From contig JAJEKV010000303.1 of assembly GCA_021234155.1 (NCBI GenBank), positions 186,001 to 250,000 of the forward strand: DNA of 64,000 nucleotides, given 5' to 3'. Source of the stretch: Isoetes taiwanensis (lineage: Eukaryota > Streptophyta > Lycopodiopsida > Isoetales > Isoetaceae). This document shows, one piece after another, positions 1 through 64,000 of the stretch; positions within the stretch are counted from its first letter, which is position 1; each line of letters opens with the position of its first letter. Below the pieces are notes generated by a model. That model searched no databases and was not told the DNA's origin. It saw nothing but the letters and a program-made list of their open reading frames with translations. The translations under genes and the position numbers were made by a program.

Positions 1-103
1 TCACTGGCCGAAAAATTATCTAATAGATATTATTTGCTAATTTACCAGATCATTTTGTGTAACTGTCGCAGCAGGTCATTAACACCCCAAGAATGTACAC
101 AAA

Positions 104-437
104 ATGGCAAACTTGAGAGATGTGGAGAGCTCTCTAGTCCTGGAATTGTGAAGGTAATGCAATTGGTCCACAAAAACTAAACTGCCAAACTGGGAATCAT
201 GTTTCAATTGCATTATCCTTCGCATTCCTACATTTTTTACAAGCTCCTTTGGAATTTAGGACTATGAATGGCAAACTTGAGAGATGTGGAGAGCCAAATT
301 CTCTTGAGCTCTATAGTTCTGGAATTCTGCCAAATTGGTCCACAAAAACTAAACTGCCAAATTGGGAATCATGTTTCAATTGCATTATCCTTCACATTCC
401 TACATTTTTTACAAGCTCCTTTGGAATGTAGGACCAT
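104..437. repeat. Tandem duplication, two units of about 165 bp
   Basis: Unit one (about 104-267) and unit two (about 268-437) both start with ATGGCAAACTTGAGAGATG and both end around CAAGCTCCTTTGGAAT. They differ by scattered substitutions and one small insertion. Short open frames across the units are not supported as genes. Confidence 0.9.
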
Positions 438-589
438 GAAAATAGTCATTATTAAGTTACTATAATAGATAAATGGGAAAACTACCAAAATACCCTTATG
501 AGTTTATGTAATTACCAAAATGCCCTTATGAGTTTCAAAACTAGCAAAATGCCCCTGGCTCAAATGAATGCACTGTATAAAATAAACCT

Positions 590-1255
590 ACAAACAAATT
601 ACCAGTTTGCCCCTACACACCAAACTTAATTACCAAAATACCCCTACACACTAAACTTAATTACCAAATTGCCATTACGTATCAATTTTGATCAATCTAC
701 ACCAAACTAATCACCAAAATTCCCTACACACCAAACTTAATTTCCAAAATACCTCTACATACCAAACTTAATTACCAGAATACCCTTACATACTTATCCT
801 ACTCAATCTATACTAAATGCCTCAAGAATAGACGTTTAAATCCAATAAAGAGATTACAGAAGTCACAATCATCACTGAATTGGAGCCCTACAACTGCATG
901 CATTGTATCTCTTCCATTACAACTTCCATAAAGATATTCCTCTTCTCTACATATTCTTCTCCGTGGCATGCATTTAGGTTTTAGGCGTCCAAGAAGTGCT
1001 GATGTGGTCGGGTGGTAACATGCCTCCAAATAGCATGATCATGCTAAAATCACAAGAAACAACGGCTTCTTGTAAGTGTCACAACAAAGACCGTATGGGT
1101 ATTTTAGTAACTAAGTTTGATGTATAGGGCATTTTAGTAATTATATTTGGTGTAGATTGATCAAAATTGGTATATAATGCCATTTTGGTAATTAAGTTTG
1201 GTATTTTGATAATTAAGTTTGGTGTATAGGGGTAAATTGGTAATTTATTCTCAGA
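590..1255. mobile_element. Long foldback (inverted-repeat) element
   Basis: The left arm (about 597-800) is built from repeats of the type TTAATTACCAAAATACCCCT...ACACACCAAACT with a period near 32 bp. The right arm (about 1085-1246) is the reverse complement, ending AGGGGTAAATTGGTAATTT. Both arms also carry the rarer block TTTTGATCAATCTACACCAAA in inverted orientation, so the match goes beyond the simple repeat. About 280 bp of unrelated sequence (810-1080) separates them. The form fits a foldback or MITE-like element. No transposase or clear target-site duplication was found. Confidence 0.7.
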
Positions 1256-1344
1256 TTGAAGCAGTAATGTGAGCGGTTAGCAATTCAATGCCAACAAACC
1301 ATTCATCACCGATGGTTCTAAGTACGGCCGATTTGGGTTGGCCT

Positions 1345-1625
1345 CCCACGGAAACCCTTCTGGGTTTTAATGGAAACCCTTAGGGTTTTAATGGAAACCC
1401 TTAGGGTTTTAATGGAAACCCTTCCAGGCTTTCCATGGAAACTCTTAGGGGTTTAGTGGAAACCCTTAGGGTTTCAATAAACTTAGGAAGGGTTTCCATG
1501 GAAAGCCGGAAGGGTTTCCAGAAATTGAAAACCCGGAAGGGTTTCCACTAAAACCCGGAAGGGTTTCCATGGAAAGCCGGAAGGGTTTCCATATTGGAAA
1601 GCCGGAAGGGTTTCCATGGAAAGCC
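1345..1625. repeat. Inverted minisatellite of GGAAACCCTTAGGG / GGAAGGGTTTCC units
   Basis: Units of about 22 bp (TTTTAATGGAAACCCTTAGG) repeat from 1360 to about 1480. The opposite orientation (GGAAGGGTTTCCATGGAAAG) repeats from about 1485 to 1620. The two halves are near-complementary and could fold on each other. The unit only resembles the plant telomere repeat and is not a telomeric tract. Confidence 0.8.
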
Positions 1626-1639
1626 GAAAATCAAGCAGT

Positions 1640-2990
1640 TCTTCAGTTGATCAAAAATTAGAGAATTTTGGGCTTCAATCCCATCAATCTTTATACTATA
1701 AATCTTTTTGGAAGGTGTCTCTAAAGGCCTAACTCCAGCCTATATGGTCCATGTGGCACAAAATGCAATCGTCACCACTAAAATCAACATAGCCAAATAT
1801 AAGTAGTACACAGGATCGATATGACAAATGCTAGATGAAAACATCACTCCCTGGACAGTATCCGACCAACAGCCATGAAACCCGGCTGCTCCGACCAACG
1901 ACCACAAGTCTTGTGCATCATGGCGCTCTCGAAGGTCGGCTACTAAATTTCATGCCTCCCGTATTCAAACTGGCCTAAGAAAATAGATGGATACTCGTGA
2001 CTATCGCGAAAGAAGGAAAAAGCACATCCGGATTTGCATCTCAGACATCTCAACTATTCCTTTGATCTAACGGCTAAAAATAGAAGTTGATCACATACAC
2101 TTAAAACTCCTTTAATATATATAAAGATTTAATTAATTTCAACATAAAACTTTTCTTAAAGTGTTTTCAATAGTGTAAAAGTTTGTAAATTATGAAATTC
2201 TCATAATAGTTTTAAGTTGTCGCTTATCAAACCATCGAATATCATTTAGAAATTATTCTGATTGCCAAGTTTTAAATTTATTAAATCACTGAAAATTAAA
2301 ATTTTATATCCTTGAAATGTCTAATTTTAATTAGATAAAATTAGTTTGAAAAAGAATTTTATACTTTGATAACTATTAAGGTGCTAATTTAAAGATAAAC
2401 TTATACAGCTAAAACTTATAAAAAAGTTCTTCTTATATAAAGGTAAACGAAGGTTGCTACACCCGACATCAATAAGCTTTCCCATCAGGTAAAGAAGAGT
2501 TTACACAATAATGAGCTTCATGTATTTAGCCTCCACGATGATAAAATTATCAANTCAGTTCTAAATCAATATACATTACTTTAGATCTATAGGAATAAGC
2601 TAATTACTTCAAAGCCAATGAACCAACCTAAACATTAGTAGAGTTTTTCACACTCACATGCATTGTCAAAAACAAACCCACTGGTTATAGTTAAAAAAGA
2701 GAGATTTCTATGAGAAATACTAGAGAATAACAAATTAAGACTAGCGAAGACTATTACACCTTCGGCAAAACAAATCCGGCTATTGGAAAACGGGAAAGAT
2801 TTTTATAAGAATACTAGAGAATAACAAATAAGGCTAGCGAAGGATACTCAGGATACTACACCTTTATAGTTGCATGTTGCATAGGCGCCCACACACAACA
2901 ATAGTAAAGGAAGTTCTCAATGTTAGAACCGTTAGAAACTAATTTGCCCACAACAACAAGAAGGAGCCAACTCCATACTAACAGGGAAAC
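1640..2990. other. AT-rich stretch without recognisable gene
   Basis: Long A/T runs and no convincing reading frame. A short partial duplication (AATACTAGAGAATAACAAAT, near 2718 and 2810) and one undetermined base near 2554 are the only marked features. Confidence 0.5.
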
Positions 2991-5030
2991 ATTGTTTCTA
3001 AATTTTGGTGGGGCTGCAATTCTTGACTTGATTGCAAGAGCACGCCTTTCTTCTTTTTGGGTAATCTAATGAACCAAGAGCTCCATCCGGTTTCGTAGGC
3101 ATGAATGCTATTATTAATGCTACAAGTGCCACCCTTACAGGACAAGGAATGGAAATTAAATATTTTACTGTTTACAAATGTTCCTCCTCTTTTTTATATG
3201 CATTTGCCAACGGCAATCCTTCCCTTTGTTTAACCTCTAATTCATTTGTGATTTGTCATGGCAATCTTTGTCTTTTGCTTTCGAGAAAGTATCGAAATGC
3301 TACTCATAGAAAATCATTCTCTTCTTTGGCGTCTCCCATAATTGAAACCTAATTCTTATTACAGAGAGTAAGATCCAAGCATAAAATATAATACCAATCT
3401 CCACATATTGCCACTTAAAAAGTCATCTTCTTCACAAATCTTGTATTGGAGACTTTGATTTTCCATAAGTTGTTGCATCCATTCAGCAATAGATCTAGTG
3501 GAGGCAACTCAAAATAGAAGGGGAGACACATTTTAAAGATACATCTCCAAAGGAAACTTAATCTCACAATCTTGCAACTGCAATGTAGATTCTAAGTAAG
3601 CGAATTGCCACTCTATGACGAGGATGCGTACCATGAGCAAGAAGAAGGCAAAAGTTGCCAATGTCTAGGATTGCTTTCTTCTCTCCCATTATCCATTCTA
3701 ATTTATCTATGCATTTAGATTGAAGGGGTGTAACATACAATGAAAGATATTCACTGCATACCAGACACTTTCTATTTCCCTGCAACATTAGATACATCTC
3801 ATGCCAAATGCAAGGATTACCACAAACTTACATTTCTTGAATGTCACTCTCTCATTCCTCGGGCATATGCAAGAAGGCCTACATCAAAAGGTTTCATCTT
3901 AAGGCCATAGCTTTGAAGGTCCACGGACTCTGCACCCCTGGTGTCATGAACTTTTACTACTAAACTATATAGAGGTTGACATCAATTCCTTCCAGTTCTG
4001 ATCATGGTCGAGGTATCTTAGCAGACAATTGGATACAATAAAATGGTGGTTCTTATCTATGTTTTCTACTAAAGAAAGCATTCCAGTTCCATTATAGAAG
4101 AATGCAGTACATGACATAGAGAGACGAACCTATTGTCTCTTCAGCAACCACAATTGTACTAGGATTCACAATAGTGTAATATAAAGTCCATGTTGAACAT
4201 AAATCATTGAACTCTATAACAAAATGCTTCACACAGATGTGTTTTCATCAAAACTTTTTTGTGTTGTTGTCTCCTATATTGTGGTCATCCCAAGTTTGCA
4301 CTTGTTGAAATAGCAGAACCAAACTAGCAAAACCATGTCGCGTGAACTGACTTGCAGTTATCTGGAAATTGCGCTGCTTATAATTGTTTATCCGCTTTAC
4401 AAATATTTAGGCCCCTGGTCACTGGGAATGCTCACTGACATGGCAGTTGATATATATAAATCTATAGGTTCTCAAAATAAGCCTAGCAAAGATCGCTTGA
4501 AGAGTCGCCATATTGGCCATATATAATCCAGGAAGTCCAAGAACTTTTCATAGCGTTAGGACAAAAATTCCAATAAAATCCTCTTGAAATCTGAACATGC
4601 TTGCCCACTTTAAAAATATAACGCAATATTAAGCCATCTTTCCTTAATAGTGTTCAATGTTCTCTTTAAAATTTTCCCTTAACTTCCCAATTGTTGCATA
4701 TATATGTCCTTACTAAGTGCCTTTATGGTAGATTCTGTTCTTTTGACAAATTCAGTAAAAAGCATTGAAAATTGTATCCACCAAGATACCACCAAGAGTG
4801 GCAGTAAGTCTTTTGATACATCAAAACCAAGGAGGCTGCTGCCGCAATATAGGAAGAGCGGCTGCAGGTGAAAGAAAGTGATTAAATGATGTCTCTCAGA
4901 TGGCAGACACAATACAACTAGGTAATAACATCTAGTTTTAATAACTTACAAGAGTAGTAGAGGCCACTTCACCCAGGGTTCAATGTTCATCCAAAACTCT
5001 GCCACTTTAGAACGTTATGACCTACTTATC
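2990..5030. other. Unassigned region
   Basis: Only short open frames (the longest about 80 codons, for example 3101-3352 on + and 3564-3797 on -). None carries a motif I recognise and none is framed by convincing splice sites. It may hold introns or flank of the candidate minus-strand gene at 5034-6480. Confidence 0.4.
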
Positions 5031-5033
5031 TAA

Positions 5034-6480
5034 GTAGAAGACCCAGTTGCATCAAAATTTTGCATAGAGTGACGGAGATCTTGAAGCAATCTTTTTGTAT
5101 ACTGCAAAGGCTCTTGTTCTTTCAAGTTTCTATTCATCCTTTGGATGTACTGAATTTTAGCAAAAGGCATCCAACATCCTTCTGCCTAAGAAACTTAGAA
5201 ACTTCTACTGAATGAGCTGGAGGCGCAGAAGTCTCATTTTTCTCGGAATCATTTTCTGTTGCAATATCCTGAAATGATAATGCTTGAAACCTGTTTCTCT
5301 TTCTATGTCTGCACCTCCTTGTTAATGATGAAACCACAAATTTTCTGGAAAAATAAGAGGAAAAAAGGGATAAAATTGTCATTTAAGAGAAAACCATGCC
5401 ACCTCATATTCATCACTGGCGTGCACTATGTTACCTTGAGAGCCTTATGGTGCTGCGATGGCATTTTGCTCTAGATAAACTGGAAGAGTTTATTATCAAA
5501 TAAGCATTTTGGGCTGCTTTCTCAACAACAACTAGGTGAGATATGCATGTTACTTGAACAACCTCCAAAAGGAATTTATTAATCAAGTTAGCACACATTG
5601 CTATCCTTACCAGCACTTGCACAGATGCCATTGCCTTTACTCGGACATTAAACTTGTGCTGCAGTCGAGCATTGCATGCCATTGTTGCAGATTCTCGGCA
5701 TGCATCTACGTCCAGTGTCCTCGAAATAATAGAACAAAACTGTAATATGTAAACTGCAATTGTGTACGCCATCTACAATACTGAACATCCTTACAACTAT
5801 GATTTTTTCAAAGAATTGTACCATATTCTTACAACACAATTATGCAATGCATTACTAACAATATCCCAAAGCTTCATCACAAGCACGCAACAGGACCCAG
5901 AATTCAACATTTAATTCTACATAATACATTCAGGAATGGGTGCCTTTCATGAGGGTTTCTCTCGTAAACCATTGCCTCATCCAATGTACATTTCTAAGAT
6001 GCTAGAATCATATTGTTATACGAGCTATTGCAAATAAGAATACCAAATTATGATATACCGATGATAATATTGCTGAAAACAAAAACAACGACGAAAAAGC
6101 CTTGACAAAATTGGGCGAGAAATTGATTGAGATGGTTATGGTGAGGAATCCTCCAAGACAGTAGGATACCATGCCATAACTGGAAGGAAAATGGCTCCAC
6201 CTCAGTCCAAGGCTATTTTTGAATCATATACTTGTGCATAGACAAGTGATGAAGAGTCCTATGAAATTGTACCCAATACCTTGTAAGAACATGGAGATGT
6301 TGATGCATCTACAAATAGCGAGTCCTCCGTAGGATAAGCAAGAGTTTTCCAACATCTTTTAAATAGATTTCCTACCACAAGAGTTAGTTTGTTAAACTTT
6401 TGTAAGCAAATCAAACCTGCCTTTCCAACTCTTGGCAAGCAGAAATCATGGTATGTCAAATCTAGAACTTGGTTGTCACT
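5034..6480 (-). CDS. Candidate exons of an unidentified minus-strand gene
   Basis: Several minus-strand segments look like exons. The clearest is about 5611-5740. It is preceded by a polypyrimidine tract and ACAG, followed by GTAAGG, and open throughout; it encodes a stretch containing DVDACRESATMACNARLQHK and FNVRVKAMASV. A second, about 6270-6365, is bounded by GTAG and GTATTG. A third, after TTCAG near 5280, is acidic (DIATENDSEKNETSAPP). A terminal segment (5034 to about 5155) follows ATTCAG, contains NRNLKEQEPLQYTKRLLQDL and ends in a stop. The ARLQHKFNVRVKAM pattern faintly recalls the C-terminal helical region of plant MTV1/tepsin-like AP-4 accessory proteins. That similarity is weak and the order of exons is inferred, so no function is assigned. 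Confidence 0.25.
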
Positions 6481-6489
6481 ATCGTATTG

Positions 6490-8900
6490 GAGAGTAACCC
6501 GCTTTTTGCGTCTGTTATGAACTCGAGTTATCTAGCTATTGCAAAACTGGCTTTGAAGCCTTGCAAAACCTTTCGAGAATAAAATCCAATTTTTCCACTC
6601 CTTGCACACAAGCAAACAGGAGCGGAAGAGTTCCACATGGTTCAACACGCAATACGCTAATGAACTACACTCTGCCTAATTCTACATGTCACGCAATGAA
6701 CTTTTTGCAATCGAGATCCCTCCTAACCACCTTCTGTGTTGTTATCCGAATTGAATGAATGAGTAGAAGGGGACAGACGTAGCCAAGCGAATTAAGGCAG
6801 TGGATTGTTCTCAAGATCTCAACCTTCCGAAAAGTAGGAAATCAAGGGAAAATAAAGTGGATACCAAGCAACAATAATGCCAAAAGGATTAGGGGCCCAG
6901 GATGGCGGTAGCGTTGTCGGAAGAAGCCGGACTTCTAGTATTGATACAACTCCCTATTCCCTAGATTACATGTTAAGGAAACCAGAAATATTGATCCTAG
7001 ATCACCGCCTTGGAATAAGATGGCTTAACATATTTGATTATTATGCTGTAATACATTATCATTTCTATGTGTTTGAATTAAATCTAGAATGTAAGCATTG
7101 TCATTATATAATCTGATTATATGTGTTTGCTGCAATCTTCTAGCCATGTTGCTAGATATAGTGTACCATATTATATGGCTCCACAATTGCTACTTCTCGT
7201 TGACCATCATGTATTTGGCCATCATGTATTTGGCCAATCACTTGCATCAAGGAACTATATTTCTCCTTATGTACAGTGGGTTAGGGCCCAAGAGGTGCCC
7301 AATTCAGCGCCTCGTAGAATCTAAAAAGATGGGTGCAACTAAAATTTCCAGTGGAAAACATAAGTTGAGAAAGAAGGCGATGAGTGCAAATGGTTGAGAA
7401 AGAAGGCAATGAGGGCAAATGACTTTGGTATTACAGTATAACACCAGATTAATGCCCTAGCAACCAGATTAATGCCCTAGCATTTGTTGTTGAGTAGCCC
7501 AGCTAACCACCATTTCCTTCTCCATTAATCTTTGTTTAGTTTCTTGCGGCATAGACATGCTTAGATTTGGCTCCATTGCAAATAAAAATGCGCCCAGCTA
7601 ACCACCATTCCCTTCACCATTAATCTTTGTTTAGTTATTCCCTTCTCCATTAATCTTTGTTTAGTTTCTTGCAGCATAGACTTGCTTAAATTTGGCTCCA
7701 TTGCAAATTGCTCACTTGATTATAACCCTGAGCAAGCTCTTGTAACTCGTCTGGTGATAGATTTTCTAAATAAAGCACTGAATTATTGACTTGATTGCCT
7801 AACTTCTATGCATCTGCTTGCCTCCTCTTCATGATGTGATGAGGTGATTTACGTGCATCTTTCTCGTTACATCTTTCTCAATACATCAAAATGTTAACTA
7901 CAATACAATGCTACTTCAAAGGCTTCCATTATATCTTTGAAAATTTGCTTGTAGTAACCCGGAAAGGCAGAGCTCGGGATCAATGCCCAAATAGCGGAAG
8001 CTTTACAATAGACCTGCAAAGCTTCATCATTGACATCAAGAATACAGGCGATGTCAGAGAAAATAGAGATATGCTACAAGTTGCAAATTGAGTTGCATTG
8101 AAAAATGAAAAACAAAACAAAAATAAGAACAAAAGTCCAAAGACTTTGTTGGGTACCGATTTAAAGAGAGGAGTTGTTTGGCTTCTTTGTTTTTTCTTGA
8201 ATATGAATCCATGAATAACCATTTAAAAATCAACAGTACGATTTGTTGCACCACAGATAGAGATGAATAACACTAAGAATCAATAGGGGGGCTTTGTTGC
8301 ATCGGAGATGGAGATTGTCTCCTAAAGAATCCATTCCTAAGCTTACTACCGGCTCACTGGTCTTGAAGCTGCTTGAATTACATTTGTAAAGCTATAAGTT
8401 CGACTTTTAGTTTCTTATCAAGAACACGGGTCCAAGCCCAGCGGATTTCCCTAATCGATCTACGAACAATGAATTTGTAAGTTAAAACCAAAACAAAGCT
8501 AGGTATTTCATCTTTGAAAGAAATAGAAGGTTTTACCTGGGTCTATTCTTTTTGCTAACTAACAATTGAGAAGCTAATTTGGAGCAATCGGGTCCAAGTC
8601 GCTAAGCTATTTTTGAGCAAGCTGGGTCGGTAAGAATAGAGTCCCTCCTTTCTACGATGGAAGTGGACATGCTCAAATTCGGCTTCTTTAATCCAAGAAA
8701 CGTTCCTCAAACCAAAAGTTCTAGTATTGTGTAAGATGAAAACAACCGGGCCCATTGTTGAAGTGTTTGTCCTACTTGAACACAAGACTGTGGCCCGATT
8801 TCCACTTATTTTTGCATGCAAATTTGCCTCTGTTTGCTTGGCAAATATTTTAAGGAGGAGGAAAGCATGAGCAGTAATGGGAATACTTAAACGCTGAAGA
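6490..8900. other. Unassigned region with a small tandem duplication
   Basis: No gene recognised. A block starting CCCAGCTAACCACCATT at about 7499 recurs at about 7594, with an additional partial copy of CATTAATCTTTGTTTAG inside the second unit (through about 7710). A shorter duplication, CAACCAGATTAATGCCCTAG, lies at 7445-7485. Both strands have only short frames without recognisable motifs. Confidence 0.5.
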
Positions 8901-8911
8901 ATCATAAAGCC

Positions 8912-9154
8912 ATGGAAAAATCATTGATATTTACCTTTGAAGAATTGGAAGCTGCTGAAGAATCTCAGGCTTTGCTACCAAAGCGGAAGCAAGGCTGTAT
9001 ACCGGCCGAAGCTGGCAATGCTGGCTATGATATGAGACCTTATATGGGTTTGCTAGGAAACGAACTGAGGGATTGCTTGCAGAGCAAAAACTCATACAAA
9101 GCCAGGGAACCACGTGTCAGTTTGAGGATGCTTCAAACAAAATGCCTCAAATAA
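8912..9154 (+). CDS. Short open frame upstream of the UBX gene, unrecognised
   Basis: An 80-codon open frame beginning MEKSLIFTFEELEAAEESQA with no domain I recognise. It lies about 130 bp upstream of the PUX1-like gene on the same strand and could be leader or upstream transcribed sequence. It could equally be chance. Two A-rich runs (about 9212-9247) separate it from the UBX start. Confidence 0.15.
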   Translation: MEKSLIFTFEELEAAEESQALLPKRKQGCIPAEAGNAGYDMRPYMGLLGNELRDCLQSKNSYKAREPRVSLRMLQTKCLK

Positions 9155-9287
9155 ATAAAGTGCAAACAGAAAATCAAACTGAGTGATAAGTCTTCAATCT
9201 TCAAATTACGAAACCAAAAAAAAAAGGGCAACACTTTAAAAAAAAAAGGCAACAATTCCATAATCCATATATAAGCAAAACACCCGT

Positions 9288-9959
9288 ATGGCGGGCGAGG
9301 CGGAAGCCGTCGTTAATGCTGCAAACCAAAGAACTGGCAGACATGTGCGGGTCTTTCTTACACCTTTTGCATCACCGGATTCAAATCCAAGGGCACAAGA
9401 TATAGCTGAAGATTTTTTTGAGATTACACCTCGGATGACGAGGAACAAGAATACCATCTCTTCCGAAACGAAGATATCGCATGAGCAAGCAAAGGGACCC
9501 AAAGGAAAGGAAGTCGTGATCAGGATTCAATTTCCTGATAACTTCATTATAGAAAGCAGATTCTTTTCTACAAATCCTGTGTCGGTGCTTACGGAATTTT
9601 TGCAGCTCACTTTGAGGTACCCAAATCGTCCTTTTTATCTCTTCACAACTCCTCCAAAGAAAAGGATCCAGAATATGATGGAAAGCTTGCATGAAGCAGG
9701 GTTTGTTCCAGGTGGTCTCGTTTTTTTCCGTTATGAAGATCCTTCCAGTGTTCAAATGGGACAAGAACCCTACTTACGAGATGATATTATGGTATTGCGG
9801 GATCTTCATCTCTTATACTCGCCAGGTCCAGCTCCAACAAGTATAGCAGCTCACTATTCTGCAGCCCACTATAGTCTTGCTAAACGTCCAAGGTGGTCTA
9901 ACCCCCAAGAAGTGCCTCAAGTTTTTGTGAAATCAGATGTTCATTATGCTGGACTTTAG
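9288..9959 (+). CDS. PUX1-like UBX-domain protein (CDC48/p97 cofactor)
   Basis: This is an intact single-exon frame of 223 residues. Plant PUX1 proteins bind the AAA ATPase CDC48/p97 through a UBX domain and promote hexamer disassembly in the cytosol. Residues 21-50 (RVFLTPF...EDFFEITPRM) match the short conserved segment ahead of the UBX domain in PUX1. Residues 75-150 are the UBX fold, with VIRIQFPD at the first strand, PFYLFTTPPKKRI in the loop region and AGFVPGGLVFF at the end. PYLRDDIMVLRDL (161-173) matches the PUX1 post-UBX motif, and a PRW near 201-203 echoes its basic C-terminal tail. The start is the first in-frame ATG and gives the expected N-terminus. PUX1 genes I know of have introns, so an intronless copy suggests a processed retrocopy. 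No stop breaks the frame and no poly-A tract directly follows the stop. Confidence 0.85.
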   Translation: MAGEAEAVVNAANQRTGRHVRVFLTPFASPDSNPRAQDIAEDFFEITPRMTRNKNTISSETKISHEQAKGPKGKEVVIRIQFPDNFIIESRFFSTNPVSVLTEFLQLTLRYPNRPFYLFTTPPKKRIQNMMESLHEAGFVPGGLVFFRYEDPSSVQMGQEPYLRDDIMVLRDLHLLYSPGPAPTSIAAHYSAAHYSLAKRPRWSNPQEVPQVFVKSDVHYAGL

Positions 9960-10480
9960 CCGTTGAATCTGGTGGTATCCTATCCCTTCTTTAATATATA
10001 TGATGATTTTGATGAGTCTGCATATAACATTTGAGAAAATATAGCTGGCTGTTTATTGCCAGCAACAATGTCATAGAAGAGTTCTATGGCCTCCTGCACT
10101 CCATTTCAGTAGGATAATATCCAACAAGAAGCATGCTAACTGTAGTATCTGTCAGAGTGAAACTTGTCATTTGGTAATTCTTCAACTTTGAATTATTTGC
10201 TGATGCTTAGAACGGGTTTATGTCTCCGTAATTGAATAACAAAAAACATAACCCACTAAAATTGCTAGATACTCAGTTCTGCTCTTCAGCCCTATACAGA
10301 AGACAACCAGGCAATGTACAAAACAGGCAACATAGGGGATCAATATAAATGAATGAATGAACGAATGTATGAATGTATTATAATACATCTGAAATGATTA
10401 ACAAAGCTGTCCCATAGTCATTGGTCTGAATCATTTAATTTCTTTCTTCACAGGAATGTACATGTCATACATCTTTGATT
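9960..10480. other. Downstream flank of the UBX gene
   Basis: AT-rich sequence with a short GAATGAATGAACGAATGTAT microsatellite near 10350-10375. Probably 3'UTR followed by intergenic DNA; no other feature seen. Confidence 0.4.
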
Positions 10481-10534
10481 GGTTGCTATTGAAGAAATAG
10501 AAATATATGCATCATAAAATTGAAGACATTCAAC

Positions 10535-11610
10535 CGTGCTGCAACTAGGAATGCTCCTCGTTTCCATATAACCCAGACAAGCTTACAACCAAAACTAACC
10601 CCCGATGCTATTAGTTTCCAAGTGGCATTTCCAACTTTGCCAGTGGCACCATGATATGTTAGATCGTTATACTTTGTGCAAGCCTTCAATGTATTACACA
10701 GGACTCACTAAATTGCAAGTAATAACTTATTGTATTAATATGCATCAGAAACTCCTATCCTTTTCGTTGTTATCCAACTTAGAGCCAAGATGCACCACAG
10801 AAGAAAGCCACTGCACTATGAACTTTATTCAAGGTTTGGAAACATATTACGAGAACTAGCTACTAATACCACCCCACAATTGGTTAGTCTTCGCCACTAG
10901 CATCTTCTTCATTGCTGGTGAAGCTCCCTTTCGTATAACCGAAACAAGCTTACAACCAAACAAGCCCCCATGCTGTCAGTTTCCAACTTTACCAGTGCCA
11001 CCATGATGTGTTAGATCGTTATAATTTGTGCAAGCCTTCAATGTATTCCACGGGACTCACTAAATTGAGCAAGTAATTCATTGTATTAATATGCGTCAGA
11101 AACACTTATCCTTTTTGTTGTTATCCAACTTAGTGCCAAGATGCACCCACCACAGAAGAAAGCCACTGCATTATGGACTTCATTCAAGGTTGGAAACATA
11201 TTACCAGAATTGACTACTAATACCACCCCACAATTGGTTAGTCTTCGCCGCTAGCATCTTCTTCGCTGCTAGCGAATGAAGCTTCCTTCCAAGCCCCGAT
11301 GCTATTAGTTTCCAACTTTATCAGTGCCACCATGATGTGTTAGATCATTATATATTGTGCAAGCTTTCATCGTATTACACAGGACTCACTAAATTTCGCA
11401 AGAAATTATTGTATTAATATAAATCAGAAACTCTTGTCCTTTTCGTTGTTATTCAACTTAGTGCCAAGATACACTACAGAAGAAAAGCCATTGCATTCCG
11501 AACTTTATTCAAGGTTGGAAACATATTACCAGAATTGACTACTAATACCACCCCACAATTGGTTAGTCTTCGCTGCTAGCATCTTCTTTGCTGCTAGCGA
11601 ATGAACCTCC
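10535..11610. repeat. Three tandem copies of the 3' end of the F-box gene
   Basis: Three units of about 330-370 bp lie at about 10555-10915, 10935-11280 and 11285-11610. Each carries the same ordered landmarks: GATGCTATTAGTTTCCA (or close), CACCATGATGTGTTAGATC, ACTCACTAAATT, CACAGAAGAAAGCCACTGCA and ACCACCCCACAATTGGTTAG. The last unit overlaps the stop codon and final 20 or so codons of the minus-strand F-box gene (the segment encoding TNQLWGGISSQFW). The outer two are therefore displaced duplicates of its C-terminal codons plus 3' flank. Confidence 0.85.
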
Positions 11611-12635
11611 GATCCGATATATGTGGGCACCTGATGTTCACGTACACAATCAAAACCTACCTCTCTAGTCATTCCAGGAGACCACTCTAGGATCATGTCC
11701 TTCGCTGTCATGTCACACCTATCATACCTAATATATACTTTGTCGTTCACAGCCTTGGCCTCTGAGATAGATATGCATACATATTGTCCCCTACCTTCAT
11801 CAATTTCTTTCAGTCTTATCAAGGGGCCAGTAATTTCCACTATAAATAGTCTAAGCTCCTCTGCTACTCCAACCAGCAATAGTTGTCCTTGGAACTCTGT
11901 CAACTGGAATCTTGTCAACTCAGGATAATAAAGGTAAACCACATCTTGGAAGACACCACCAGTCCTCAAATTGTACGATACTAGTTTTGTACCAAAATCA
12001 TTTAAGGCATAGCATATGTCTCCTTTGACAATTGCAGACCTAAAATAATCCCCTGGGATAGCTACCACTTTTATCCACTCACCTTTCTTAGAATCAAAGA
12101 CCAGTATATCTCCAGATTTCACTGTATCCCCAAAAAAGATCATCACTTTATAACAAGAACAAGAGGAGTCTTTACCATCCATCCAAAAAACAACGTGAAG
12201 GGGCCAATTGGCGTGATCATAATGTTGTGGAAGCTCCTTTACAACTGAATTAGCCCAAAGATTGCTAGATAACACCATGGTCCATGTAGACTTATGTATT
12301 TCCTTGTAAACAGCTATGAATAAAACACAGCCGTCTGCATTAGGGCTAGTGACAGACTGAAGACGTCTGAATACACGAATACAATTAAGAGGCACGTGGG
12401 TATGCGATAAAATTTTCATGGGAAACTCATACCATTCTCCGTTCACGAAAGCTAGTGTGGAGTTCCAGTCCCCACCATAATTGTCGAAGTAGCTGAGTTT
12501 GAGGCAAGAGTGCAGGATCTCCAGAGTCACAACCCGCTTCCATGCTTTGCAAACGAATAAAGCAGATCTGAGATCCGGCATACGCAGCCTCTGAAATGCT
12601 TGTAGTAAGAGCTCGGAGGGAAGCACGCTCCACAT
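11526..12635 (-). CDS. F-box protein, substrate receptor of an SCF-type E3 ligase
   Basis: This is an uninterrupted frame of 369 residues. The N-terminus (about residues 3-40, LPSELLLQAFQRLRMPDL then ALFVCKAWKRV) is a canonical F-box. That domain binds SKP1 and brings the protein into a CUL1 ubiquitin ligase. The remaining 320 residues show recurring beta-strand-like stretches (ILVFDSKKGEWIKVV, LVSYNLRTGGVF, LRLFIVEITGP). These suggest a kelch-like or F-box-associated propeller that would recognise the substrate, but individual repeats are too degenerate for me to count. The start codon is two residues before the F-box. Tandem repeats flank both sides: a three-unit array upstream (12813-13165) and duplicated copies of the C-terminal codons downstream. 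Substrate and pathway cannot be inferred. Confidence 0.85.
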   Translation of the reverse strand: MWSVLPSELLLQAFQRLRMPDLRSALFVCKAWKRVVTLEILHSCLKLSYFDNYGGDWNSTLAFVNGEWYEFPMKILSHTHVPLNCIRVFRRLQSVTSPNADGCVLFIAVYKEIHKSTWTMVLSSNLWANSVVKELPQHYDHANWPLHVVFWMDGKDSSCSCYKVMIFFGDTVKSGDILVFDSKKGEWIKVVAIPGDYFRSAIVKGDICYALNDFGTKLVSYNLRTGGVFQDVVYLYYPELTRFQLTEFQGQLLLVGVAEELRLFIVEITGPLIRLKEIDEGRGQYVCISISEAKAVNDKVYIRYDRCDMTAKDMILEWSPGMTREVGFDCVREHQVPTYIGSEVHSLAAKKMLAAKTNQLWGGISSQFW

Positions 12636-12812
12636 TCTTACCGGGAATGAAAAAGCTCTCTCCCAAACCTATCCCACTTTTTTTTGCCGTATTATCGTTT
12701 TTGGCAGTCCGATGACGGCACCTTCCGCAGAATATGCTGGCCCAAGCCACCAGTATGGGGTCAACGTGGGGTCAAATTGACCCCATTAAATAGGAGCACC
12801 CCTTGCACATAA

Positions 12813-13165
12813 ACCATGGCTTCAAAGGCCAAAATACAAGACACGATCATGTAAATACAGCACCATAACACAAGTAAATTACGCGAAATCGTTATTTTTC
12901 TACAAGGCAAATCCCTTTGCACAAAAACCATGGCTTCAAAGGCCAAAATACAAGACACGATCATGTAAATACAGCACCATAGCAGAAGTAAATTAAGCGA
13001 AACCGTTATATTTTTACAAGGCAAACCTGGCATATGTACATTCAAGCAATCGCCCCTTGCAATAAAACCATGGCTTCAAGCCAAAGCACAAGAGACAAGC
13101 ATGTAAATACGCGACAAATTGAATGTAAGTACATAGAGTGAAGGTGTTATTTTTTACAAGACGCA
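12813..13165. repeat. Three-unit tandem repeat upstream of the F-box gene
   Basis: Units begin ACCATGGCTTCAA at 12813, 12927 and 13067 and share CATGTAAATAC, a GCGAAA-type segment and TACAAGGCA near the end of each unit. The first two are almost identical; the third is more diverged and longer. They lie about 180 bp beyond the F-box start codon, so they could fall in its promoter. Confidence 0.85.
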
Positions 13166-13776
13166 TGTGGCATAAGTTATTCAAAAGAAAATATGAGCAC
13201 AAACTCGGGCCCGCAGCCTTTCAGAGAGAGCCCGCCTTTATGACGCTTATCCAATGGCTGGATCTCCTATGACAAGAGTGCCTTGTAAGGCTGGCGCGTG
13301 CAACTCCGAGAGTATGAAGCTCTGATGTGGCAACCCAGCCAGCCCCATGCAACACCATTCATAGCGATCAATTGCCAAGTAAAACTCCGCTGGCCGGGCT
13401 TTAAGAATACATTGAGGTCCGCCATCCTATGCATCTCCGCTCACTAACTCCTCAAAGACATAATATCTCCTCCAGCCGGTGGGTAAAACCGAAAGCATCG
13501 ATGAGAGGCATCCACGTTAGAACCGATCAAGGAAGGATCTATGTGCACCACGGGATCACTTGCACCATCATCCGGCATTCGTGATCAACCTCCATTTCTA
13601 ACCCGCAAGCAATACATAAAGGAAATCAGGACAATCACGTAAGAACAAAGCGTGCCTAGCCTACCATGGTATGATCTCCTCAGTATATAAACCGGAATGT
13701 AATCAAAGATCATGATCGTATCTCGAACCTCCGGCTGAACGGGGTCATAAATATCATGGAAATTTCATCAGCCTCA

Positions 13777-14490
13777 TTAGCGTGGGTGAGTCATCCCAAT
13801 ACCGCTGCCCGCCAGTCCATTTCTCTCAACGGCACATAGCCACCGCGAGCCATATAGAATTGTTCGGATATCCGAAGGCATGTTGGCAGGGGCTTCGTGG
13901 GAGGATCCTCCCAAAGACGGACCACAATGTTCATTCACGTGGGCTATGTTAGAAGGGATTATCCAGCTATTGGATAGGGTGTACTTGCCGCTCCTGATCA
14001 TTCTAGCCAAGGTAAAAGTGAGGTTCGGTGTGGCACGGCATCCACCATGATAGGAAACTAAATGTGCTGCCTTATTGAGGATGTTACGATTGTCAAGAAC
14101 ACAGAGGCCCTTAGTATCTCCAGCACCCCATCGCAAGTTGATAGCTTCATTGATAGCCTTGGAAGATCTGAAGCACGCTCTCAAAACACTCTGAACATGC
14201 AAATGATCTGCAGAGGAGCCCCTCTCCAAGGCAACAGCCCCTACTATGTATTTTGTGTCACAGAAGGATGATAGAGCTTCATAGAAACTGAGGGGCACAT
14301 CTTGGCGTGAGAGGTCTAACGTGGCGGACACATCAATTGCCCCCCAACTGAAGGACGGATTGGGCATGGGAGGAGGCTCTTGGGTGCATCCTGCAGCTAG
14401 ATGTGCCGGGCATGCCCGCCAGCTAGTTGCAGATAGGGAGGCATTTGTGCACCAGCGGACATGGTAGCGGGGAGACGGGATAGGATTCAT
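13777..14490 (-). CDS. Replitron-like HUH (Rep-type) endonuclease, transposase
   Basis: An open frame of 237 residues. Residues 87-106 contain ALERG followed by DHLHVQ. H96-L97-H98 is the HUH metal-binding motif, and the Glu at 89 lies in the preceding strand as in rolling-circle Rep nucleases. A downstream AAHLVSYHGG (141-150) places a tyrosine (Y147) where Replitron Y1 enzymes have a G-Y-x-x-K type motif, although the usual lysine is not kept. The following LARMIRSGKY and SWIIPS (162-180) match the C-terminal block I associate with this family (an aliphatic-rich R/S-G-x-Y, then W-x-I-P). No helicase domain is present, which argues against a Helitron. The HUH core is intact, but stops shortly after the frame and the lost lysine suggest a decaying copy. 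A CRESS-like plasmid or virus Rep integrated in the genome is the main alternative. Confidence 0.6.
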   Translation of the reverse strand: MNPIPSPRYHVRWCTNASLSATSWRACPAHLAAGCTQEPPPMPNPSFSWGAIDVSATLDLSRQDVPLSFYEALSSFCDTKYIVGAVALERGSSADHLHVQSVLRACFRSSKAINEAINLRWGAGDTKGLCVLDNRNILNKAAHLVSYHGGCRATPNLTFTLARMIRSGKYTLSNSWIIPSNIAHVNEHCGPSLGGSSHEAPANMPSDIRTILYGSRWLCAVERNGLAGSGIGMTHPR

Positions 14491-14499
14491 CTCGCACCC

Positions 14500-16310
14500 G
14501 GCCGGACATGGCAGGAGGAATTACACCAACAGCCGGGATGGGGGCCTGGCCTTCCCCTTCCTTGCTGCCTTTCTCAAAGACATAACAGAAAACTAGAACA
14601 AGAAAGACACAGAGCAAAGAGGTCGCTAACCTGATAGAAGAGCCGCCGATCCCTGCTGCAAATTTGAAAGGAGGACCAGCCCCTCACCTTCATCGCCATG
14701 CTGCCACCTGCAGGAGCCAGAATTGGAAACCCCTTGGCTGCCCAGCATCTACAAGGGCGCACGCACGATGTTATAAAAATACGCTTTCTTTCCCAAAAAG
14801 CAACCGGCCAAGACGATCATACTAATTCACATACGAATACATCATCACACCTTCACAATTCTGGAGTTACAAATATACGGTTCCTCATCGGGACCACATT
14901 ATAAGTGCAATGATGACTTTTTAGCAAGCTTGGCTTTTCAGAGGTAGGGGACGGTGCCCATAAAGCGCCCATTAAGTTTGCCCAATTTGTTTGATATACA
15001 AGAATTTCCTTCTACTTACAATTGTGTTGTGTCAGATGTGCTACTTGCAATTCTGTTGTGTCAGATGTGCCTGACACAACAGAATTGCGAAGGAAATTAT
15101 TGAAACGTGAAATTTGGTTACCTTCATCTCTAGTGGAATCTTCAAAAACGTCCAGGATAATGAGGAAACTCGCAATAAATAGCTCTAGTTCATCCTTTGA
15201 TTTTAGTTACAGAAGTTACTTACATTCTTGTAAAGGATCCTTGCCACGTGGCGGAGCATGATTGGACAAGGGGCCTGAATTGAAGGTAACCAAAATTTAC
15301 ATATTGGGGAAGGGATTTTTCATGTGTAAATACAAGCAAATTTTGATACGGCTATTGCTCGTCTTCATAGATTAAATTGCAATTTAGACGCATTTCTGAT
15401 TAAATGTCCATAATGTTGAGTTCCTTCATAAGAAAATGTGTTGTTCGATTTGGTGGATATGGTGAAAATAAGTGTAGAATGTTGATGTTGAAATGCACAA
15501 TTGGAATTTTTCATGATACTTGTTAAATTTGTTAATAGGTTTTGTGAGATGCTCACTTCGATTGGATTGATCAGAAAGTACAATGCATAAAGGTTGTGGT
15601 TTTGCGTTTCCATGATACCAACTTTCTAGCTTCCATCCTACATTGTCTGGGTTTGAGCAAATATCTGATAACATTTCAGGCAGAGGAGGACATGTTCTTC
15701 ATTTTGTTGGTATGTACTTTTCCTTCTATTATTAACATTTTTCTAGAGTCAAACTGTAGAATGATATGGTTGCCTTAAGGCACATGGAAATATAGGTTGA
15801 TATGGCTGCCCTAAGGCACATGGGGGATGAAGGTCTCAGAGAGTTGAGGATCCTGATAACTATTCAAGCTTTCTCATATTTCTGTTAGAAAGGGCATTGA
15901 GTGTGAGCCCTTTTATTTGCTTCAAGAACACATGAAAAGATCCTCTTTGCGCTCAATGCACGGTAGCTGCCATTGTTATGAACTTGTGCTTTTTATGCAA
16001 TTTCCTTTGGAATCGTGCAAGTTGTAGGTACTATATTCGACGCATTTTGTTGTGTCATAGTGCCTTCATGGCCACTGGTATACTGCAATATGTTTGGAAT
16101 CTGAACGCTCAAGGACTTTTGGCAAGCCCAAGCATGATATGGCAGCTTCATGCTAAGTGTTTTGCCATGTCATTGTGCCTTACCACTAGTATACTGCAAC
16201 ATGTTTGAAATGCGAATGTCCAAGGTGTCTTTTGGGCATTCGCCACTCTGGAGGTAGCTCAAGTCTATAAGCATTGACATTTATCTTTTTGATAATCCTG
16301 TTGCAGTAGA
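14500..16310. other. Unassigned region
   Basis: No gene recognised. It includes a perfect 18-bp-arm hairpin at 15047-15088 (separate entry) and a G-box-like CCACGTGG near 15246. The repeated phrases CTAAGGCACATGG (15775 and 15812) and GCCACTGGTATACTGCAA-type (16070 and 16182) suggest old duplications. Confidence 0.4.
15047..15088. repeat. Perfect short inverted repeat
   Basis: Arms 15047-15064 and 15071-15088 (GCAATTCTGTTGTGTCAG and its exact complement) are separated by the six-base loop ATGTGC. An imperfect direct copy of the left arm lies just upstream (about 15020-15045). Transcribed, it would fold into an 18-bp stem-loop. No function can be assigned. Confidence 0.85.
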
Positions 16311-16319
16311 AAACTTCAA

Positions 16320-16520
16320 CTTAGTCCCAAGACTAGCAAATCCAAGACTTGTAAATAGAGCACGTCAAAATTTACTACAAAATTTGGAGTCAAGGCCTGA
16401 TATGATCACTTCTGGGAGCCCACAATTTTTGAACACCTCTCTCAAAAAGAGCTGAGCAGCTGCAGTGTGCTTTAGTGATTTCTTGCAAAGTACAAAGTTT
16501 CCATATTTGTTCAATCGATC
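16320..16520 (-). pseudogene. Ty3/gypsy integrase core fragment
   Basis: Read on the minus strand, this segment translates as a gypsy integrase catalytic core: MDRLNKYGNFVLCKKS, then LFLREVFKNCGLPEVIISG, D-SKFCSKF and RALFTSLG. These match the conserved D-R-L-S-K-Y, F-x-x-x-V-F-x-x-H-G-L-P-x-x-I-I-S-D and F-x-S-x-F-W blocks of the family. A stop interrupts it (at the F-W position) and the upstream coding sequence is in another frame (the open frame 16511-16858), so it is a dead relic. Confidence 0.7.
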
Positions 16521-17212
16521 CATGTACATAAACAAAATCTATTGTCAAGTGTTAGAAAGGCCTTTCGGTACACAATGCCATGAGCAACCCTGGAGTCCTT
16601 GCATGTGAATCCTTTATCTTTATGTGAATCTATAAAAAAATGCTTCACCTCATCTGTAGCAAGACAACCGGTCATCTCCATACCGACAATGCGCAGGCTC
16701 AAGGCCGGTGTGTGTTGGTCGTCCTCTAGTGGCCTATCTGTCTCAGAAGTAGGATTATCTATCTGTCCAGTGCACAGCAAATCCTTAGTCGAAGTCTGTG
16801 TGGACGTGTCTACCCTGTCCACATGCATAGGCACTGTGACAGACATTGGTGGTGGCACAGTAATGTTACCTGCAGACTCAAGGTTGTTTGTGAGGTAAAA
16901 TTCAAGAATGTGAGATGAAATTCAAGAATGATGTGTATAAACTGATACCAACGTCAACATCTAAATTTGTCCTAACCTGCTTTTACGTATCTTAAATCAT
17001 AACACAATACTTTATTCGTTGTACCCATTCTATATCTCAAGTACATGTGTATCATAGAGTTATCGTTGCACAATATCATTTATGTAAATTAGTTCAAAGT
17101 ATTATTCTTTCCTCCCTCAATTCTGTAAATTGACCTGCACAGCTTCGTAAACAAAACTCCTGGCCTAAGAAAATGACATCCTGTGTTCACACAAAAAAGG
17201 CTCGACACGAAA

Positions 17213-17315
17213 CGACCACTAGTGGGCAAACTCCGGGGTAGAGAAGGTTTGTTTCGGTTGAAACTAAGAATTTTTGGTTGAGTTAACGCATTGCAGGAAA
17301 AATTTCGGTAGATTT
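17213..17315 (+). repeat. Dispersed repeat, copy 1
   Basis: The block CTCCGGGGTAGAGAAGG...TTTCGGTTGAAACTAA...GGTTGAGTTAACGCAT recurs at about 33243-33330 on the same strand with about four-fifths identity by eye. It belongs to an unidentified dispersed repeat. Confidence 0.6.
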
Positions 17316-17589
17316 TTATGCATATTTGTATAAGAGTAATACAAATTTTCGATTGGGAACTGAAAATATCCGGCTATTTGATGAAAGAGTAGGAAAATTT
17401 CTGATTGGGTTTAAAAAGTTTGCCCAACACTGGAAACGACAAAACAGAATCGTGCCACCAAAGAGCAACCTCTCGTGCACATCACCTTTTTTAATCTCTT
17501 ATTTCGATAGAACATAATGAAATCTCAAAGTTTAGCTTGTCAAATTGGAAGCGCATTATGAAGACTTTAAGTTCTATCATTATCCCAAT

Positions 17590-17800
17590 AATTAACCTTC
17601 AATGGACCACTAAAAGCCTTTCAATGGACCACCAAATACTTATACTTGACCTACAATGGCCCACAGGTACCCATTAATAGACTATGCATCTAGGTCAATT
17701 TCAATTTACTTCTTAAGGTGGGCTATTAAAAAGCAAAGGTGGGCTATTAAAGGGTAAAAAGTGGGCAATTAAGGGGGGGAAATGGGCCATTGAAAGGGAG
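17590..17800. repeat. Imperfect inverted repeat of AATGGCCCAC / GTGGGCTATTAAAG units
   Basis: The left part (about 17595-17690) repeats CAATGGACCAC and GGCCCACAGGTACCCATTAATAG. The right part (about 17715-17800) repeats the complement-like GGTGGGCTATTAAAG and GGGCCATTGAAAG. The two halves can pair imperfectly. Possibly the core of a small foldback element. Confidence 0.5.
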
Positions 17801-17809
17801 TGGGTGGAA

Positions 17810-19380
17810 GAAGGACAACTCCCCTACGTAAAATCCAAGTAGGCAACTTTCTGTGTATCAAATCACGTGATGACACGTGTATTTCTTTTCGAATAATGTG
17901 GCCTAGGAGTTTAATGGGATACAGAATTTTTTCCACAATGTAAAGTAAGGATTAAGCACAGGTTTCCTATTTCATCTTTTAGCACAGGTCTCTGAGGTCC
18001 ATCATAATGTAATGTAATACAGGCGCTCAATCCGAAGCACTGGAAATATCAAAACTCTCCATCAAATAAATTTATAATGTTTATATGCTCCATCCGAACA
18101 TCTCTAAGGTAAGCACCAATTTATGAGCAGGCATTTCTAGTAGCTCTATCAAAGTCTGGTCCTGTACATCATATTTAGCTATGGCATTCTCATAAACTGA
18201 ACATTCCAAAAAGCATGCTTTTCTGTTTCAATTTCAAGGTCTAAGGATCCTAGACAAAATCTCTTACTATGGGGTGTCATTTCATCTATCTTTTTCTGTG
18301 TGTACGTGGTGTGATGATAACTGCAACTGCGAAATTAACATGCAGTTCATTTTGCTTATATTAGAAAGCAAATAATCTTGTTCTTCATATGTGTCCTAAT
18401 TATTTATGTCATCACAGTAAAACCTTACTATCTGGTTCAAGCTTCCACATTTTTTTCACGACACAAGCTTTCACCTCCATATATACTTTCTTGTAATAAA
18501 GACAAGAGTACATTCAACCATACATTACAAATCACTCTGAGCTCTAAAACTATATATGAGTATTAATACTCATTGTTGCTTAAATGTGACTACTGAACCC
18601 TCTCATCTCGTTAGCTTAGCTATCCCCAGCCTAAAGAATGTTTCTGGCGTACTTCTCCCCCTCCCTTGCTCCCCCAAAATATGAATTGAATTGACTTTTA
18701 TCCTCCGTGGAAACCCACAAGTATAAGCACAATAAGCCTATCACTATCTAGAATCACAAAACCCCCATTCCAAATGTTTTTGCGGGAAAACTTTCGCAGT
18801 AATAGAGTTGCTGAGTAATTATACATCTATACATTTTTAGATGTCATTGTGATGATGTAGGATGTTCTGAGAATGAATGTCTGAAATTAGGCATTTAAGA
18901 AACTTCTTCTCGTAAGACTATCAAAGCTTCTGAAAAGTCTATAATGGTGAAGGAGGAGGTGCTGGTTCTTGCATCTCAAAAATAATATTAATCGTAAGCA
19001 AGGCTGGGATGAATCAAGTACATCCATATTTGGTCATAAGCTTTTTGAGGATAGTATGGAGCTTAGATAAAGACTACCAGTTATCGACCCGTTTTGAAAT
19101 CTTATCTCAGACACGTGCTCCAAAAGGCTTTGCCCTTTTATGAATATGGCATTGGCTTGAAGTGGAGGGACAGAGATAACTTTCGAGATACCATATCTCA
19201 TAGACTAGTTGTTCTAAGTAGATAAAAAAACTACTTGAGGCTTTATGCTCAAAATCTCTTCCAATGAATAATAAAGTAAAGTGTCATGCACTAGATGTTA
19301 TTGTTCGTGTGAATAGATAGATTTTGAAGTAATACCTTCGCATTTCTAAGATTTACTAAAATTGAGTGAATGTCATGGAA
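17810..19380. other. Unassigned region, partly LINE flank
   Basis: No intact gene. The last 400 bp may already belong to the LINE relic that follows, but I could not identify domains before about 19390. Confidence 0.4.
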
Positions 19381-19389
19381 AACCTCCAA

Positions 19390-19900
19390 GTTCTTTCTTG
19401 TTCAGAGAGAGGTTAGGCAAGGTTGCCCAGTGTTGACTCACCAGTCATGCAGTTCATTAGATTTTGGATCAACAAAAGCAGGCCCCTAGTGGCACTATCA
19501 AGCACAATATGCCCATCTCTGCTTACTCCTCCACTCCCGCCCCTAAGACTTCCTATGTATTAACGAATCTAATTAAGGCTTGGAATAAGATCAGCGTTCA
19601 CTTTGTGCACAAAGATATGGATGCTAAATGTGCAGGTATTTCGATCTTTTGGTCTGACTCATTTGCCAATAATAAAGGAAAGGTTTTGGCAAATACTTAT
19701 CCTAAGCTCTTAGATAAGTAGTCCAGATGTGGATCACTCATCTTAGAGATCTTTGGAAGGTTGATAGATGGGCCACATGGGAGGAAGTTAAGATTCTTCT
19801 TAATGGTTTCAATAGGGACAAGAGGATCTTTCATTTAGTCCTTTCTAAGATCTATAGATGCTGCCAATGTGGCATAACATACAAAATAATATCTATCTAT
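19390..19900 (+). pseudogene. LINE (non-LTR retrotransposon) ORF2 fragment
   Basis: Near 19405-19430 a frame reads as the reverse transcriptase motif V-R-Q-G-C-P. The frame from 19464 carries LIKAWNKISVHFVHKD, then ISIFWSDSFANNKGKVLANT, and the adjoining frame continues LRDLWKVDRWATWEEVK. These correspond to the region after the reverse transcriptase in plant LINEs, where a series of W-x-D and W-x-T-W-x-E blocks occurs. Stops and frame changes show it is inactive. Much of the reverse transcriptase between these blocks is missing. Confidence 0.6.
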
Positions 19901-19939
19901 CTTTTTCTATTTCATTCTACAAATTTTTATCACTAGTTT

Positions 19940-21020
19940 TCCGTTCTATCATCAGCCTCTCAAACACAATTTTTTCACCCATCAACTTTTAAGCCCTTTT
20001 CTTCGCGGCTTAAGTTTTACTCCCTTAATCCCAAAATTCATCAGGTGCCTCGATGGGAAGGATTGTTATGCACCAAATTTGAGGAACTTTTCATGCTCCA
20101 CCTCATCAGTAACAAAAAAACCTGCAAGAAATAATTAAACAGAGTTAAAAACCATTTGAAAGAATGCTTCTAAGTAAATGCTCTCAATCTTACCTCTGCA
20201 TGACAATTTTCTCCATCAAAACATGAAAATCTCTGCTTCAGGCAATGATTCTACAATGTACAATGATCTAAACTTGAAGATACTAAAAGATAACAAGAAA
20301 AGCTCTAAGAAATCCATGTAATGTCGCTGGAAGGCAGGATAGAAGGCGCCGATCTACAAACTTACTCCATTAACCCACTGAACAAACTCGTTACAACCTA
20401 ACGTCTACGAAAAACCAAGAAGCAAAGCCAAAATGATCAAAAATTGATGCAACATCCTATGAAGCTGATGCAGCCTAATGCATGAGCATAAGGGCTCAAA
20501 ATACGATCAATCAGCCTTAACACAAGCAAAAGTGAGGTCTTGATGCCATAGCCAGAGCTCCGGCCAGTCGAAAGAGAGGAGAGAGAGAAAAAATAATGTG
20601 CTAGTGCATAGCGGGTTACCCTTGCAAACCCCATAAACTAATGATATGGAAAGATGTTTAAGTTAGATATATGATATGCTAGGTACAGTCAATGGATAGA
20701 GGACATAACATCTTCCATCTGATTGGATTTTGATATTCTTGTTCATTTGAAATGTAGTGGAAGGAAGAAACAAGTTTCTACTAATAACTTAAATGCCCTA
20801 TCCTCAAGTATTAGTTAGCCATTGAATTCAACAACACAAGTCCAGTTCCTTTCTTTAAGCATTAAACTTTGGGCTGTTTCTTGAATCATGTGTCTGTGTG
20901 TTGCATGTCTCTTGCATCGAATTTAGTTTAGAAAGAATTGAATGGAAGATAGCTAGCAATTGAAACTAAAGACGGGCAGTCAAGAGTACTATTGTATCTG
21001 TTTATAAATCACTCCCATTA
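19940..21020. other. Unassigned region
   Basis: AT-rich, only short frames on both strands. It may include the 3' part of the copia element that lies just downstream on the minus strand, but no reverse transcriptase or RNase H motif was seen. Confidence 0.35.
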
Positions 21021-21029
21021 TATGTGGAA

Positions 21030-22060
21030 ATGAGGTATGTCAGTCTGCTCATTATGTACCTCAAATGTATCAACTCGCTTGCCATTTAGGTTATATTTTT
21101 CAGCACTATATTCTTTTAAACCATCATTTGACTCTAGATCTACATCAAAACTGACTTTCTTATTTATTGCAGTAGGCGCTTTTGTGCTTTATTTGTAAAT
21201 CTGTCTTTATATAAAATTTCCATATCGAATACCACATCTTTGCTTATTACAATCTTCTTTGTATCAGGAACAAATATCCTATATCCCTTGGACTCTTCAT
21301 CATATCCAACCAAAAAAACCAACCTTAGCTTTATTGTCAAGTTTCTTTCTAAATTTAGAGGATACATGTACATATGCCAGACATCCGTAAACTTAATATG
21401 CTATAATCTAAGGTTCCTTTTGAATTTTTTCAGAGGGTTTTTTATGCCATTAGCAATGCAAAATACTTTGAAGTTGACAAATATTCTCTTCTACGGTCTG
21501 ATTTGATACATTCCAAGTTTTGTCATGTTTCTCTTTCTACTTCAATGCCATATTGTTTGAAAGTAAATAAGGCTTGTTTTTCTTTCCAAACAGTAGCTCT
21601 TGCATTTTCTACTATGGTCATCAATGAATGTGATGAAATATCTTTCGTTCGTTCTTCCACTGATGTTCAAGGTACCACACAGATCAATGTGCACTAGTTC
21701 TTTTCTAACATACACCCTTCACAATGAACTTTTTCAGTCTGCAGATCATTGCATTGTGTCCATCCTTTTTTTTTAGCAAAAAAGTTAATGTTATTAAAAT
21801 GAGTGTGAGCCAACTGATTATGCCACAATTCAATTTCTGAAGCATTCACATTATTTACAATGTTGCAAGACCATCTTCCCATTTGAAAAAGGTTTCTAAC
21901 TCTCTTTGCAAAAAACTTTAATTCATTTTCTAAGTAAATTCTACAACTATTAAAGTCAAAGAAGACCCTATATCCCAAATCAGTCCACTGGCTAATAGAA
22001 ATTAGTTTTTTCACTATGCCTCTAACATTCAGGCAATGGTACGATGCCACTGCTCATGTT
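21030..22060 (-). pseudogene. Ty1/copia retrotransposon pol relic
   Basis: Reading from high to low coordinates, the frame 21694-22050 is a gag-pre-integrase domain (ELWHNQLAHTHFNNI, then a Cys pair in VHCEGCMLEKN). The next part, in shifted frames near 21430-21700, contains VHIDLCGTLNISGRTNERYF and TFIDDHSRK, the start of the integrase core. The frame 21164-21373 has FLVGYDEESKGYRIFVPD and KIVISKDVVFD, the integrase C-terminal motif of copia elements. Frame changes and the loss of reverse transcriptase show a truncated relic. No LTRs were recognised. Confidence 0.75.
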
Positions 22061-22122
22061 AAGGAGGTAGTTGTAGATCGAACTTATCAAGTTTTCCAGC
22101 AGGCTTTTGACCTTCAACCTCT

Positions 22123-23550
22123 TTGTCTGCTACTCCTTACTCCTACAATATCATGACAGAATTTGCAAGTTCAGTAGAGTCACAGGCTAGACATGCACCT
22201 CCATGTGAGGGACTATGGGTCCCCAAGTCAGCCTTAGCACAAACCTTAGCAGTAGTGGACAATGTTATGAAGGCACTACAGAACAAAGCTTCTCGCATGC
22301 CGGATTATATGTTAATGAGTCATCGAAATGTTAGGTACTTCTTAGTTAATGCTACCCTTGCCATCTTCTTAGCATACAAATCTGATAGATCAACCATCAG
22401 TTCAACCCTTGGATCCACCACCCCTAGACTCCAGGTAAGATGAATAGATGTTGCTCTAGTATAAAGCTACAGTATTGAAGGAGCAAGAAGCAGTAGATGC
22501 ATTTCTAGAAGACTTTGAAGGCACATTTGACATACCATTCGATGAAGAACAAGAAGCACAGTTGCAGCTGCTATTGATATAGCAGCAACACAACATTGTA
22601 GCAGAACAAGCGAGGCTCGGCATCACCAGCCTGGCACCGATCATTGTACAAGGTGAAGGGTTCCTTCTCTTGAATGACATCAAGAACTTACCTCAGTATC
22701 AAGCACATGGATACAGAATAGATGAGCTACTCGCCCTACACCGCCAAGATAAGGAACTCGATGACTTCATCAATCACCAAACGCAGGACTTCATCATGGA
22801 GAAGAGGGAGACTAAAATATACTGGGGCACAAGCATGTCGGACAGGGTCACCTTCCTCCGACTTAGAGAAAGAAGGAACGAAGCCGACTTACCATTTGAG
22901 ACAAAATTTTATGTCGTACAAAATCAACTTGGCATAAGAGGCGAAACAAACTAGAGTTTTGCAGCCCAGTAGTTCGAGGAGCACCGGCAAAGGAAGGGAA
23001 TGCGGAGGAACACAAATTTAGATACCTTGTGTCACTTAATGATTACATGCTGACTGTAGGAGCTGCATACGTAGATGACTTCTCATCTCGGCTACGGGGA
23101 GAGTATGACCGACCTGCAAAAGCACATATGACAACCGCCAATATTATCTCCCACTCATCACCATTTGGTCTTCCACAAGACTTCAACCCAAAGGGAAGCG
23201 GAGGCGGTTTACCTTCTCATCGCACTATTGGGATTCAGAAGGCATACCAGACTGGCCGATAACATCGACCACGTCATTTTGATGAAGAGAGCTATTGCAC
23301 TCTACTTCTTCAACTTCGCAATACGTCAACTGCGACCGAGACGACTAGCAGTCACGACTGGCCACACAACAATAAGAGATCCTGGAGAAGTGGTAGCTGC
23401 TATTCAGGGAGGTATACAATATGAAGCACCCTCTCAAGTCGAGGTGCAGGGATCAGGCCTGAGGAAGTCCAAAAGTATTTGCAGGACAACCTCAACTATG
23501 ATTTCTATTGAAGAAAATTTATATTTTGTATTCATCTCGAATATCTAAAT
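22123..23550 (+). pseudogene. Retroelement-associated coding segment, copy 1
   Basis: Open frames at 22123-22443, 22670-22954 and 23029-23548 form one interrupted coding segment with LLNDIKNLPQYQAHGYRIDE and a charged D-x-L-x-x-F stretch. It immediately precedes the gypsy gag. A diverged copy follows the integrase at about 27100-28060 with the same landmarks in the same order (CTTCTCGCATGCC, TTGAATGACATCAAGAAC, CTTCAACCCAA, CCGATAA). It is probably the N-terminal gag-like part of this gypsy family. I do not recognise a named domain in it. Confidence 0.5.
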
Positions 23551-23754
23551 ATATAAACTTTTTGCATATATTACTTATTCTTTTGTTTTCCTTGTCTTGT
23601 CTAATGTAACAACATATCACAAGTACAAGAACCAACGAATTAATAACATATGTAACAATATGATGTGTGCAACAAGAGCAACAAGGACTGGTCGAACCTA
23701 TAGGCACGGGAAGTTTTTCTAACAAACCCAAAGAAGGCAAAAGAGGAATTCGAG

Positions 23755-26700
23755 ATGATGACTCTCGAGGAAGAGATGTCCCAGATGCGATCAGACATTC
23801 AAGAAATAAAAGCCATATTGGTAGAACGATCAAGAAATGAGCAGGCTCAGAATGTCCAGCCACCACAAGCACCGGCACAACCCAAGGGGAAGGGAAGAAA
23901 AGGGCAGTGCATATATTCTCCGAAGTTCGCTCAACTCCTGAAGCTTTAGTCTCGAATATAAAATCCGCGGAAGAAGTAGAAAGTGAACATGACCACCATG
24001 AAGATCATAACAGAGACAGAGACATAGACCTGAAAGGGTCAGACTATCGAAAAAGGTGGACTCATCCCTGTATAATGTATGGAAGCCAAGGCATTCAAAA
24101 CGCCATTATATGCCAAGAGAACACAAGTGTCACATGATACAGGCCTTCTACAGACTAGAGTAGGGGAATAAATCCGTGCAAAAATACACGGAAGAATTCA
24201 TGAGGATGAGACTATATATGCCAAAATTGAGTGAGAGGCATGCAGAAGGCTACATTGAAGGCCTTAACGAGGAAATCAAGAAACGCTTCAGAACAATAAA
24301 TCCGCGGTCAATATCAGAGGCCGAATCAAAGGCATTGAGTCTACAAGGAATAGGACCTCACGACAACGGCCAAAGGCAGAACTTTTATGACAAGGGCAAA
24401 AGCTCGAGAGCCTATAGTCCAAGAGCAACAAGCCTGGCACCTGCTAGAAGCTCGTACAATGCAAATTATAGAAACAAGCAAGATACAAAGCAGTTAAGCT
24501 TCAAGGACAAAGGGCAGGCAGGAGGATTCAAATACTCCAAGCAGCAATGAAGTAGTTCTTGAATTCAATTTCAAGGAAAAAAGACGGGAATATATAGAAA
24601 AGAAGTTGTGCTTTAAATTATTTCCAGCCGAGAACCTGTAATGCACAGTTGCCCCTTTGTGATAAATGTGGCTCTTGCAGAGCTAGGAGGATGGCAGACT
24701 CCACCAGAGGACAACGACGAGGAAGCATGTGACTACATCCGCGATGAGTGTCACATACTTGTTGTCATTGATACAAATAATGCTAAAAGTCGATTATCAT
24801 ATGATATCCATAAGTGCCACGTCATTTTATAGCTCTCATAGATACGGGGAAGCCCATAACTTTGCCGGCAAGAATGGCCAAGATGTTAAAATTTGAAAAC
24901 CCGAAGTCAAAAACCTAGACCAAAGAGGTGTTGGCGAGTGGAGCAATCAGGCACATAGTAGGCAAGAGTGTGAACTTCAACGTAGACTTGTCAGGCATCA
25001 CTACTGGATTGAGAGGGGATATAATGAATATAGAGAAATATGACCTCATCATATATGGAGTATCTCATTTCAGCAAAAGCAGTGATCGATTGGGGAAAAC
25101 GAAAAGTAACCTTGATGGCACTAAATGGATATAGCGGTAAGGTTCACCCCAAATATGCAATGCATGTCTAGTAAGAAATTACTTAAATGCATTAAGAAAG
25201 AGGAGGTAGTGTATATCTTTAGATTAGAGCTCTTAGATGAGGAGACGGGAAGATGAGGAGACGGGAAGACAAAACCCTAAGCAAGCTACCCAAGCAAGTG
25301 GCCAAACTAATAAAGGAGTTTCATGACACATTCCCAGATGAGATCAAGGAACTTTCTCCTTACAGAGGAGTAGAATGTGAAATAGCACTCGAGCTGCATA
25401 CAAAGCCCATGAGTAAGGCACCGTACAAGATGACAGCCCATAAACTAACAGAGATGAAAAAGCAATTGCAAATACTATTAGACCTAGGGTTCATAAGACC
25501 TGGCATCTCCTTGTTCGGGGCACCCATCCAATTCGTCAAAAAGAAGGATGGAAGCTTGAGGATGTGCATTGACCATTGTCAATTAAACAAGCACACCATC
25601 AAAAAATAAATACGCCTTTATGCCGGATCGGCATGGGAAGGTGGAATAGGACAAGGCTTTCTCTTCCTTCTCGGGTACCTGTGGCAAATGATTTGATGGA
25701 TCAACTCCAAGATGCTAAAGTCTTCTCCAAAATAGATTTGAGGTTGAGCTATCACCAAATCAGAATAGCAGATAAAGACATCCAACTAGATGACTTTCGA
25801 GGAATGAGATATGGCCATTATGAATTCATAATGATGCCACCGGACTGAATGCAACCTTCATGAGACTCATAAATGGCATAGTCTATGAGTTTCTCGACAT
25901 CTTTGTCATCATATTTTTTGATGACATCTTGGTGTATAGCAAGACTCTAGAGGAGCATGTCCAACATTTAAGGAAGATACTTGAGAAGCTGAGGCGGCAT
26001 CAACTCTATATGAAGCTACCTAAATGTCACTTTGCCACAACGAGTTGAATATTGGGGACGCGCCATATCAGTCGACGGGATCTCCACAGATACCGCAAAG
26101 ATTCTAGCAGTAATCGAATGTCTGGCAACAAAGAACATGCACGAGCTGAAAAGCTTCTTAGGATTAGCAGGCTATTACAGGAAGTTTGTCAAGAATTTTG
26201 CCAAGATAACAGCACCACTGATGGATCTCACCAAAGCGAAAAAAGTAAAAAAGTGGACGGATCATTGGCACAAGAATGTAAGAGCAACATTTGAGAAGCT
26301 AAAAGAAGCATTGACCACGACACTGATTTTTAAAATTGCCTGATCCAGAAAAGGACAAGTTAATGGCAACCAATGCTAGCAAAATCGAGATTGGAGTAGT
26401 GTTAATGTAGGAGGAAAGGGTCATAGCATATGACTCTAATGATGACGAGACTTGCTACCTAAGACTAGCAGTCGTGAGAGCATTAAGGATTTGGACACAT
26501 TATTTGCTGGAAAGGAAGGAAGTTCCAATTGGACACCGACCATCAAATTCTTCAATATGTCTTCACCCAACCACATCTCAATCTAAGACAGAGAAGATAG
26601 ATGGAGTTCCTGGAGGTGTATGATTTTGACATATTGTACAAGCCAGAAAAATCAATATGGTTGCAGACACTCTCTCAAGACACAATTTGATAATAAGGAT

Positions 26701-27060
26701 GCATTGCAATGCCATATCAACGCTCACTAGTGAGTTTGGCAACGAGATAGAAGAGCGGTAAGCCTTTCAAAGGAGGCTAGAACAAACAAACAAAGAGAGA
26801 CCTTTAAACATTTCAAGAAGGAAGGTAATCTCTTGTATTACAAAAATTAGTTGTGTGTGCCAGAACTATCAGGAGTAAAAAAATTGATTCTCCACGACAC
26901 ACACAATAGTCCAATAGCCAGCCATGTGACTTTCATGAAAACCTACTTGAAGATGAGGAGTAGCTATTATTGGCCAGGCATGAAGAAGCGGATAGCGTGA
27001 TACATCCGCGAGTGTCAGCTATGTCAGCAAACAAAGATAGAGCAAATTTGAATGCTAGGA
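23755..27060 (+). mobile_element. Degenerate Ty3/gypsy retrotransposon (gag-PR-RT-RNaseH-partial INT)
   Basis: The gag homology lies at 24176-24550 (QKYTEEFMRMRLYMPKLSE and the G-L-x-x-E-I-x-x-x-F block), preceded by a short coiled-coil-like frame at 23755. A protease C-terminal part follows near 24930-25130 (KYDLIIYGVSHFS, VIDWGKRKVTL). The reverse transcriptase begins at 25253 ([16 protein letters not shown], then [20 protein letters not shown]), continues at 25680-25850 (KVFSKIDLRLSYHQIRI) and at 25860 contains IIFFDDILVYSKT. That catalytic motif is F-F-D-D where F-I-D-D or Y-x-D-D is usual. RNase H follows (ALRIWTHYLLERK; VADTLSRH), and an integrase zinc-binding remnant lies at about 26855-27050 (KKLILHDTHNSPIASH; YIRECQLCQQTK). 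Many stops and frameshifts make it dead. The integrase core is absent, and the second copy of the flanking coding segment begins at about 27090. Confidence 0.85.
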
Positions 27061-27089
27061 ATGCTAGAGTTTTTGGCAGTGCCAAATGC

Positions 27090-28070
27090 CAAATTATAGA
27101 ACAAAGCTTCTCGCATGCCAGATTATATGTCCACGAGTCATAAAAATGTTAGGCACTTCTCAATAAATGCTGCCCTTGCCATCTTCTAGAAAAAGATGAA
27201 GATACAGTCCAGTTAGAATATGACGAAGAACAAGAAGTACAACTCAGAGATGCAACCGATATATAAAGAATGTAACATTGGAGCAGAATAAGCGAGACCT
27301 GGCATTACAAGCTTGTCCCCAGTTATTGTCCAAGGAGAAGAATCTTCTACTCAATGACATCAAGAACATGCCCCAAATGTCAAGCATAGGGGTACTGAGT
27401 AGACGAGCTGCTTGTCGATGAGATGCTTGTCCTACTCTGTCAAGATGAAGAACTTGATGACTTCGTCGACCAGGAAACGCAAGACTTCACCACGGAGGGA
27501 GATGGAGACGTACAATGGTACCAACATGACGGATCGAGAAGCCTTTCTATGAATAATAGGAAGGATGAATGAAGGCGACCTGCCAATAGAGGAAGAGTTT
27601 TATGCTATTCAGGATAGACTCAACATATGGGCCAAAATCACCAATATATTGGCGTCAAGTAACTCAATAGCCATCGACAAAAGCGGAGAATGCAAAGGAA
27701 CCCAACTCGATACTTTCAGATTTTTACAGACAGACTATGACGAGCTGGGGTAGTACACGTATATGACTTCGTGTCTCGACACGGAGAGGGCACGCCTTGG
27801 CTTGCAAAGGCACAGGCGACAACTGCTCTATGGTTTTATATGTTGCTCCTCGTCGATGGCATAATTTTGGTCTTTCACAAGAGCTTCAACCCAAGGGGAG
27901 CAGAGATAGAGTACCCGCTCATTGTATCATCAGGTTTTGGAAGGCACAACAGACTAACCGATAATATCACCACGTTATTTTGGTAAACAGACCTATTGCA
28001 CTCTACGTTTTCGACTTCGTAATACCTCAGCAGCGACAAGCTACCATCCAAAGAGGAGCAGTATAAAAGC
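27090..28070 (+). pseudogene. Retroelement-associated coding segment, copy 2
   Basis: A diverged copy of 22280-23350, starting with AACAAAGCTTCTCGCATGCC (27102). It keeps the same order of landmarks but has more stops and indels than copy 1. The longest open piece is 27565-27753 (EGDLPIEEEFYAIQDRLNI), which parallels EADLPFETKFYVVQNQLGI in copy 1. It directly abuts the truncated gypsy integrase. This suggests either a second, 5'-only element inserted or recombined there, or a repeat intrinsic to the element. Confidence 0.6.
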
Positions 28071-28480
28071 ATGACCAACTCACATTGTCATATGCCTTCT
28101 TAAAATCAAGCTTTAGATATAAAACATTTTGGCATGTTTTCCATGCCCAATGCAATATTACTAAAAGTACTTCTGTTTCGATGAATCTCGATTGAACATT
28201 AGATAGATGATCCACTGAAATGGGTTTTAATCTTTTCATATATCCTTTTGTGATGATTTTGCAGAAGGATGACAACAAAGTGATTGGTCTCCAGTCACCT
28301 ACAATGTTGGCTCCTTCATCTTTGGAAGTAATGTGATACATCAAGTATTTAGTTTGCAGTCAAGCTCATCTGCCTTCGAAAAATCCTAATAAGCACTATA
28401 AATAGAAGGATGTATCCATTCCCAATATTCTTGGAAAAGCTCTACTCCGAGTTCTTGCTCTTGCTATATTTTAAGGTATA
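28027..28480 (-). pseudogene. LINE reverse transcriptase fragment
   Basis: On the minus strand the frame 28027-28344 reads GDWRPITLLSSFCKIITKGY, then LSNVQSRF and LYLKLDFKKAYDNVSW. These are reverse transcriptase blocks 1-3 of a plant LINE ORF2 (N-W-R-P-I-S-L, Q-x-x-F and D-F-x-K-A-Y-D). Upstream, in another frame, is an F-W-E-W-I-x-P-S-I-Y type segment that normally precedes block 1. The fragment is truncated after F-x-K-A-Y-D and abuts the degenerate gypsy segment on the opposite strand. Confidence 0.8.
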
Positions 28481-28839
28481 CTTATCATTTTATTGCCCAA
28501 TGGAATTCATCCAAATTTGATTCTTGGGGAAATTCTTGAATCATTACATTTGATGTATTTAGCTTTTAATCAATGCATATTCATATTTGATGTGTATCTA
28601 AATGAACAATAGGCCATGATGTATTTTGCCACTTGGTTTAAATTTGTCCTTGTATTTTTATACCCTTTTGCAAGAATGCATGATCATCCCTCATGTCGCA
28701 AAATAGACTAGTTCCTTGTTGATCATCCTATTCAGTTATAAGGCTCATGTGATTGTTGGATTGAAGCAAATGATGAATTTAAAACAATATTACACCCAAG
28801 TGTCTACACACGGATTGCAGTTGTTTTAGCCCATGCCAA

Positions 28840-30300
28840 CCTTGGCCAAACCCACAGTACTATGGACTTGTATCACATCATGCAATTATCTGGCTTATAT
28901 AGTGACAAATACATTTATCTGGTTGTTCTCAAAGCATGATAGCCAAAACAACTCTTGGAAAGGCAATAACTAGTTTATGCATGGGTTATTCTAGTTGGTC
29001 TACAGTATGACATTTTTCTGGAGAGCATTGCGAAATGCGGGAACTTAGAGGAAACATGCAAAGTTTTTAAACCCAATGATCAATCCCAATGTCGTAGCTT
29101 GTGGTGCGGTTCTTGATGGATTTGCTCAATATGACAAAGGTTATCTTGCCTTGGATTGTCTTAACCTAATGCAACAAGAGGGCATAAAGCCAAACAATAT
29201 TGCTTTCTTAAGTGTCCTAAAGGCTTTAGCAACATTGGATCCTTAGAGACAAGTAGATGCGTTCGTGAGAAGATCATTGACCTGGAGCTCCACTTTGCTG
29301 ACGTTATTGTTGGGAATATGCTTGTATATGTATGCGAAGTGTGGAAGCTTGAGAGAGGCATGCAAGGTCTTTCATAGTTTGGTAAATTGTAACTTGGAAT
29401 GTAATCATCACTGCCCATGCCAAGTAGATGGATGGATTGGTTGCGTTAGACTATTTTGACAGGATGAACCAGAAAATTGTTCCAAATACCTTTTCGATTG
29501 TCTTGAAAGCATGCCAATCCCATTAGATACACAAGGCGTATTCATGGGCAGATAATTGGTTCTGGCCTTGAAATTGACGTTATTATAGGAGATTCGCTAG
29601 ATGATTCATACTCCAAAAATGAGAACATGAAGGAAGCACACAGAGTCTTTAATAATTTTTTCAACAATGATGTGGGTTAATTATTGCTAGATATTTTCAG
29701 CATGGTGAAGGCCTCCTTGCCCTCAAATGTTTTTTGAGAACATGGTGCAAGAAGGCATACAATCCAATGAAGCTACATATTCAAGCATATTAAAGGCATG
29801 TGGAAGCTTGGGATCTATAGCATAGCATATGTATCCATACAAAGCATATATGGTTTAAGATTGAAGTGGATGTTGTCTTGGGGAGCACCCTTGTTGATAT
29901 GTATGGCAAAGGTGGGAAGTTGGAAGAGGCAAGAAAAGTCTTTAATAAATTCTCGAACCAAGATATAATACTATGGAGTACAATGAGATCTGCATATGCA
30001 CTGCATCGGGAAGCTCTTTCTAGCCTACGATGCTTTGACAACATGAGAAAGAAGGGGATTGAACCACATAAAGTGATATTTTCAAGCATTATAAAGCCAT
30101 GTGGTAGCATGGGAGCCATAGAACGATGAAGGCATATGCATGATCAGATCTTAAAAAATGGCTTCCAATTGGATCTTATGGGGAGTGCCATACTAGATAT
30201 GTGTGCAAAAAGTGGTAACATGGGGGAAGTAGACAAAGTCTTCAATGAATTGTTTACTAGAGATGTAATTTCGTGGGATGCAATGATTGCAGGATAGCAA
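28840..30300 (+). pseudogene. PLS-type pentatricopeptide repeat (PPR) pseudogene
   Basis: PPR motifs appear in succession in different frames. Near 29300-29370 the frame reads LYMYAKCGSLREACKVFHSL. The frame 29866-30119 has STLVDMYGKGGKLEEARKVF, a tryptophan-containing DIILWSTM, LRCFDNMRKKGIEPHKV and FSSIIKPCGSMGAI. Near 30160-30290 there is a further degenerate repeat with VFNELFTRDVISWDAMI. This alternation of P, L and S repeats is typical of plant organelle RNA-editing or processing factors. Multiple frameshifts and stops rule out a functional product, and I saw no DYW or E domain. Confidence 0.8.
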
Positions 30301-30309
30301 AAATCAGGA

Positions 30310-31130
30310 AAATCGGGGAAGCAGATGTTGCTGTACCATAAACCACACAGATGGCCAATGTAAGTGTACAATAATTAACTCAATATTTTTGCCATCAAAA
30401 TGCAGCTCTATGTGATATTTGTTTGGAAGGTCATTTATCTATTGCTAAGGGATATCTAAGGTCTGAAGGATGGAACTTGATCCCTTTTTGTCTTCATCAA
30501 TGAAGGGCATGGATCATTAAATCATTCTGTGACCGCCGATGTCAAAAGTATGTCAAAAGCTGATCATATCAATGGTAGTTAAACTTTGAAAGGTCAATTC
30601 CTCAGCATCAATAGTATGCTTTTTAGAGGCAAGCACCTTGTTATGCTTTATTGACAGCATACAAATCTCTATTTTCCAACATCTAGTAAGAATTGGGGGA
30701 ATCTAGACAATCATTATTCTGTTGAACTACATGCGATAATGTAGTTGTCGATTGAGTTATAAATGTTGTGCCTCATATCTATGTCAACCATATGCTGGTG
30801 GAGGTGGTGGTTGCTATGTAATCTTGCACATTTGCTTGCCATCCTTCAACATCAGCATGCAAATAAGCTTGCCCATTTTTATAGCAAGTAATAAAACTAA
30901 TCCACGACTGCATTTTGAGAAAATTGGATTAAAAAAGATTCATATTTAGAGCGAAAGATTAGGAACAACTTAACTAGCCTACTAAAGTTCACAAATTGAA
31001 GTAGCTATATGGGGTTGTCAGAAGGGTATCAAGCTAAAGCGCTTTGTCTCTTCTGCTTATAATTGCTTCTGCATAATGAGACCTTGCCTCCATCTCATAG
31101 GTGGCATCTTCGTGTCCCGCAGCCGCAGAG
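30310..31130. other. Unassigned region between PPR pseudogene and LINE fragment
   Basis: No reliable coding evidence. Sequence just before 31140 is probably LINE-derived because it leads in frame-like fashion into the zf-RVT fragment. Confidence 0.35.
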
Positions 31131-31139
31131 GAAAGTATT

Positions 31140-31450
31140 TGGACATAGGTGTGGGATAAGTTGCTCCATCACAAGGTAGCAAGTATGTGGTGGCAACTCA
31201 GAGTCAATAGGCTAGTTCATAAAATTGATCGTCGAATTTTAGAGCCCTTTATTTTCTGTAAGCAAAGGGTTGAGAGTATTGAGCATTGCTTCTTCTTGCA
31301 TGAGCGACGTCGGCTGGCATGGTCTTTGTGGTTTTCTCTTTTTGGGACTTCACTAACTAGCCAACAAATTATGTTCGTTATTTCCCCTGATGGTTGGCTT
31401 TTGTGGCCAATATGGAAGAGAAAGATATTGTATAACTTTAAGAGCATGGA
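31140..31450 (+). pseudogene. LINE zf-RVT (reverse transcriptase zinc-binding) fragment
   Basis: The frame 31149-31481 reads VWDKLLHHKVASMWWQLRVN, then IFCKQRVESIEHCFFLHE and LAWSLWFSLF. Plant LINEs carry this zinc-binding segment after the reverse transcriptase, with the pattern W-x-x-x-x-x-R-x-x-T and a C-x-x-C-H type cluster. Here the cluster is reduced to C-(12)-H-C. It is a short, isolated relic. Confidence 0.65.
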
Positions 31451-31489
31451 CATTGTAGCTGCTTCTCCAGTGGATGCATGATAAAATTG

Positions 31490-33090
31490 TTAAGGCTTAT
31501 AATTGTTCTCTCTTGATCAAGAGATGATTTAGGAAGTTTGTCTTTAGATTAACTCCTACACACTTTTGATTTAGAGGACAATAGTAGTGACATCTACAAG
31601 GGAGCAGAGCTTTGCAAATGCGTCTTCTTGTCAAGAGGATTACATTGCATATGGTGTACAGGTGCACAGAGCCAGTCTGGTTTTGACCTTGCTCCAATGC
31701 ATATGGTTTCGTCCTTTGGGTAATACATGTACATACCCTTAAAATGCAGTTCCCTACTTTGACAGTAAATCTGTGAGACTGCAATCCACCCTACAGATTT
31801 TAAGTCACAGTTGAATAGGGGAAAAAAAAGTGACCTACATCCACAAATCACTCTGTTGCATGCAAATCTTCATGCAAGTTTTCAAAGATGCCGTAGCGTA
31901 CAAAGCCAAAACCATCGATGTTGATGCACACAGTTTTCATGATGAATAAGACGTTTTTCTTATTGTTTCCATGAGATAAAGAGGGAAATGGAAGTGCGTA
32001 GGAAGAGAGGAAAGAAATGAAGTTCCAAATCAGAGGGCATTAATGTGGAAGTGTCCCCCCGACCATAGCTCGGCAGTATAATTTTCAGGAGATTTTTAAA
32101 TTTCCTCATCCGTAGGATATAAAATTTGAAAATTTAAGGGCAAAAATTATGCCATGACATATTTTAGATGATGTGGCAGGCAGGGGTATAGCCTAGAATT
32201 CCAACAAATGTTGTTGGGGGAGTCAGGCAAGCCTGCTAATTATGCCATGACATATTTTAGATGATGTGGCAGACAGGTGTATAGCCTAGAATTCCAACAA
32301 ATGTTGTAGGGGGGATTAGGCAAGCCTGCGAAAGAAACAAGGTGCTGCGCACAGAGGGTTGCCCTCCAGTTTCTTGAGGGTGAAGTGGCCTAAATCTAAC
32401 TGTGAAGTCATGTTTTCACAATCTATATTTGAATTAAAGTAGACCCCTACCATGTTCTTACAATCAGTTTGTAGTTCCGCTACATTTTTATGTACAAGCC
32501 CGTCCACAAGTGCCCCTCAATCGAATTGTATATGTAACTGAGTAGTTTAGTGTTCTTGTATAGAATCTTGAATTTATATCTATGTGACATCGCATCCTCG
32601 TTCTTGATCAGCAACTGGATTGACCATCTCAGACAAATAAACTGTGCCATCATCCTCATAAGACAGCTCTGCATCACGAAACTTCCAGAGAAGGAGAAAC
32701 AACTCGCCATAACCAATTTTGTAGCCACGACTTTATCTTTTTATGGCATGCTCCATCAACTCTTTGCAAACAAGGCTGTTTGTTGCAGCTATCCTATCAG
32801 ATTGAACTCACTATTAACGTAAACATTTGATAATGCAATGCCTACTTCGTAAAGTTTTATGTTTGTAGAATTATTTGATAGACATTGAAAGACACTGGTA
32901 TGGAAGTTGGACTTGTTGTCAATTCAAAGCTTGCAATGCCTATTGAGGATCAGGGAAAATTGAATATAATCCTCTTCACAAGTGATTCTGAATAATTTGC
33001 TTCTCATCAATTTATAATCAAGATTTGATTTTGCATATCAATTTTTGGAGATGAGGATCAGAGGATCGAAGTACATCTATGCAAAAGAAC
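31490..33090. other. Unassigned region with one 91-bp tandem duplication
   Basis: A duplication with units beginning TATGCCATGACATATTTTAG at about 32149 and 32240 is nearly exact. The rest shows only short frames on both strands without recognisable motifs. Confidence 0.5.
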
Positions 33091-33240
33091 ATACATATGC
33101 TAGTTTATTTTTTGGAGATGAGGGTCATTTTTGGAGATGAGTGTCAATTTATTTTTGGAGATGAGGGCCGAGGGTCGAAGTACATCTATGCAAAAGAACA
33201 TGTGCTAGTTTATTTTTGGAGATAAGTGTCAGTCGTGGTT
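33050..33240 (+). repeat. Short local repeats of TTTTTGGAGATGAGG
   Basis: TTTTTGGAGATGAG-type phrases occur about five times between 33050 and 33230, and the phrase GAAGTACATCTATGCAAAAG appears twice. Local duplications, no coding evidence. Confidence 0.7.
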
Positions 33241-33242
33241 GA

Positions 33243-33330
33243 GCTAATTCCGGGGTAGGAAAGGTTTGTTCCGGTTGAAATTAATAATCTTCCGGTTGAG
33301 CTAGCGCATCTCTGGAAAATTTCCGGTTAT
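33243..33330 (+). repeat. Dispersed repeat, copy 2
   Basis: Same strand match to 17213-17315: TTCCGGGGTAGGAAAGG, TTCCGGTTGAAATTAAT and GGTTGAGCTAGCGCAT. Unidentified family. Confidence 0.6.
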
Positions 33331-33759
33331 GCGGTGCCATTTGGCGTGAAGGATGGATCTCCAGAAATGAATACTATGATCTCGAGGCAACTAAGGAAGC
33401 TCCCTGAATAAGGTTAAGCTAGGCTTGCTCGATTTTACTCCAAGTAAATCTTTTGAAATCCATCAATCTTTTGTCAATATATTTCAAGATCCAAACAATC
33501 ATCCGCACCTCAAAGTTTTTCTTCGTGATGTCACTAATGTCCCGAATCGAGTACCACCCAACCCGTTACACGAAAGTGTATAATGTAGAGGTACTATTTA
33601 TAATATCTCGAAGTTCGCCACACTAACACGCCGGGTTTCACATAGCCACATAATACGAAGGCAAGAGAAAAAATAGAGACATAAATTGCATAGAAAAGGC
33701 AAATCAATCAAGACATAACCTTCCCCCGCAGACACCATCAAAGATAACATTCTACAATT

Positions 33760-34015
33760 TTAAAAAATAACTAAACTTATACCAACGGGTACCCCAAAAC
33801 CATTTAAGAATTGAGCTGGCTATTGACTCTTCAATCCAACATGCTAAATTTCCAAAAATAACTTAACTTATACCAACAGATACCCAAAACCATTTAAAAT
33901 TGAACCGGCTATTGACTCTTCAATCCAGACCGTTTATATACAAAGATGCATTAACCATCCGGTTCTTATTACGATGTGTTCTATATAAAGATGCATTAAC
34001 CATCCGGGTTCTTAT
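33760..34015 (+). repeat. Two adjacent small tandem duplications
   Basis: A unit with TTATACCAACGGGTACCCC and GGCTATTGACTCTTCAATCC recurs once (about 33770-33840 and 33858-33927). A second unit, ATAAAGATGCATTAACCATC, recurs directly after (about 33940 and 33985). Confidence 0.75.
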
Positions 34016-34019
34016 TACA

Positions 34020-37000
34020 TCGAGCCTAAGATCGATGATCATACATCATGCGGATAAAAATGCAATGCATAAGAATGTAATCATGAAGGCGTACCACACT
34101 AACCGGCCCAATGTAAAATTACACAAATTTGTGAGCTAAAATAACTTCTTGCAAAAACATATACGATCAAGCACCTCCCATTTCACATTGGGCAAACTCA
34201 CCTTGCAAGTTGTGGTACACAATCCTTACGCCACAACATAAAGTATATATATGACCACGAAGTCCTGAACAAGGAAAAACGCATCCTTATGGGAGGTCAA
34301 AATAAATTTCGGAGGGGCAATATCTATCACAAACTATAACAAAAAGCTCCTATGTCGAACTCATCAAGTCTAGCATTCTGCCACCAATCGCCAAACAAGT
34401 AAATTCACAAGGACCCCACTTTTGGTCCCACGCTTGTTTTTTAGTTGTACCTAAGTGTTGTTTTATGCCAAAAACAACAACATTAAAATGGCCTCAAAAG
34501 TCCACGTGGGCCCGCTTATCCGATTTTCAGACAAAGAGACAAGTGGTTTTTGGCGTAAAATTTCCACCGTGGTTTTTGGCACCCTTTTTTTGTCAACGTG
34601 TCTTTTTTTTTCACTATCGCTTTTCGCAAAATTTTGTCAACGTGGTTTTTTTTCTTGATCGTGGTTTTTTTTCACGAGCCATACGTTGTTGTTCATCAAA
34701 ATAACACGCTGCTGGTTTAGATATTACTACACGTAAACTTAAATTACAACGCCAAAGTAAGATGGTTTTTAAAAAATTATATGTCATTTTTTTTTTTATC
34801 GTTGTTTTTTGGAGGAGCCACGCGTTGTTTGTCTTTGAATAAAAACGGGAAAGCTAAAGAAGACAGTTCTCTTTTTATTTTCTATGTGTTGTTTTTTTTT
34901 TTTTATACTTGTAGTTTTTACAAGTTGACATTGTTTTTAAAAAAAAAGGATACATAATCTTTAGGAAATCTACATGTATTGTTTTAAAATTTCATGTTTT
35001 CTATATATTGATATTTCGTCTTCAAGTGTAGTTTTTAAAAGGTTGCATTGTTTTCAATGTTTGTTTTACACAATATGGTACATAGTTAATAAAAAATCAA
35101 CATGTCCTTAAATAAAAATATTATTATGACATATAGGAAAAATAAGTGTTGTTTTTAAAATGTCGCCTAACCAATCATAGATTGACACGTGGCACACATT
35201 TAAAAAAAAATACATGTATACACTAGAATTTAAAAGCCTTGATAATCATATTTTACTTTAAATACAACTTGCCTTTGGGAATCGAACCCAATCAAATCCA
35301 TTAAGCATTTCAAATACCATCATTAAATCAAAAAAATTAAAGTAATGGTTAAGATTCAAAAAAGCAGCTTAAATTTATTGTTTAAGGTTCAAAGCATTGT
35401 CGATGTGATTTTAGCATCGATTATACAAATTTGAACTAAATTTCAACCTTCTTGTTTGATTTTGTGCAAAGACAAACTATGATTTCTCAAGAAATATGCC
35501 TAATTTGTTAGTTGCTTAGAGCACTCACTAGAGTGTTTGATAAAATTTAAACAACTTAGCATATAACCTGGGATCAATAACTAAATAATACTAGCCCGAG
35601 ATCTTTTACCGGGTAATGGTACAAATCTCCATTCATTTCAAATCTTACCGTGGCAGCTTTCCTTGTTTGGATATTTCAGTAAGAAGGCCAAATCATGTAA
35701 GATCCAAGGCAATGGTCAAATCTCCATTCATTTCGCTTCCTAGCTTCAACTTTTGAAGTTGTCCCAACAATTAAGATGGAACATAAAGGAGTAGCAATTT
35801 GGTGCTATCCACCGGCATAAACATTAAAAATAGAATGAAACTCTAAACTTGAATTTGTTATTCAAAGACGTAGTATTATATATATGATGTTGTACCTACG
35901 CCATTCTTGCTTCCGCTCCACTTCACAACCAGCCTTTCACATTGTCCATTCTCTAATAGCTGGAAGCTTTGGCCATCGCTACATTGTCCATTCAAAACCT
36001 AAAGTCTGCGGGCCATGGCTCTCGGTCAAAACCACCTGTAAATGAAAGTGTTAGTCGATGTAAGAACAAAAGCAAAAACGTAAGAACAAAAGCAAAAACG
36101 TAATGATAAACGTAATGTTTTTCAACGTAAGACAAAATGAAAGAAAAATAGCTTTACCTTAATTCAATCCTTATCCGAGGCATCCGATGTGGCATGGTTG
36201 AATGCTTGTTTGAATGCTTGAAGATGTCGGATTAGCTAATGCAGTAGTTTTGAAGGCATGCAATGATGCATAATCAACCCCATTTGGAATGATAGCAAAT
36301 CACAACAATGATAACAAGTAAAGAAAAGTATGTTCAAAACAACGGTTCGAAGTTTGTACATCGCGAAAAGCAAGTACCCAAAGGAATCCTAAGCAACCAC
36401 TCAAGCTAATAACTTTTCCCCAAATACAAGCATTTACCTTGGCAAAAATGGGACTTTGGATGTACTCAAAACAGTAATCGCAGGTTTTTTTTTAAGATTG
36501 AAAGTATCGGAAAGACGAACTAGCGTGAAGAAGCAAAGAAGGAGTTCGCTCGTGATGAGCAATGAGGGAAGCAAGTTTTTTCATGAGCAATAACCGTAAA
36601 ACGAGGCTTGAAAACTTCATGCAAAACAAGAGCTACAAATCCAAAATATTGTAGCATCGACTCCAAAACCTCAGAGCATGACTCCAACCACCCAAACCGT
36701 TAAGAAAGCAAAGGTCGAAAGCTCCAAGCATCCTTAGATCCAAGCCCTGTTCTACAAAGAAACCGCCCGCAACCGCTTAAAATCTTGAGCGCCATGACCA
36801 AAATCGGAGCCATGATAAACCCGGGAAGGCCCACCATGAAAAAAACTAAGAAAAGGATTTGAGAGTAGGTGAGGCGGCAAAACTATCGAGGCGGGAAAGT
36901 GACCCAACCAATAGCATGATAATACAAGGATCAAAAATCCCGACCGCTAGTCTCTTCCAAATCTGAACCGGTTAATCTCGTCATTTGATGGACCGCGCCT

Positions 37001-37430
37001 CAAATTATGCGCCTTTTATTTCACTTAACATATGAGCATATATGAGCACTAAATACACAAAATGTGCAAATATCGCATGTATGGGGATGCCCACCGAGCA
37101 CATTCTGGTGTGGACGGGGCCCTCAAGCGATCGACGGGCGCCGGAGTAATACCGCCACACCGGACAAAGCGACCGGGTGGGTATCCCACAACATGGAAGG
37201 GGAGCCAACCCCTTTTGTTTTCTCCCCTGCTGGCCAAGGCGAGCTCGGCTATAGCGACTTAAGGAGAGACGGCCTCCTAGCCTCTCCCTCCGATCCGACG
37301 CTGTCTTCGTGAAGCAAGGCTATTTCTTCAGCAGTTTTTTCCTCCCTTTGTTTTCTATTGTACATGAGGTTCGATCTATGGCTTCAAAGCAGTAGACGGC
37401 CTTCTAGGCCCCCATTCGCCGTTGTTCGCC
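34020..37430. other. Unassigned AT-rich region
   Basis: T-rich low-complexity sequence with many GTTTTTT runs from 34430 to about 35180, then AT-rich DNA without convincing frames to about 37000. A GC-richer patch (37060-37320) just before the minisatellite block has open frames on both strands but no recognised motif. A tRNA-like B-box near 35277 is listed separately. Confidence 0.4.
35230..35345 (-). repeat. Possible tRNA-derived SINE remnant
   Basis: On the minus strand the sequence TGGGTTCGATTCCCA (about 35274-35290) is a perfect tRNA T-arm and internal polymerase III B-box. A weak A-box-like segment (ATGGTATTTGAAATGC) lies about 35 bp upstream of it. No complete cloverleaf or anticodon stem can be built, so this is a SINE or tRNA relic at most, or chance. 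Confidence 0.25.
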
Positions 37431-37439
37431 AGCGCTTCA

Positions 37440-37840
37440 TGAATGACAAAGTAAAAAGTGGCATGATGATGTGGCGAAAGGTATTTCTTGCAAAAGTTGA
37501 CATGCACATGTTGATGTGGCATGCCATTGGTGACATGTCATGCCAAGTGGGGCAAGGCCAACTTTTGACTAGGCCAAAAATAAAAAATGTGCAACTTTGG
37601 TTTTCCATGGGTTGATGTGGCAAATTTTCGTGACATGGCAAGATATGGGGTGATGTGGACGTGATGATGACCCACCCTATGCAAACTCTCGGGCATGTTT
37701 GTCCTCCGCTCTCGATGCAAAAAATGTAGGGTTCACGCGGCGGCTGCTCCCTGCCACAAGTGGCCAAGAGTTGGCGTGGCATGTCGTTACCCTTGTGGCA
37801 ACTAACAAACAAAGATGGCAAAGATGATGTGGCACTCAAA
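37440..37840 (+). repeat. Spacer unit A1 of the minisatellite block
   Basis: About 380 bp containing GTTGATGTGGCATGCCATTG, GGCCAACTTTTGACTAGGCC, TTTGGTTTTCCATGGGTTGA and GATGATGACCCACCCTATGC. The same ordered landmarks recur at 38690-39050 (A2) and in part at 39880-40030 (A3). Each copy is followed by hairpin minisatellite sequence. Confidence 0.85.
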
Positions 37841-38690
37841 CATGGCTCAAACATGCCACGTGGGTTCCAACATGCCACCTAGGTCCAACATGCCAAGGGT
37901 GGCTCAAACATGCCACCTAAGCCCAACATGCCAAGGTGGCTCAAACATGCCACCTAGGCTCCAACATGCCAAGGTGGTTCAAACATGCCACCTAGGCTCC
38001 AACATGCCAAGGTGGTTTCAAACATGCCACCTAGGCTCCAAACATGCCAAGGTGGTTTCCAACATGCCACCTAGGCTCCAACATGCCAAGGTGGCTCAAA
38101 CATGCCAAGGTGGCTCAAACATGCCACTAGGGCTCCAACATGCCAAGTTGGCTCAAACATGCCACCTAGGCTCCAACATGCCAAGGTGGCTCAACATGCC
38201 ACCTAGGGTCCAACATGCCACAGGTGGCTCAAATATGCCACCTAGGCTCCAACATGCCAAGGTGGCTCAAACATGCCATTTAGGCTCAAACATGTCAAGG
38301 TGGTTTCAAACATGCCACCTAGGCTCCAACATGCCAAGGTGGCTCCAACATGGCACCTATGTCCAACATGCCAAGGTGGCTCAAACATGCCACCCTATGC
38401 TCAAACATGCCTAGGTGGTTCCAACATGCCACCTAGGCTCCAACATGCCAAGGTGGCTCAACATGCCACCTAGGGCTCAAACATGCCAAGGTGGCTCAAA
38501 CATGCCACCTAGGCTCAAACATGCCAACAGTAGCTCCAACATGCCACCTAGGCTCCAACATGCCAAGGTGCCCAAACATGCCACCTAGGTCAAACATGCC
38601 AAAAAACATGCCATGTAGGCTCAAACATTCCAATTAGGCGTAAAAATGCCAAGGTGGCACAAAACATGCCAAGGTGGCGTAAACATGCCA
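37840..38690 (+). repeat. Hairpin minisatellite array 1 (about 38-bp unit)
   Basis: Tandem units alternate two 19-bp halves, CTCCAACATGCCACCTAGG and CTCAAACATGCCAAGGTGG. The halves contain GCCACCTAGGC and GCCAAGGTGGC, which are inverted complements with one mismatch, so every unit can fold into an 11-bp stem with an 8-base loop. Unit length varies by a base or so, and the frame therefore shifts between units. The long open frames here (for example 37815-38414) are by-products of repetition. Confidence 0.95.
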
Positions 38691-39050
38691 AGGTGGCACA
38701 AAAGTTGACATGCACATGTTGATGTGGCATGCCATTGGTGACATGTCATGCCAAGTAAGCAAGGCCAACTTTTGACTAGGCCAAAAAAAAAAAAAGATGT
38801 GCAACTTTGGTTTTCCATGGGTTGATGTGGCAAATTTTGGTGACATAGCAAGATATGGGTGATGTGGATTTGATGATGACCCACCCTATGCAAACTCCGG
38901 GTGTGTTTGTCTCCGCCCCGATGCAAAAATGTAGGGTTCACGTTATGGGCTGCCCTGCCCCTTGCCACCAAGTGGCCAAGAGTTGGCGGTGGCATGTCGT
39001 TACCCTGTGGCACGAAACAAACAAAGATGGCAAAGATGATGTGGCACTCC
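38690..39050 (+). repeat. Spacer unit A2 of the minisatellite block
   Basis: A second copy of the 37440-37840 unit, collinear with a few indels, from ACATGCACATGTTGATGTGG to GGCAAAGATGATGTGGCACT. Confidence 0.9.
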
Positions 39051-39880
39051 AAACATGGCTCAAACATGCCACGTGGGCTCCAACATGCCACCTAGGCTCC
39101 AACATGCCAAGGTGGCTCAAACATGCCACCTAAGCTCCAACATGCCAAGGTGGCTCAAACATGCCACCTAGGCTCCAACATGCCAAGGTGGCTCAAACAT
39201 GCCACCTAGGCTCCAACATGCCAAGGTGGCTCAAACATGCCACCTAGGCTCCAACATGCCAAGGTATTTCCAACATGCCACCTAGGGTTCCAAACATGCC
39301 AAGGTGGCTCAAACATGCCAAGGTGGCTCAAACATGCCACGGGCCCAACATGCCAAGTTTTCAAACATGCCACCTAGGCTCCAACATGCCAGGAGCCAAC
39401 ATGCCACCTAGGCTCCAACATGCCAAGGTGGCTCAAATATGCCACCTAGGCTCCAACATGCCAAGGTGGCTCAAACATGCCACCTAGGCTCCAACATGCC
39501 AAGGTGGCTCAAACATGCCACCTATGCTCCAACATGCCAAGGTGGCTCAAACATGCCACCTAGGCTCCAACATGCCAAGGTGGCTCAAACATGCCACCTA
39601 GGCTTCAACATGCCAAGGTGGCTCAACATGCCATTAGGCTCAAAACATGCCAGGTGGCTCAAACATGCCACCTAGGGCTCAAACATGCCAAGGGTAGCTC
39701 CAACATGCCACCTAGGTTCCAACATGCCAGGAGCTCAACATGCCACCTAGGCTCAAACATGCCAAGGTGGCTCAAACATGCCATGTAGGCTCAAACATTC
39801 CAAAAAGGTAGAAACATGCCAAGGTGGCACAAACATGCCAAGGTGGCGTAAACATGCCAAGGTGGTATGTTGGAAAAAAG
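39050..39880 (+). repeat. Hairpin minisatellite array 2
   Basis: The same alternating 19-bp halves as array 1, most regular between 39100 and 39260 and between 39420 and 39600. It ends in a run containing CCAAGGTGGCACAAACATG that also closes array 1 (about 38645-38690). Together with the A units this shows duplication of a segment of roughly 1.2 kb. Confidence 0.95.
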
Positions 39881-40040
39881 TTGACATGCATTTTGTTGAT
39901 GTGGCATGCCATTGGTGACATGTCATGCCAAGTAAGCAAGGCCAACTTTGACTAGGCCAAAATAAAAAATGATGTGCAACTTTGGTTTTCCATGGGTTGA
40001 TGTGGCAAATTTTGGTGACATAGCAAGTTGATGTGGCAAA
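39880..40040 (+). repeat. Partial spacer unit A3
   Basis: Carries the first half of the A unit (TGTGGCATGCCATTGGTGAC through GGGTTGATGTGGCAAATTTT), with the last phrase repeated once. It breaks off at the point where the minisatellite reverses direction. Confidence 0.85.
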
Positions 40041-40425
40041 TTTTGGTGGCATGTTGGAGCCTGTGTGGCATGTAAAATGTTGGAGCCCAAATGGCATGTT
40101 TGAGCCACCTTGGCCATGGAGTCCACGCAGATAAGTTTCCCACCTGGCATGTTGGAGCCTGTGGGTGGCATGTTGGAGCCTAGGTGGTATGTCGGGGTTT
40201 CCACACGGTATGTTTGCTTCACCTCGCATGTTTGAGCCTAGGTGGTAAGTTGGTGCCTAGGGTGGCATATTTGAGCCCACCTTGGCATGTTGGAGCCAGG
40301 TGGCAGGTGGCATGTAACATGTTGGAAACATGGCATGTTTGAGCCACATGTTTGGCATGTTGGAGCCAGGGAGCATGTTGGGTGGCATGTTTGAGCCACC
40401 TTTCCATAGTTGGAGGCTAGGTTGA
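40040..40425 (-). repeat. Hairpin minisatellite array 3, inverted
   Basis: The same halves appear here as reverse complements (GGCATGTTGGAGCCTAGG, GGCATGTTTGAGCCACC). This part can pair with array 2, about 200-1000 bp away, to form a long snap-back structure. Confidence 0.9.
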
Positions 40426-40439
40426 CTATTTGTAGCAAA

Positions 40440-40835
40440 ACCCATATCCGACTAATATAGTGACTTGTAGGTCCTATCCGACTAATGTCTTGACGCTTAA
40501 TTTCGAGACCAACTAAAAACCCAGCTCATGTCAAACAGAGTGAAGATGACAAAAATAGTTGTCAAAACTATTTGTCAAACCCATAACTAGGTGACCAATA
40601 CCTAACCAATGACATGACTAATATTGTGTCTAATAATGTGACTAATAAGTTGACGGCACCCCGACGAATTATTTATGACTAAAGGGCTGACTAATAACTT
40701 GACCGTGATATCCGACTTCAATTGTCCGACTAAACGCTTGACTTGTAATGGAAAAAAATTGACTATATGTACGACTAAGTTTGGTGACTAATGTTTTGAC
40801 TATCTTGTGAGGTTAGTCAAGATACACGCCATACA
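40440..40835 (+). repeat. Degenerate TGACTAAT array, left
   Basis: The motif TGACTAAT or CCGACTAAT recurs roughly every 12-20 bp with variable spacers, often followed by TTGAC. The array begins at the inner edge of the inverted minisatellite. The same motif, on the same strand, forms an array at 51830-52330 on the other side of the CACTA core. Clusters of short motifs of this kind are typical of CACTA subterminal regions, where the element's DNA-binding protein attaches. Confidence 0.75.
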
Positions 40836-41148
40836 TTATATCTATTAATATATTAAACCTCCATCTATAGTTTCTTTTAAAAGTCTAATGTTGTTTGACA
40901 ATCTATAATTTCTCCTTTATCCAATATCATCTATGTAACTTATCCCAAATGTTTTTCTAATATGGGAAGGCCATGTTTCACTAACTCCATTAAGCAGGAA
41001 GAAATGCATTGGTTAATTTTGTTTTGTTCGTGTGTTGTCTACGTTCTTGTATTGAAAGAAATCATAGGAGCACATGGAAATACATACTTCAAAAAAAAAA
41101 AGATGTGAATCATAATACATTTAGCTTAAACATATTGAAATGTGATCT

Positions 41149-44100
41149 CTATTCATTTGTCATGAAATCCTCATCTAAGAAATCATGTTGTATATCATTC
41201 CATTCATCGCCATCTAGTTGTAGAAGCAACCTTCGCGTGATATTTGGCATTTCAAGCTCAACCTCATCCTCCCTCTTCAATATAATCCTCCCCGCCATTG
41301 GGGAGTGCATTGGTGATCTCAATTCTTCATTGTTTGTTTGCCCTTGAGCTTCATAATCTTCTACATCTTGTGGCTCCCAAACATCTTGCTCATTCTCTAT
41401 ATCTTCCTCATGCTCCTCCCTTCTTCCCGAATGATTATATTGTGAACGGTCGATGCGGATGTTGGTTCCAGAGGGTATAACGATCCACCATGTATTGTTT
41501 TGAGGATTGACATGGAAAAAAACTTGTTGAACCTGCCGTGGGATACACAAATGGTTCACTTGCATCTACTAAAACATGCGTGGAATCAACTTCAAAAACC
41601 AGATGGATGTGGTCGCGACTGCTTGGTTTCTTCCCATGTATAGAGGCTTGAACCATTTTGCTTTTTAGAATGGTCTCTTAAACGAACTAAAAATCAACAT
41701 CAATAATATCAAGAATAACTCCAACATATTCAAGCTCTCCCAAGAATAGGGTTGTCATCTCTAACACTTGCTCGACTCTTTTGGTGAAACGAGGCAATTA
41801 TTCCGTAATCACAAGTGACACGAAGCTTTGTCAATGCTATCAATTAAAAATGTTGACCATAGGCCCACATTGAATTATGGAACCTAGCCCGCAAATTGAA
41901 TAAAAGATCAAGAAGTGGCAGATATGGGATGGTGTATGAATGCAATAATGTAAAATAACAATAACACATTTGATCTTATCGATCTATTGCAGCCAAGTGC
42001 AATGTTGAGGTCATCCTCTTCTATTTTTTTCTCCTTTGTCTTCGGGCCTCCCAAAGTTTTTCGTGATAGCCACCAATAGGGCGGAGTGTCGTGAAGGGGC
42101 CTTAGTTCCTCGAGGATATTGTACTTTCCTATGACGCCCTCGACGGTTCCTTGCAAAGATATGCTTTTCTATCACTATCTCTCTCAGGCCTTTTCCACTT
42201 TATATAGTTCCACCCACCTAGTAAGACCATCCGCATTGTTCAAGACCTAATTTGTTGATGCCTTCAAACATCTCGCCACTTAACCTTCGCCACTCCCCGA
42301 CCTTGTAAAACTTCACCTTCTAACCAATCAGAGCCTCCTTCTTCCAAATCTTTGGTGCATTTGGATCTATTGATGTAGTGGCATCTGTTAAGAAAAATAA
42401 TGTCTCTTGGATAAGGTGTCCTTCGCCATACACCCTCAGCCTAGCCATCCAAGACAAATCCTTTTAATACCTTCATATACCTCTCTAAAAAAGAACATCC
42501 ATCTAGAGGGGTTTGGACCCACAAGCAAAATCTCTTGTGGCAAATGCACCAACAAATGTACCGATGATCACATTTTTTAGTATGTGTGATTGCCAAAATG
42601 TAACGTGATTCAACTACCTACATACCCAAGATCAAAAAACTAGTGGGAAATAAGTGTTCTAGTTGGCATAATATCTCAATCTCTATTTCCATGGTGGGAA
42701 TATCAGCCTACAATCTCTTTTAGAAGACACCCACCTAGAGAAGCTAGCTAGAAGTCTATAGATGATCTTCCTGATAGAAGGCTGAGGCAATTCTCTAAGG
42801 CACATGGGAGAATATAATCGTAAGGAGGAAAAAAAATCAAATTAGTCGCATACAATGAAGTTGTCAATATTGTTGTAGAATAAATACCTGTGAGAAAGTT
42901 GTGCCAATCGTATGCTTAATTTTAAGCCCAAGAAGATCTCCATCTTTTGTGAATGCCCTTCTTAGGGAGGAACCATGGCCGCTTGGAGTGCTAAGAGTTT
43001 TAATAGAGTTTTTCACTTGTTTGAGTTCATCCCTTTTCAAGCACTCCAAGGACCTCGACGAAAAGCGAGGAGCTTTGCCTTCTTCTACTTATATAGGCCA
43101 CAGCTTCGATTTGATGTTGTTATCTTTAGATCATTTTCGCATTAAGAGTCTCCCAATCTCCTCGTAAGATGTCGCCAAAGTGAATGGCTTACATTCTTAA
43201 AGATATGCATAGGATCCAAGAGATGTGCAATCTTCAATTCGCACCCAAGATTCCAACTTGTATAATATGGATAGTCTTTTCATGCCGTGGTGGTGCGTAA
43301 CTGCTCGTGTCACGATCATTCCATGTTTGCAACCAATCATGTGGAGTTCTTCTTCTTCCGGGCACATGTGATGTATCACCATGACTTAAGTTCATGATCC
43401 AATGGTAGATATTTTTATGGTTTGTGTAAATCATCTTTGATAGGTGTTTTGATCTATAAGATGTTAAGTCTTGACCACATGATGGACATCCATATTTTCC
43501 ACTAGTTTGGAGTCCCGCAGTTATTCAATCTTATAATATAGTTGAAAATAATTTAAAATAAGAATATGAATGACAACATTATACCCGACGCAACACCGAA
43601 GTCCCGATAGTCATGAATAGTGAAACATAATATTCCATGAAACATGAAATTGTGTGGTTGTCTCGAATATCATACATATGTATTCCTCTCCATAAAATGT
43701 CAAGTTCATCCACAAGAGGTTCTAAGTACACATTCATATCCTTCACTTGGTGTTTGCCCTCAATACATATCATTCAATATTAAGAAACCATAACCTAGGT
43801 AAAGACAAGTTGTAATGCTACTAAAAGATATTTACCTGCACTATAAGTGTGAGCATTAGATGGCCCGCTTTAGTTGCCATCCAAGGTGGTATATTGTAGT
43901 TTATAACAACAATAGGCCAAACACTATGAGTAGACGACATAATGTGCTAAATGGACATACACCATCCATGCCCAAAACCCAAACTAATATTCCTAGGCTC
44001 CCTTAAAATGCTTCCATTTGTCTTCTATATGTATAAGTGCCTCGCCATCGGGTTGGATACCTCAAGATTCCATCGTTGTTTTTCGTGTTTTGCATGGAAG

Positions 44101-44500
44101 TCCATGAATTGGGCTAGGGAAGGACATTTAAACATAATTTGCAAACGTGGAATGATTGGCATGTGTCGCAAGACTTTCTTTGGCACTTTGGACTTTGCTT
44201 TTTCATCATATCGTGGCTCATTGCACTTGGGACATACATTCATGTCACTATATTCATTGCGAAAGAGTACACAATCATTTACACATGCATGAATGCATTT
44301 GTATTGCAAACCTAGTTCCCGCAATAGTTGTTTCACGCCTCCTTGATTTGGGAAGACAATGATCATTTGAAGTATATAGTCCGCTAGTAAACCGGGTAAA
44401 ACAAAAAACAAAATATCAAGCGAGGAAAAAAACAGAATGGAAAATTTGTAATCCGAACCAAATAACTTGCCTGAGAAGATCATCCACACTATTATTACTC
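41149..44500 (-). pseudogene. CACTA (En/Spm) TNP2-type transposase relic
   Basis: From high to low coordinates the conserved TNP2 parts appear in order. At 44025-44380 the N-terminal block reads LLRELGLQYKCIHACVNDC, then FRNEYSDMNVCPKCNEPRY and VPKKVLRHMPIIPRLQ. Near 43870-44000 Transposase_21 reads SSTHSVWPIVVINYNIPPWM. At 43579-43773 it continues with MNVYLEPLVDELDILWRGI. The DUF4218 region at about 42640-42700 contains EIEILCQLEHLFPTSFF. The C-terminal DUF4216 region is at about 41440-41740 (FKRPF, KAKWFKPLYMG; VQQVFFHVNPQNNTWWIVI), followed by an acidic tail ending at 41149. Stops and frameshifts separate these pieces and introns may account for some of them. The protein normally cuts element ends in the nucleus. 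As read it is not functional. Confidence 0.85.
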
Positions 44501-45039
44501 CAGTTTGATTTGTGTTGTAGGTTCAAAATGAGTATGCATGCAAAGAAGACGCTTAGATATCTTTGCATTTGGGTATAGTGGTTTGGTGGGGTCTCTTTTC
44601 TAGAAGTGTGATAGGTCTCTCATCATCATCACCAACATCCGTGATCATTGTTAGAGTTAGTGGTTGGGAAGTAATTTTGAATAGCTTCCATCAAACCACT
44701 CAAAGATGGAAGCCACTTTGAGCAGAGGAGTTTTCATTTCCATCGCCGCTGATCGCAGAAATGACAACGCATGTTTATTTCTTTTGTGGGAGTTTGTACA
44801 TGTGATGATATACAAAAGATAAAGAGAAAATAAACATGCATTGATGATAAGACACAACCATTAATGAAACATCATTACATGATTAACATCACAAAATCAT
44901 AAACCATTAAAATTAGATTATCGATCATTAGCTTTACATGTCAATTGTACAATTATACATCTAGGCGACGCTTCCTTCCATAGGGCACAACAATTGGTTC
45001 ACCACGCTTCTTACGCTCCACTCGCCTTGGGGTATCTCC

Positions 45040-45540
45040 CGAAAGGATAGTTGACAAACAATTCCTCTCCGTGATCTGAGGTTATGTGATGGCACAAACT
45101 CTCACATACGGTCCAAAGATACCCATGCATGTAATATGGGTCATATTCTCAGTAGTCTCTTCAAATTCTCTGTGATTTGTTAATTGGGATGACCACGAGA
45201 GCTATTTATAAGTCCCCAATATTGCCATGAACACTTGGTCGGCCATCAATATATATGCACCGCTGCGGTGGTATATTCTCCACGATCTCTCCGCCACTCA
45301 AAGATGCCGATTCAATGCCATAGCATAAGTAGACATACTAGGCATAAAAGAAGCAAGTTTATGCCATAACCCCAAGGATACTTTTGGGCCACCAAACACC
45401 ATCAACACAGTTGAGTGTCCAGATGGGACTTTCACATGTTCCATTATGTACAAACCCCTTCCAGCTTGTGGTATTTCTAAAGAAGGTGCAATCATGTACT
45501 TATGGCCCCAATACATAAATTCTTCCAGATTGGAGGCGTT
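45040..45540 (-). pseudogene. SET-domain protein relic inside the CACTA element
   Basis: On the minus strand the frame 45298-45516 has APSLEIPQAGRGLYIMEHVK, the G-x-G start of a SET domain. A shifted frame continues IPPQRCIYIDGRPSVHGNIG and then DLINSSRG, matching the I-D-G...G-N...I-N-S-S core of the AdoMet-binding pocket (N-H-S is more usual). A further frame gives FGPYVRVCAI and then DHGEELFVNYPFGRYP, matching the V-R-V-x-A-x-x-x-I-x-x-G-E-E-L-F-V-x-Y end of the domain. The pieces occur in the right order within 500 bp but in three frames, so the copy is broken. SET domains methylate lysines in histones or other proteins. Whether it was captured from a host gene or belongs to this transposon family cannot be told from one copy. 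Confidence 0.65.
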
Positions 45541-46200
45541 CCCCTTCCCAACAGCCTAGGGTTGATCGATCAAATGGAACAATAGAGGCTCTAAGGTGAG
45601 GGGGGAGTTGTTCAGCCATGTCATTTTTTGTTTCACATGCATGAGCAAGACTATATGAAGCTTTTCTTAAAATGGCATTTAAGTTTTCTAGCCAATCGTG
45701 ATTTCCTCTCGTATGACCTCTCTCTCAAGTTCTTGAGTCTCTCTTGGACTAGAACTAGTACTTTTTAATAACCCGATGATCCGTGATGACATGGGCTCTC
45801 TCGATGTCTCGCAAGTTTAGGATTTTCGTGAAGTATGTCCAGATACTATGACAAGTCATATATATTGAGATAGGATTAGAATATTGTATAATAACTAATA
45901 CAAATGCTTAAATACACATATTTTTACCTCATATGCCTCTTGTCGCTTTCAACTCAAGCTCGATGGAGGTGGAGCATTTGGCATCAAACCATACTTCATT
46001 TTGTGATCGCGCCTCGTGGTATACATTCTTCCGCTAGTGCCTTTGCATTTTTGCACCAACAGCTTGTCATATCGCCCGTAAGTCGCCTCCAATGGATCAT
46101 CTCGAAGCCAAGTTTCTTTTGATTTGGAAGATGAAGAAGTTTCATTCCTATGGGAAAAGATGAACATCCAAGTTATTAATAGATGTCCAAACCAAAAAAA
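45540..46200 (-). other. Unassigned CACTA-internal region with short minus-strand frames
   Basis: The frame 45949-46167 (GRYDKLLVQKCKGTSGRMYT) is open and charged but matches nothing I recognise. Near 45640-45730 the minus strand reads LRERSYERKSRLARKLKCHF, also basic. These could be earlier exons of the SET-containing gene or of the transposase. Confidence 0.3.
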
Positions 46201-46890
46201 AAAGAGAGAAGGCTCTTAGAAGAATTAATTCTCTAAGGTATTAGGGGTTAATACCATGGTCAATAGTGTGGCTTTGCACCATTGGACCGAAAATATTAGG
46301 TATTTATAGTGGTTTATAAACGAATACAACATAATCTATAAAGACATATTATCTATATAATCTATAGTGTATGCAAAAGGATATGAGTATATGTAGAAGG
46401 ATCTTAGAAGAGTTAAATATCTAAGGTATTAGGGGTTAATACCATGGTCAATAGTGAGTAATCATGGGTTTAAAGGAAAAAAAGTTTCAAAAAAGTCTTT
46501 ATTGTTGGAGATAATGAATGTAAGAATTATTCTCTTTAGGGTCGAATACAAACACGGGGAAAGTGTACAACCTATTGCATTTCAATTCTAATTGTGACTA
46601 GCCTAAGTTATCAAGAACTCAGAAAAAAATATTCTTCGGTCGATTCCCAATGCAATATCGACAGCATAGGGATAGGAATTAATTATTTTGGAGAAACCGT
46701 AAAAATAGTTGGATCGAAAAGGAATTGTAATAGAGTAATCATGGGTTTAAAGGAAAAAAGTTTCAAAAAAGTCTTTATTGTTGGAGATAATGAATGTAAG
46801 AATTATTCTCTTTAGGGTCGAATACAAACAAGGGGAAAACCTATTGCATTTAAATTCTAATTGTGACTAGCCTAAGTTATCAAGAAAGAG
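46190..46890 (+). repeat. Direct duplications inside the CACTA element
   Basis: A block of about 155 bp starting GTAATCATGGGTTTAAAGG occurs at 46458-46617 and again at 46735-46888, almost identical. A second phrase, TAAGGTATTAGGGGTTAATA, occurs at about 46216 and 46422. A short frame at 46594-46815 spans the second copy and has no recognised motif. Confidence 0.85.
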
Positions 46891-46899
46891 GGAGATCGA

Positions 46900-48000
46900 C
46901 ACCTTGACGCTGGGAGCTCGCCAATAGATGGCATTGAAGATTGATTGCTCGACGGGTGGAGTTACCGATGCTCTGAGGTGCTCATCGCGAGCCACCGGGA
47001 TGCTCGAGGTGCTCATCGCGAGCCACCGGGATGGTCGACGTGCTCATCATGGAGGGACCGTGGTTGCTTAGATGTGCTATGACTCACTGGGATGCTCTTA
47101 GATTCTCAAAATATAAGTCCCGCAAAAACCCTCTTGTATGTACCCTAAAGCCAAGAGCAAATAACAGCAATAAAATTTATGTACCTTAGAAATAGAATAG
47201 TCGAGGGACGATTTTCGTGACTAACAAATCGTCAAATTAAAGCAGAGGATTAACAACTGACGATTTCCCCCTTTTCCTCTTACCCACATTTTGCCCGCCA
47301 TTTCACTTTCACTGTTGGTTTTCTTGATAGCGACTCGCCCTAATCGAGATCAAATCGAGAGAGAGGTTTGAGGAAGCCGGAAAGTGACTAAAACCTAGCC
47401 AGAAACAGGGGCGAAAGTAAGCATTTTTTATCTTTTCTTTTTTTTTACCATTCCGAGATTATGAAACATGTTTGGCATACCTTCTAAATCGGTTCAAGCA
47501 TATCGGCTGTTGCTCTTCCGATTTAGCCAGGTAGGTTATTTCTTCACAGGGTTTCTTCTATGACAGCACAGGTTTATTTCTGCTCTTCCGATCTACTCGG
47601 TTTGATACGAGACTTGCAGCACAGGGCCATTGAATGGTGCAGGGGATCATTACAGGGGATCATTACTACAGGGTTTTTTTTGGGTTTTGCAGTAGCAGTT
47701 CTTCTCATAACATAGCTCTTGGTCTTTTCAGTAAACATCCTATAACTATTCGAAGCCCTTCATAACAGAGCCTGTATTTTTGTTATGCTACTAATGTAAA
47801 ACACTTTCCTTTATGTTTATGAATCTATAATCTAGTATATTTATGGCTGCTACAGATAAATTGTCAATCCCTTTTTTTTCCTTACAAAAGCATCTGAACT
47901 CTTAGAACTCTTAGACGCTTGGATATACAGATAAATTGTCAATCCAAAAGCGTTGTTTTGTTCTACACCATTCTATTTCTTTTCTTTCTATGTCATTTTA
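46900..48000. other. CACTA-internal region, possible 5' end of the plus-strand gene
   Basis: A short duplication (GCTCATCGCGAGCCACCGGG at about 46980 and 47010) is followed by AT-rich DNA. Sequence around 47290-47420 looks like a leader (CGAGAGAGAGGTTTGAGGAA, then a GTAAGC donor near 47420), but no start codon can be assigned. Confidence 0.3.
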
Positions 48001-48009
48001 TTAATCTAT

Positions 48010-51000
48010 TTGCTTATGTTTTTTAGTGGCTCCAAAGGAGAGCTCAAGAAAGAGGGGGGAAGCCTCAATTAAGGAGACATGAGGAAAGCGAGGAAGAGGA
48101 TTCAAGGGACATCACAAAAATAGTTGCGTAAATGGATCACCGACATGCTTAAATTTAAGGCAGCCCTTGACAAGCAAAGCTTGCACACATCGGCACTCCA
48201 TCGCGATACCTCTAATGGACGACGAGGTTCAAGCTCATCTAAAACCATGGAAGATCAAGGTATATGATGAACCACGCCATGTTTTGAACACAATTACTAA
48301 GCTGTCATGTTATTTGTTGTTGCAGTGAGAAATCCACAAGTGTAAGGTCCATTAATGCGCCATCAAGTGAGGATGAAGAAGATGAAAAAGAAGATGATAG
48401 CGCAAGTGATGAGGAGGACGAGGAGCCAAATGAAGAATACGAAGTTACTTTTTATCGTCTTCCTAAAAATGATAAGGTAGATGCTTATTTGTAATGCATT
48501 GTTGGACATTAGATTTAATTTTGTATTATTCTATTCTATTCTATTATTACTAATAATCTATTCATTGTGCATTAGGCGACTATGGTGCAAGGAGGGGAGA
48601 TACACTTAGACGAGAATGTCCAGAATTGGAAGATGTTCTTGGCCCAATGCAGTTGAAAATGATTTGCACCTGAGATTGATAAAGATTGGAAGAAGGTGGA
48701 TGAGAGCTTAAAGAAGAGGTTAGTGAGACACATGGAACATCGCTTTGGTAAAGGGCTCTTTGCATCTGATATATTGAGAAGGGCAGCTCGAATATTCAAT
48801 CATTGGAAGTAAGCTACTTAGTCATTTTATACCTTGTTTTATGATTTCCTCATTATTTGTCATTGTTGTCATGTTGTGTAGGGATTGGTTAGGTAGAAGT
48901 GATAAGAAAATAGCCCCCAACCATGTAAAAGATGTCGTTTGGGAGAGATTTCATGGATAAGAAGAAACCCCGCCACCAACAAAAAAGGCAAAAGGCAAAG
49001 AAGGAAACCTCATGGCTAAAGACTTGGACGAAGGGGACATGCCGGAATCATCGCTGATTATGTAAGTACTACATAACTTCTCCCTTGTATTCTCATTTCT
49101 CAGATAGATCCCAGCCATTGTCGTTCATTTCTTTTCAAAGCACCAACAAGTAGCACCAACATGGCGAGATGCCCTAGTATGATCTTCCAGCCCAAATTGT
49201 CCATCCGCTTCTCCATGTTAAATTAAAAGTCCATGTTTTGAGTTATAGCCGCTCAAAGTTGGAGGTGGCTTTTGTTGTTCTTTCTGCTGTTTGCAAACCT
49301 GTTTCTCCATGCAGACAGATCTAGCAAGGGCTCCTTAGCCTCTTTCATCACCAAGACAGCATGCACGTAAAAGTTAGTGAACTTGCCTGATGAGATAGGA
49401 GATTTGGAAAATCAAGGTACTGGATTTAGGAAACAACCACTTGAATGGATCTATACCCTCTAGTTTTGACAAGTTACGGTGAGCTACTTATCTTGGATTT
49501 GAGCTATAATCACCTGGTTAATTAAATACCAAATGAGTCAAGAAATATCTCCACCAATGCATCCAGCATTGCCTAGCCAGATAGAATTGCTTGGATGTAT
49601 TCTATTTGGATTTCTTTTGTTTAACTAATCGTATTTTTGATCTCCCAGAGTTCCGTGATTGGGTGCTTATCCTTCCGCAACAACTATGGCGTAAATAAAA
49701 AAAAAAGAGGTCCTATAAGGTGTATCGAGAATCCCCTCGATTGCCGAAGGGAGAATTCCTCGAAATGTAAGTCTCTTATCCATTTGTCTTGTCATTTGCT
49801 TTCTAAATAACGTTGTTTTTTAATAAGCCCATTGCTACAATGCATTCTTTGGTAGAAATCTCTCGCATGACATGATTAATTGTTTTATCTGATGTCAATC
49901 TATGGCTAAACCATGATTGCTATGAGGAAAGATCATATCTCCGTGATAGCCATCTTCCTTTCTCGATTTTCCTCATTTACACAATCGCCAAGAGCTCCGA
50001 TCCCTCATTTTGGACCGAAAGGAAAGAAGTCAAGTCCGGCAAATTGGAGGGAAATTGCCTACATTTGCAAGTCTTATTCTCGCACCTAACATTTGTGGCC
50101 TATTACCTCACCGGAGTTTTCACGATGGCTAAAATGTGCGCAGTGATGCCCCGCTGGCTATATTTTAGTAATAGCTTGTGTTGGAAAATTAGCTAGGTTA
50201 CTCATATTTTCTCGCTTCAGAGAGTGGCTTTAGGAGCTTGGAATCAAGTGGGTGAAGGTTAATGTTCGATATTGACTATTTCAAACGTAAATTATTTATG
50301 CCTTGGATTCTGATTTTGATTCAATTTAAAACATGAAGCAATTTTATATTGCCCTCGAGATTTAATCATGGTGCTAGTTTGGACATAGCCATGGTCTCCT
50401 TCAATAGCCCGCTTCATCCTATGTCTAATTGAAGATCCTGAATGTTTTTCAAAGAAAGACCCATCGCCTAGTGCTTTTTGTAAAAGCCTTCTAGTGTCCC
50501 TTTGACTGAAATGGAATTGTATAAGAACCGCCCGATGGTGAGTGCTTTTTGTGGCAAATAGGTATGCCAAAGTTGTTGTAAAGACAATCTTTGTAAAAGC
50601 TATGAATTAAAAAGAGAGCATCTTATATCCCCAACGACTATGAAGAAAAATATTTTTGTTAAGACCTTTAAATATAAAAGCGGAAGGCCTCTTGGAAACC
50701 ACTCTTGGAAACAAGTGTTGCAGACAAGGTATGCTCCATAGCAAACTTGATTCAGTTGCATTTTTTGCTGTCTCATTTATATGCTACCTCTAGTGGTTGG
50801 ATCAGGTTAGAAAGTTGTGGATTATTTGAAAAGCGTTTCTTCTGTTTTGATGTTAACATGATTTTTCAATTTCTGATTTTGATTAGTGGCTTTGAATTCT
50901 TGTAGTTTGAAGCATTAGATTTCTTAGGAAAGAAGGGTGAGAGGAAGAATAAGCAGCGAAGAAAACAAATAAAGGTAATTTCTACATTGATTATCTTTAG

Positions 51001-51465
51001 CATTCTAATATATTCTAAACTCACCTTAAAATTATTTTCTTATTTTAGGATGCAAACACCAAAGTGCAGAAAGATCAAAGGGAAGTAAGTGGACTGCTAC
51101 TGGATGTGGATCAGGAAGGCGAGAATGTCCGTGGAGTTGAAGTAGTTGACGGAGGTGTTGAAGTAGTTAATGAAGTAGTTGATGGAGGTGAGAAAGAAGT
51201 GAATGGAGTTGAAGATACTAGAGCGGAATCAGAAGTGGGGGCAGCTATGGAGTTGACCGCTGGTAATGTTAATCTGCCACCTGAGTCTGCTGAAATTGAT
51301 GCTTTCTATGATACGTTGTTGGAGAAGGGATTGACGGGTGTGAGGAGGGTGGAAGAGATGATTGTTAGGAAGAACAATGATGTGGAGGAGGTCACTAGGA
51401 GGAGCGACAATGCATCCACATCGAGAAAGAAAGGGAAGAAAAGCAAGAACCGAGGCATTGGGTGA
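48010..51465 (+). CDS. Intron-bearing CACTA-internal gene, possible TNPA-like accessory protein
   Basis: Exon-like segments with good splice borders are spread over 3.4 kb. One ends KNDK then GTAGAT (about 48475), following a highly acidic run (SSEDEEDEKEDDSASDEEDE). The next, after ATTAG (about 48576), encodes GGEIHLDENVQNWKMFLAQC and, with an intervening stop, APEIDKDWKKVDESLKKRLV through RAARIFNHWK, then GTAAGC. After TGTAG (48882) comes DWLGRSDKKIAP. The final exon after TTTAG (51050) runs open to 51465, encoding a valine- and glutamate-rich stretch and a basic end (STSRKKGKKSKNRG). Two-domain proteins with a W-K-x-V-x-x-x-L-K-K block then a conserved second block are common as the second gene of plant CACTA elements. 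I infer a DNA-binding accessory role. At least two in-frame stops (near 48655 and 48958) indicate a damaged copy. Confidence 0.35.
49255..49540 (+). pseudogene. Captured LRR receptor-like fragment
   Basis: Inside the span of the plus-strand CACTA gene, one frame reads WRWLLLFFLLFANLFLHAD, a signal-peptide-like hydrophobic run. Shortly after, in other frames, come NLPDEIGDLEN, VLDLGNNHLNGSIPSSF and LLILDLSYNHLV with a following IPNES. These are three plant leucine-rich repeats of the L-x-x-L-D-L-S-x-N-x-L-x-G-x-I-P type. Frames change between repeats, so nothing functional remains. Cell-surface LRR proteins of this type begin with a signal peptide and then repeats, so this resembles the 5' part of a host gene. 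Confidence 0.55.
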
Positions 51466-51469
51466 ACTT

Positions 51470-51825
51470 GACTTCTGATTTCGTGGATGGTAGTATTGCA
51501 CGAAACATTGCACAATATAAAGCAATTCAAAAGGATAAGAGGACATAGCTGGCTGATACGCACTCACATCACTTTGATGTAAACTCTTTCTTCATGTGTT
51601 TCAAGACTTACTCTTTCTATTTGTAATGACTATCTTCTTTTTAAGAAAGTGTTTAAGTTTTTGAGATGTACAATAATCGCCTTCATCTTTAAATTGCGTT
51701 TATTCTTTTGTGTATTGTAACAAATGTTAATTACATAATTGCATTTTATTCTATTATGTACAAATGCTAATTGCATGTCTATTGGAACAAATATTGATAG
51801 AAGATCGATAGACTGGATCTTGGTC
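51470..51825. other. 3' flank of the CACTA plus-strand gene
   Basis: AT-rich sequence after the stop at 51465, with no frame or motif seen before the TGACTAAT array starts. Confidence 0.4.
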
Positions 51826-51829
51826 GCTC

Positions 51830-52330
51830 TTTTTGACCAAACAAATGATGTGGCTTAATAACTTGACGAATCATCTGACTATAACCTGAACACTACTATG
51901 ACTTAATGCTGACCAATATTCTAACTAATATTATGACGAAATTTCTGACTAACTATCTGACTAATAATATGACTATAATTGTAACTAATGAGCTGCCTAA
52001 TTATTTACCTAATAAAGTGACTAATTGTCTAACTAATATGCTGACTAAAGTACAACTAAAAGATTGACTAGTTATCTAACTAATATAGTGACTAATATAT
52101 GCTGACTAAACGTTTGACTAGTTGTCTAACTAACACGATGACTAAACTTCTGACTAATAACAAATTATTTCCGACTAATGAGGTGTTATATCGACGTGAT
52201 TATTCCGACTATATTGACGACGCGACGATCTCGGTTGACTATTATTCGTCAGATAAAACTCGTCAGTTCCTTCGTCAGGAGTAAGGCTTTGGCACCTGCC
52301 TACTTTATGAAGGATCTCTGACGAATACAC
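51830..52330 (+). repeat. Degenerate TGACTAAT array, right
   Basis: TGACTAAT, CTAACTAAT and CCGACTAAT phrases recur every 12-20 bp from about 51855 to 52225. It ends in a run of CGTCAG and CTGACG phrases (52240-52335). It mirrors the array at 40440-40835 and is on the same strand. A CGTCA-type phrase is also seen internally near 47210-47260. Confidence 0.75.
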
Positions 52331-52339
52331 TGACGTTTA

Positions 52340-52755
52340 GCCATCATTCTCTTGTAGCCTTAGCGGAGGGTGCGAGAATCTTTCGCCATGTAGAGGGTTC
52401 GTGTTTCTTTTTGCTGCAAAAATGACCGCGGTAACTTGGTCCCTAGGGTAATTTCGCTGTTTTGGACGACACGGCGAAGTCAAATCTCCATTTAGAACCT
52501 TTGTACTTGCCCGACGACAAAACACTTGGGTTTCTACATCGCCCGACTACAAGACACTTTGGCGGAGGGATATGTTCTCCGGGGACGGATCTTGAATTTT
52601 TGAGCCTTTGATCGAAGCAAGTTACCCTAATAGAGAATTCAGCGGTCGGATAGGGAAACGGGTTCAGGGAAGGGAGGCATTGGCATTTGCCCTCCGGAGG
52701 AGCACCGGTAGGAAAGCCTTCTCAGTAACCTTTGTGATGTCCGTCTCACGGGGTC
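52340..52755. other. Spacer between right TGACTAAT array and right minisatellite
   Basis: Less AT-rich sequence with the duplicated phrase GCCCGACGACAAAACACTTG / GCCCGACTACAAGACACTTT (about 52510 and 52540). No coding evidence. Confidence 0.4.
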
Positions 52756-52757
52756 GG

Positions 52758-53590
52758 CCACCTAGGCTATAACATGCCACAGGCTTCAACATGCCCGTGA
52801 GCTCCAACATGCCACGTGAGCTCCAACATGCCAAGTTGGCTCCAACGTGCCACCTAGGCTCAAGCATGCCAAGGTGGCTCAAATATGCCACCTAGGCTCC
52901 AACATGCCACCCGGGCTTCAACATGCCGCGTAGGCTCAACATGCCAACTAGGCTCCAGCATGCCTCGTGAGCTCTAGCATGCCACCTAGGCTCCAACATG
53001 CCACCTGGGCTCCAACATGCCAAGGTGGCTCCAACATGCCACCTAGGCTCAAAGTGTGCAAGGTGGCTCAAACATGCCACATAGGCTCCAACATGCCACC
53101 TATGCTCCAACATGCCACGTGGGCTCAACATGCCACCCAGCATGCCACCTAGGCTCCAACATGCCACGGGCTCCAACATGCCACGTGAGCTCCAACATGC
53201 TAAGTTGGCTCCAACGTGCCACCTAGGCTCAAGCACGCCAAGGTGGCTCAAATATGCCACCTAGGCTCCAACATGCCACCAAGGCTTCAACATGCCACAC
53301 AGGGCTCCAACATGCCTAGCATGCCACCTAGGCTCCAACATGCCACAGGCTCCAACATGCCACGTGAGTTCCAACATGCCACATAGGCTCCAACATGCCA
53401 AGTTGGCTCCAATGTGCCACCTAGGCTCAAGCACGCCAACGTGGCTCAAATATGCCCACCATCACTCCAACATGCCACGTAGGGTCGCAACATGCCACGG
53501 GCTCCAACATGCCGTGAGCTCTAAACATGACACCTAGGCTCCAACATACATGCCACCAAGGCTTCAACATGCCACGTGGGCTCCAACGCA
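52758..53590 (+). repeat. Hairpin minisatellite array 4 (right flank)
   Basis: Same family as arrays 1-3, in the same orientation as arrays 1 and 2, but more diverged (CACGTGAGCTCCAACATGCC, CCACCTAGGCTCAAGCATGC). A larger segment of about 350-450 bp is itself repeated (compare 52780-52920, 53160-53290 and 53335-53450). Confidence 0.9.
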
Positions 53591-53799
53591 TGAATGACCA
53601 AGGCAAGATATGAATGACATGGACATGGACTTGATGGCGTTTAGGATATTGTTAGGATTTTTGCGTGGTCCTATGACATTAATGCTTATGGATTTGTTCT
53701 TGCGGTCCCGCACCAAAATCAAGGAATACAAATCAAATTCTTGATGGTTTTGTTATGCAAAAAATAGGCGTTAAGTAATTGAAGTAGTTGAAGTAACTT

Positions 53800-54340
53800 G
53801 TCTTGCATGGAATACTAGTATAAGGACATGTGATCGTGCATGTGCATCACATGTAGCAAATCAAGTACTCTGTCCTACCACTATAAAGACAAGTGATATG
53901 GAAGGATAGGACATGTAGAGAATCAAGTATTCTTTCCTACTTCTATAAAAACATGTGACAATAGAATTATTAAACATGTCGTAATTCATGTATTCTTTCC
54001 TACAATGCCTTAGCAAATAAAGTACTCGTCTACTACTATAAAGACATGTGACATGGAAGCATACGACATGTAGAGAATCAAGTATTCTTTCCTAGTTCTA
54101 TAAAGAAATGTGACAATAGAAGTATTACACATGTCGTAATTCATGTATTCTTTCCTACAATGCCTTAGCAAATAAAGTACTCTGTCCTACTACTATAAAT
54201 ACATGTGAATGGAAGTATAGGACATGTAGAGAATCAAATATTCTTTCCTACATCTATAAAGACATGTGACAATAGAATTATTAGACATGTAGAAATTCAA
54301 AGTATTCTTTCCCTCAAATTGGATTGTATTATAAAATGAC
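53800..54340 (+). repeat. Tandem repeat array with ACATGT-containing units
   Basis: Units of about 55-60 bp combine into a repeat of roughly 160 bp, carrying CTATAAAGACATGTGACAAT, GACATGTAGAGAATCAAGTA and TTCTTTCCTAC. The block AATTCATGTATTCTTTCCTACAATGCC occurs twice (about 53985 and 54135). It lies just outside the right minisatellite. Confidence 0.85.
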
Positions 54341-54344
54341 ATGT

Positions 54345-55970
54345 CACAATAGAAGAAACTACAAAACAACAGGTGGATGTTTTAGTCCACTTAAAAAAAG
54401 AACACCATTATCGAACAAAACCATACCTCCACAAATCCACATGTAGGATTCTTTGAAAACAGGACATGTAGACATACCAAAACTGATGTTTTCAACAGTG
54501 GACCAAAAACCGGGGTGAGTGTGATTACTTTAAGCTTTGCATGTTTCTTGCAAGCTAAAAGATTTATATGAAAGGCAGTTCAAATTTTATTCTTGAACAT
54601 ACATGTGGATGCGAGAACATACATATGGATGCGAGAGAGAAGATGGCTCTTCAACTTTGCCACACAAAAGAGCTTAGAATTAGTAGGCCAACATGGTTTC
54701 AAATACAGATGTTTAGCCCTTCTTGTCTTACCATAATTGGATTAAGAAATACATTTTACATTTGATGCATAAATGGATTCACAGTTGGATGTTCTTCTTG
54801 AAGATGCTTTGAGAAACCGAATAGATCATTCTCTATATGATCATAAGCATTAAATCTTTCGGTTCTCGCATTTATCCTCTATAGACTCTATAGAGAGTTT
54901 ACTCTCAACGTTATGGACCATGAGAAGCTTAAGAATTTATTATGTACAAGCATCAACTAGTCCTATATACTTGCTTTTTGATCTTGAAGCTTCAAGTTAA
55001 AGTTGCCATTCTTGTCGCTAAGTACAAAACCAAACTAGTGTGCATCTTCTCTTTGGAGATTGTTGCATCATACCTTGCATGAAACAAAAACAAACTTATG
55101 TATTCCTCAATGTTAATATCTCCTTATCCTTGGCTGGGAAAAGATTGCTGCGGGCCAAAAAAGCGAGAACTTAAAGCAAAACCCTTGAGGCAACATTTTG
55201 GCACAATCTTTGCGAAAATATGCGAATATAACAAATCAAGCACAAAGAAATAACTTAATCCAAAGAAGCCGCTTCGTTCAAACAAAATCTAGAGCAGATT
55301 TAGCAATCGATCATGTTCATATATGGATTGTGTATGCATGCTTTATATGAACTTGCTCACCAAATTTGAAACACCATTCTTCTTCATCATCGGAAATTGT
55401 CCAACTATCATTGTACTTACAACTTCCCCATTCTCCATGGGTTTGCCATAATCACGGACTGCAATTCAATAGCAACCTTGCAATGAAGCAAGATGCATGG
55501 ATACAACAAAGTTGGTAGATAAGACTTCAAAGCGGGCCCTCTTTATCAAATTTTGTACACATTTTCATCTTCTTGCTTCCCTAACCCGGGGAAAAAAAGT
55601 ACTTCATATACATATTTACATCGCATATCATCATGAAGGGATAATAAAGATGGAGAATTTTGAATGGCTTGACCTCATGACACCGACAAAAAATTACAGT
55701 ACTGGACATTGATTTGATCGGGAACCATCAGGGCTAACAAAGTTCAATTTGATAAAACTGTGCTCATTGCATATGTCCAAAATGCACATTAAGAAATGGA
55801 AGAACCGAATGGGCCTACTCATTTAAAAAAAAACTAAGTTCTTCATCCCGTATACCCTAAAGAAGCTAAAAGACTTTGTAACTTTAGAAAATCGTCCGGG
55901 ACGCATATATCTGACGGGGATGTTGTTAATCAGGACCAAATTTGGTGGTTAATCCGGACAATATCGTGGT
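54345..55970. other. Unassigned region
   Basis: Only short frames (for example 54568-54765 and 55497-55712 on +). No motif, repeat or RNA gene recognised. Confidence 0.4.
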
Positions 55971-55974
55971 TAAT

Positions 55975-56110
55975 CAGATTAGCCACCAAAAAGGAACCGA
56001 GGGATGTAAGCGTGCTTTCGGGCAAGGATATCTTCAAACTCATCCAGATTAGCCACCAAAAAGGCGAGGGGATGTAAGCGTGCTGGGGCAAGGATATCTT
56101 CAAACTCATC
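55975..56110 (+). repeat. Tandem duplication of about 70 bp
   Basis: Units 55975-56044 and 56045-56110 share CAGATTAGCCACCAAAAAGG, GATGTAAGCGTGCT and GCAAGGATATCTTCAAACTC, with a small deletion in the second. Confidence 0.9.
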
Positions 56111-56114
56111 ATTC

Positions 56115-57060
56115 TTGGAGCTTGGTGGGCCGGTTTAACCTGGCTAGAACGCGCCGTAGCTGCGTTCCCGCCTCTAAAAGCTTGGATTATGAAGAAATCG
56201 CTCCATTTGAGTTAGAATCGAACCGGAAAGTAAAAGACTTTTCGAGATTGAAACATAGCAGTGTCTCAGATTGACCACATCCGCTTAGCACGCAGGAAGA
56301 AATCAAGGTATTGGGCGTGTTAGGATCAAAGTGAATATGTTTGGGAAATAAAATGCATTTGGCTTCAAACTCATGGGGCTCAAAATTTCATGCTTGGAAT
56401 TAGAGACTTTGATGTAAATGCAAAACAAAACCAAAAGCTTTGGACCTACCTCGGTAAATTGTTCAACCAACGCCTTGTATGATTCAAGACACAAAGCATC
56501 AAATCGTCGAGAACCGCACAAAATACGAGAGCAAAATAGAAAGGTTAATAGGCTCCTCTTCCTCTTGACCGGTCGATTTCGTAAACAATCATGATTCGAA
56601 CTTGGTCCTTCAACGGATTTGGCCCTCTTGCTCTGCTGAAGGAATGGGCCGGATGACCGAGAGTTCTGAAAATGATTTTGAGGCGCCACGGCATATGCTA
56701 GGCATATGCGGCATATACTGGATATGCCCACGCATCTACATAAACGAGGGTTTGCCCCTAGGGGCAACCCAAAAAGGATTTCTTAATAACTTCGAGAGCT
56801 AAAGTTGCCTTCGGATTTAACAAGTTTCATAAAGAAAACCATTGCAAATAACACAAATTTCAAATGACCATATGTTTCGTGGGTGGCAATGGAATGGGTA
56901 TAGGGATGCCATCTCCTCTTTTTTTCTTTTTTTAGAGATGCCATTCTTGCTTGCGCACAACGACCTGGAAAACAATGGCATAGGAATGATAACTCGAGAA
57001 CAAGCAACAATGGCATCTCTATGCCCATTCCAAACATTAGTTCAGAAAATTTTTTGGCCT
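56115..57060. other. Unassigned region
   Basis: A 154-codon minus-strand frame (56303-56767) and shorter frames on both strands exist. None shows recognisable motifs or splice context, and I do not call them genes. Confidence 0.35.
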
Positions 57061-57067
57061 AAAGCGT

Positions 57068-57181
57068 CAAATTTCCTGCTATTCTAGGCCTATCCAAGAG
57101 GCTACAATGCTTATCTTCTATTCTCAAATTTCCTGCTATTCTAGGCCTATCCAAGAGGCTACAATGCTTATCTTCTATTCT
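57068..57181 (+). repeat. Exact 57-bp tandem duplication
   Basis: Units 57068-57124 and 57125-57181 are identical by eye (CAAATTTCCTGCTATTCTAG ... TATCTTCTATTCT). A recent duplication, or possibly an assembly artefact. Confidence 0.9.
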
Positions 57182-57189
57182 GCCATAAA

Positions 57190-58100
57190 ATCCAAGACAA
57201 ATTTCTATATTTAGCAGGAAAATTTTCTTGTGTTTCAAATGTCAAATCTGTCTGGAGGCTTACAAGGGCTCCTTAGAATTCCCCGAACCGTTAAAAGCAC
57301 TTAGATTACATCATGCATCCTAGTCTAATCATGTGTTGACACGTGGTAGTGATTCTTTTAAGGAATGAGTAGATTTTGCATTCAACATTTCTAGACATTT
57401 ACCCAACATTCTACATATTTACTCAATATTCTGCCCACGTAACAATTATTCAGTAATGTAAGTGGTTTTCACGTATATAAGAATGGCGGAGTTTCATCGC
57501 CCATTTGAGGGAATCCTGGCCGACGCGTGGACCACGGGGAATGGGCAAGAACCGCCATTCTTATAACGTGGATGCAACTTGGAGCTCCGGAATCAGAGGT
57601 AAAATCTCCAGAATCAGGGGTAGAAACGCCGGATTGAGAGGTAGATAGTGAGAATCGAAGGTAAATCTTCAAGAATATTGAGTAACTTCAAGAACGGCTG
57701 CAGCTGTTAGATTAGTAGTAGTTTCAGAAAAGAAACTTAGCCAGATGGCGCAATGCCATTGGTGGATATGGCAGAATGCAATTTAGGTGACATTCTCATG
57801 TGTCAATGCTGCCTTTGCGCCTCTGCGCATCGGCAGTGTTTCTAGTGTTTCTGCATCTTACCTCCTATATAGGAGAATTTGTTTTTGAAAAAAGTATTTT
57901 GCTACGTGTCATGATGTTACTCGTTATGAGCGTGGCAGAATACAAATGGCTTACCAAAAAGCTAACGATCAACTTCGTTGAAAGCACGCCCTTTCTTCGG
58001 ATGCCCGATTTCCCACGGGCATCGAGCGGCCAGGATTGCCCCGAGCTATAAATCGAATTTGATATTAGCCGTCGAGAGCTAACGCGGCGCATTTCAGGAC
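57190..58100 (+). promoter_or_regulatory. Upstream region of the ARF gene
   Basis: This 0.9 kb upstream of the ARF leader contains a GACACGTGG element near 57340 resembling an ABRE/G-box core. I could not place a TATA box or transcription start. The label is by position, not by demonstrated activity. Confidence 0.3.
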
Positions 58101-58177
58101 CATATAGACCATCAGTTTTCTTCCCATCTTGCTGCGCGCGCTCTTGGAGGGCGCCGGATCTGCATCGCAGCTCCAAC

Positions 58178-58295
58178 GTAAGGATTTTACTTGTTGGGTC
58201 GCTATTTTTTTGTCTAGCATATACATTAACGTCTTTTTTTCCTCGCAATCTTGCTGCATTTGGCTTCTTTTGAACAATTTTACTTTCCTCAACAG
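58178..58295 (+). other. 5'UTR intron of the ARF gene
   Basis: The donor GTAAGG after CTCCAAC and the acceptor AACAG before TTCTTGCC bound a T-rich 118-bp segment, 76 bp ahead of the start codon. Leader introns are common in constitutive plant genes and often raise expression. Confidence 0.6.
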
Positions 58296-58338
58296 TTCTT
58301 GCCAGATCTGCGTCTCAACACTGTATCCCGAGCCGTGA

Positions 58339-59706
<1,368 letters not shown>

Positions 59707-60300
59707 TACTGATAACATAAAGATTCAAGGTATTATGCAAAATATGGCTTCAGATTTCTTCTGCAAAACTGTTGAGAATTGAAAAGTAAAAATAACTCTT
59801 GCAAAACAGGGTAGATGTTAGAGCTTCCGTCTTGTATTTTGTGGCACATTGCCATCTCAGGTTATTCACATAATCAAGACTTTCCCAATTTGACGGGTAG
59901 TGTTTGAACAGTTGGTGGTTAAGAATTGTCAATATGCAAAAGTTACCATTGTATTTTGTCTTCCTATATTCTGTTTAACGAGTAAAAGATTTGAACCAAA
60001 ACATAAATTTCAAAGGTTTAATGCAAAGGTGTTCTGGATTTGTTTGCCTAAAATTTTCGGAAAGAGTTTACAATCATTTATAACCAAATGAGAGAAGCTT
60101 TAACTATTCTTGCCTAATTTTTGTGATCAATTCCTTCATGCCAAATGATAGAGCTTGAACCAGGCTTTGCATATTTTTGTGAGCAATTCCTTCATGCCTT
60201 CTCATTGCCTTATTTTTCTACTTGCCTTTATATCAGATCTAAATTCTTTGCAAACACTTGTTCTTGCAACTAGCAAGTTGTGCAATTTGAGCAGATTTAA
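59707..60300 (+). other. 3'UTR and downstream flank of the ARF gene
   Basis: AT-rich, no coding signal. Transcript end not determined. Confidence 0.4.
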
Positions 60301-60541
60301 TATTTTGCATTGTTAACAGTTGATATTTGGTAGATTAGATTTTTTTGCATACTCAAGAGATGTTTGGCATGTCATATGCAAGAGACGTGTGCCCGGTGAT
60401 GTCGATGTGCGTAATGCAATACACGTATAGATAACACATAATATGGAGTTCAAACAAAATCTTAAACAAATACTGGGCCTACACACAAATACAAAATATT
60501 TTTGGTGCAAATATAGGTTATGTCCGTCAGTCTCAATGGAT

Positions 60542-60913
60542 TCACATCTTAAAGAACTTGTTCCAAAGAACTCTAGGAACGCTTGTCGGCTTGATGTGAA
60601 GCTCATTTGCAAAACTGACAGGTATAGAAGCTCCTCCCGTTAGAAGCTCCTCCCGTTTGTGCCTATGTTGGCGAACATGTGTAGACATGCCTGATATCAT
60701 GTCCCACACGTGCGGCTCAAGTCTACCAACAACAATGTTATACTTTGCTAGAAACTTGGGAAGCTCATAATCACCAACTGCATCATGTGGGATCGATGCC
60801 CAAGCCTTGAACCGTCTCCCATCACAAACACCAATATGTGTGATGCCTCTTGACCTGAAGCAAGTTTCCCTCTTTTTACTCCAACACTGCATCACGCCAG
60901 TGGATGTTATCAA
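60542..60913 (-). CDS. Unrecognised open frame
   Basis: A minus-strand frame of 123 codons with a fairly protein-like composition (GDYELPKFLAKYNIVVGRLE, HVWDMISGMSTH). It is extended upstream in another frame by VDNIHWRDAVLE. I know no family that matches. The frame change and the following stop-rich sequence suggest a relic, perhaps of a transposon. Confidence 0.2.
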   Translation of the reverse strand: MITSTGVMQCWSKKRETCFRSRGITHIGVCDGRRFKAWASIPHDAVGDYELPKFLAKYNIVVGRLEPHVWDMISGMSTHVRQHRHKREELLTGGASIPVSFANELHIKPTSVPRVLWNKFFKM

Positions 60914-60919
60914 CTATCA

Positions 60920-62140
60920 CATCTCCCTACAATGAAGATAGGAGAAATGCATTGCTAAACTCCTTAATTAAGATGATAGAATAACCTATTGTTCTTGTTA
61001 GAACTAACAAATCTTACACTCACCATCCCTATGTTGTACGTGAACTATCGCTTTTGGCTTAAGATTTCCATGTTCCCGAGGTACAAAAAGTGTGTAGGGT
61101 TTCATGATCTGCACAAATTTTTAAGGTCAATAAATGCCAAATAAACATGAGAACCCTTGAAAAAAAAACACATGTACATGCACTATATGAACGCTAGAAT
61201 GTTAGTCGAGGACATGACACTTCCCTCCATCACAAAGCGTCCGCGTAAACCACGTTCCTCGTGAACCTACCTGCAGATAAGCCTAGTGTTTAACAATGCA
61301 GATAAGCCTCTGATTGAAGGGTAGATGTACTTCGTAGAATTTCAGAAACCCAAATAATGATCCCTGTATGTTGCCCTGATAGTGTCCTGCATGTCAAGTT
61401 TTGATTTGGTTAAACAAAGCTGGACGTAAAGATGTCTAGGTTCACAAAACTTAAGATTTAAAAGCAACATAAAGGTGAAGAATCGTACCTTTCAATATCG
61501 ACTCTAGAAGCAAAAGAGAAACTCCACAGTCTGAACTTAGGGTCTTCTGTATCTGATTTAGTTGGAAAGGTAAAAACATTTAAAACTTATAATAAAATAG
61601 AACCTAGGGTGACGGATCTTACCTTGGAAGATCGGCTCCAGAAGCAACTCCGACCAAGCTGAGCCGACCAATGCTATGTTCTACTCACGTTTCCAAGATA
61701 TGACCCAACGGAGACGCCAAAATGAGAACCAGTTGAAGCGCCAAAACGAGACGGAGTAGAATCCTGGTAGAGGGAATTTCATAGAGCAGCAACCCATAGA
61801 GATTTTTCCTTTTCAGTCTAAGATTTCTCATTAAATGCTGGCGCATGGATTCAAATTCTGGGCATTCAAATCGGCCAACTATAATCCCGCAAAGGGGAAT
61901 GCAAATTGGAAGGGAACGCCGCACACGGCTAACATGTGGCGTTCCCTCGCATGAAATCCAACCACATCCAAAAATAAAAAAGAAGACATGATCCATATTT
62001 TTGCCCCTTCTTAAAGCACCTTTGGTGGAAATTCTTGGAATATTTTCTATTTGTTTATCTCAAGAAGCCAGGGTTTCAACTGCTGCATGAGTGTTGCTAG
62101 TAGAGGCCAGAACCATTTTGCGTTGACAGAGGGTGAATTG
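60920..62140. other. Unassigned region
   Basis: Short frames only, including 61685-61996 on the minus strand with no recognised motif. Confidence 0.4.
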
Positions 62141-62199
62141 TTGACAGTTTATTTTGCGCTGGTATTTATTTGAATTGTTGACGGTTTATTTTGTGCTGG

Positions 62200-62540
62200 C
62201 ATTTACTCGATCTTGCAGAGTAGTACCTACCTACAAATACTTGGGCATAGAGTTTCTGACTACTACATACTGGGACACTTCCATCCAATTACGAGTGACG
62301 GCAGACTGGAAGATGATGTATGCTATGCAGAACAATAGTTACGAGGCAGAGCTGCATGACTGGGCCTATTTGTTACACTTGTTCAGGGTTTTGAATGGAG
62401 CCCATTCTTTTATATGGAGTCGCAGCTGGGGCCCAGTCATATCCTTGGCCACCTGGAACGACCTAGAGCAGGTGCAGAAAGCCTTTTTTGCTCAGGCAAT
62501 ACAAGCTTGCAACACTTCCCCCTCTTTCTAAATCTGCATC
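62200..62540 (+). pseudogene. LINE ORF2 C-terminal fragment (reverse transcriptase end)
   Basis: The frame 62154-62531 reads YKYLGIEFLTTTYWDTSIQL, then AMQNNSYEAELHDWAYLLHL and WNDLEQVQKAFFAQAI. These match the Y-L-G-I-x, A-L-x-x-x-C-x-x-A-E-L-x-D-W and W-x-x-x-E-x-x-Q-K-x-F blocks that follow the catalytic core in LINEs of non-seed plants. It is a 5'-truncated copy, the usual form of a LINE insertion. Confidence 0.7.
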
Positions 62541-62749
62541 TTTGTCTACTTCTCAAGTAGAGACCACTGTAAATACTTCTCATTTGCTTACGCTTCTTGT
62601 TTGTCTATACATTTGGGCGGTGTATGCTCCTCGCTCCTTGGGGTTCTTCGATGCTATGGCTAGAGTGCCTTCTACGATTTAGCGATTGGATCAAAGCGTG
62701 ATTTGACATCCAATTGTGCAATAACTTTCATTATTTACCTGGCTGTTAT

Positions 62750-63960
62750 GGTACAAAATAACAAGAAAGAATTGAGCTCGTATCTAAATGAGTTACAAGC
62801 ACAAGATGACCGTAAGGATGTTCAGTTGCCTCCTGAGGGTGTATTCTATGAGCCACAGCAGTGTTCAAATGCTTTTACACAGGCTGGTCTACCAGTTGTC
62901 GAAATTGATCATAATGCTCATTTGCAGTGTGTTCAGAACCTTGTGTCTCATGCAGTTGTTTGCCATTTCACTGGATAGTTTCTGGATCTCGGAAGAGTTA
63001 GATTCTGGCTAAAACATCACCTTCAGAGACTGGGTCTCCCTCATTATGCGTCTCTAAAAGTGTTGGATAAAGATAATAATTTCTTCGTGGTCATGCTTGA
63101 CTCTTCACTTGCAGTTGACAGGCTTGTGGAGCATGGTGTTGATCCTCTTTGGGAACATTATCTTCTATATCAGGTTTATTCTCCTGGATTCTTGCCAAGT
63201 AAGTCTAGTGCATTGCCATGCCTTGTTGGCTTGTCTTAGAGGATTTTCCGCTAGAACTGCAAGTGTCTGATTTTATGATTGCTATTGCTAATGGATTGGG
63301 TATGCATCTTGCCCATTCTATTATTAAAGGTCCTCGAATTTGTGCATCTCTTCCTACTTGTTTCTATTCCTCAGTCAGTAGTGGTCAAAAGTGGCCTACT
63401 TTTTTTCAAGTACAAATTACGTCTGCTTAATGGACCTGAGCTTGCCAAGATGTTTCCCAATGTTGAGGCTTTCGCTACTTACAAGACTAGGCATACTTTT
63501 GTCTCTACCTCCCCAACTGCTCCTATCCCATGTCACATAGCATCCACTTCGCTTGAATTTCGTGTTGTATCATCTTCTTCCTCATCTACCTTTGCACTAG
63601 TTAATTCACCGGTATTACCAGCCCTTGTGCAGTCTTCTCTAGCTATTTCTGCACCATCGCCTTCTGCTAGTGCATCTCTGTCTCAGTCTATATCAGTAGA
63701 CCCTCTTAATGAGGATCAACACTCTCGTCTTCAGGACATTGCTCACAAGCAAGAATTATTGGAAGAGGGATGGTCTACACGCCTGAAGAAGCTTGCACAT
63801 TGCAAAAATAGCTCGGCTCCTCAATTTGCGTTAGTTCATTCCAGTAGCTCCAATATCCGCTATGATTGTTATAGTGGATGTCCTTGATTCAAATGGCATT
63901 GAGATACCGGGGGAGCAGATCAAGTTGTTTGTTAATGATTCTATGGATGTGGAAATTGAC
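62750..63960 (+). pseudogene. LINE ORF1 (gag-like, DUF4283 type), damaged, continues toward window end
   Basis: A frame from about 62750 (NNKKELSSYLNELQAQDDRK) leads to LVSHAVVCHFTG, then, after one stop, LGLPHYASLKVLDKDNNFFV, VMLDSSLAVDRL and YSPGFLPSKSSALPC. The next frame (63218-63430) has MPCWLVLEDFPLELQV, MIAIANGLG and RICASLP. This is the order of the DUF4283 nucleic-acid-binding domain of plant LINE ORF1 proteins: an F-x-G and W-L start, F-F-x-V-x-F-D-S, W-S-P-x-F, W-V-x-L-x-x-L-P-L-E and a final R-I-C. A Ser-rich linker and a charged segment follow in a third frame (63279-63887). Two or more frameshifts make it inactive as read. ORF2 would lie beyond the window. Confidence 0.7.
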
Positions 63961-64000
63961 ACGGTTAAAGTTTTCTAAAAAATATGATTATATATTATTC

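Follow-up and report, generated by a model that had tools for sequence, protein, structure and literature searches.

Positions 13777–14490 of the analysed window (a stretch of 64,000 nucleotides from the lycophyte Isoetes taiwanensis, to which all coordinates refer unless another sequence is named) raise the question of whether the open frame located there derives from a Replitron, a recently described kind of transposon, and whether this copy or its family could move. The original prediction, made from the sequence by itself, proposed a helicase-less Replitron protein in a non-seed plant and paired its HUH motif with the tyrosine of AAHLVSYHGG; the activity of the copy and of the family was left open.

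Family assignment of the open frame

The 237-aa frame is present and stop-free on the minus strand, from 14490 to 13777, and exhibits all of the predicted features: the HUH motif HLH at residues 96–98 (14197–14205, minus strand), and the C-terminal motifs MIRSGKY (residues 164–170) and WIIPS (residues 176–180). The profile HMM analysis, which the original prediction had suggested as a check, identified PF21859 (Replitron_HUH) as the sole Pfam family matching the window protein at E ≤ 10 (E-value 4.2e-6). The match relates residues 57–117 to positions 3–63 of the 128-position profile, i.e. to the first half of the domain, and its score of 27.6 bits is 0.9 bits short of the family cut-off of 28.5. 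Searches of the genome (1,658,258,908 bases in 1110 contigs) revealed at least 270 matches to the window protein at E ≤ 0.01 (150 of 3321 first-look candidates scored), which together with the PF21859 match argues that the frame is more than a chance opening.

Among the relatives from the same genome, L005 matches PF21859 with 65.5 bits (profile 1–127 of 128, residues 76–201) and L002 with 57.2 bits (profile 30–127), and all 14 proteins of an alignment referred to here as A1 match it at E ≤ 0.01. When the genome was searched with the profile itself, each of the 150 places scored (out of 2165 first-look candidates) exceeded the family cut-off; none of 14 control genomes yielded a match above it. 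The second Replitron family, PF21860 (Replitron_C), gave weak matches of 16.9 and 17.8 bits, below its cut-off of 27 (3 of the 14 A1 proteins match at E ≤ 0.01), and no Pfam families besides these two were found in the A1 proteins at this threshold. As predicted, no helicase family was detected in the window protein at E ≤ 10 or in the A1 proteins at E ≤ 0.01, and a scan of the second ORF of two relatives (L005 and L008) gave no helicase match at E ≤ 10 either. The single-sequence structure model of the window protein has a pLDDT of 35, the profile search of solved structures returned 0 matches, and phmmer returned one weak match, to a ribosomal protein (E 1.7).

Six further loci, taken from the PF21859 list for their long frames or top score, comprise one L020-like copy and three more protein lineages, 32–39% identical to L005 (alignment A2, 6 rows). 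All four divergent lineages keep DHLH and GYC[ML]KD, and H-L-H is invariant in both A1 (14 rows) and A2. We are highly confident that the window ORF is a remnant of Replitron ORF1, i.e. of a single-tyrosine HUH transposon for which an ATAAT-end mechanism is proposed below, with positions 13777–14490 (minus strand) as a fragment comprising the HUH half and the C-terminal block. The PF21859 match, the terminal direct repeats described below, the helicase scans and the lycophyte host all agree with the idea of a Replitron in a non-seed plant: the element belongs to a known transposon group, is decayed and occurs in a lineage in which such a find is expected.

Elsewhere in the window, a 223-aa ORF on the plus strand (9288–9959) exhibits a UBX domain (PF00789, 1.8e-5), and the ORFs found on both strands of 37384–40229 consist of repeated CHLGSNMPR-like units, i.e. 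represent repeat DNA with open frames.

The missing Y-x-x-K block and the decay of the copy

In relatives with long frames ORF1 spans about 350–430 aa from stop to stop and exhibits HLH followed, 53 residues on, by a Y-x-x-K motif, GYC[ML]KD, which lies in a 62-residue block within the HUH domain. Open relatives (e.g. L002, L005, L006, L012, L013, L016, L018, L020 and L021) read NEAIK or NDAIK, then GYC[MT]KDIGKVHY, then WGAGDTK. The window copy passes from the NEAIK/NDAIK region directly to WGAGDTK: 186 bp are absent, in frame, with the junction at 14137–14139 (minus strand), and 62 codons including GYCMKD are lost with them. This deletion is private. A 126-bp query across the junction obtained 60 genome matches (40 of 79 candidates scored), among which the window alone spans both halves; the others cover one half plus at most about 5 bases of the other. 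We considered a deletion common to a sub-family and rejected it, as there is no second carrier among these 60 matches. The Y-x-x-K motif is in open frame in 28 of the 30 loci with a recognisable ORF1, the exceptions being the window and L024, where DNA homology covers the Y-x-x-K part in pieces.

The deletion bears directly on the choice of the catalytic residue. The tyrosine selected by the original prediction belongs to VSYHGG (residues 145–150; 14041–14058, minus strand), which is conserved, its tyrosine being as invariant in A1 and A2 as H-L-H, and lies beyond the PF21859-matched stretch. In L005, Tyr172 of GYCMKD falls within the PF21859 match and Tyr230 of VSYHGG outside it. The GYCMKD tyrosine is thus likely to be the catalytic residue, while the VSYHGG tyrosine is unlikely to be, since the relatives' Y-x-x-K lies inside the Pfam match and VSYHGG follows it; the proposed partner of the HUH motif does not belong to the HUH domain as drawn by Pfam. 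The original prediction also noted the loss of the lysine expected after the tyrosine. The lysine is indeed absent, not through a change of one residue, but because a different tyrosine had been read and the whole Y-x-x-K block is deleted. The window copy serves as a caution that the conserved tyrosine surviving in a damaged frame may differ from that of the HUH domain, and is otherwise of little interest in itself.

Other damage is found on both sides of the frame. The original N-terminus, MSLRKAARK..., is encoded at 14524–14583 (minus strand) and is followed after 20 codons by an in-frame stop, directly after MSLRKAARKGKARPPSRLLV; the upstream MSLRK start is seen in the window (14583) and in several relatives, and the methionine of MNPIPS is internal. 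Near the C-terminus the stretch EHCGPSLGGSSHEAPAN is read in another frame and then the frame terminates; four in-frame stops lie beyond it, so the nearby stops mentioned in the original prediction are real. In L005, L006, L007 and L008 a second ORF of about 140–150 residues follows ORF1 on its 3' side (no Pfam family at the cut-off in the two scanned, L005 and L008), and its remnant in the window, with stops, occupies 13225–13569 (minus strand). With regard to possible splicing of the second ORF to ORF1, the aligned rows (6 out of 15 tried) have in common a GCAG acceptor-like site and also the stop of ORF1 that precedes it. The window copy is unable to act as a transposase, as the deletion took the putative catalytic tyrosine block, and is dead on several counts (deletion, stops, frame slips and lost start).

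Estimates of dN/dS were attempted for nine sequences (36 pairs), of which 20 pairs gave ratios, silent sites being saturated in the other 16. Among seven long-frame copies (L005, L012, L013, L016, L018, L020 and L021) the ratio is 0.028–0.088 in 11 of 21 pairs, the other 10 being saturated, and L002 gives 0.03, 0.07 and 0.20 with three of them. The long-frame relatives are under purifying selection. The window gives 0.571 with L002, at the lowest dS (0.29) among the eight sequences compared with it, and 0.08–0.38 with five others, where most of the dS is near saturation and the larger distances take in evolution under constraint that the copy shares with its family. The copy is old, as judged from the dS to L002, and decayed; closer, but broken, pieces exist in the genome.

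Element ends, copies and empty sites

The boundaries of the element were drawn from homology to seven copies in the same genome (L002–L008) and delimit 2225 bp, 12678–14902 on the minus strand. The 5' end lies at 14902 (ATAATGTGGTCCCGATG), with the homology break at 14902–14903 in L002, L003, L004 and L008 and earlier in L005, L006 and L007; it was also found by the 5'-end pattern (C906:200868–200902, one mismatch). The 3' end lies near 12678, where the homology to L002, L004, L005 and L006 breaks, and is placed to within about ±10 bp in a degenerate terminal unit. ORF-bearing copies measure 2.2–2.4 kb and short copies about 0.95–1.4 kb.

Alignment of the genome copies, the other check suggested at the outset, revealed the terminal direct repeat. 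The relatives carry ATAAT at the 5' end and ATAAT units at the 3' end, which identifies this pentamer as the repeat. In 12 of 16 copies the marked 5' boundary coincides with ATAAT (in L015 the motif is 16 bases inside it, and L010, L012 and L014 do not have it there), most copies beginning with ATAATGT. The relatives' 3' end comprises a hairpin (GCCGTC-ATTG-GACGGC), then a unit like CAAAAAACGATAATACAA, then CAAAAAACGATAAT, i.e. a doubled AAAAACGATAAT unit. Of 25 rows, 15 have a hairpin stem of 6 bp without mismatch, and in the remaining ten, including the window, no perfect 6-bp stem was found there; in L010 a paired change (GCCGTT/AACGGC) leaves the stem perfect. Of 20 copies picked by their ends, 17 have ATAAT at both (exceptions: L035, L039 and the window), and no terminal inverted repeats were seen in the Replitron copies. 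In the window itself the 5' ATAAT is at 14898–14902, that of the penultimate 3' unit (CGATAAT) at 12691–12695, the last unit being unrecognisable, and the remnant of the subterminal hairpin, one arm mismatched, at 12703–12719 (all minus strand). The 3' part of the element also contains two 114-bp tandem units (12799–13025, minus strand), with weaker pieces of a third copy at 13053–13177; L002 and L004 have two tandem units of about 130 bp each. Allowing at most one mismatch, the 5'-end pattern has 213 genome matches (111 forward and 102 reverse) and the 3'-end pattern 33 (14 forward and 19 reverse), with 0 for either reversed control.

Two observations concern the surroundings. An F-box ORF of 369 aa (11526–12635, minus strand; PF12937, 1.1e-7), pieces of which match many places in the genome, starts 42 bp past the 3' end of the element and runs in the same direction, so that the region upstream of this ORF could come from the element. 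On the other side, 15012–15103 contains 29-bp tandem and inverted repeats (TGTTGTGTCAG...) with many partial genome matches, perhaps a small inverted-repeat element.

Non-autonomous copies (L029, L031, L034, L035, L037, L038, L039 and L045) have about 125–325 bp at the 5' end and 160–400 bp at the 3' end in common with the ORF-bearing ones. L029, L031, L033 and L038 have an interior in common; other interiors differ. Two interiors were analysed for capture of host genes, which we rejected for these two, as both consist of repeats with no recognisable host genes: that of L037 is a mosaic, its pieces matching different dispersed loci (40 of 541 candidates scored), and that of L045 is a repeat family with seven other copies over most of its length at 80–91% identity and an eighth at 74% (among the candidates scored, 40 of 67). 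Four ORFs from non-autonomous interiors have no Pfam match below E 0.1, one reaching 0.14. A second short family has the 5' end ATAATGTTTGCCCGATCACG and CCATAAT units at the 3' end; three of six fetched loci measured 947, 976 and 978 bp. On C568 a single ATAAT (L036:1516–1520) is both the end of a short element and the beginning of L017, the two lying head to tail, and in L030 a second 5' end follows the 3' end of the first element by a few bases. Nested insertions bring L038 and L039 to more than 4 kb, that in L039 (C1070:6560790–6567194) being, by eye, a Copia-like retrotransposon with a 1201-aa frame and terminal repeats 98.5% identical. L014 and L015 (C1100), about 74 kb apart, have the same flanks and so probably belong to a duplicated segment.

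Empty sites were sought by joining the flanks of 24 copies (19, 4 and the window) and searching the genome, with 40 candidates scored per search, so that a miss is not proof of absence. Paralogous empty sites were found for eight of the 24. From the 5' junction their first five bases read ATAAT (L045), ATATG (L018), ATAAG (L037), ATATG (L035), ATTAC (L039), AAACG (L023), AAATA (L040) and ATATA (L015), i.e. position 1 is A in all 8, position 2 is T in 6 and position 3 is A in 7; for frequencies of A and T of about 0.30 each, one paralog per site and independent positions, the three tail probabilities multiply to about 1e-9. This enrichment of A-T-A indicates that the target sites are similar to the start of the terminal repeat. 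L045 and L018 have a clean 3' junction and L015 a nearly clean one, while L023 has four extra bases there; in L035, L037, L039 and L040 the 3' side is at first non-collinear, which may reflect end variation or later change. For the window copy, none of 65 matches crosses the junction (40 of 62 candidates scored). No target-site duplication beyond ATAAT was seen by eye in 20 copies, and ATAAT itself could be repeat or duplication. L003 lies between two direct copies of a sequence of about 30 bp (32 bp by BLAST; L003:553–584 and 2643–2674), and its 3' end is unusual.

The exact filled and empty pair, L045 and L049, has two ATAAT in the filled site and one in the empty site. The segments concerned, on C996 and C1033, are 98.1% and 98.9% identical over 6.07 kb and have exactly five bases, ATAAT, in common at the break; they may be duplicates or retained haplotypes. 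On one side, 1.46 kb at a distance of 33–37 kb are again similar (95%); on the other, the 10 kb examined gave no such similarity. As to the activity left open by the original prediction, the copy is dead, and for the family there are the purifying selection and this one presence/absence pair, with flanks 98–99% identical; the family of the window copy was evidently mobile. The best sibling found for the L045 interior is 91% identical (40 of 67 candidates scored), whereas a fresh insertion should leave a near-identical donor. Either that donor has been lost or is unassembled, or the empty site is the scar of an excision. We consider it rather doubtful that Replitrons do more than copy and paste, with precise excision at the ATAAT repeats as at the L045 site; if they did, terminal repeat, target and scar would be one motif, read by the same HUH enzyme.

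Proposed mechanism and comparison with known systems

HUH enzymes use a tyrosine to cleave single-stranded DNA and remain linked to the cut strand (PMC13231165). In the model we propose, the Replitron enzyme would nick single-stranded DNA at the ATAAT of each element end, the hairpin just inside the 3' end acting as a guide there, and would attach to the cut strand through the GYCMKD tyrosine as a covalent intermediate. The element would then be joined to a target resembling its own end motif (A-T-A), and the filled site would read ATAAT...ATAAT in place of a single motif of this kind in the empty target. We regard this as the simplest model, as the two ends carry one motif, to which the target roughly conforms. 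It is built on the domain, the conservation of HLH and Y-x-x-K, the ends with their direct repeat, the empty sites and the purifying selection, all of which are observed. As the terminal unit at its 3' end is degenerate, the window copy is unlikely to be mobilised in trans. The rule for cutting and insertion can be tested in this 1.66-Gb lycophyte genome, which contains ends and domains in the hundreds, four or more divergent lineages, non-autonomous derivatives and empty sites.

Could the frame have another origin? A fragment of a Helitron Rep, from a two-tyrosine HUH rolling-circle transposon that had lost its helicase, would share the HUH enzyme, the 3' subterminal hairpin and the lack of terminal inverted repeats (Helitrons as described in PMC10741241). 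We find this origin extremely improbable, given that at E ≤ 0.01 the A1 proteins match exclusively the two Replitron families, that the scanned ORFs of the elements of about 2.3–2.4 kb contain no helicase match, and that the ends read ATAAT...ATAAT and the targets are ATA-like. Reps of CRESS-DNA viruses have HUH followed by Y-x-x-K, and the same order in the Isoetes proteins recalls them. Nevertheless, we give hardly any credence to an endogenous viral or plasmid Rep: 11 pattern stretches in viral contigs and 505 in prokaryote contigs contained 0 confirmed relatives each, no helicase, such as the superfamily 3 helicase of CRESS-DNA Reps, is matched by the A1 proteins, and the many copies have transposon-like ends in common.

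Domestication of a Replitron protein as a host gene, with the short form under selection, concerns the window frame in particular. It would account for a stop-free frame of 237 aa and a deletion that is in frame, and weak recent constraint is conceivable as the ratio of 0.57 rests on one close relative, L002. That ratio, the reading of EHCGPSLGGSSHEAPAN in another frame, the loss of the original start to a stop and a deletion form unique among the 60 junction matches (40 of 79 candidates scored) nonetheless make domestication very unlikely. A decayed Replitron copy is the reading that we retain.

Replitrons are described as having terminal direct repeats of 5–11 bp, target-site duplications of 2–8 bp and sizes of 0.9–4 kb (Craig 2023, PNAS, as summarised in PMC10741241). 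Compared with that summary, the Isoetes elements agree in HUH family, a helicase-free match profile, the 5-bp terminal direct repeat, the absence of visible inverted repeats, size and non-seed host. They differ in that the window copy is without the catalytic half of its HUH domain, that Replitron_C scores under its cut-off, that no 2–8 bp duplication as described there is seen by eye beyond ATAAT (L003, with 30 bp, being odd), and that L038 and L039 exceed 4 kb via nested insertions. With Helitrons, described partly in the same source, they share an enzyme of the HUH rolling-circle type, the 3' subterminal hairpin and the lack of terminal inverted repeats. The differences from Helitrons are the one tyrosine motif in the HUH domain, the negative helicase scans and the ATAAT/ATAAT ends.

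The Y1 transposases of the IS200/IS605 group are single-tyrosine HUH enzymes of elements with a subterminal hairpin and a target motif matching the element end. The Isoetes ORF is much longer, and the likeness lies in these three described features.

What the first reader, a model, noticed from the sequence alone, without database searches (positions are those of the whole stretch)
37400..53600. Composite giant CACTA element bounded by nested repeat shells
A TNP2 transposase relic, a SET-domain relic, a second plus-strand gene and an LRR fragment occupy about 41-51.5 kb. On both sides there is first a TGACTAAT array and then the same hairpin minisatellite. This repeat-gene-repeat symmetry suggests a single element of about 16 kb with two-layer subterminal regions, a much longer terminal structure than usual for CACTA elements. 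The symmetry is in order, not orientation: the TGACTAAT motif is on the same strand on both sides.
Basis: partly seen in the sequence, partly recalled or inferred. Interest (0 to 1): 0.75.

Follow-up and report, generated by a model that had tools for sequence, protein, structure and literature searches.

The report
Jumping gene with SET domain

Summary
The repeats and gene relics are real, but they are not one 16-kb element. A 93%-identical copy in the same genome (C1026), a relative with intact ends (C101) and a repeat copy without the transposon (C983) fix the borders. The CACTA element fills 40,425-52,359 (11.9 kb). Its right terminus is a mutated CACTACAAGAGAATGATGG; about 52 bp of its left end are lost. 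The TGACTAAT arrays are its subterminal repeats; C101 also has them on one strand at both ends. The AACATGCC minisatellite is absent from C1026 and C101. It belongs to a dispersed repeat that the element appears to interrupt (homology to 34,490-40,422, and again from 52,357).

More interesting is the 'SET relic': it is the upstream part of the transposase unit. Of 142 listed SET matches in this genome, 43 have a listed TNP2 domain within 5 kb downstream on the same strand, none in another arrangement (random mean 0.36). Three families keep open SET frames, in one comparison constrained like TNP2 (dN/dS 0.27, 0.26). A Riccia protein has the same order. SET genes in Harbinger and MuDR transposons are in print; my searches found no CACTA case. 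What the SET part does is inferred.

The parts
40425..52359 (-). CACTA element of the SET-TNP2 lineage (transposase strand given); left tip of about 52 bp missing
   Evidence: 93.4% identity to C1026 over 11.7 kb (window 51,965-40,425) and 94.8% over 231 bp to 52,180; terminus at 52,359
52341..52359 (-). 5' terminal repeat, mutated: GGCTACAAGAGAATGATGG for CACTACAAGAGAATGATGG
   Evidence: W101 has the intact form at both ends, 28 of 30 positions, TSD ACA/ACA; AC[AT]AGAGAATG 4 times in 568 kb of strand, 3 of them 5' ends of SET-TNP2 elements (the loci searched were mostly fetched TNP2 copies)
51830..52240 (+). TGACTAAT-type subterminal array, 5' side
40430..40810 (+). TGACTAAT-type subterminal array, 3' side
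44944..46199 (-). SET relic, upstream part of the transposase unit (stops and frameshifts)
   Evidence: 85% DNA identity to W101 over 46,199-44,118
44461..44619 (-). linker exon (LILNLQ..WSN.SV.DLLR) between SET and TNP2
   Evidence: 58% over 31 aa to the C1045 linker
43380..44430 (-). TNP2 (Transposase_21) relic
   Evidence: PF02992 E=3.3e-27
41149..42600 (-). DUF4218 and C-terminal part of the transposase relic
   Evidence: PF13960 E=1.4e-8; C-terminal part without a Pfam hit but shared by W101 and W1026
48007..49100 (+). second gene, first part, divergent from SET-TNP2
   Evidence: shared with W101 and W1026; open 187-aa frame in W101
51049..51465 (+). second gene, last part
   Evidence: 60% and 87% amino-acid identity to W101 and W1026
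49323..49525 (+). LRR fragment, probably captured
   Evidence: LRR_8 E=3.7e-7; found in W1026, not in W101 or the 10 first copies
34490..40422 (+). flanking dispersed repeat R, left part (includes minisatellite and spacer)
   Evidence: 87.4% over 6,182 aligned bases to C983 positions 1-5976
52357..52717 (+). flanking repeat R resuming in the same orientation
   Evidence: 85% to C983 positions 6516-6872
37844..39865 (+). minisatellite arrays with 350-bp spacer (in R, not in the element)
40045..40422 (-). inverted minisatellite array (in R)
52757..53587 (+). right minisatellite array, rearranged flank
53641..54524 (-). block of R, inverted relative to C983
   Evidence: 93% to C983 positions 8076-7184

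Best explanation
A decayed 11.9-kb CACTA (En/Spm) DNA transposon of a SET-TNP2 lineage lies in a copy of a dispersed, minisatellite-bearing repeat. SHOWN: the borders, the gene order, SET upstream of TNP2 as a recurrent arrangement in this genome, CACTA ends and a 3-bp duplication in a relative, and the flanking repeat without the transposon elsewhere. INFERRED: (1) TNP2 cuts and joins the CACTA ends; (2) the divergent second gene, or TNP2, binds the TGACTAAT subterminal arrays; (3) the SET part, made as a fusion or from the same transcription unit, methylates histones or another protein at the element, keeping it expressible or steering excision or insertion; (4) this copy is dead (stops, frameshifts, lost left tip). 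The confidence given is for the anatomy and the SET-TNP2 arrangement; step 3 alone I put at about 0.35.
For: Borders: W1026 and W101, C983, terminus string. SET-TNP2: 43 of 142 listed SET rows have a listed TNP2 within 5 kb downstream on the same strand, 38 of the 43 at 905-1,460 bp, none in another arrangement, random mean 0.36 and maximum 2; some rows are pieces of one locus, and 40 distinct TNP2 places are involved. 5 of the first 10 fetched copies have SET about 0.7 kb upstream of TNP2. SET passes Pfam's cut-off in C1045 (32.6 bits). C1064 has CACTA ends 12 of 14 and TSD TAC around SET and TNP2. dN/dS 0.27 for SET (260 codons) and 0.26 for TNP2 (266 codons), C941/C1082. Riccia P0002 joins a SET-like part with TNP2 and DUF4218.
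Against: The window's own SET is below Pfam's cut-off. Its left terminus and target duplication cannot be read. 5 of the first 10 fetched copies show no SET, and only 40 of 150 typed TNP2 places have a listed SET upstream, both lists being truncated. The tree does not give the SET-bearing transposases one origin (5 changes; window on a long branch). Stops follow SET closely in families A, B and E. M-like motifs and R-like repeats do lie beside TNP2 in C1040, C1037, C952, C907 and C941, so R is not wholly unconnected with these elements. About 540 bp of R is missing at the left junction and the right flank is rearranged.
Confidence: 0.88

Rival explanations
1. One reading: one ~16-kb CACTA element with two-layer ends, the minisatellite being the outer layer.
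For: The order on both sides; M-like motifs downstream of TNP2 in family A copies C1040, C1037 and C952.
Against: CACTA ends of the family lie inside the minisatellite; W1026 and W101 lack it; C983 has it without the element; 0 of 38 spacer places are within 30 kb of 176 TNP2 places.
Confidence: 0.03
2. SET and TNP2 are two separate proteins made from one transcription unit or neighbouring genes of the transposon, not a fusion.
For: A stop follows SET within a few codons in families A, B and E.
Against: Possible GT donors lie just before those stops and AG acceptors at the linker exon (by eye); Riccia P0002 is one gene model with both parts.
Confidence: 0.4
3. The SET part no longer acts as a methyltransferase and serves as a structural or DNA/histone-binding part of the transposase.
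For: The usual NHS motif (recalled) reads INSS here; no solved SET structure matched by sequence; SET-less copies and families exist.
Against: Invariant G-x-G-L, Asn and Tyr positions in a four-row alignment; constraint equal to TNP2 in one pair.
Confidence: 0.35
4. The SET gene lies beside TNP2 by chance or by capture in this copy only.
For: CACTA elements are known to capture gene fragments (PMC8978399, passages); the LRR piece here looks captured.
Against: 43 of 142 against a random mean of 0.36, and the Riccia protein.
Confidence: 0.01

Closest known systems
CACTA / En-Spm elements with TNP2, e.g. soybean Tgmt* (PMC2613891, passages read)
   Same: TNP2 transposase with DUF4218, CACTA ends and 3-bp duplication (in relatives), subterminal repeat arrays, 10-12 kb (Tgmt* is 20.5 kb)
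   Different: SET domain upstream of TNP2; a second gene on the opposite strand; subterminal motif on one strand at both ends
SET-encoding HarbingerS and MuDR transposons of Phytophthora (stated in PMC12730594, passages read; Repbase Reports not seen)
   Same: A DNA transposon carrying a SET gene
   Different: Other transposase superfamilies and hosts; here a CACTA TNP2 transposase in a plant
Vandal anti-silencing proteins and fungal TET/JBP-bearing transposons (PMC12730594, passages read)
   Same: Proposed logic: a transposon protein acting on its own epigenetic marks
   Different: Different proteins; no functional data here
Satellite arrays associated with CACTA elements in Chenopodium (PMC8978399, passages read; PMC7320549, listing and abstract start)
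   Same: Tandem repeats found with CACTA elements
   Different: Here the minisatellite lies in a separate repeat that occurs without the element

Membership tests
CACTA / En-Spm | TNP2 (Transposase_21) domain | tested here: met
   E=3.3e-27, above the curated cut-off, on X-joined pieces
CACTA / En-Spm | CACTA...TAGTG terminal inverted repeats | tested here: inconclusive
   Window: right end mutated (GGCTA), left end lost. Relative W101: CACTACAAGAGAATGATGG at both ends, 28 of 30
CACTA / En-Spm | 3-bp target site duplication | tested here: inconclusive
   Not readable in the window; W101 ACA/ACA, C1064 TAC/TAC
CACTA / En-Spm | subterminal repeat arrays at both ends | tested here: met
SET-domain protein | SET domain above Pfam cut-off | tested here: inconclusive
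   Window relic not met (E=0.19); same-genome C1045 met (32.6 bits, cut-off 22.4)
SET-domain protein | lysine methyltransferase activity | not testable with these tools
   sequence only
HarbingerS (SET-bearing Harbinger) | Harbinger transposase | tested here: not met
   The transposase matches TNP2; no other transposase family was listed at E<=1

The most novel reading that the evidence does not exclude
An old lineage of plant CACTA transposons carries its own histone methyltransferase, fused to or co-transcribed with the transposase, and uses it to write marks on its own chromatin that counter silencing or steer transposition. It has spread to hundreds or more copies in this (probably liverwort) genome and is shared with Riccia.
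Probability: 0.35. Interest if true: 0.85.

Novelty: new variant of a known kind. Interest (0 to 1): 0.62.

Why it matters
Transposons that bring their own chromatin enzymes make the contest between host silencing and mobile DNA directly testable. A SET domain placed at the head of the CACTA transposase unit, with open frames kept in several families, would be a plant case beside the oomycete Harbinger/MuDR and fungal TET examples. It also shows how an old insertion inside a minisatellite-bearing repeat can look like one giant element with layered ends.

Tried and rejected
Searching the window alone for CACTA/TAGTG ends gave nothing above 40 other region pairs. AlphaFold of P0001 without an alignment failed (mean pLDDT 30.5). 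Viral contigs held no relative of P0001. The 8 PDB sequences listed for the C1045 SET at E<=10 were not SET proteins by name. Rfam and tRNA scans of the window found nothing. My idea that the minisatellite was an inner part of these elements, from M-like motifs in family A, was dropped after W1026, W101 and C983 were read, but that observation stands against a clean separation. Spacer/TNP2 distances used 38 spacer places and 176 TNP2 places: 132 and only the first 44 of the 150 typed. Unusable dN/dS values: the C907 SET piece was out of frame (pN 0.56); C1040/C952 TNP2 gave 0.70 (C952 decayed); saturated pairs gave none.

Literature: searches listed no paper on a SET-bearing CACTA element. These were listings, some cut (20 of 25, 15 of 56, 25 of 65); most subscription journals are not held and Repbase Reports was not seen.
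Full report
OBSERVATION. The features are in the sequence. The TNP2 relic (minus strand, 44.4-41.1 kb) scores E=3.3e-27 on PF02992 when its pieces are joined with X, with DUF4218 at 1.4e-8. The SET relic (46.2-44.9 kb, minus) is below Pfam's cut-off on its own (E=0.19) but matches P0001, a database protein with a SET domain, at E=9.9e-20 and 37% identity. The LRR fragment is real (LRR_8, E=3.7e-7). [TC]GACTA motifs: 12 plus and 0 minus on the left, 14 and 0 on the right, against resampling maxima of 4 and 8. The minisatellite stands on the plus strand on both sides, with an additional inverted array at 40,045-40,422.

BORDERS. The window lies in contig C906 of a 1.66-Gb, 1,110-contig genome. 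Its TNP2 has listed relatives at up to 76% amino-acid identity over 213 residues, and shorter matches at 80% and 92%. I fetched two of them. C1026 (W1026) matches the window at 93.4% over 11.7 kb, window 51,965 to 40,425, and at 94.8% over 231 bp up to 52,180. C101 (W101) is a 10,342-bp element with terminal repeats CACTACAAGAGAATGATGG(T/C)TAAACGTC matching at 28 of 30 positions, target duplication ACA/ACA, and GACTA arrays on one strand at both ends. So the odd same-strand symmetry is a property of the family. Both copies carry SET, TNP2 and the divergent second gene.

The window's right end reads GGCTACAAGAGAATGATGGCTAAACGTCAG from 52,359 on the minus strand. The string AC[AT]AGAGAATG occurs 4 times in 568 kb of strand examined, the other three being 5' starts of SET-TNP2 elements; those loci were mostly fetched TNP2 copies, so this is not a genome-wide frequency. 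On the left the family homology stops at 40,425, about 52 bp short of the terminus seen in W1026. No left terminus or target duplication can be read in the window.

THE OUTER SHELL. The 358-bp spacer between the minisatellite arrays has 1,670 first-look candidates in this genome, of which 40 were scored; six pairs lie 1.0-1.27 kb apart. None of 38 places outside the window lies within 30 kb of the 176 TNP2 places I compared, both lists being only part of what exists. One such place, C983, was read. It is homologous to window 34,490-40,422 (87.4%, 6,182 aligned bases, one alignment) and again, in the same orientation, to 52,357-52,717 (85%); its 9 kb give no match to my TNP2, SET or second-gene queries. 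The flanking repeat thus stops 3 bp before the element homology begins and resumes within 3 bp of the right terminus. About 540 bp of the C983 repeat is missing at the junction, presumably lost with the element's left tip. Beyond 52,717 the window's flank differs from C983: a minisatellite array, then a C983 block inverted (93%). I read this as an old insertion into a copy of this repeat, followed by deletion and rearrangement; the steps after insertion are inference. Against a clean separation: sequences related to this repeat or its minisatellite lie beside TNP2 in C1040, C1037, C952, C907 and C941.

SET-TNP2. I fetched ten TNP2 copies from the top 18's listing. Five had a SET homologue on the same strand, its match ending about 0.7 kb before the TNP2 match (C1045, C1064, C1040, C1037, C907). 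The other five did not: C942 and C1031 align with C1045 on both sides of the SET exon but lack it, C952 shows only the linker, and C921 and C1039 are a family with perfect ends and no SET match. Both relatives of the window, chosen by TNP2 similarity, have SET (2 of 2). C941 and C1082 were chosen because both domains were listed there.

A genome search with the C1045 SET gave 142 matches from 1,852 first-look candidates (141 scored). Of the 142 rows, 43 have a TNP2 place typed within 5 kb downstream on the same strand, 38 of the 43 at 905-1,460 bp; none lies near such a place in any other arrangement; 200 random placements gave a mean of 0.36 and a maximum of 2. Some rows are pieces of one locus. 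Seen from the other side, 40 of 150 TNP2 places have a listed SET upstream. Both lists are truncated, so the fractions are likely to be low.

The C1045 SET passes Pfam's cut-off (32.6 bits). C1064 has CACTA ends (12 of 14 positions) with TSD TAC around SET and TNP2, 11.6 kb, its SET interrupted. Open SET frames of about 273-279 aa occur in three families, at about 97%, 62% and 48% identity to the query. dN/dS: SET 0.27 and TNP2 0.26 for C941/C1082; SET 0.19 for C1045/C1040 with saturated dS (1.49) and 0.11 for a 112-codon part of C1064/C1045; TNP2 0.28, 0.20 and 0.09 (the last with dS 2.0) for C1045 against C1064, C942 and C1040. The invariant positions of the four-row SET alignment include the GxGL, INSS and G-x-E-x-F-x-x-Y residues.

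Outside this genome, 1 of 120 listed TNP2 proteins, that of the liverwort Riccia sorocarpa, matches a SET profile made from alignment A1 (E=6.9e-15); its precomputed Pfam list names no SET domain. The best TNP2 database hit was Riccia and the seventh was another liverwort, Calypogeia, from which I infer that the source is a liverwort or near kin; the genome itself is unnamed. The tree does not show one origin of the SET-bearing transposases, and the window's branch is long.

ONE PROTEIN OR TWO. A stop codon follows the SET domain within a few codons in families A, B and E, while AG acceptors precede the linker exon and GT donors lie close by (read by eye). The Riccia gene model joins both parts. 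I leave fusion or co-transcription open.

MECHANISM. Shown: anatomy, recurrence, constraint in the pairs named. Established for CACTA elements in general: a TNP2-type transposase is needed for excision and a second protein binds the subterminal repeats (passages of PMC2613891). Inferred: the SET part modifies histones or another protein at the element to its benefit. PMC12730594 (passages) states that SET methyltransferase genes were incorporated by HarbingerS and MuDR families of Phytophthora, and that some transposons encode proteins that change epigenetic marks. The searches named in Tried and rejected listed no SET-bearing CACTA element.

VERDICT. The composite giant element is not supported. 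What stands is a new variant of the CACTA kind, with a SET region upstream of TNP2, found through one dead copy and supported by many others in the same genome.

Noticed in passing
L019/L020 (C952), about 13.2-20 kb of the joined, reversed stretch: A roughly 1.1-kb unit related to the flanking repeat R is repeated in tandem directly behind a SET-less TNP2 copy.
   Followed up: partly
L011/L012 (C942) and L021/L022 (C1031): Family B relatives that align with C1045 on both sides of the SET exon but lack it: candidate SET-less derivatives for comparison.
   Followed up: partly
L025/L026 (C921) and L027/L028 (C1039): CACTA elements with 14 of 14 terminal repeats, TSD TTT/TTT, about 97% alike over the transposase region and without a SET match.
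   Followed up: no
window 49323-49525; W1026 5401-5589: LRR fragment shared with C1026 (89%) but not found in C101: looks like a gene fragment captured in this branch of the family.
   Followed up: partly
window 11526-12668: 380-aa open frame with an F-box (PF12937 E=1.2e-7).
   Followed up: no
window 22583-25609: Open pieces that look by eye like a Gypsy-type retrotransposon; not tested.
   Followed up: no
window 10961-11605 and 53854-54312: A 325-bp unit in two copies and a 155-bp unit in about three copies; the second lies in the inverted block of R.
   Followed up: no
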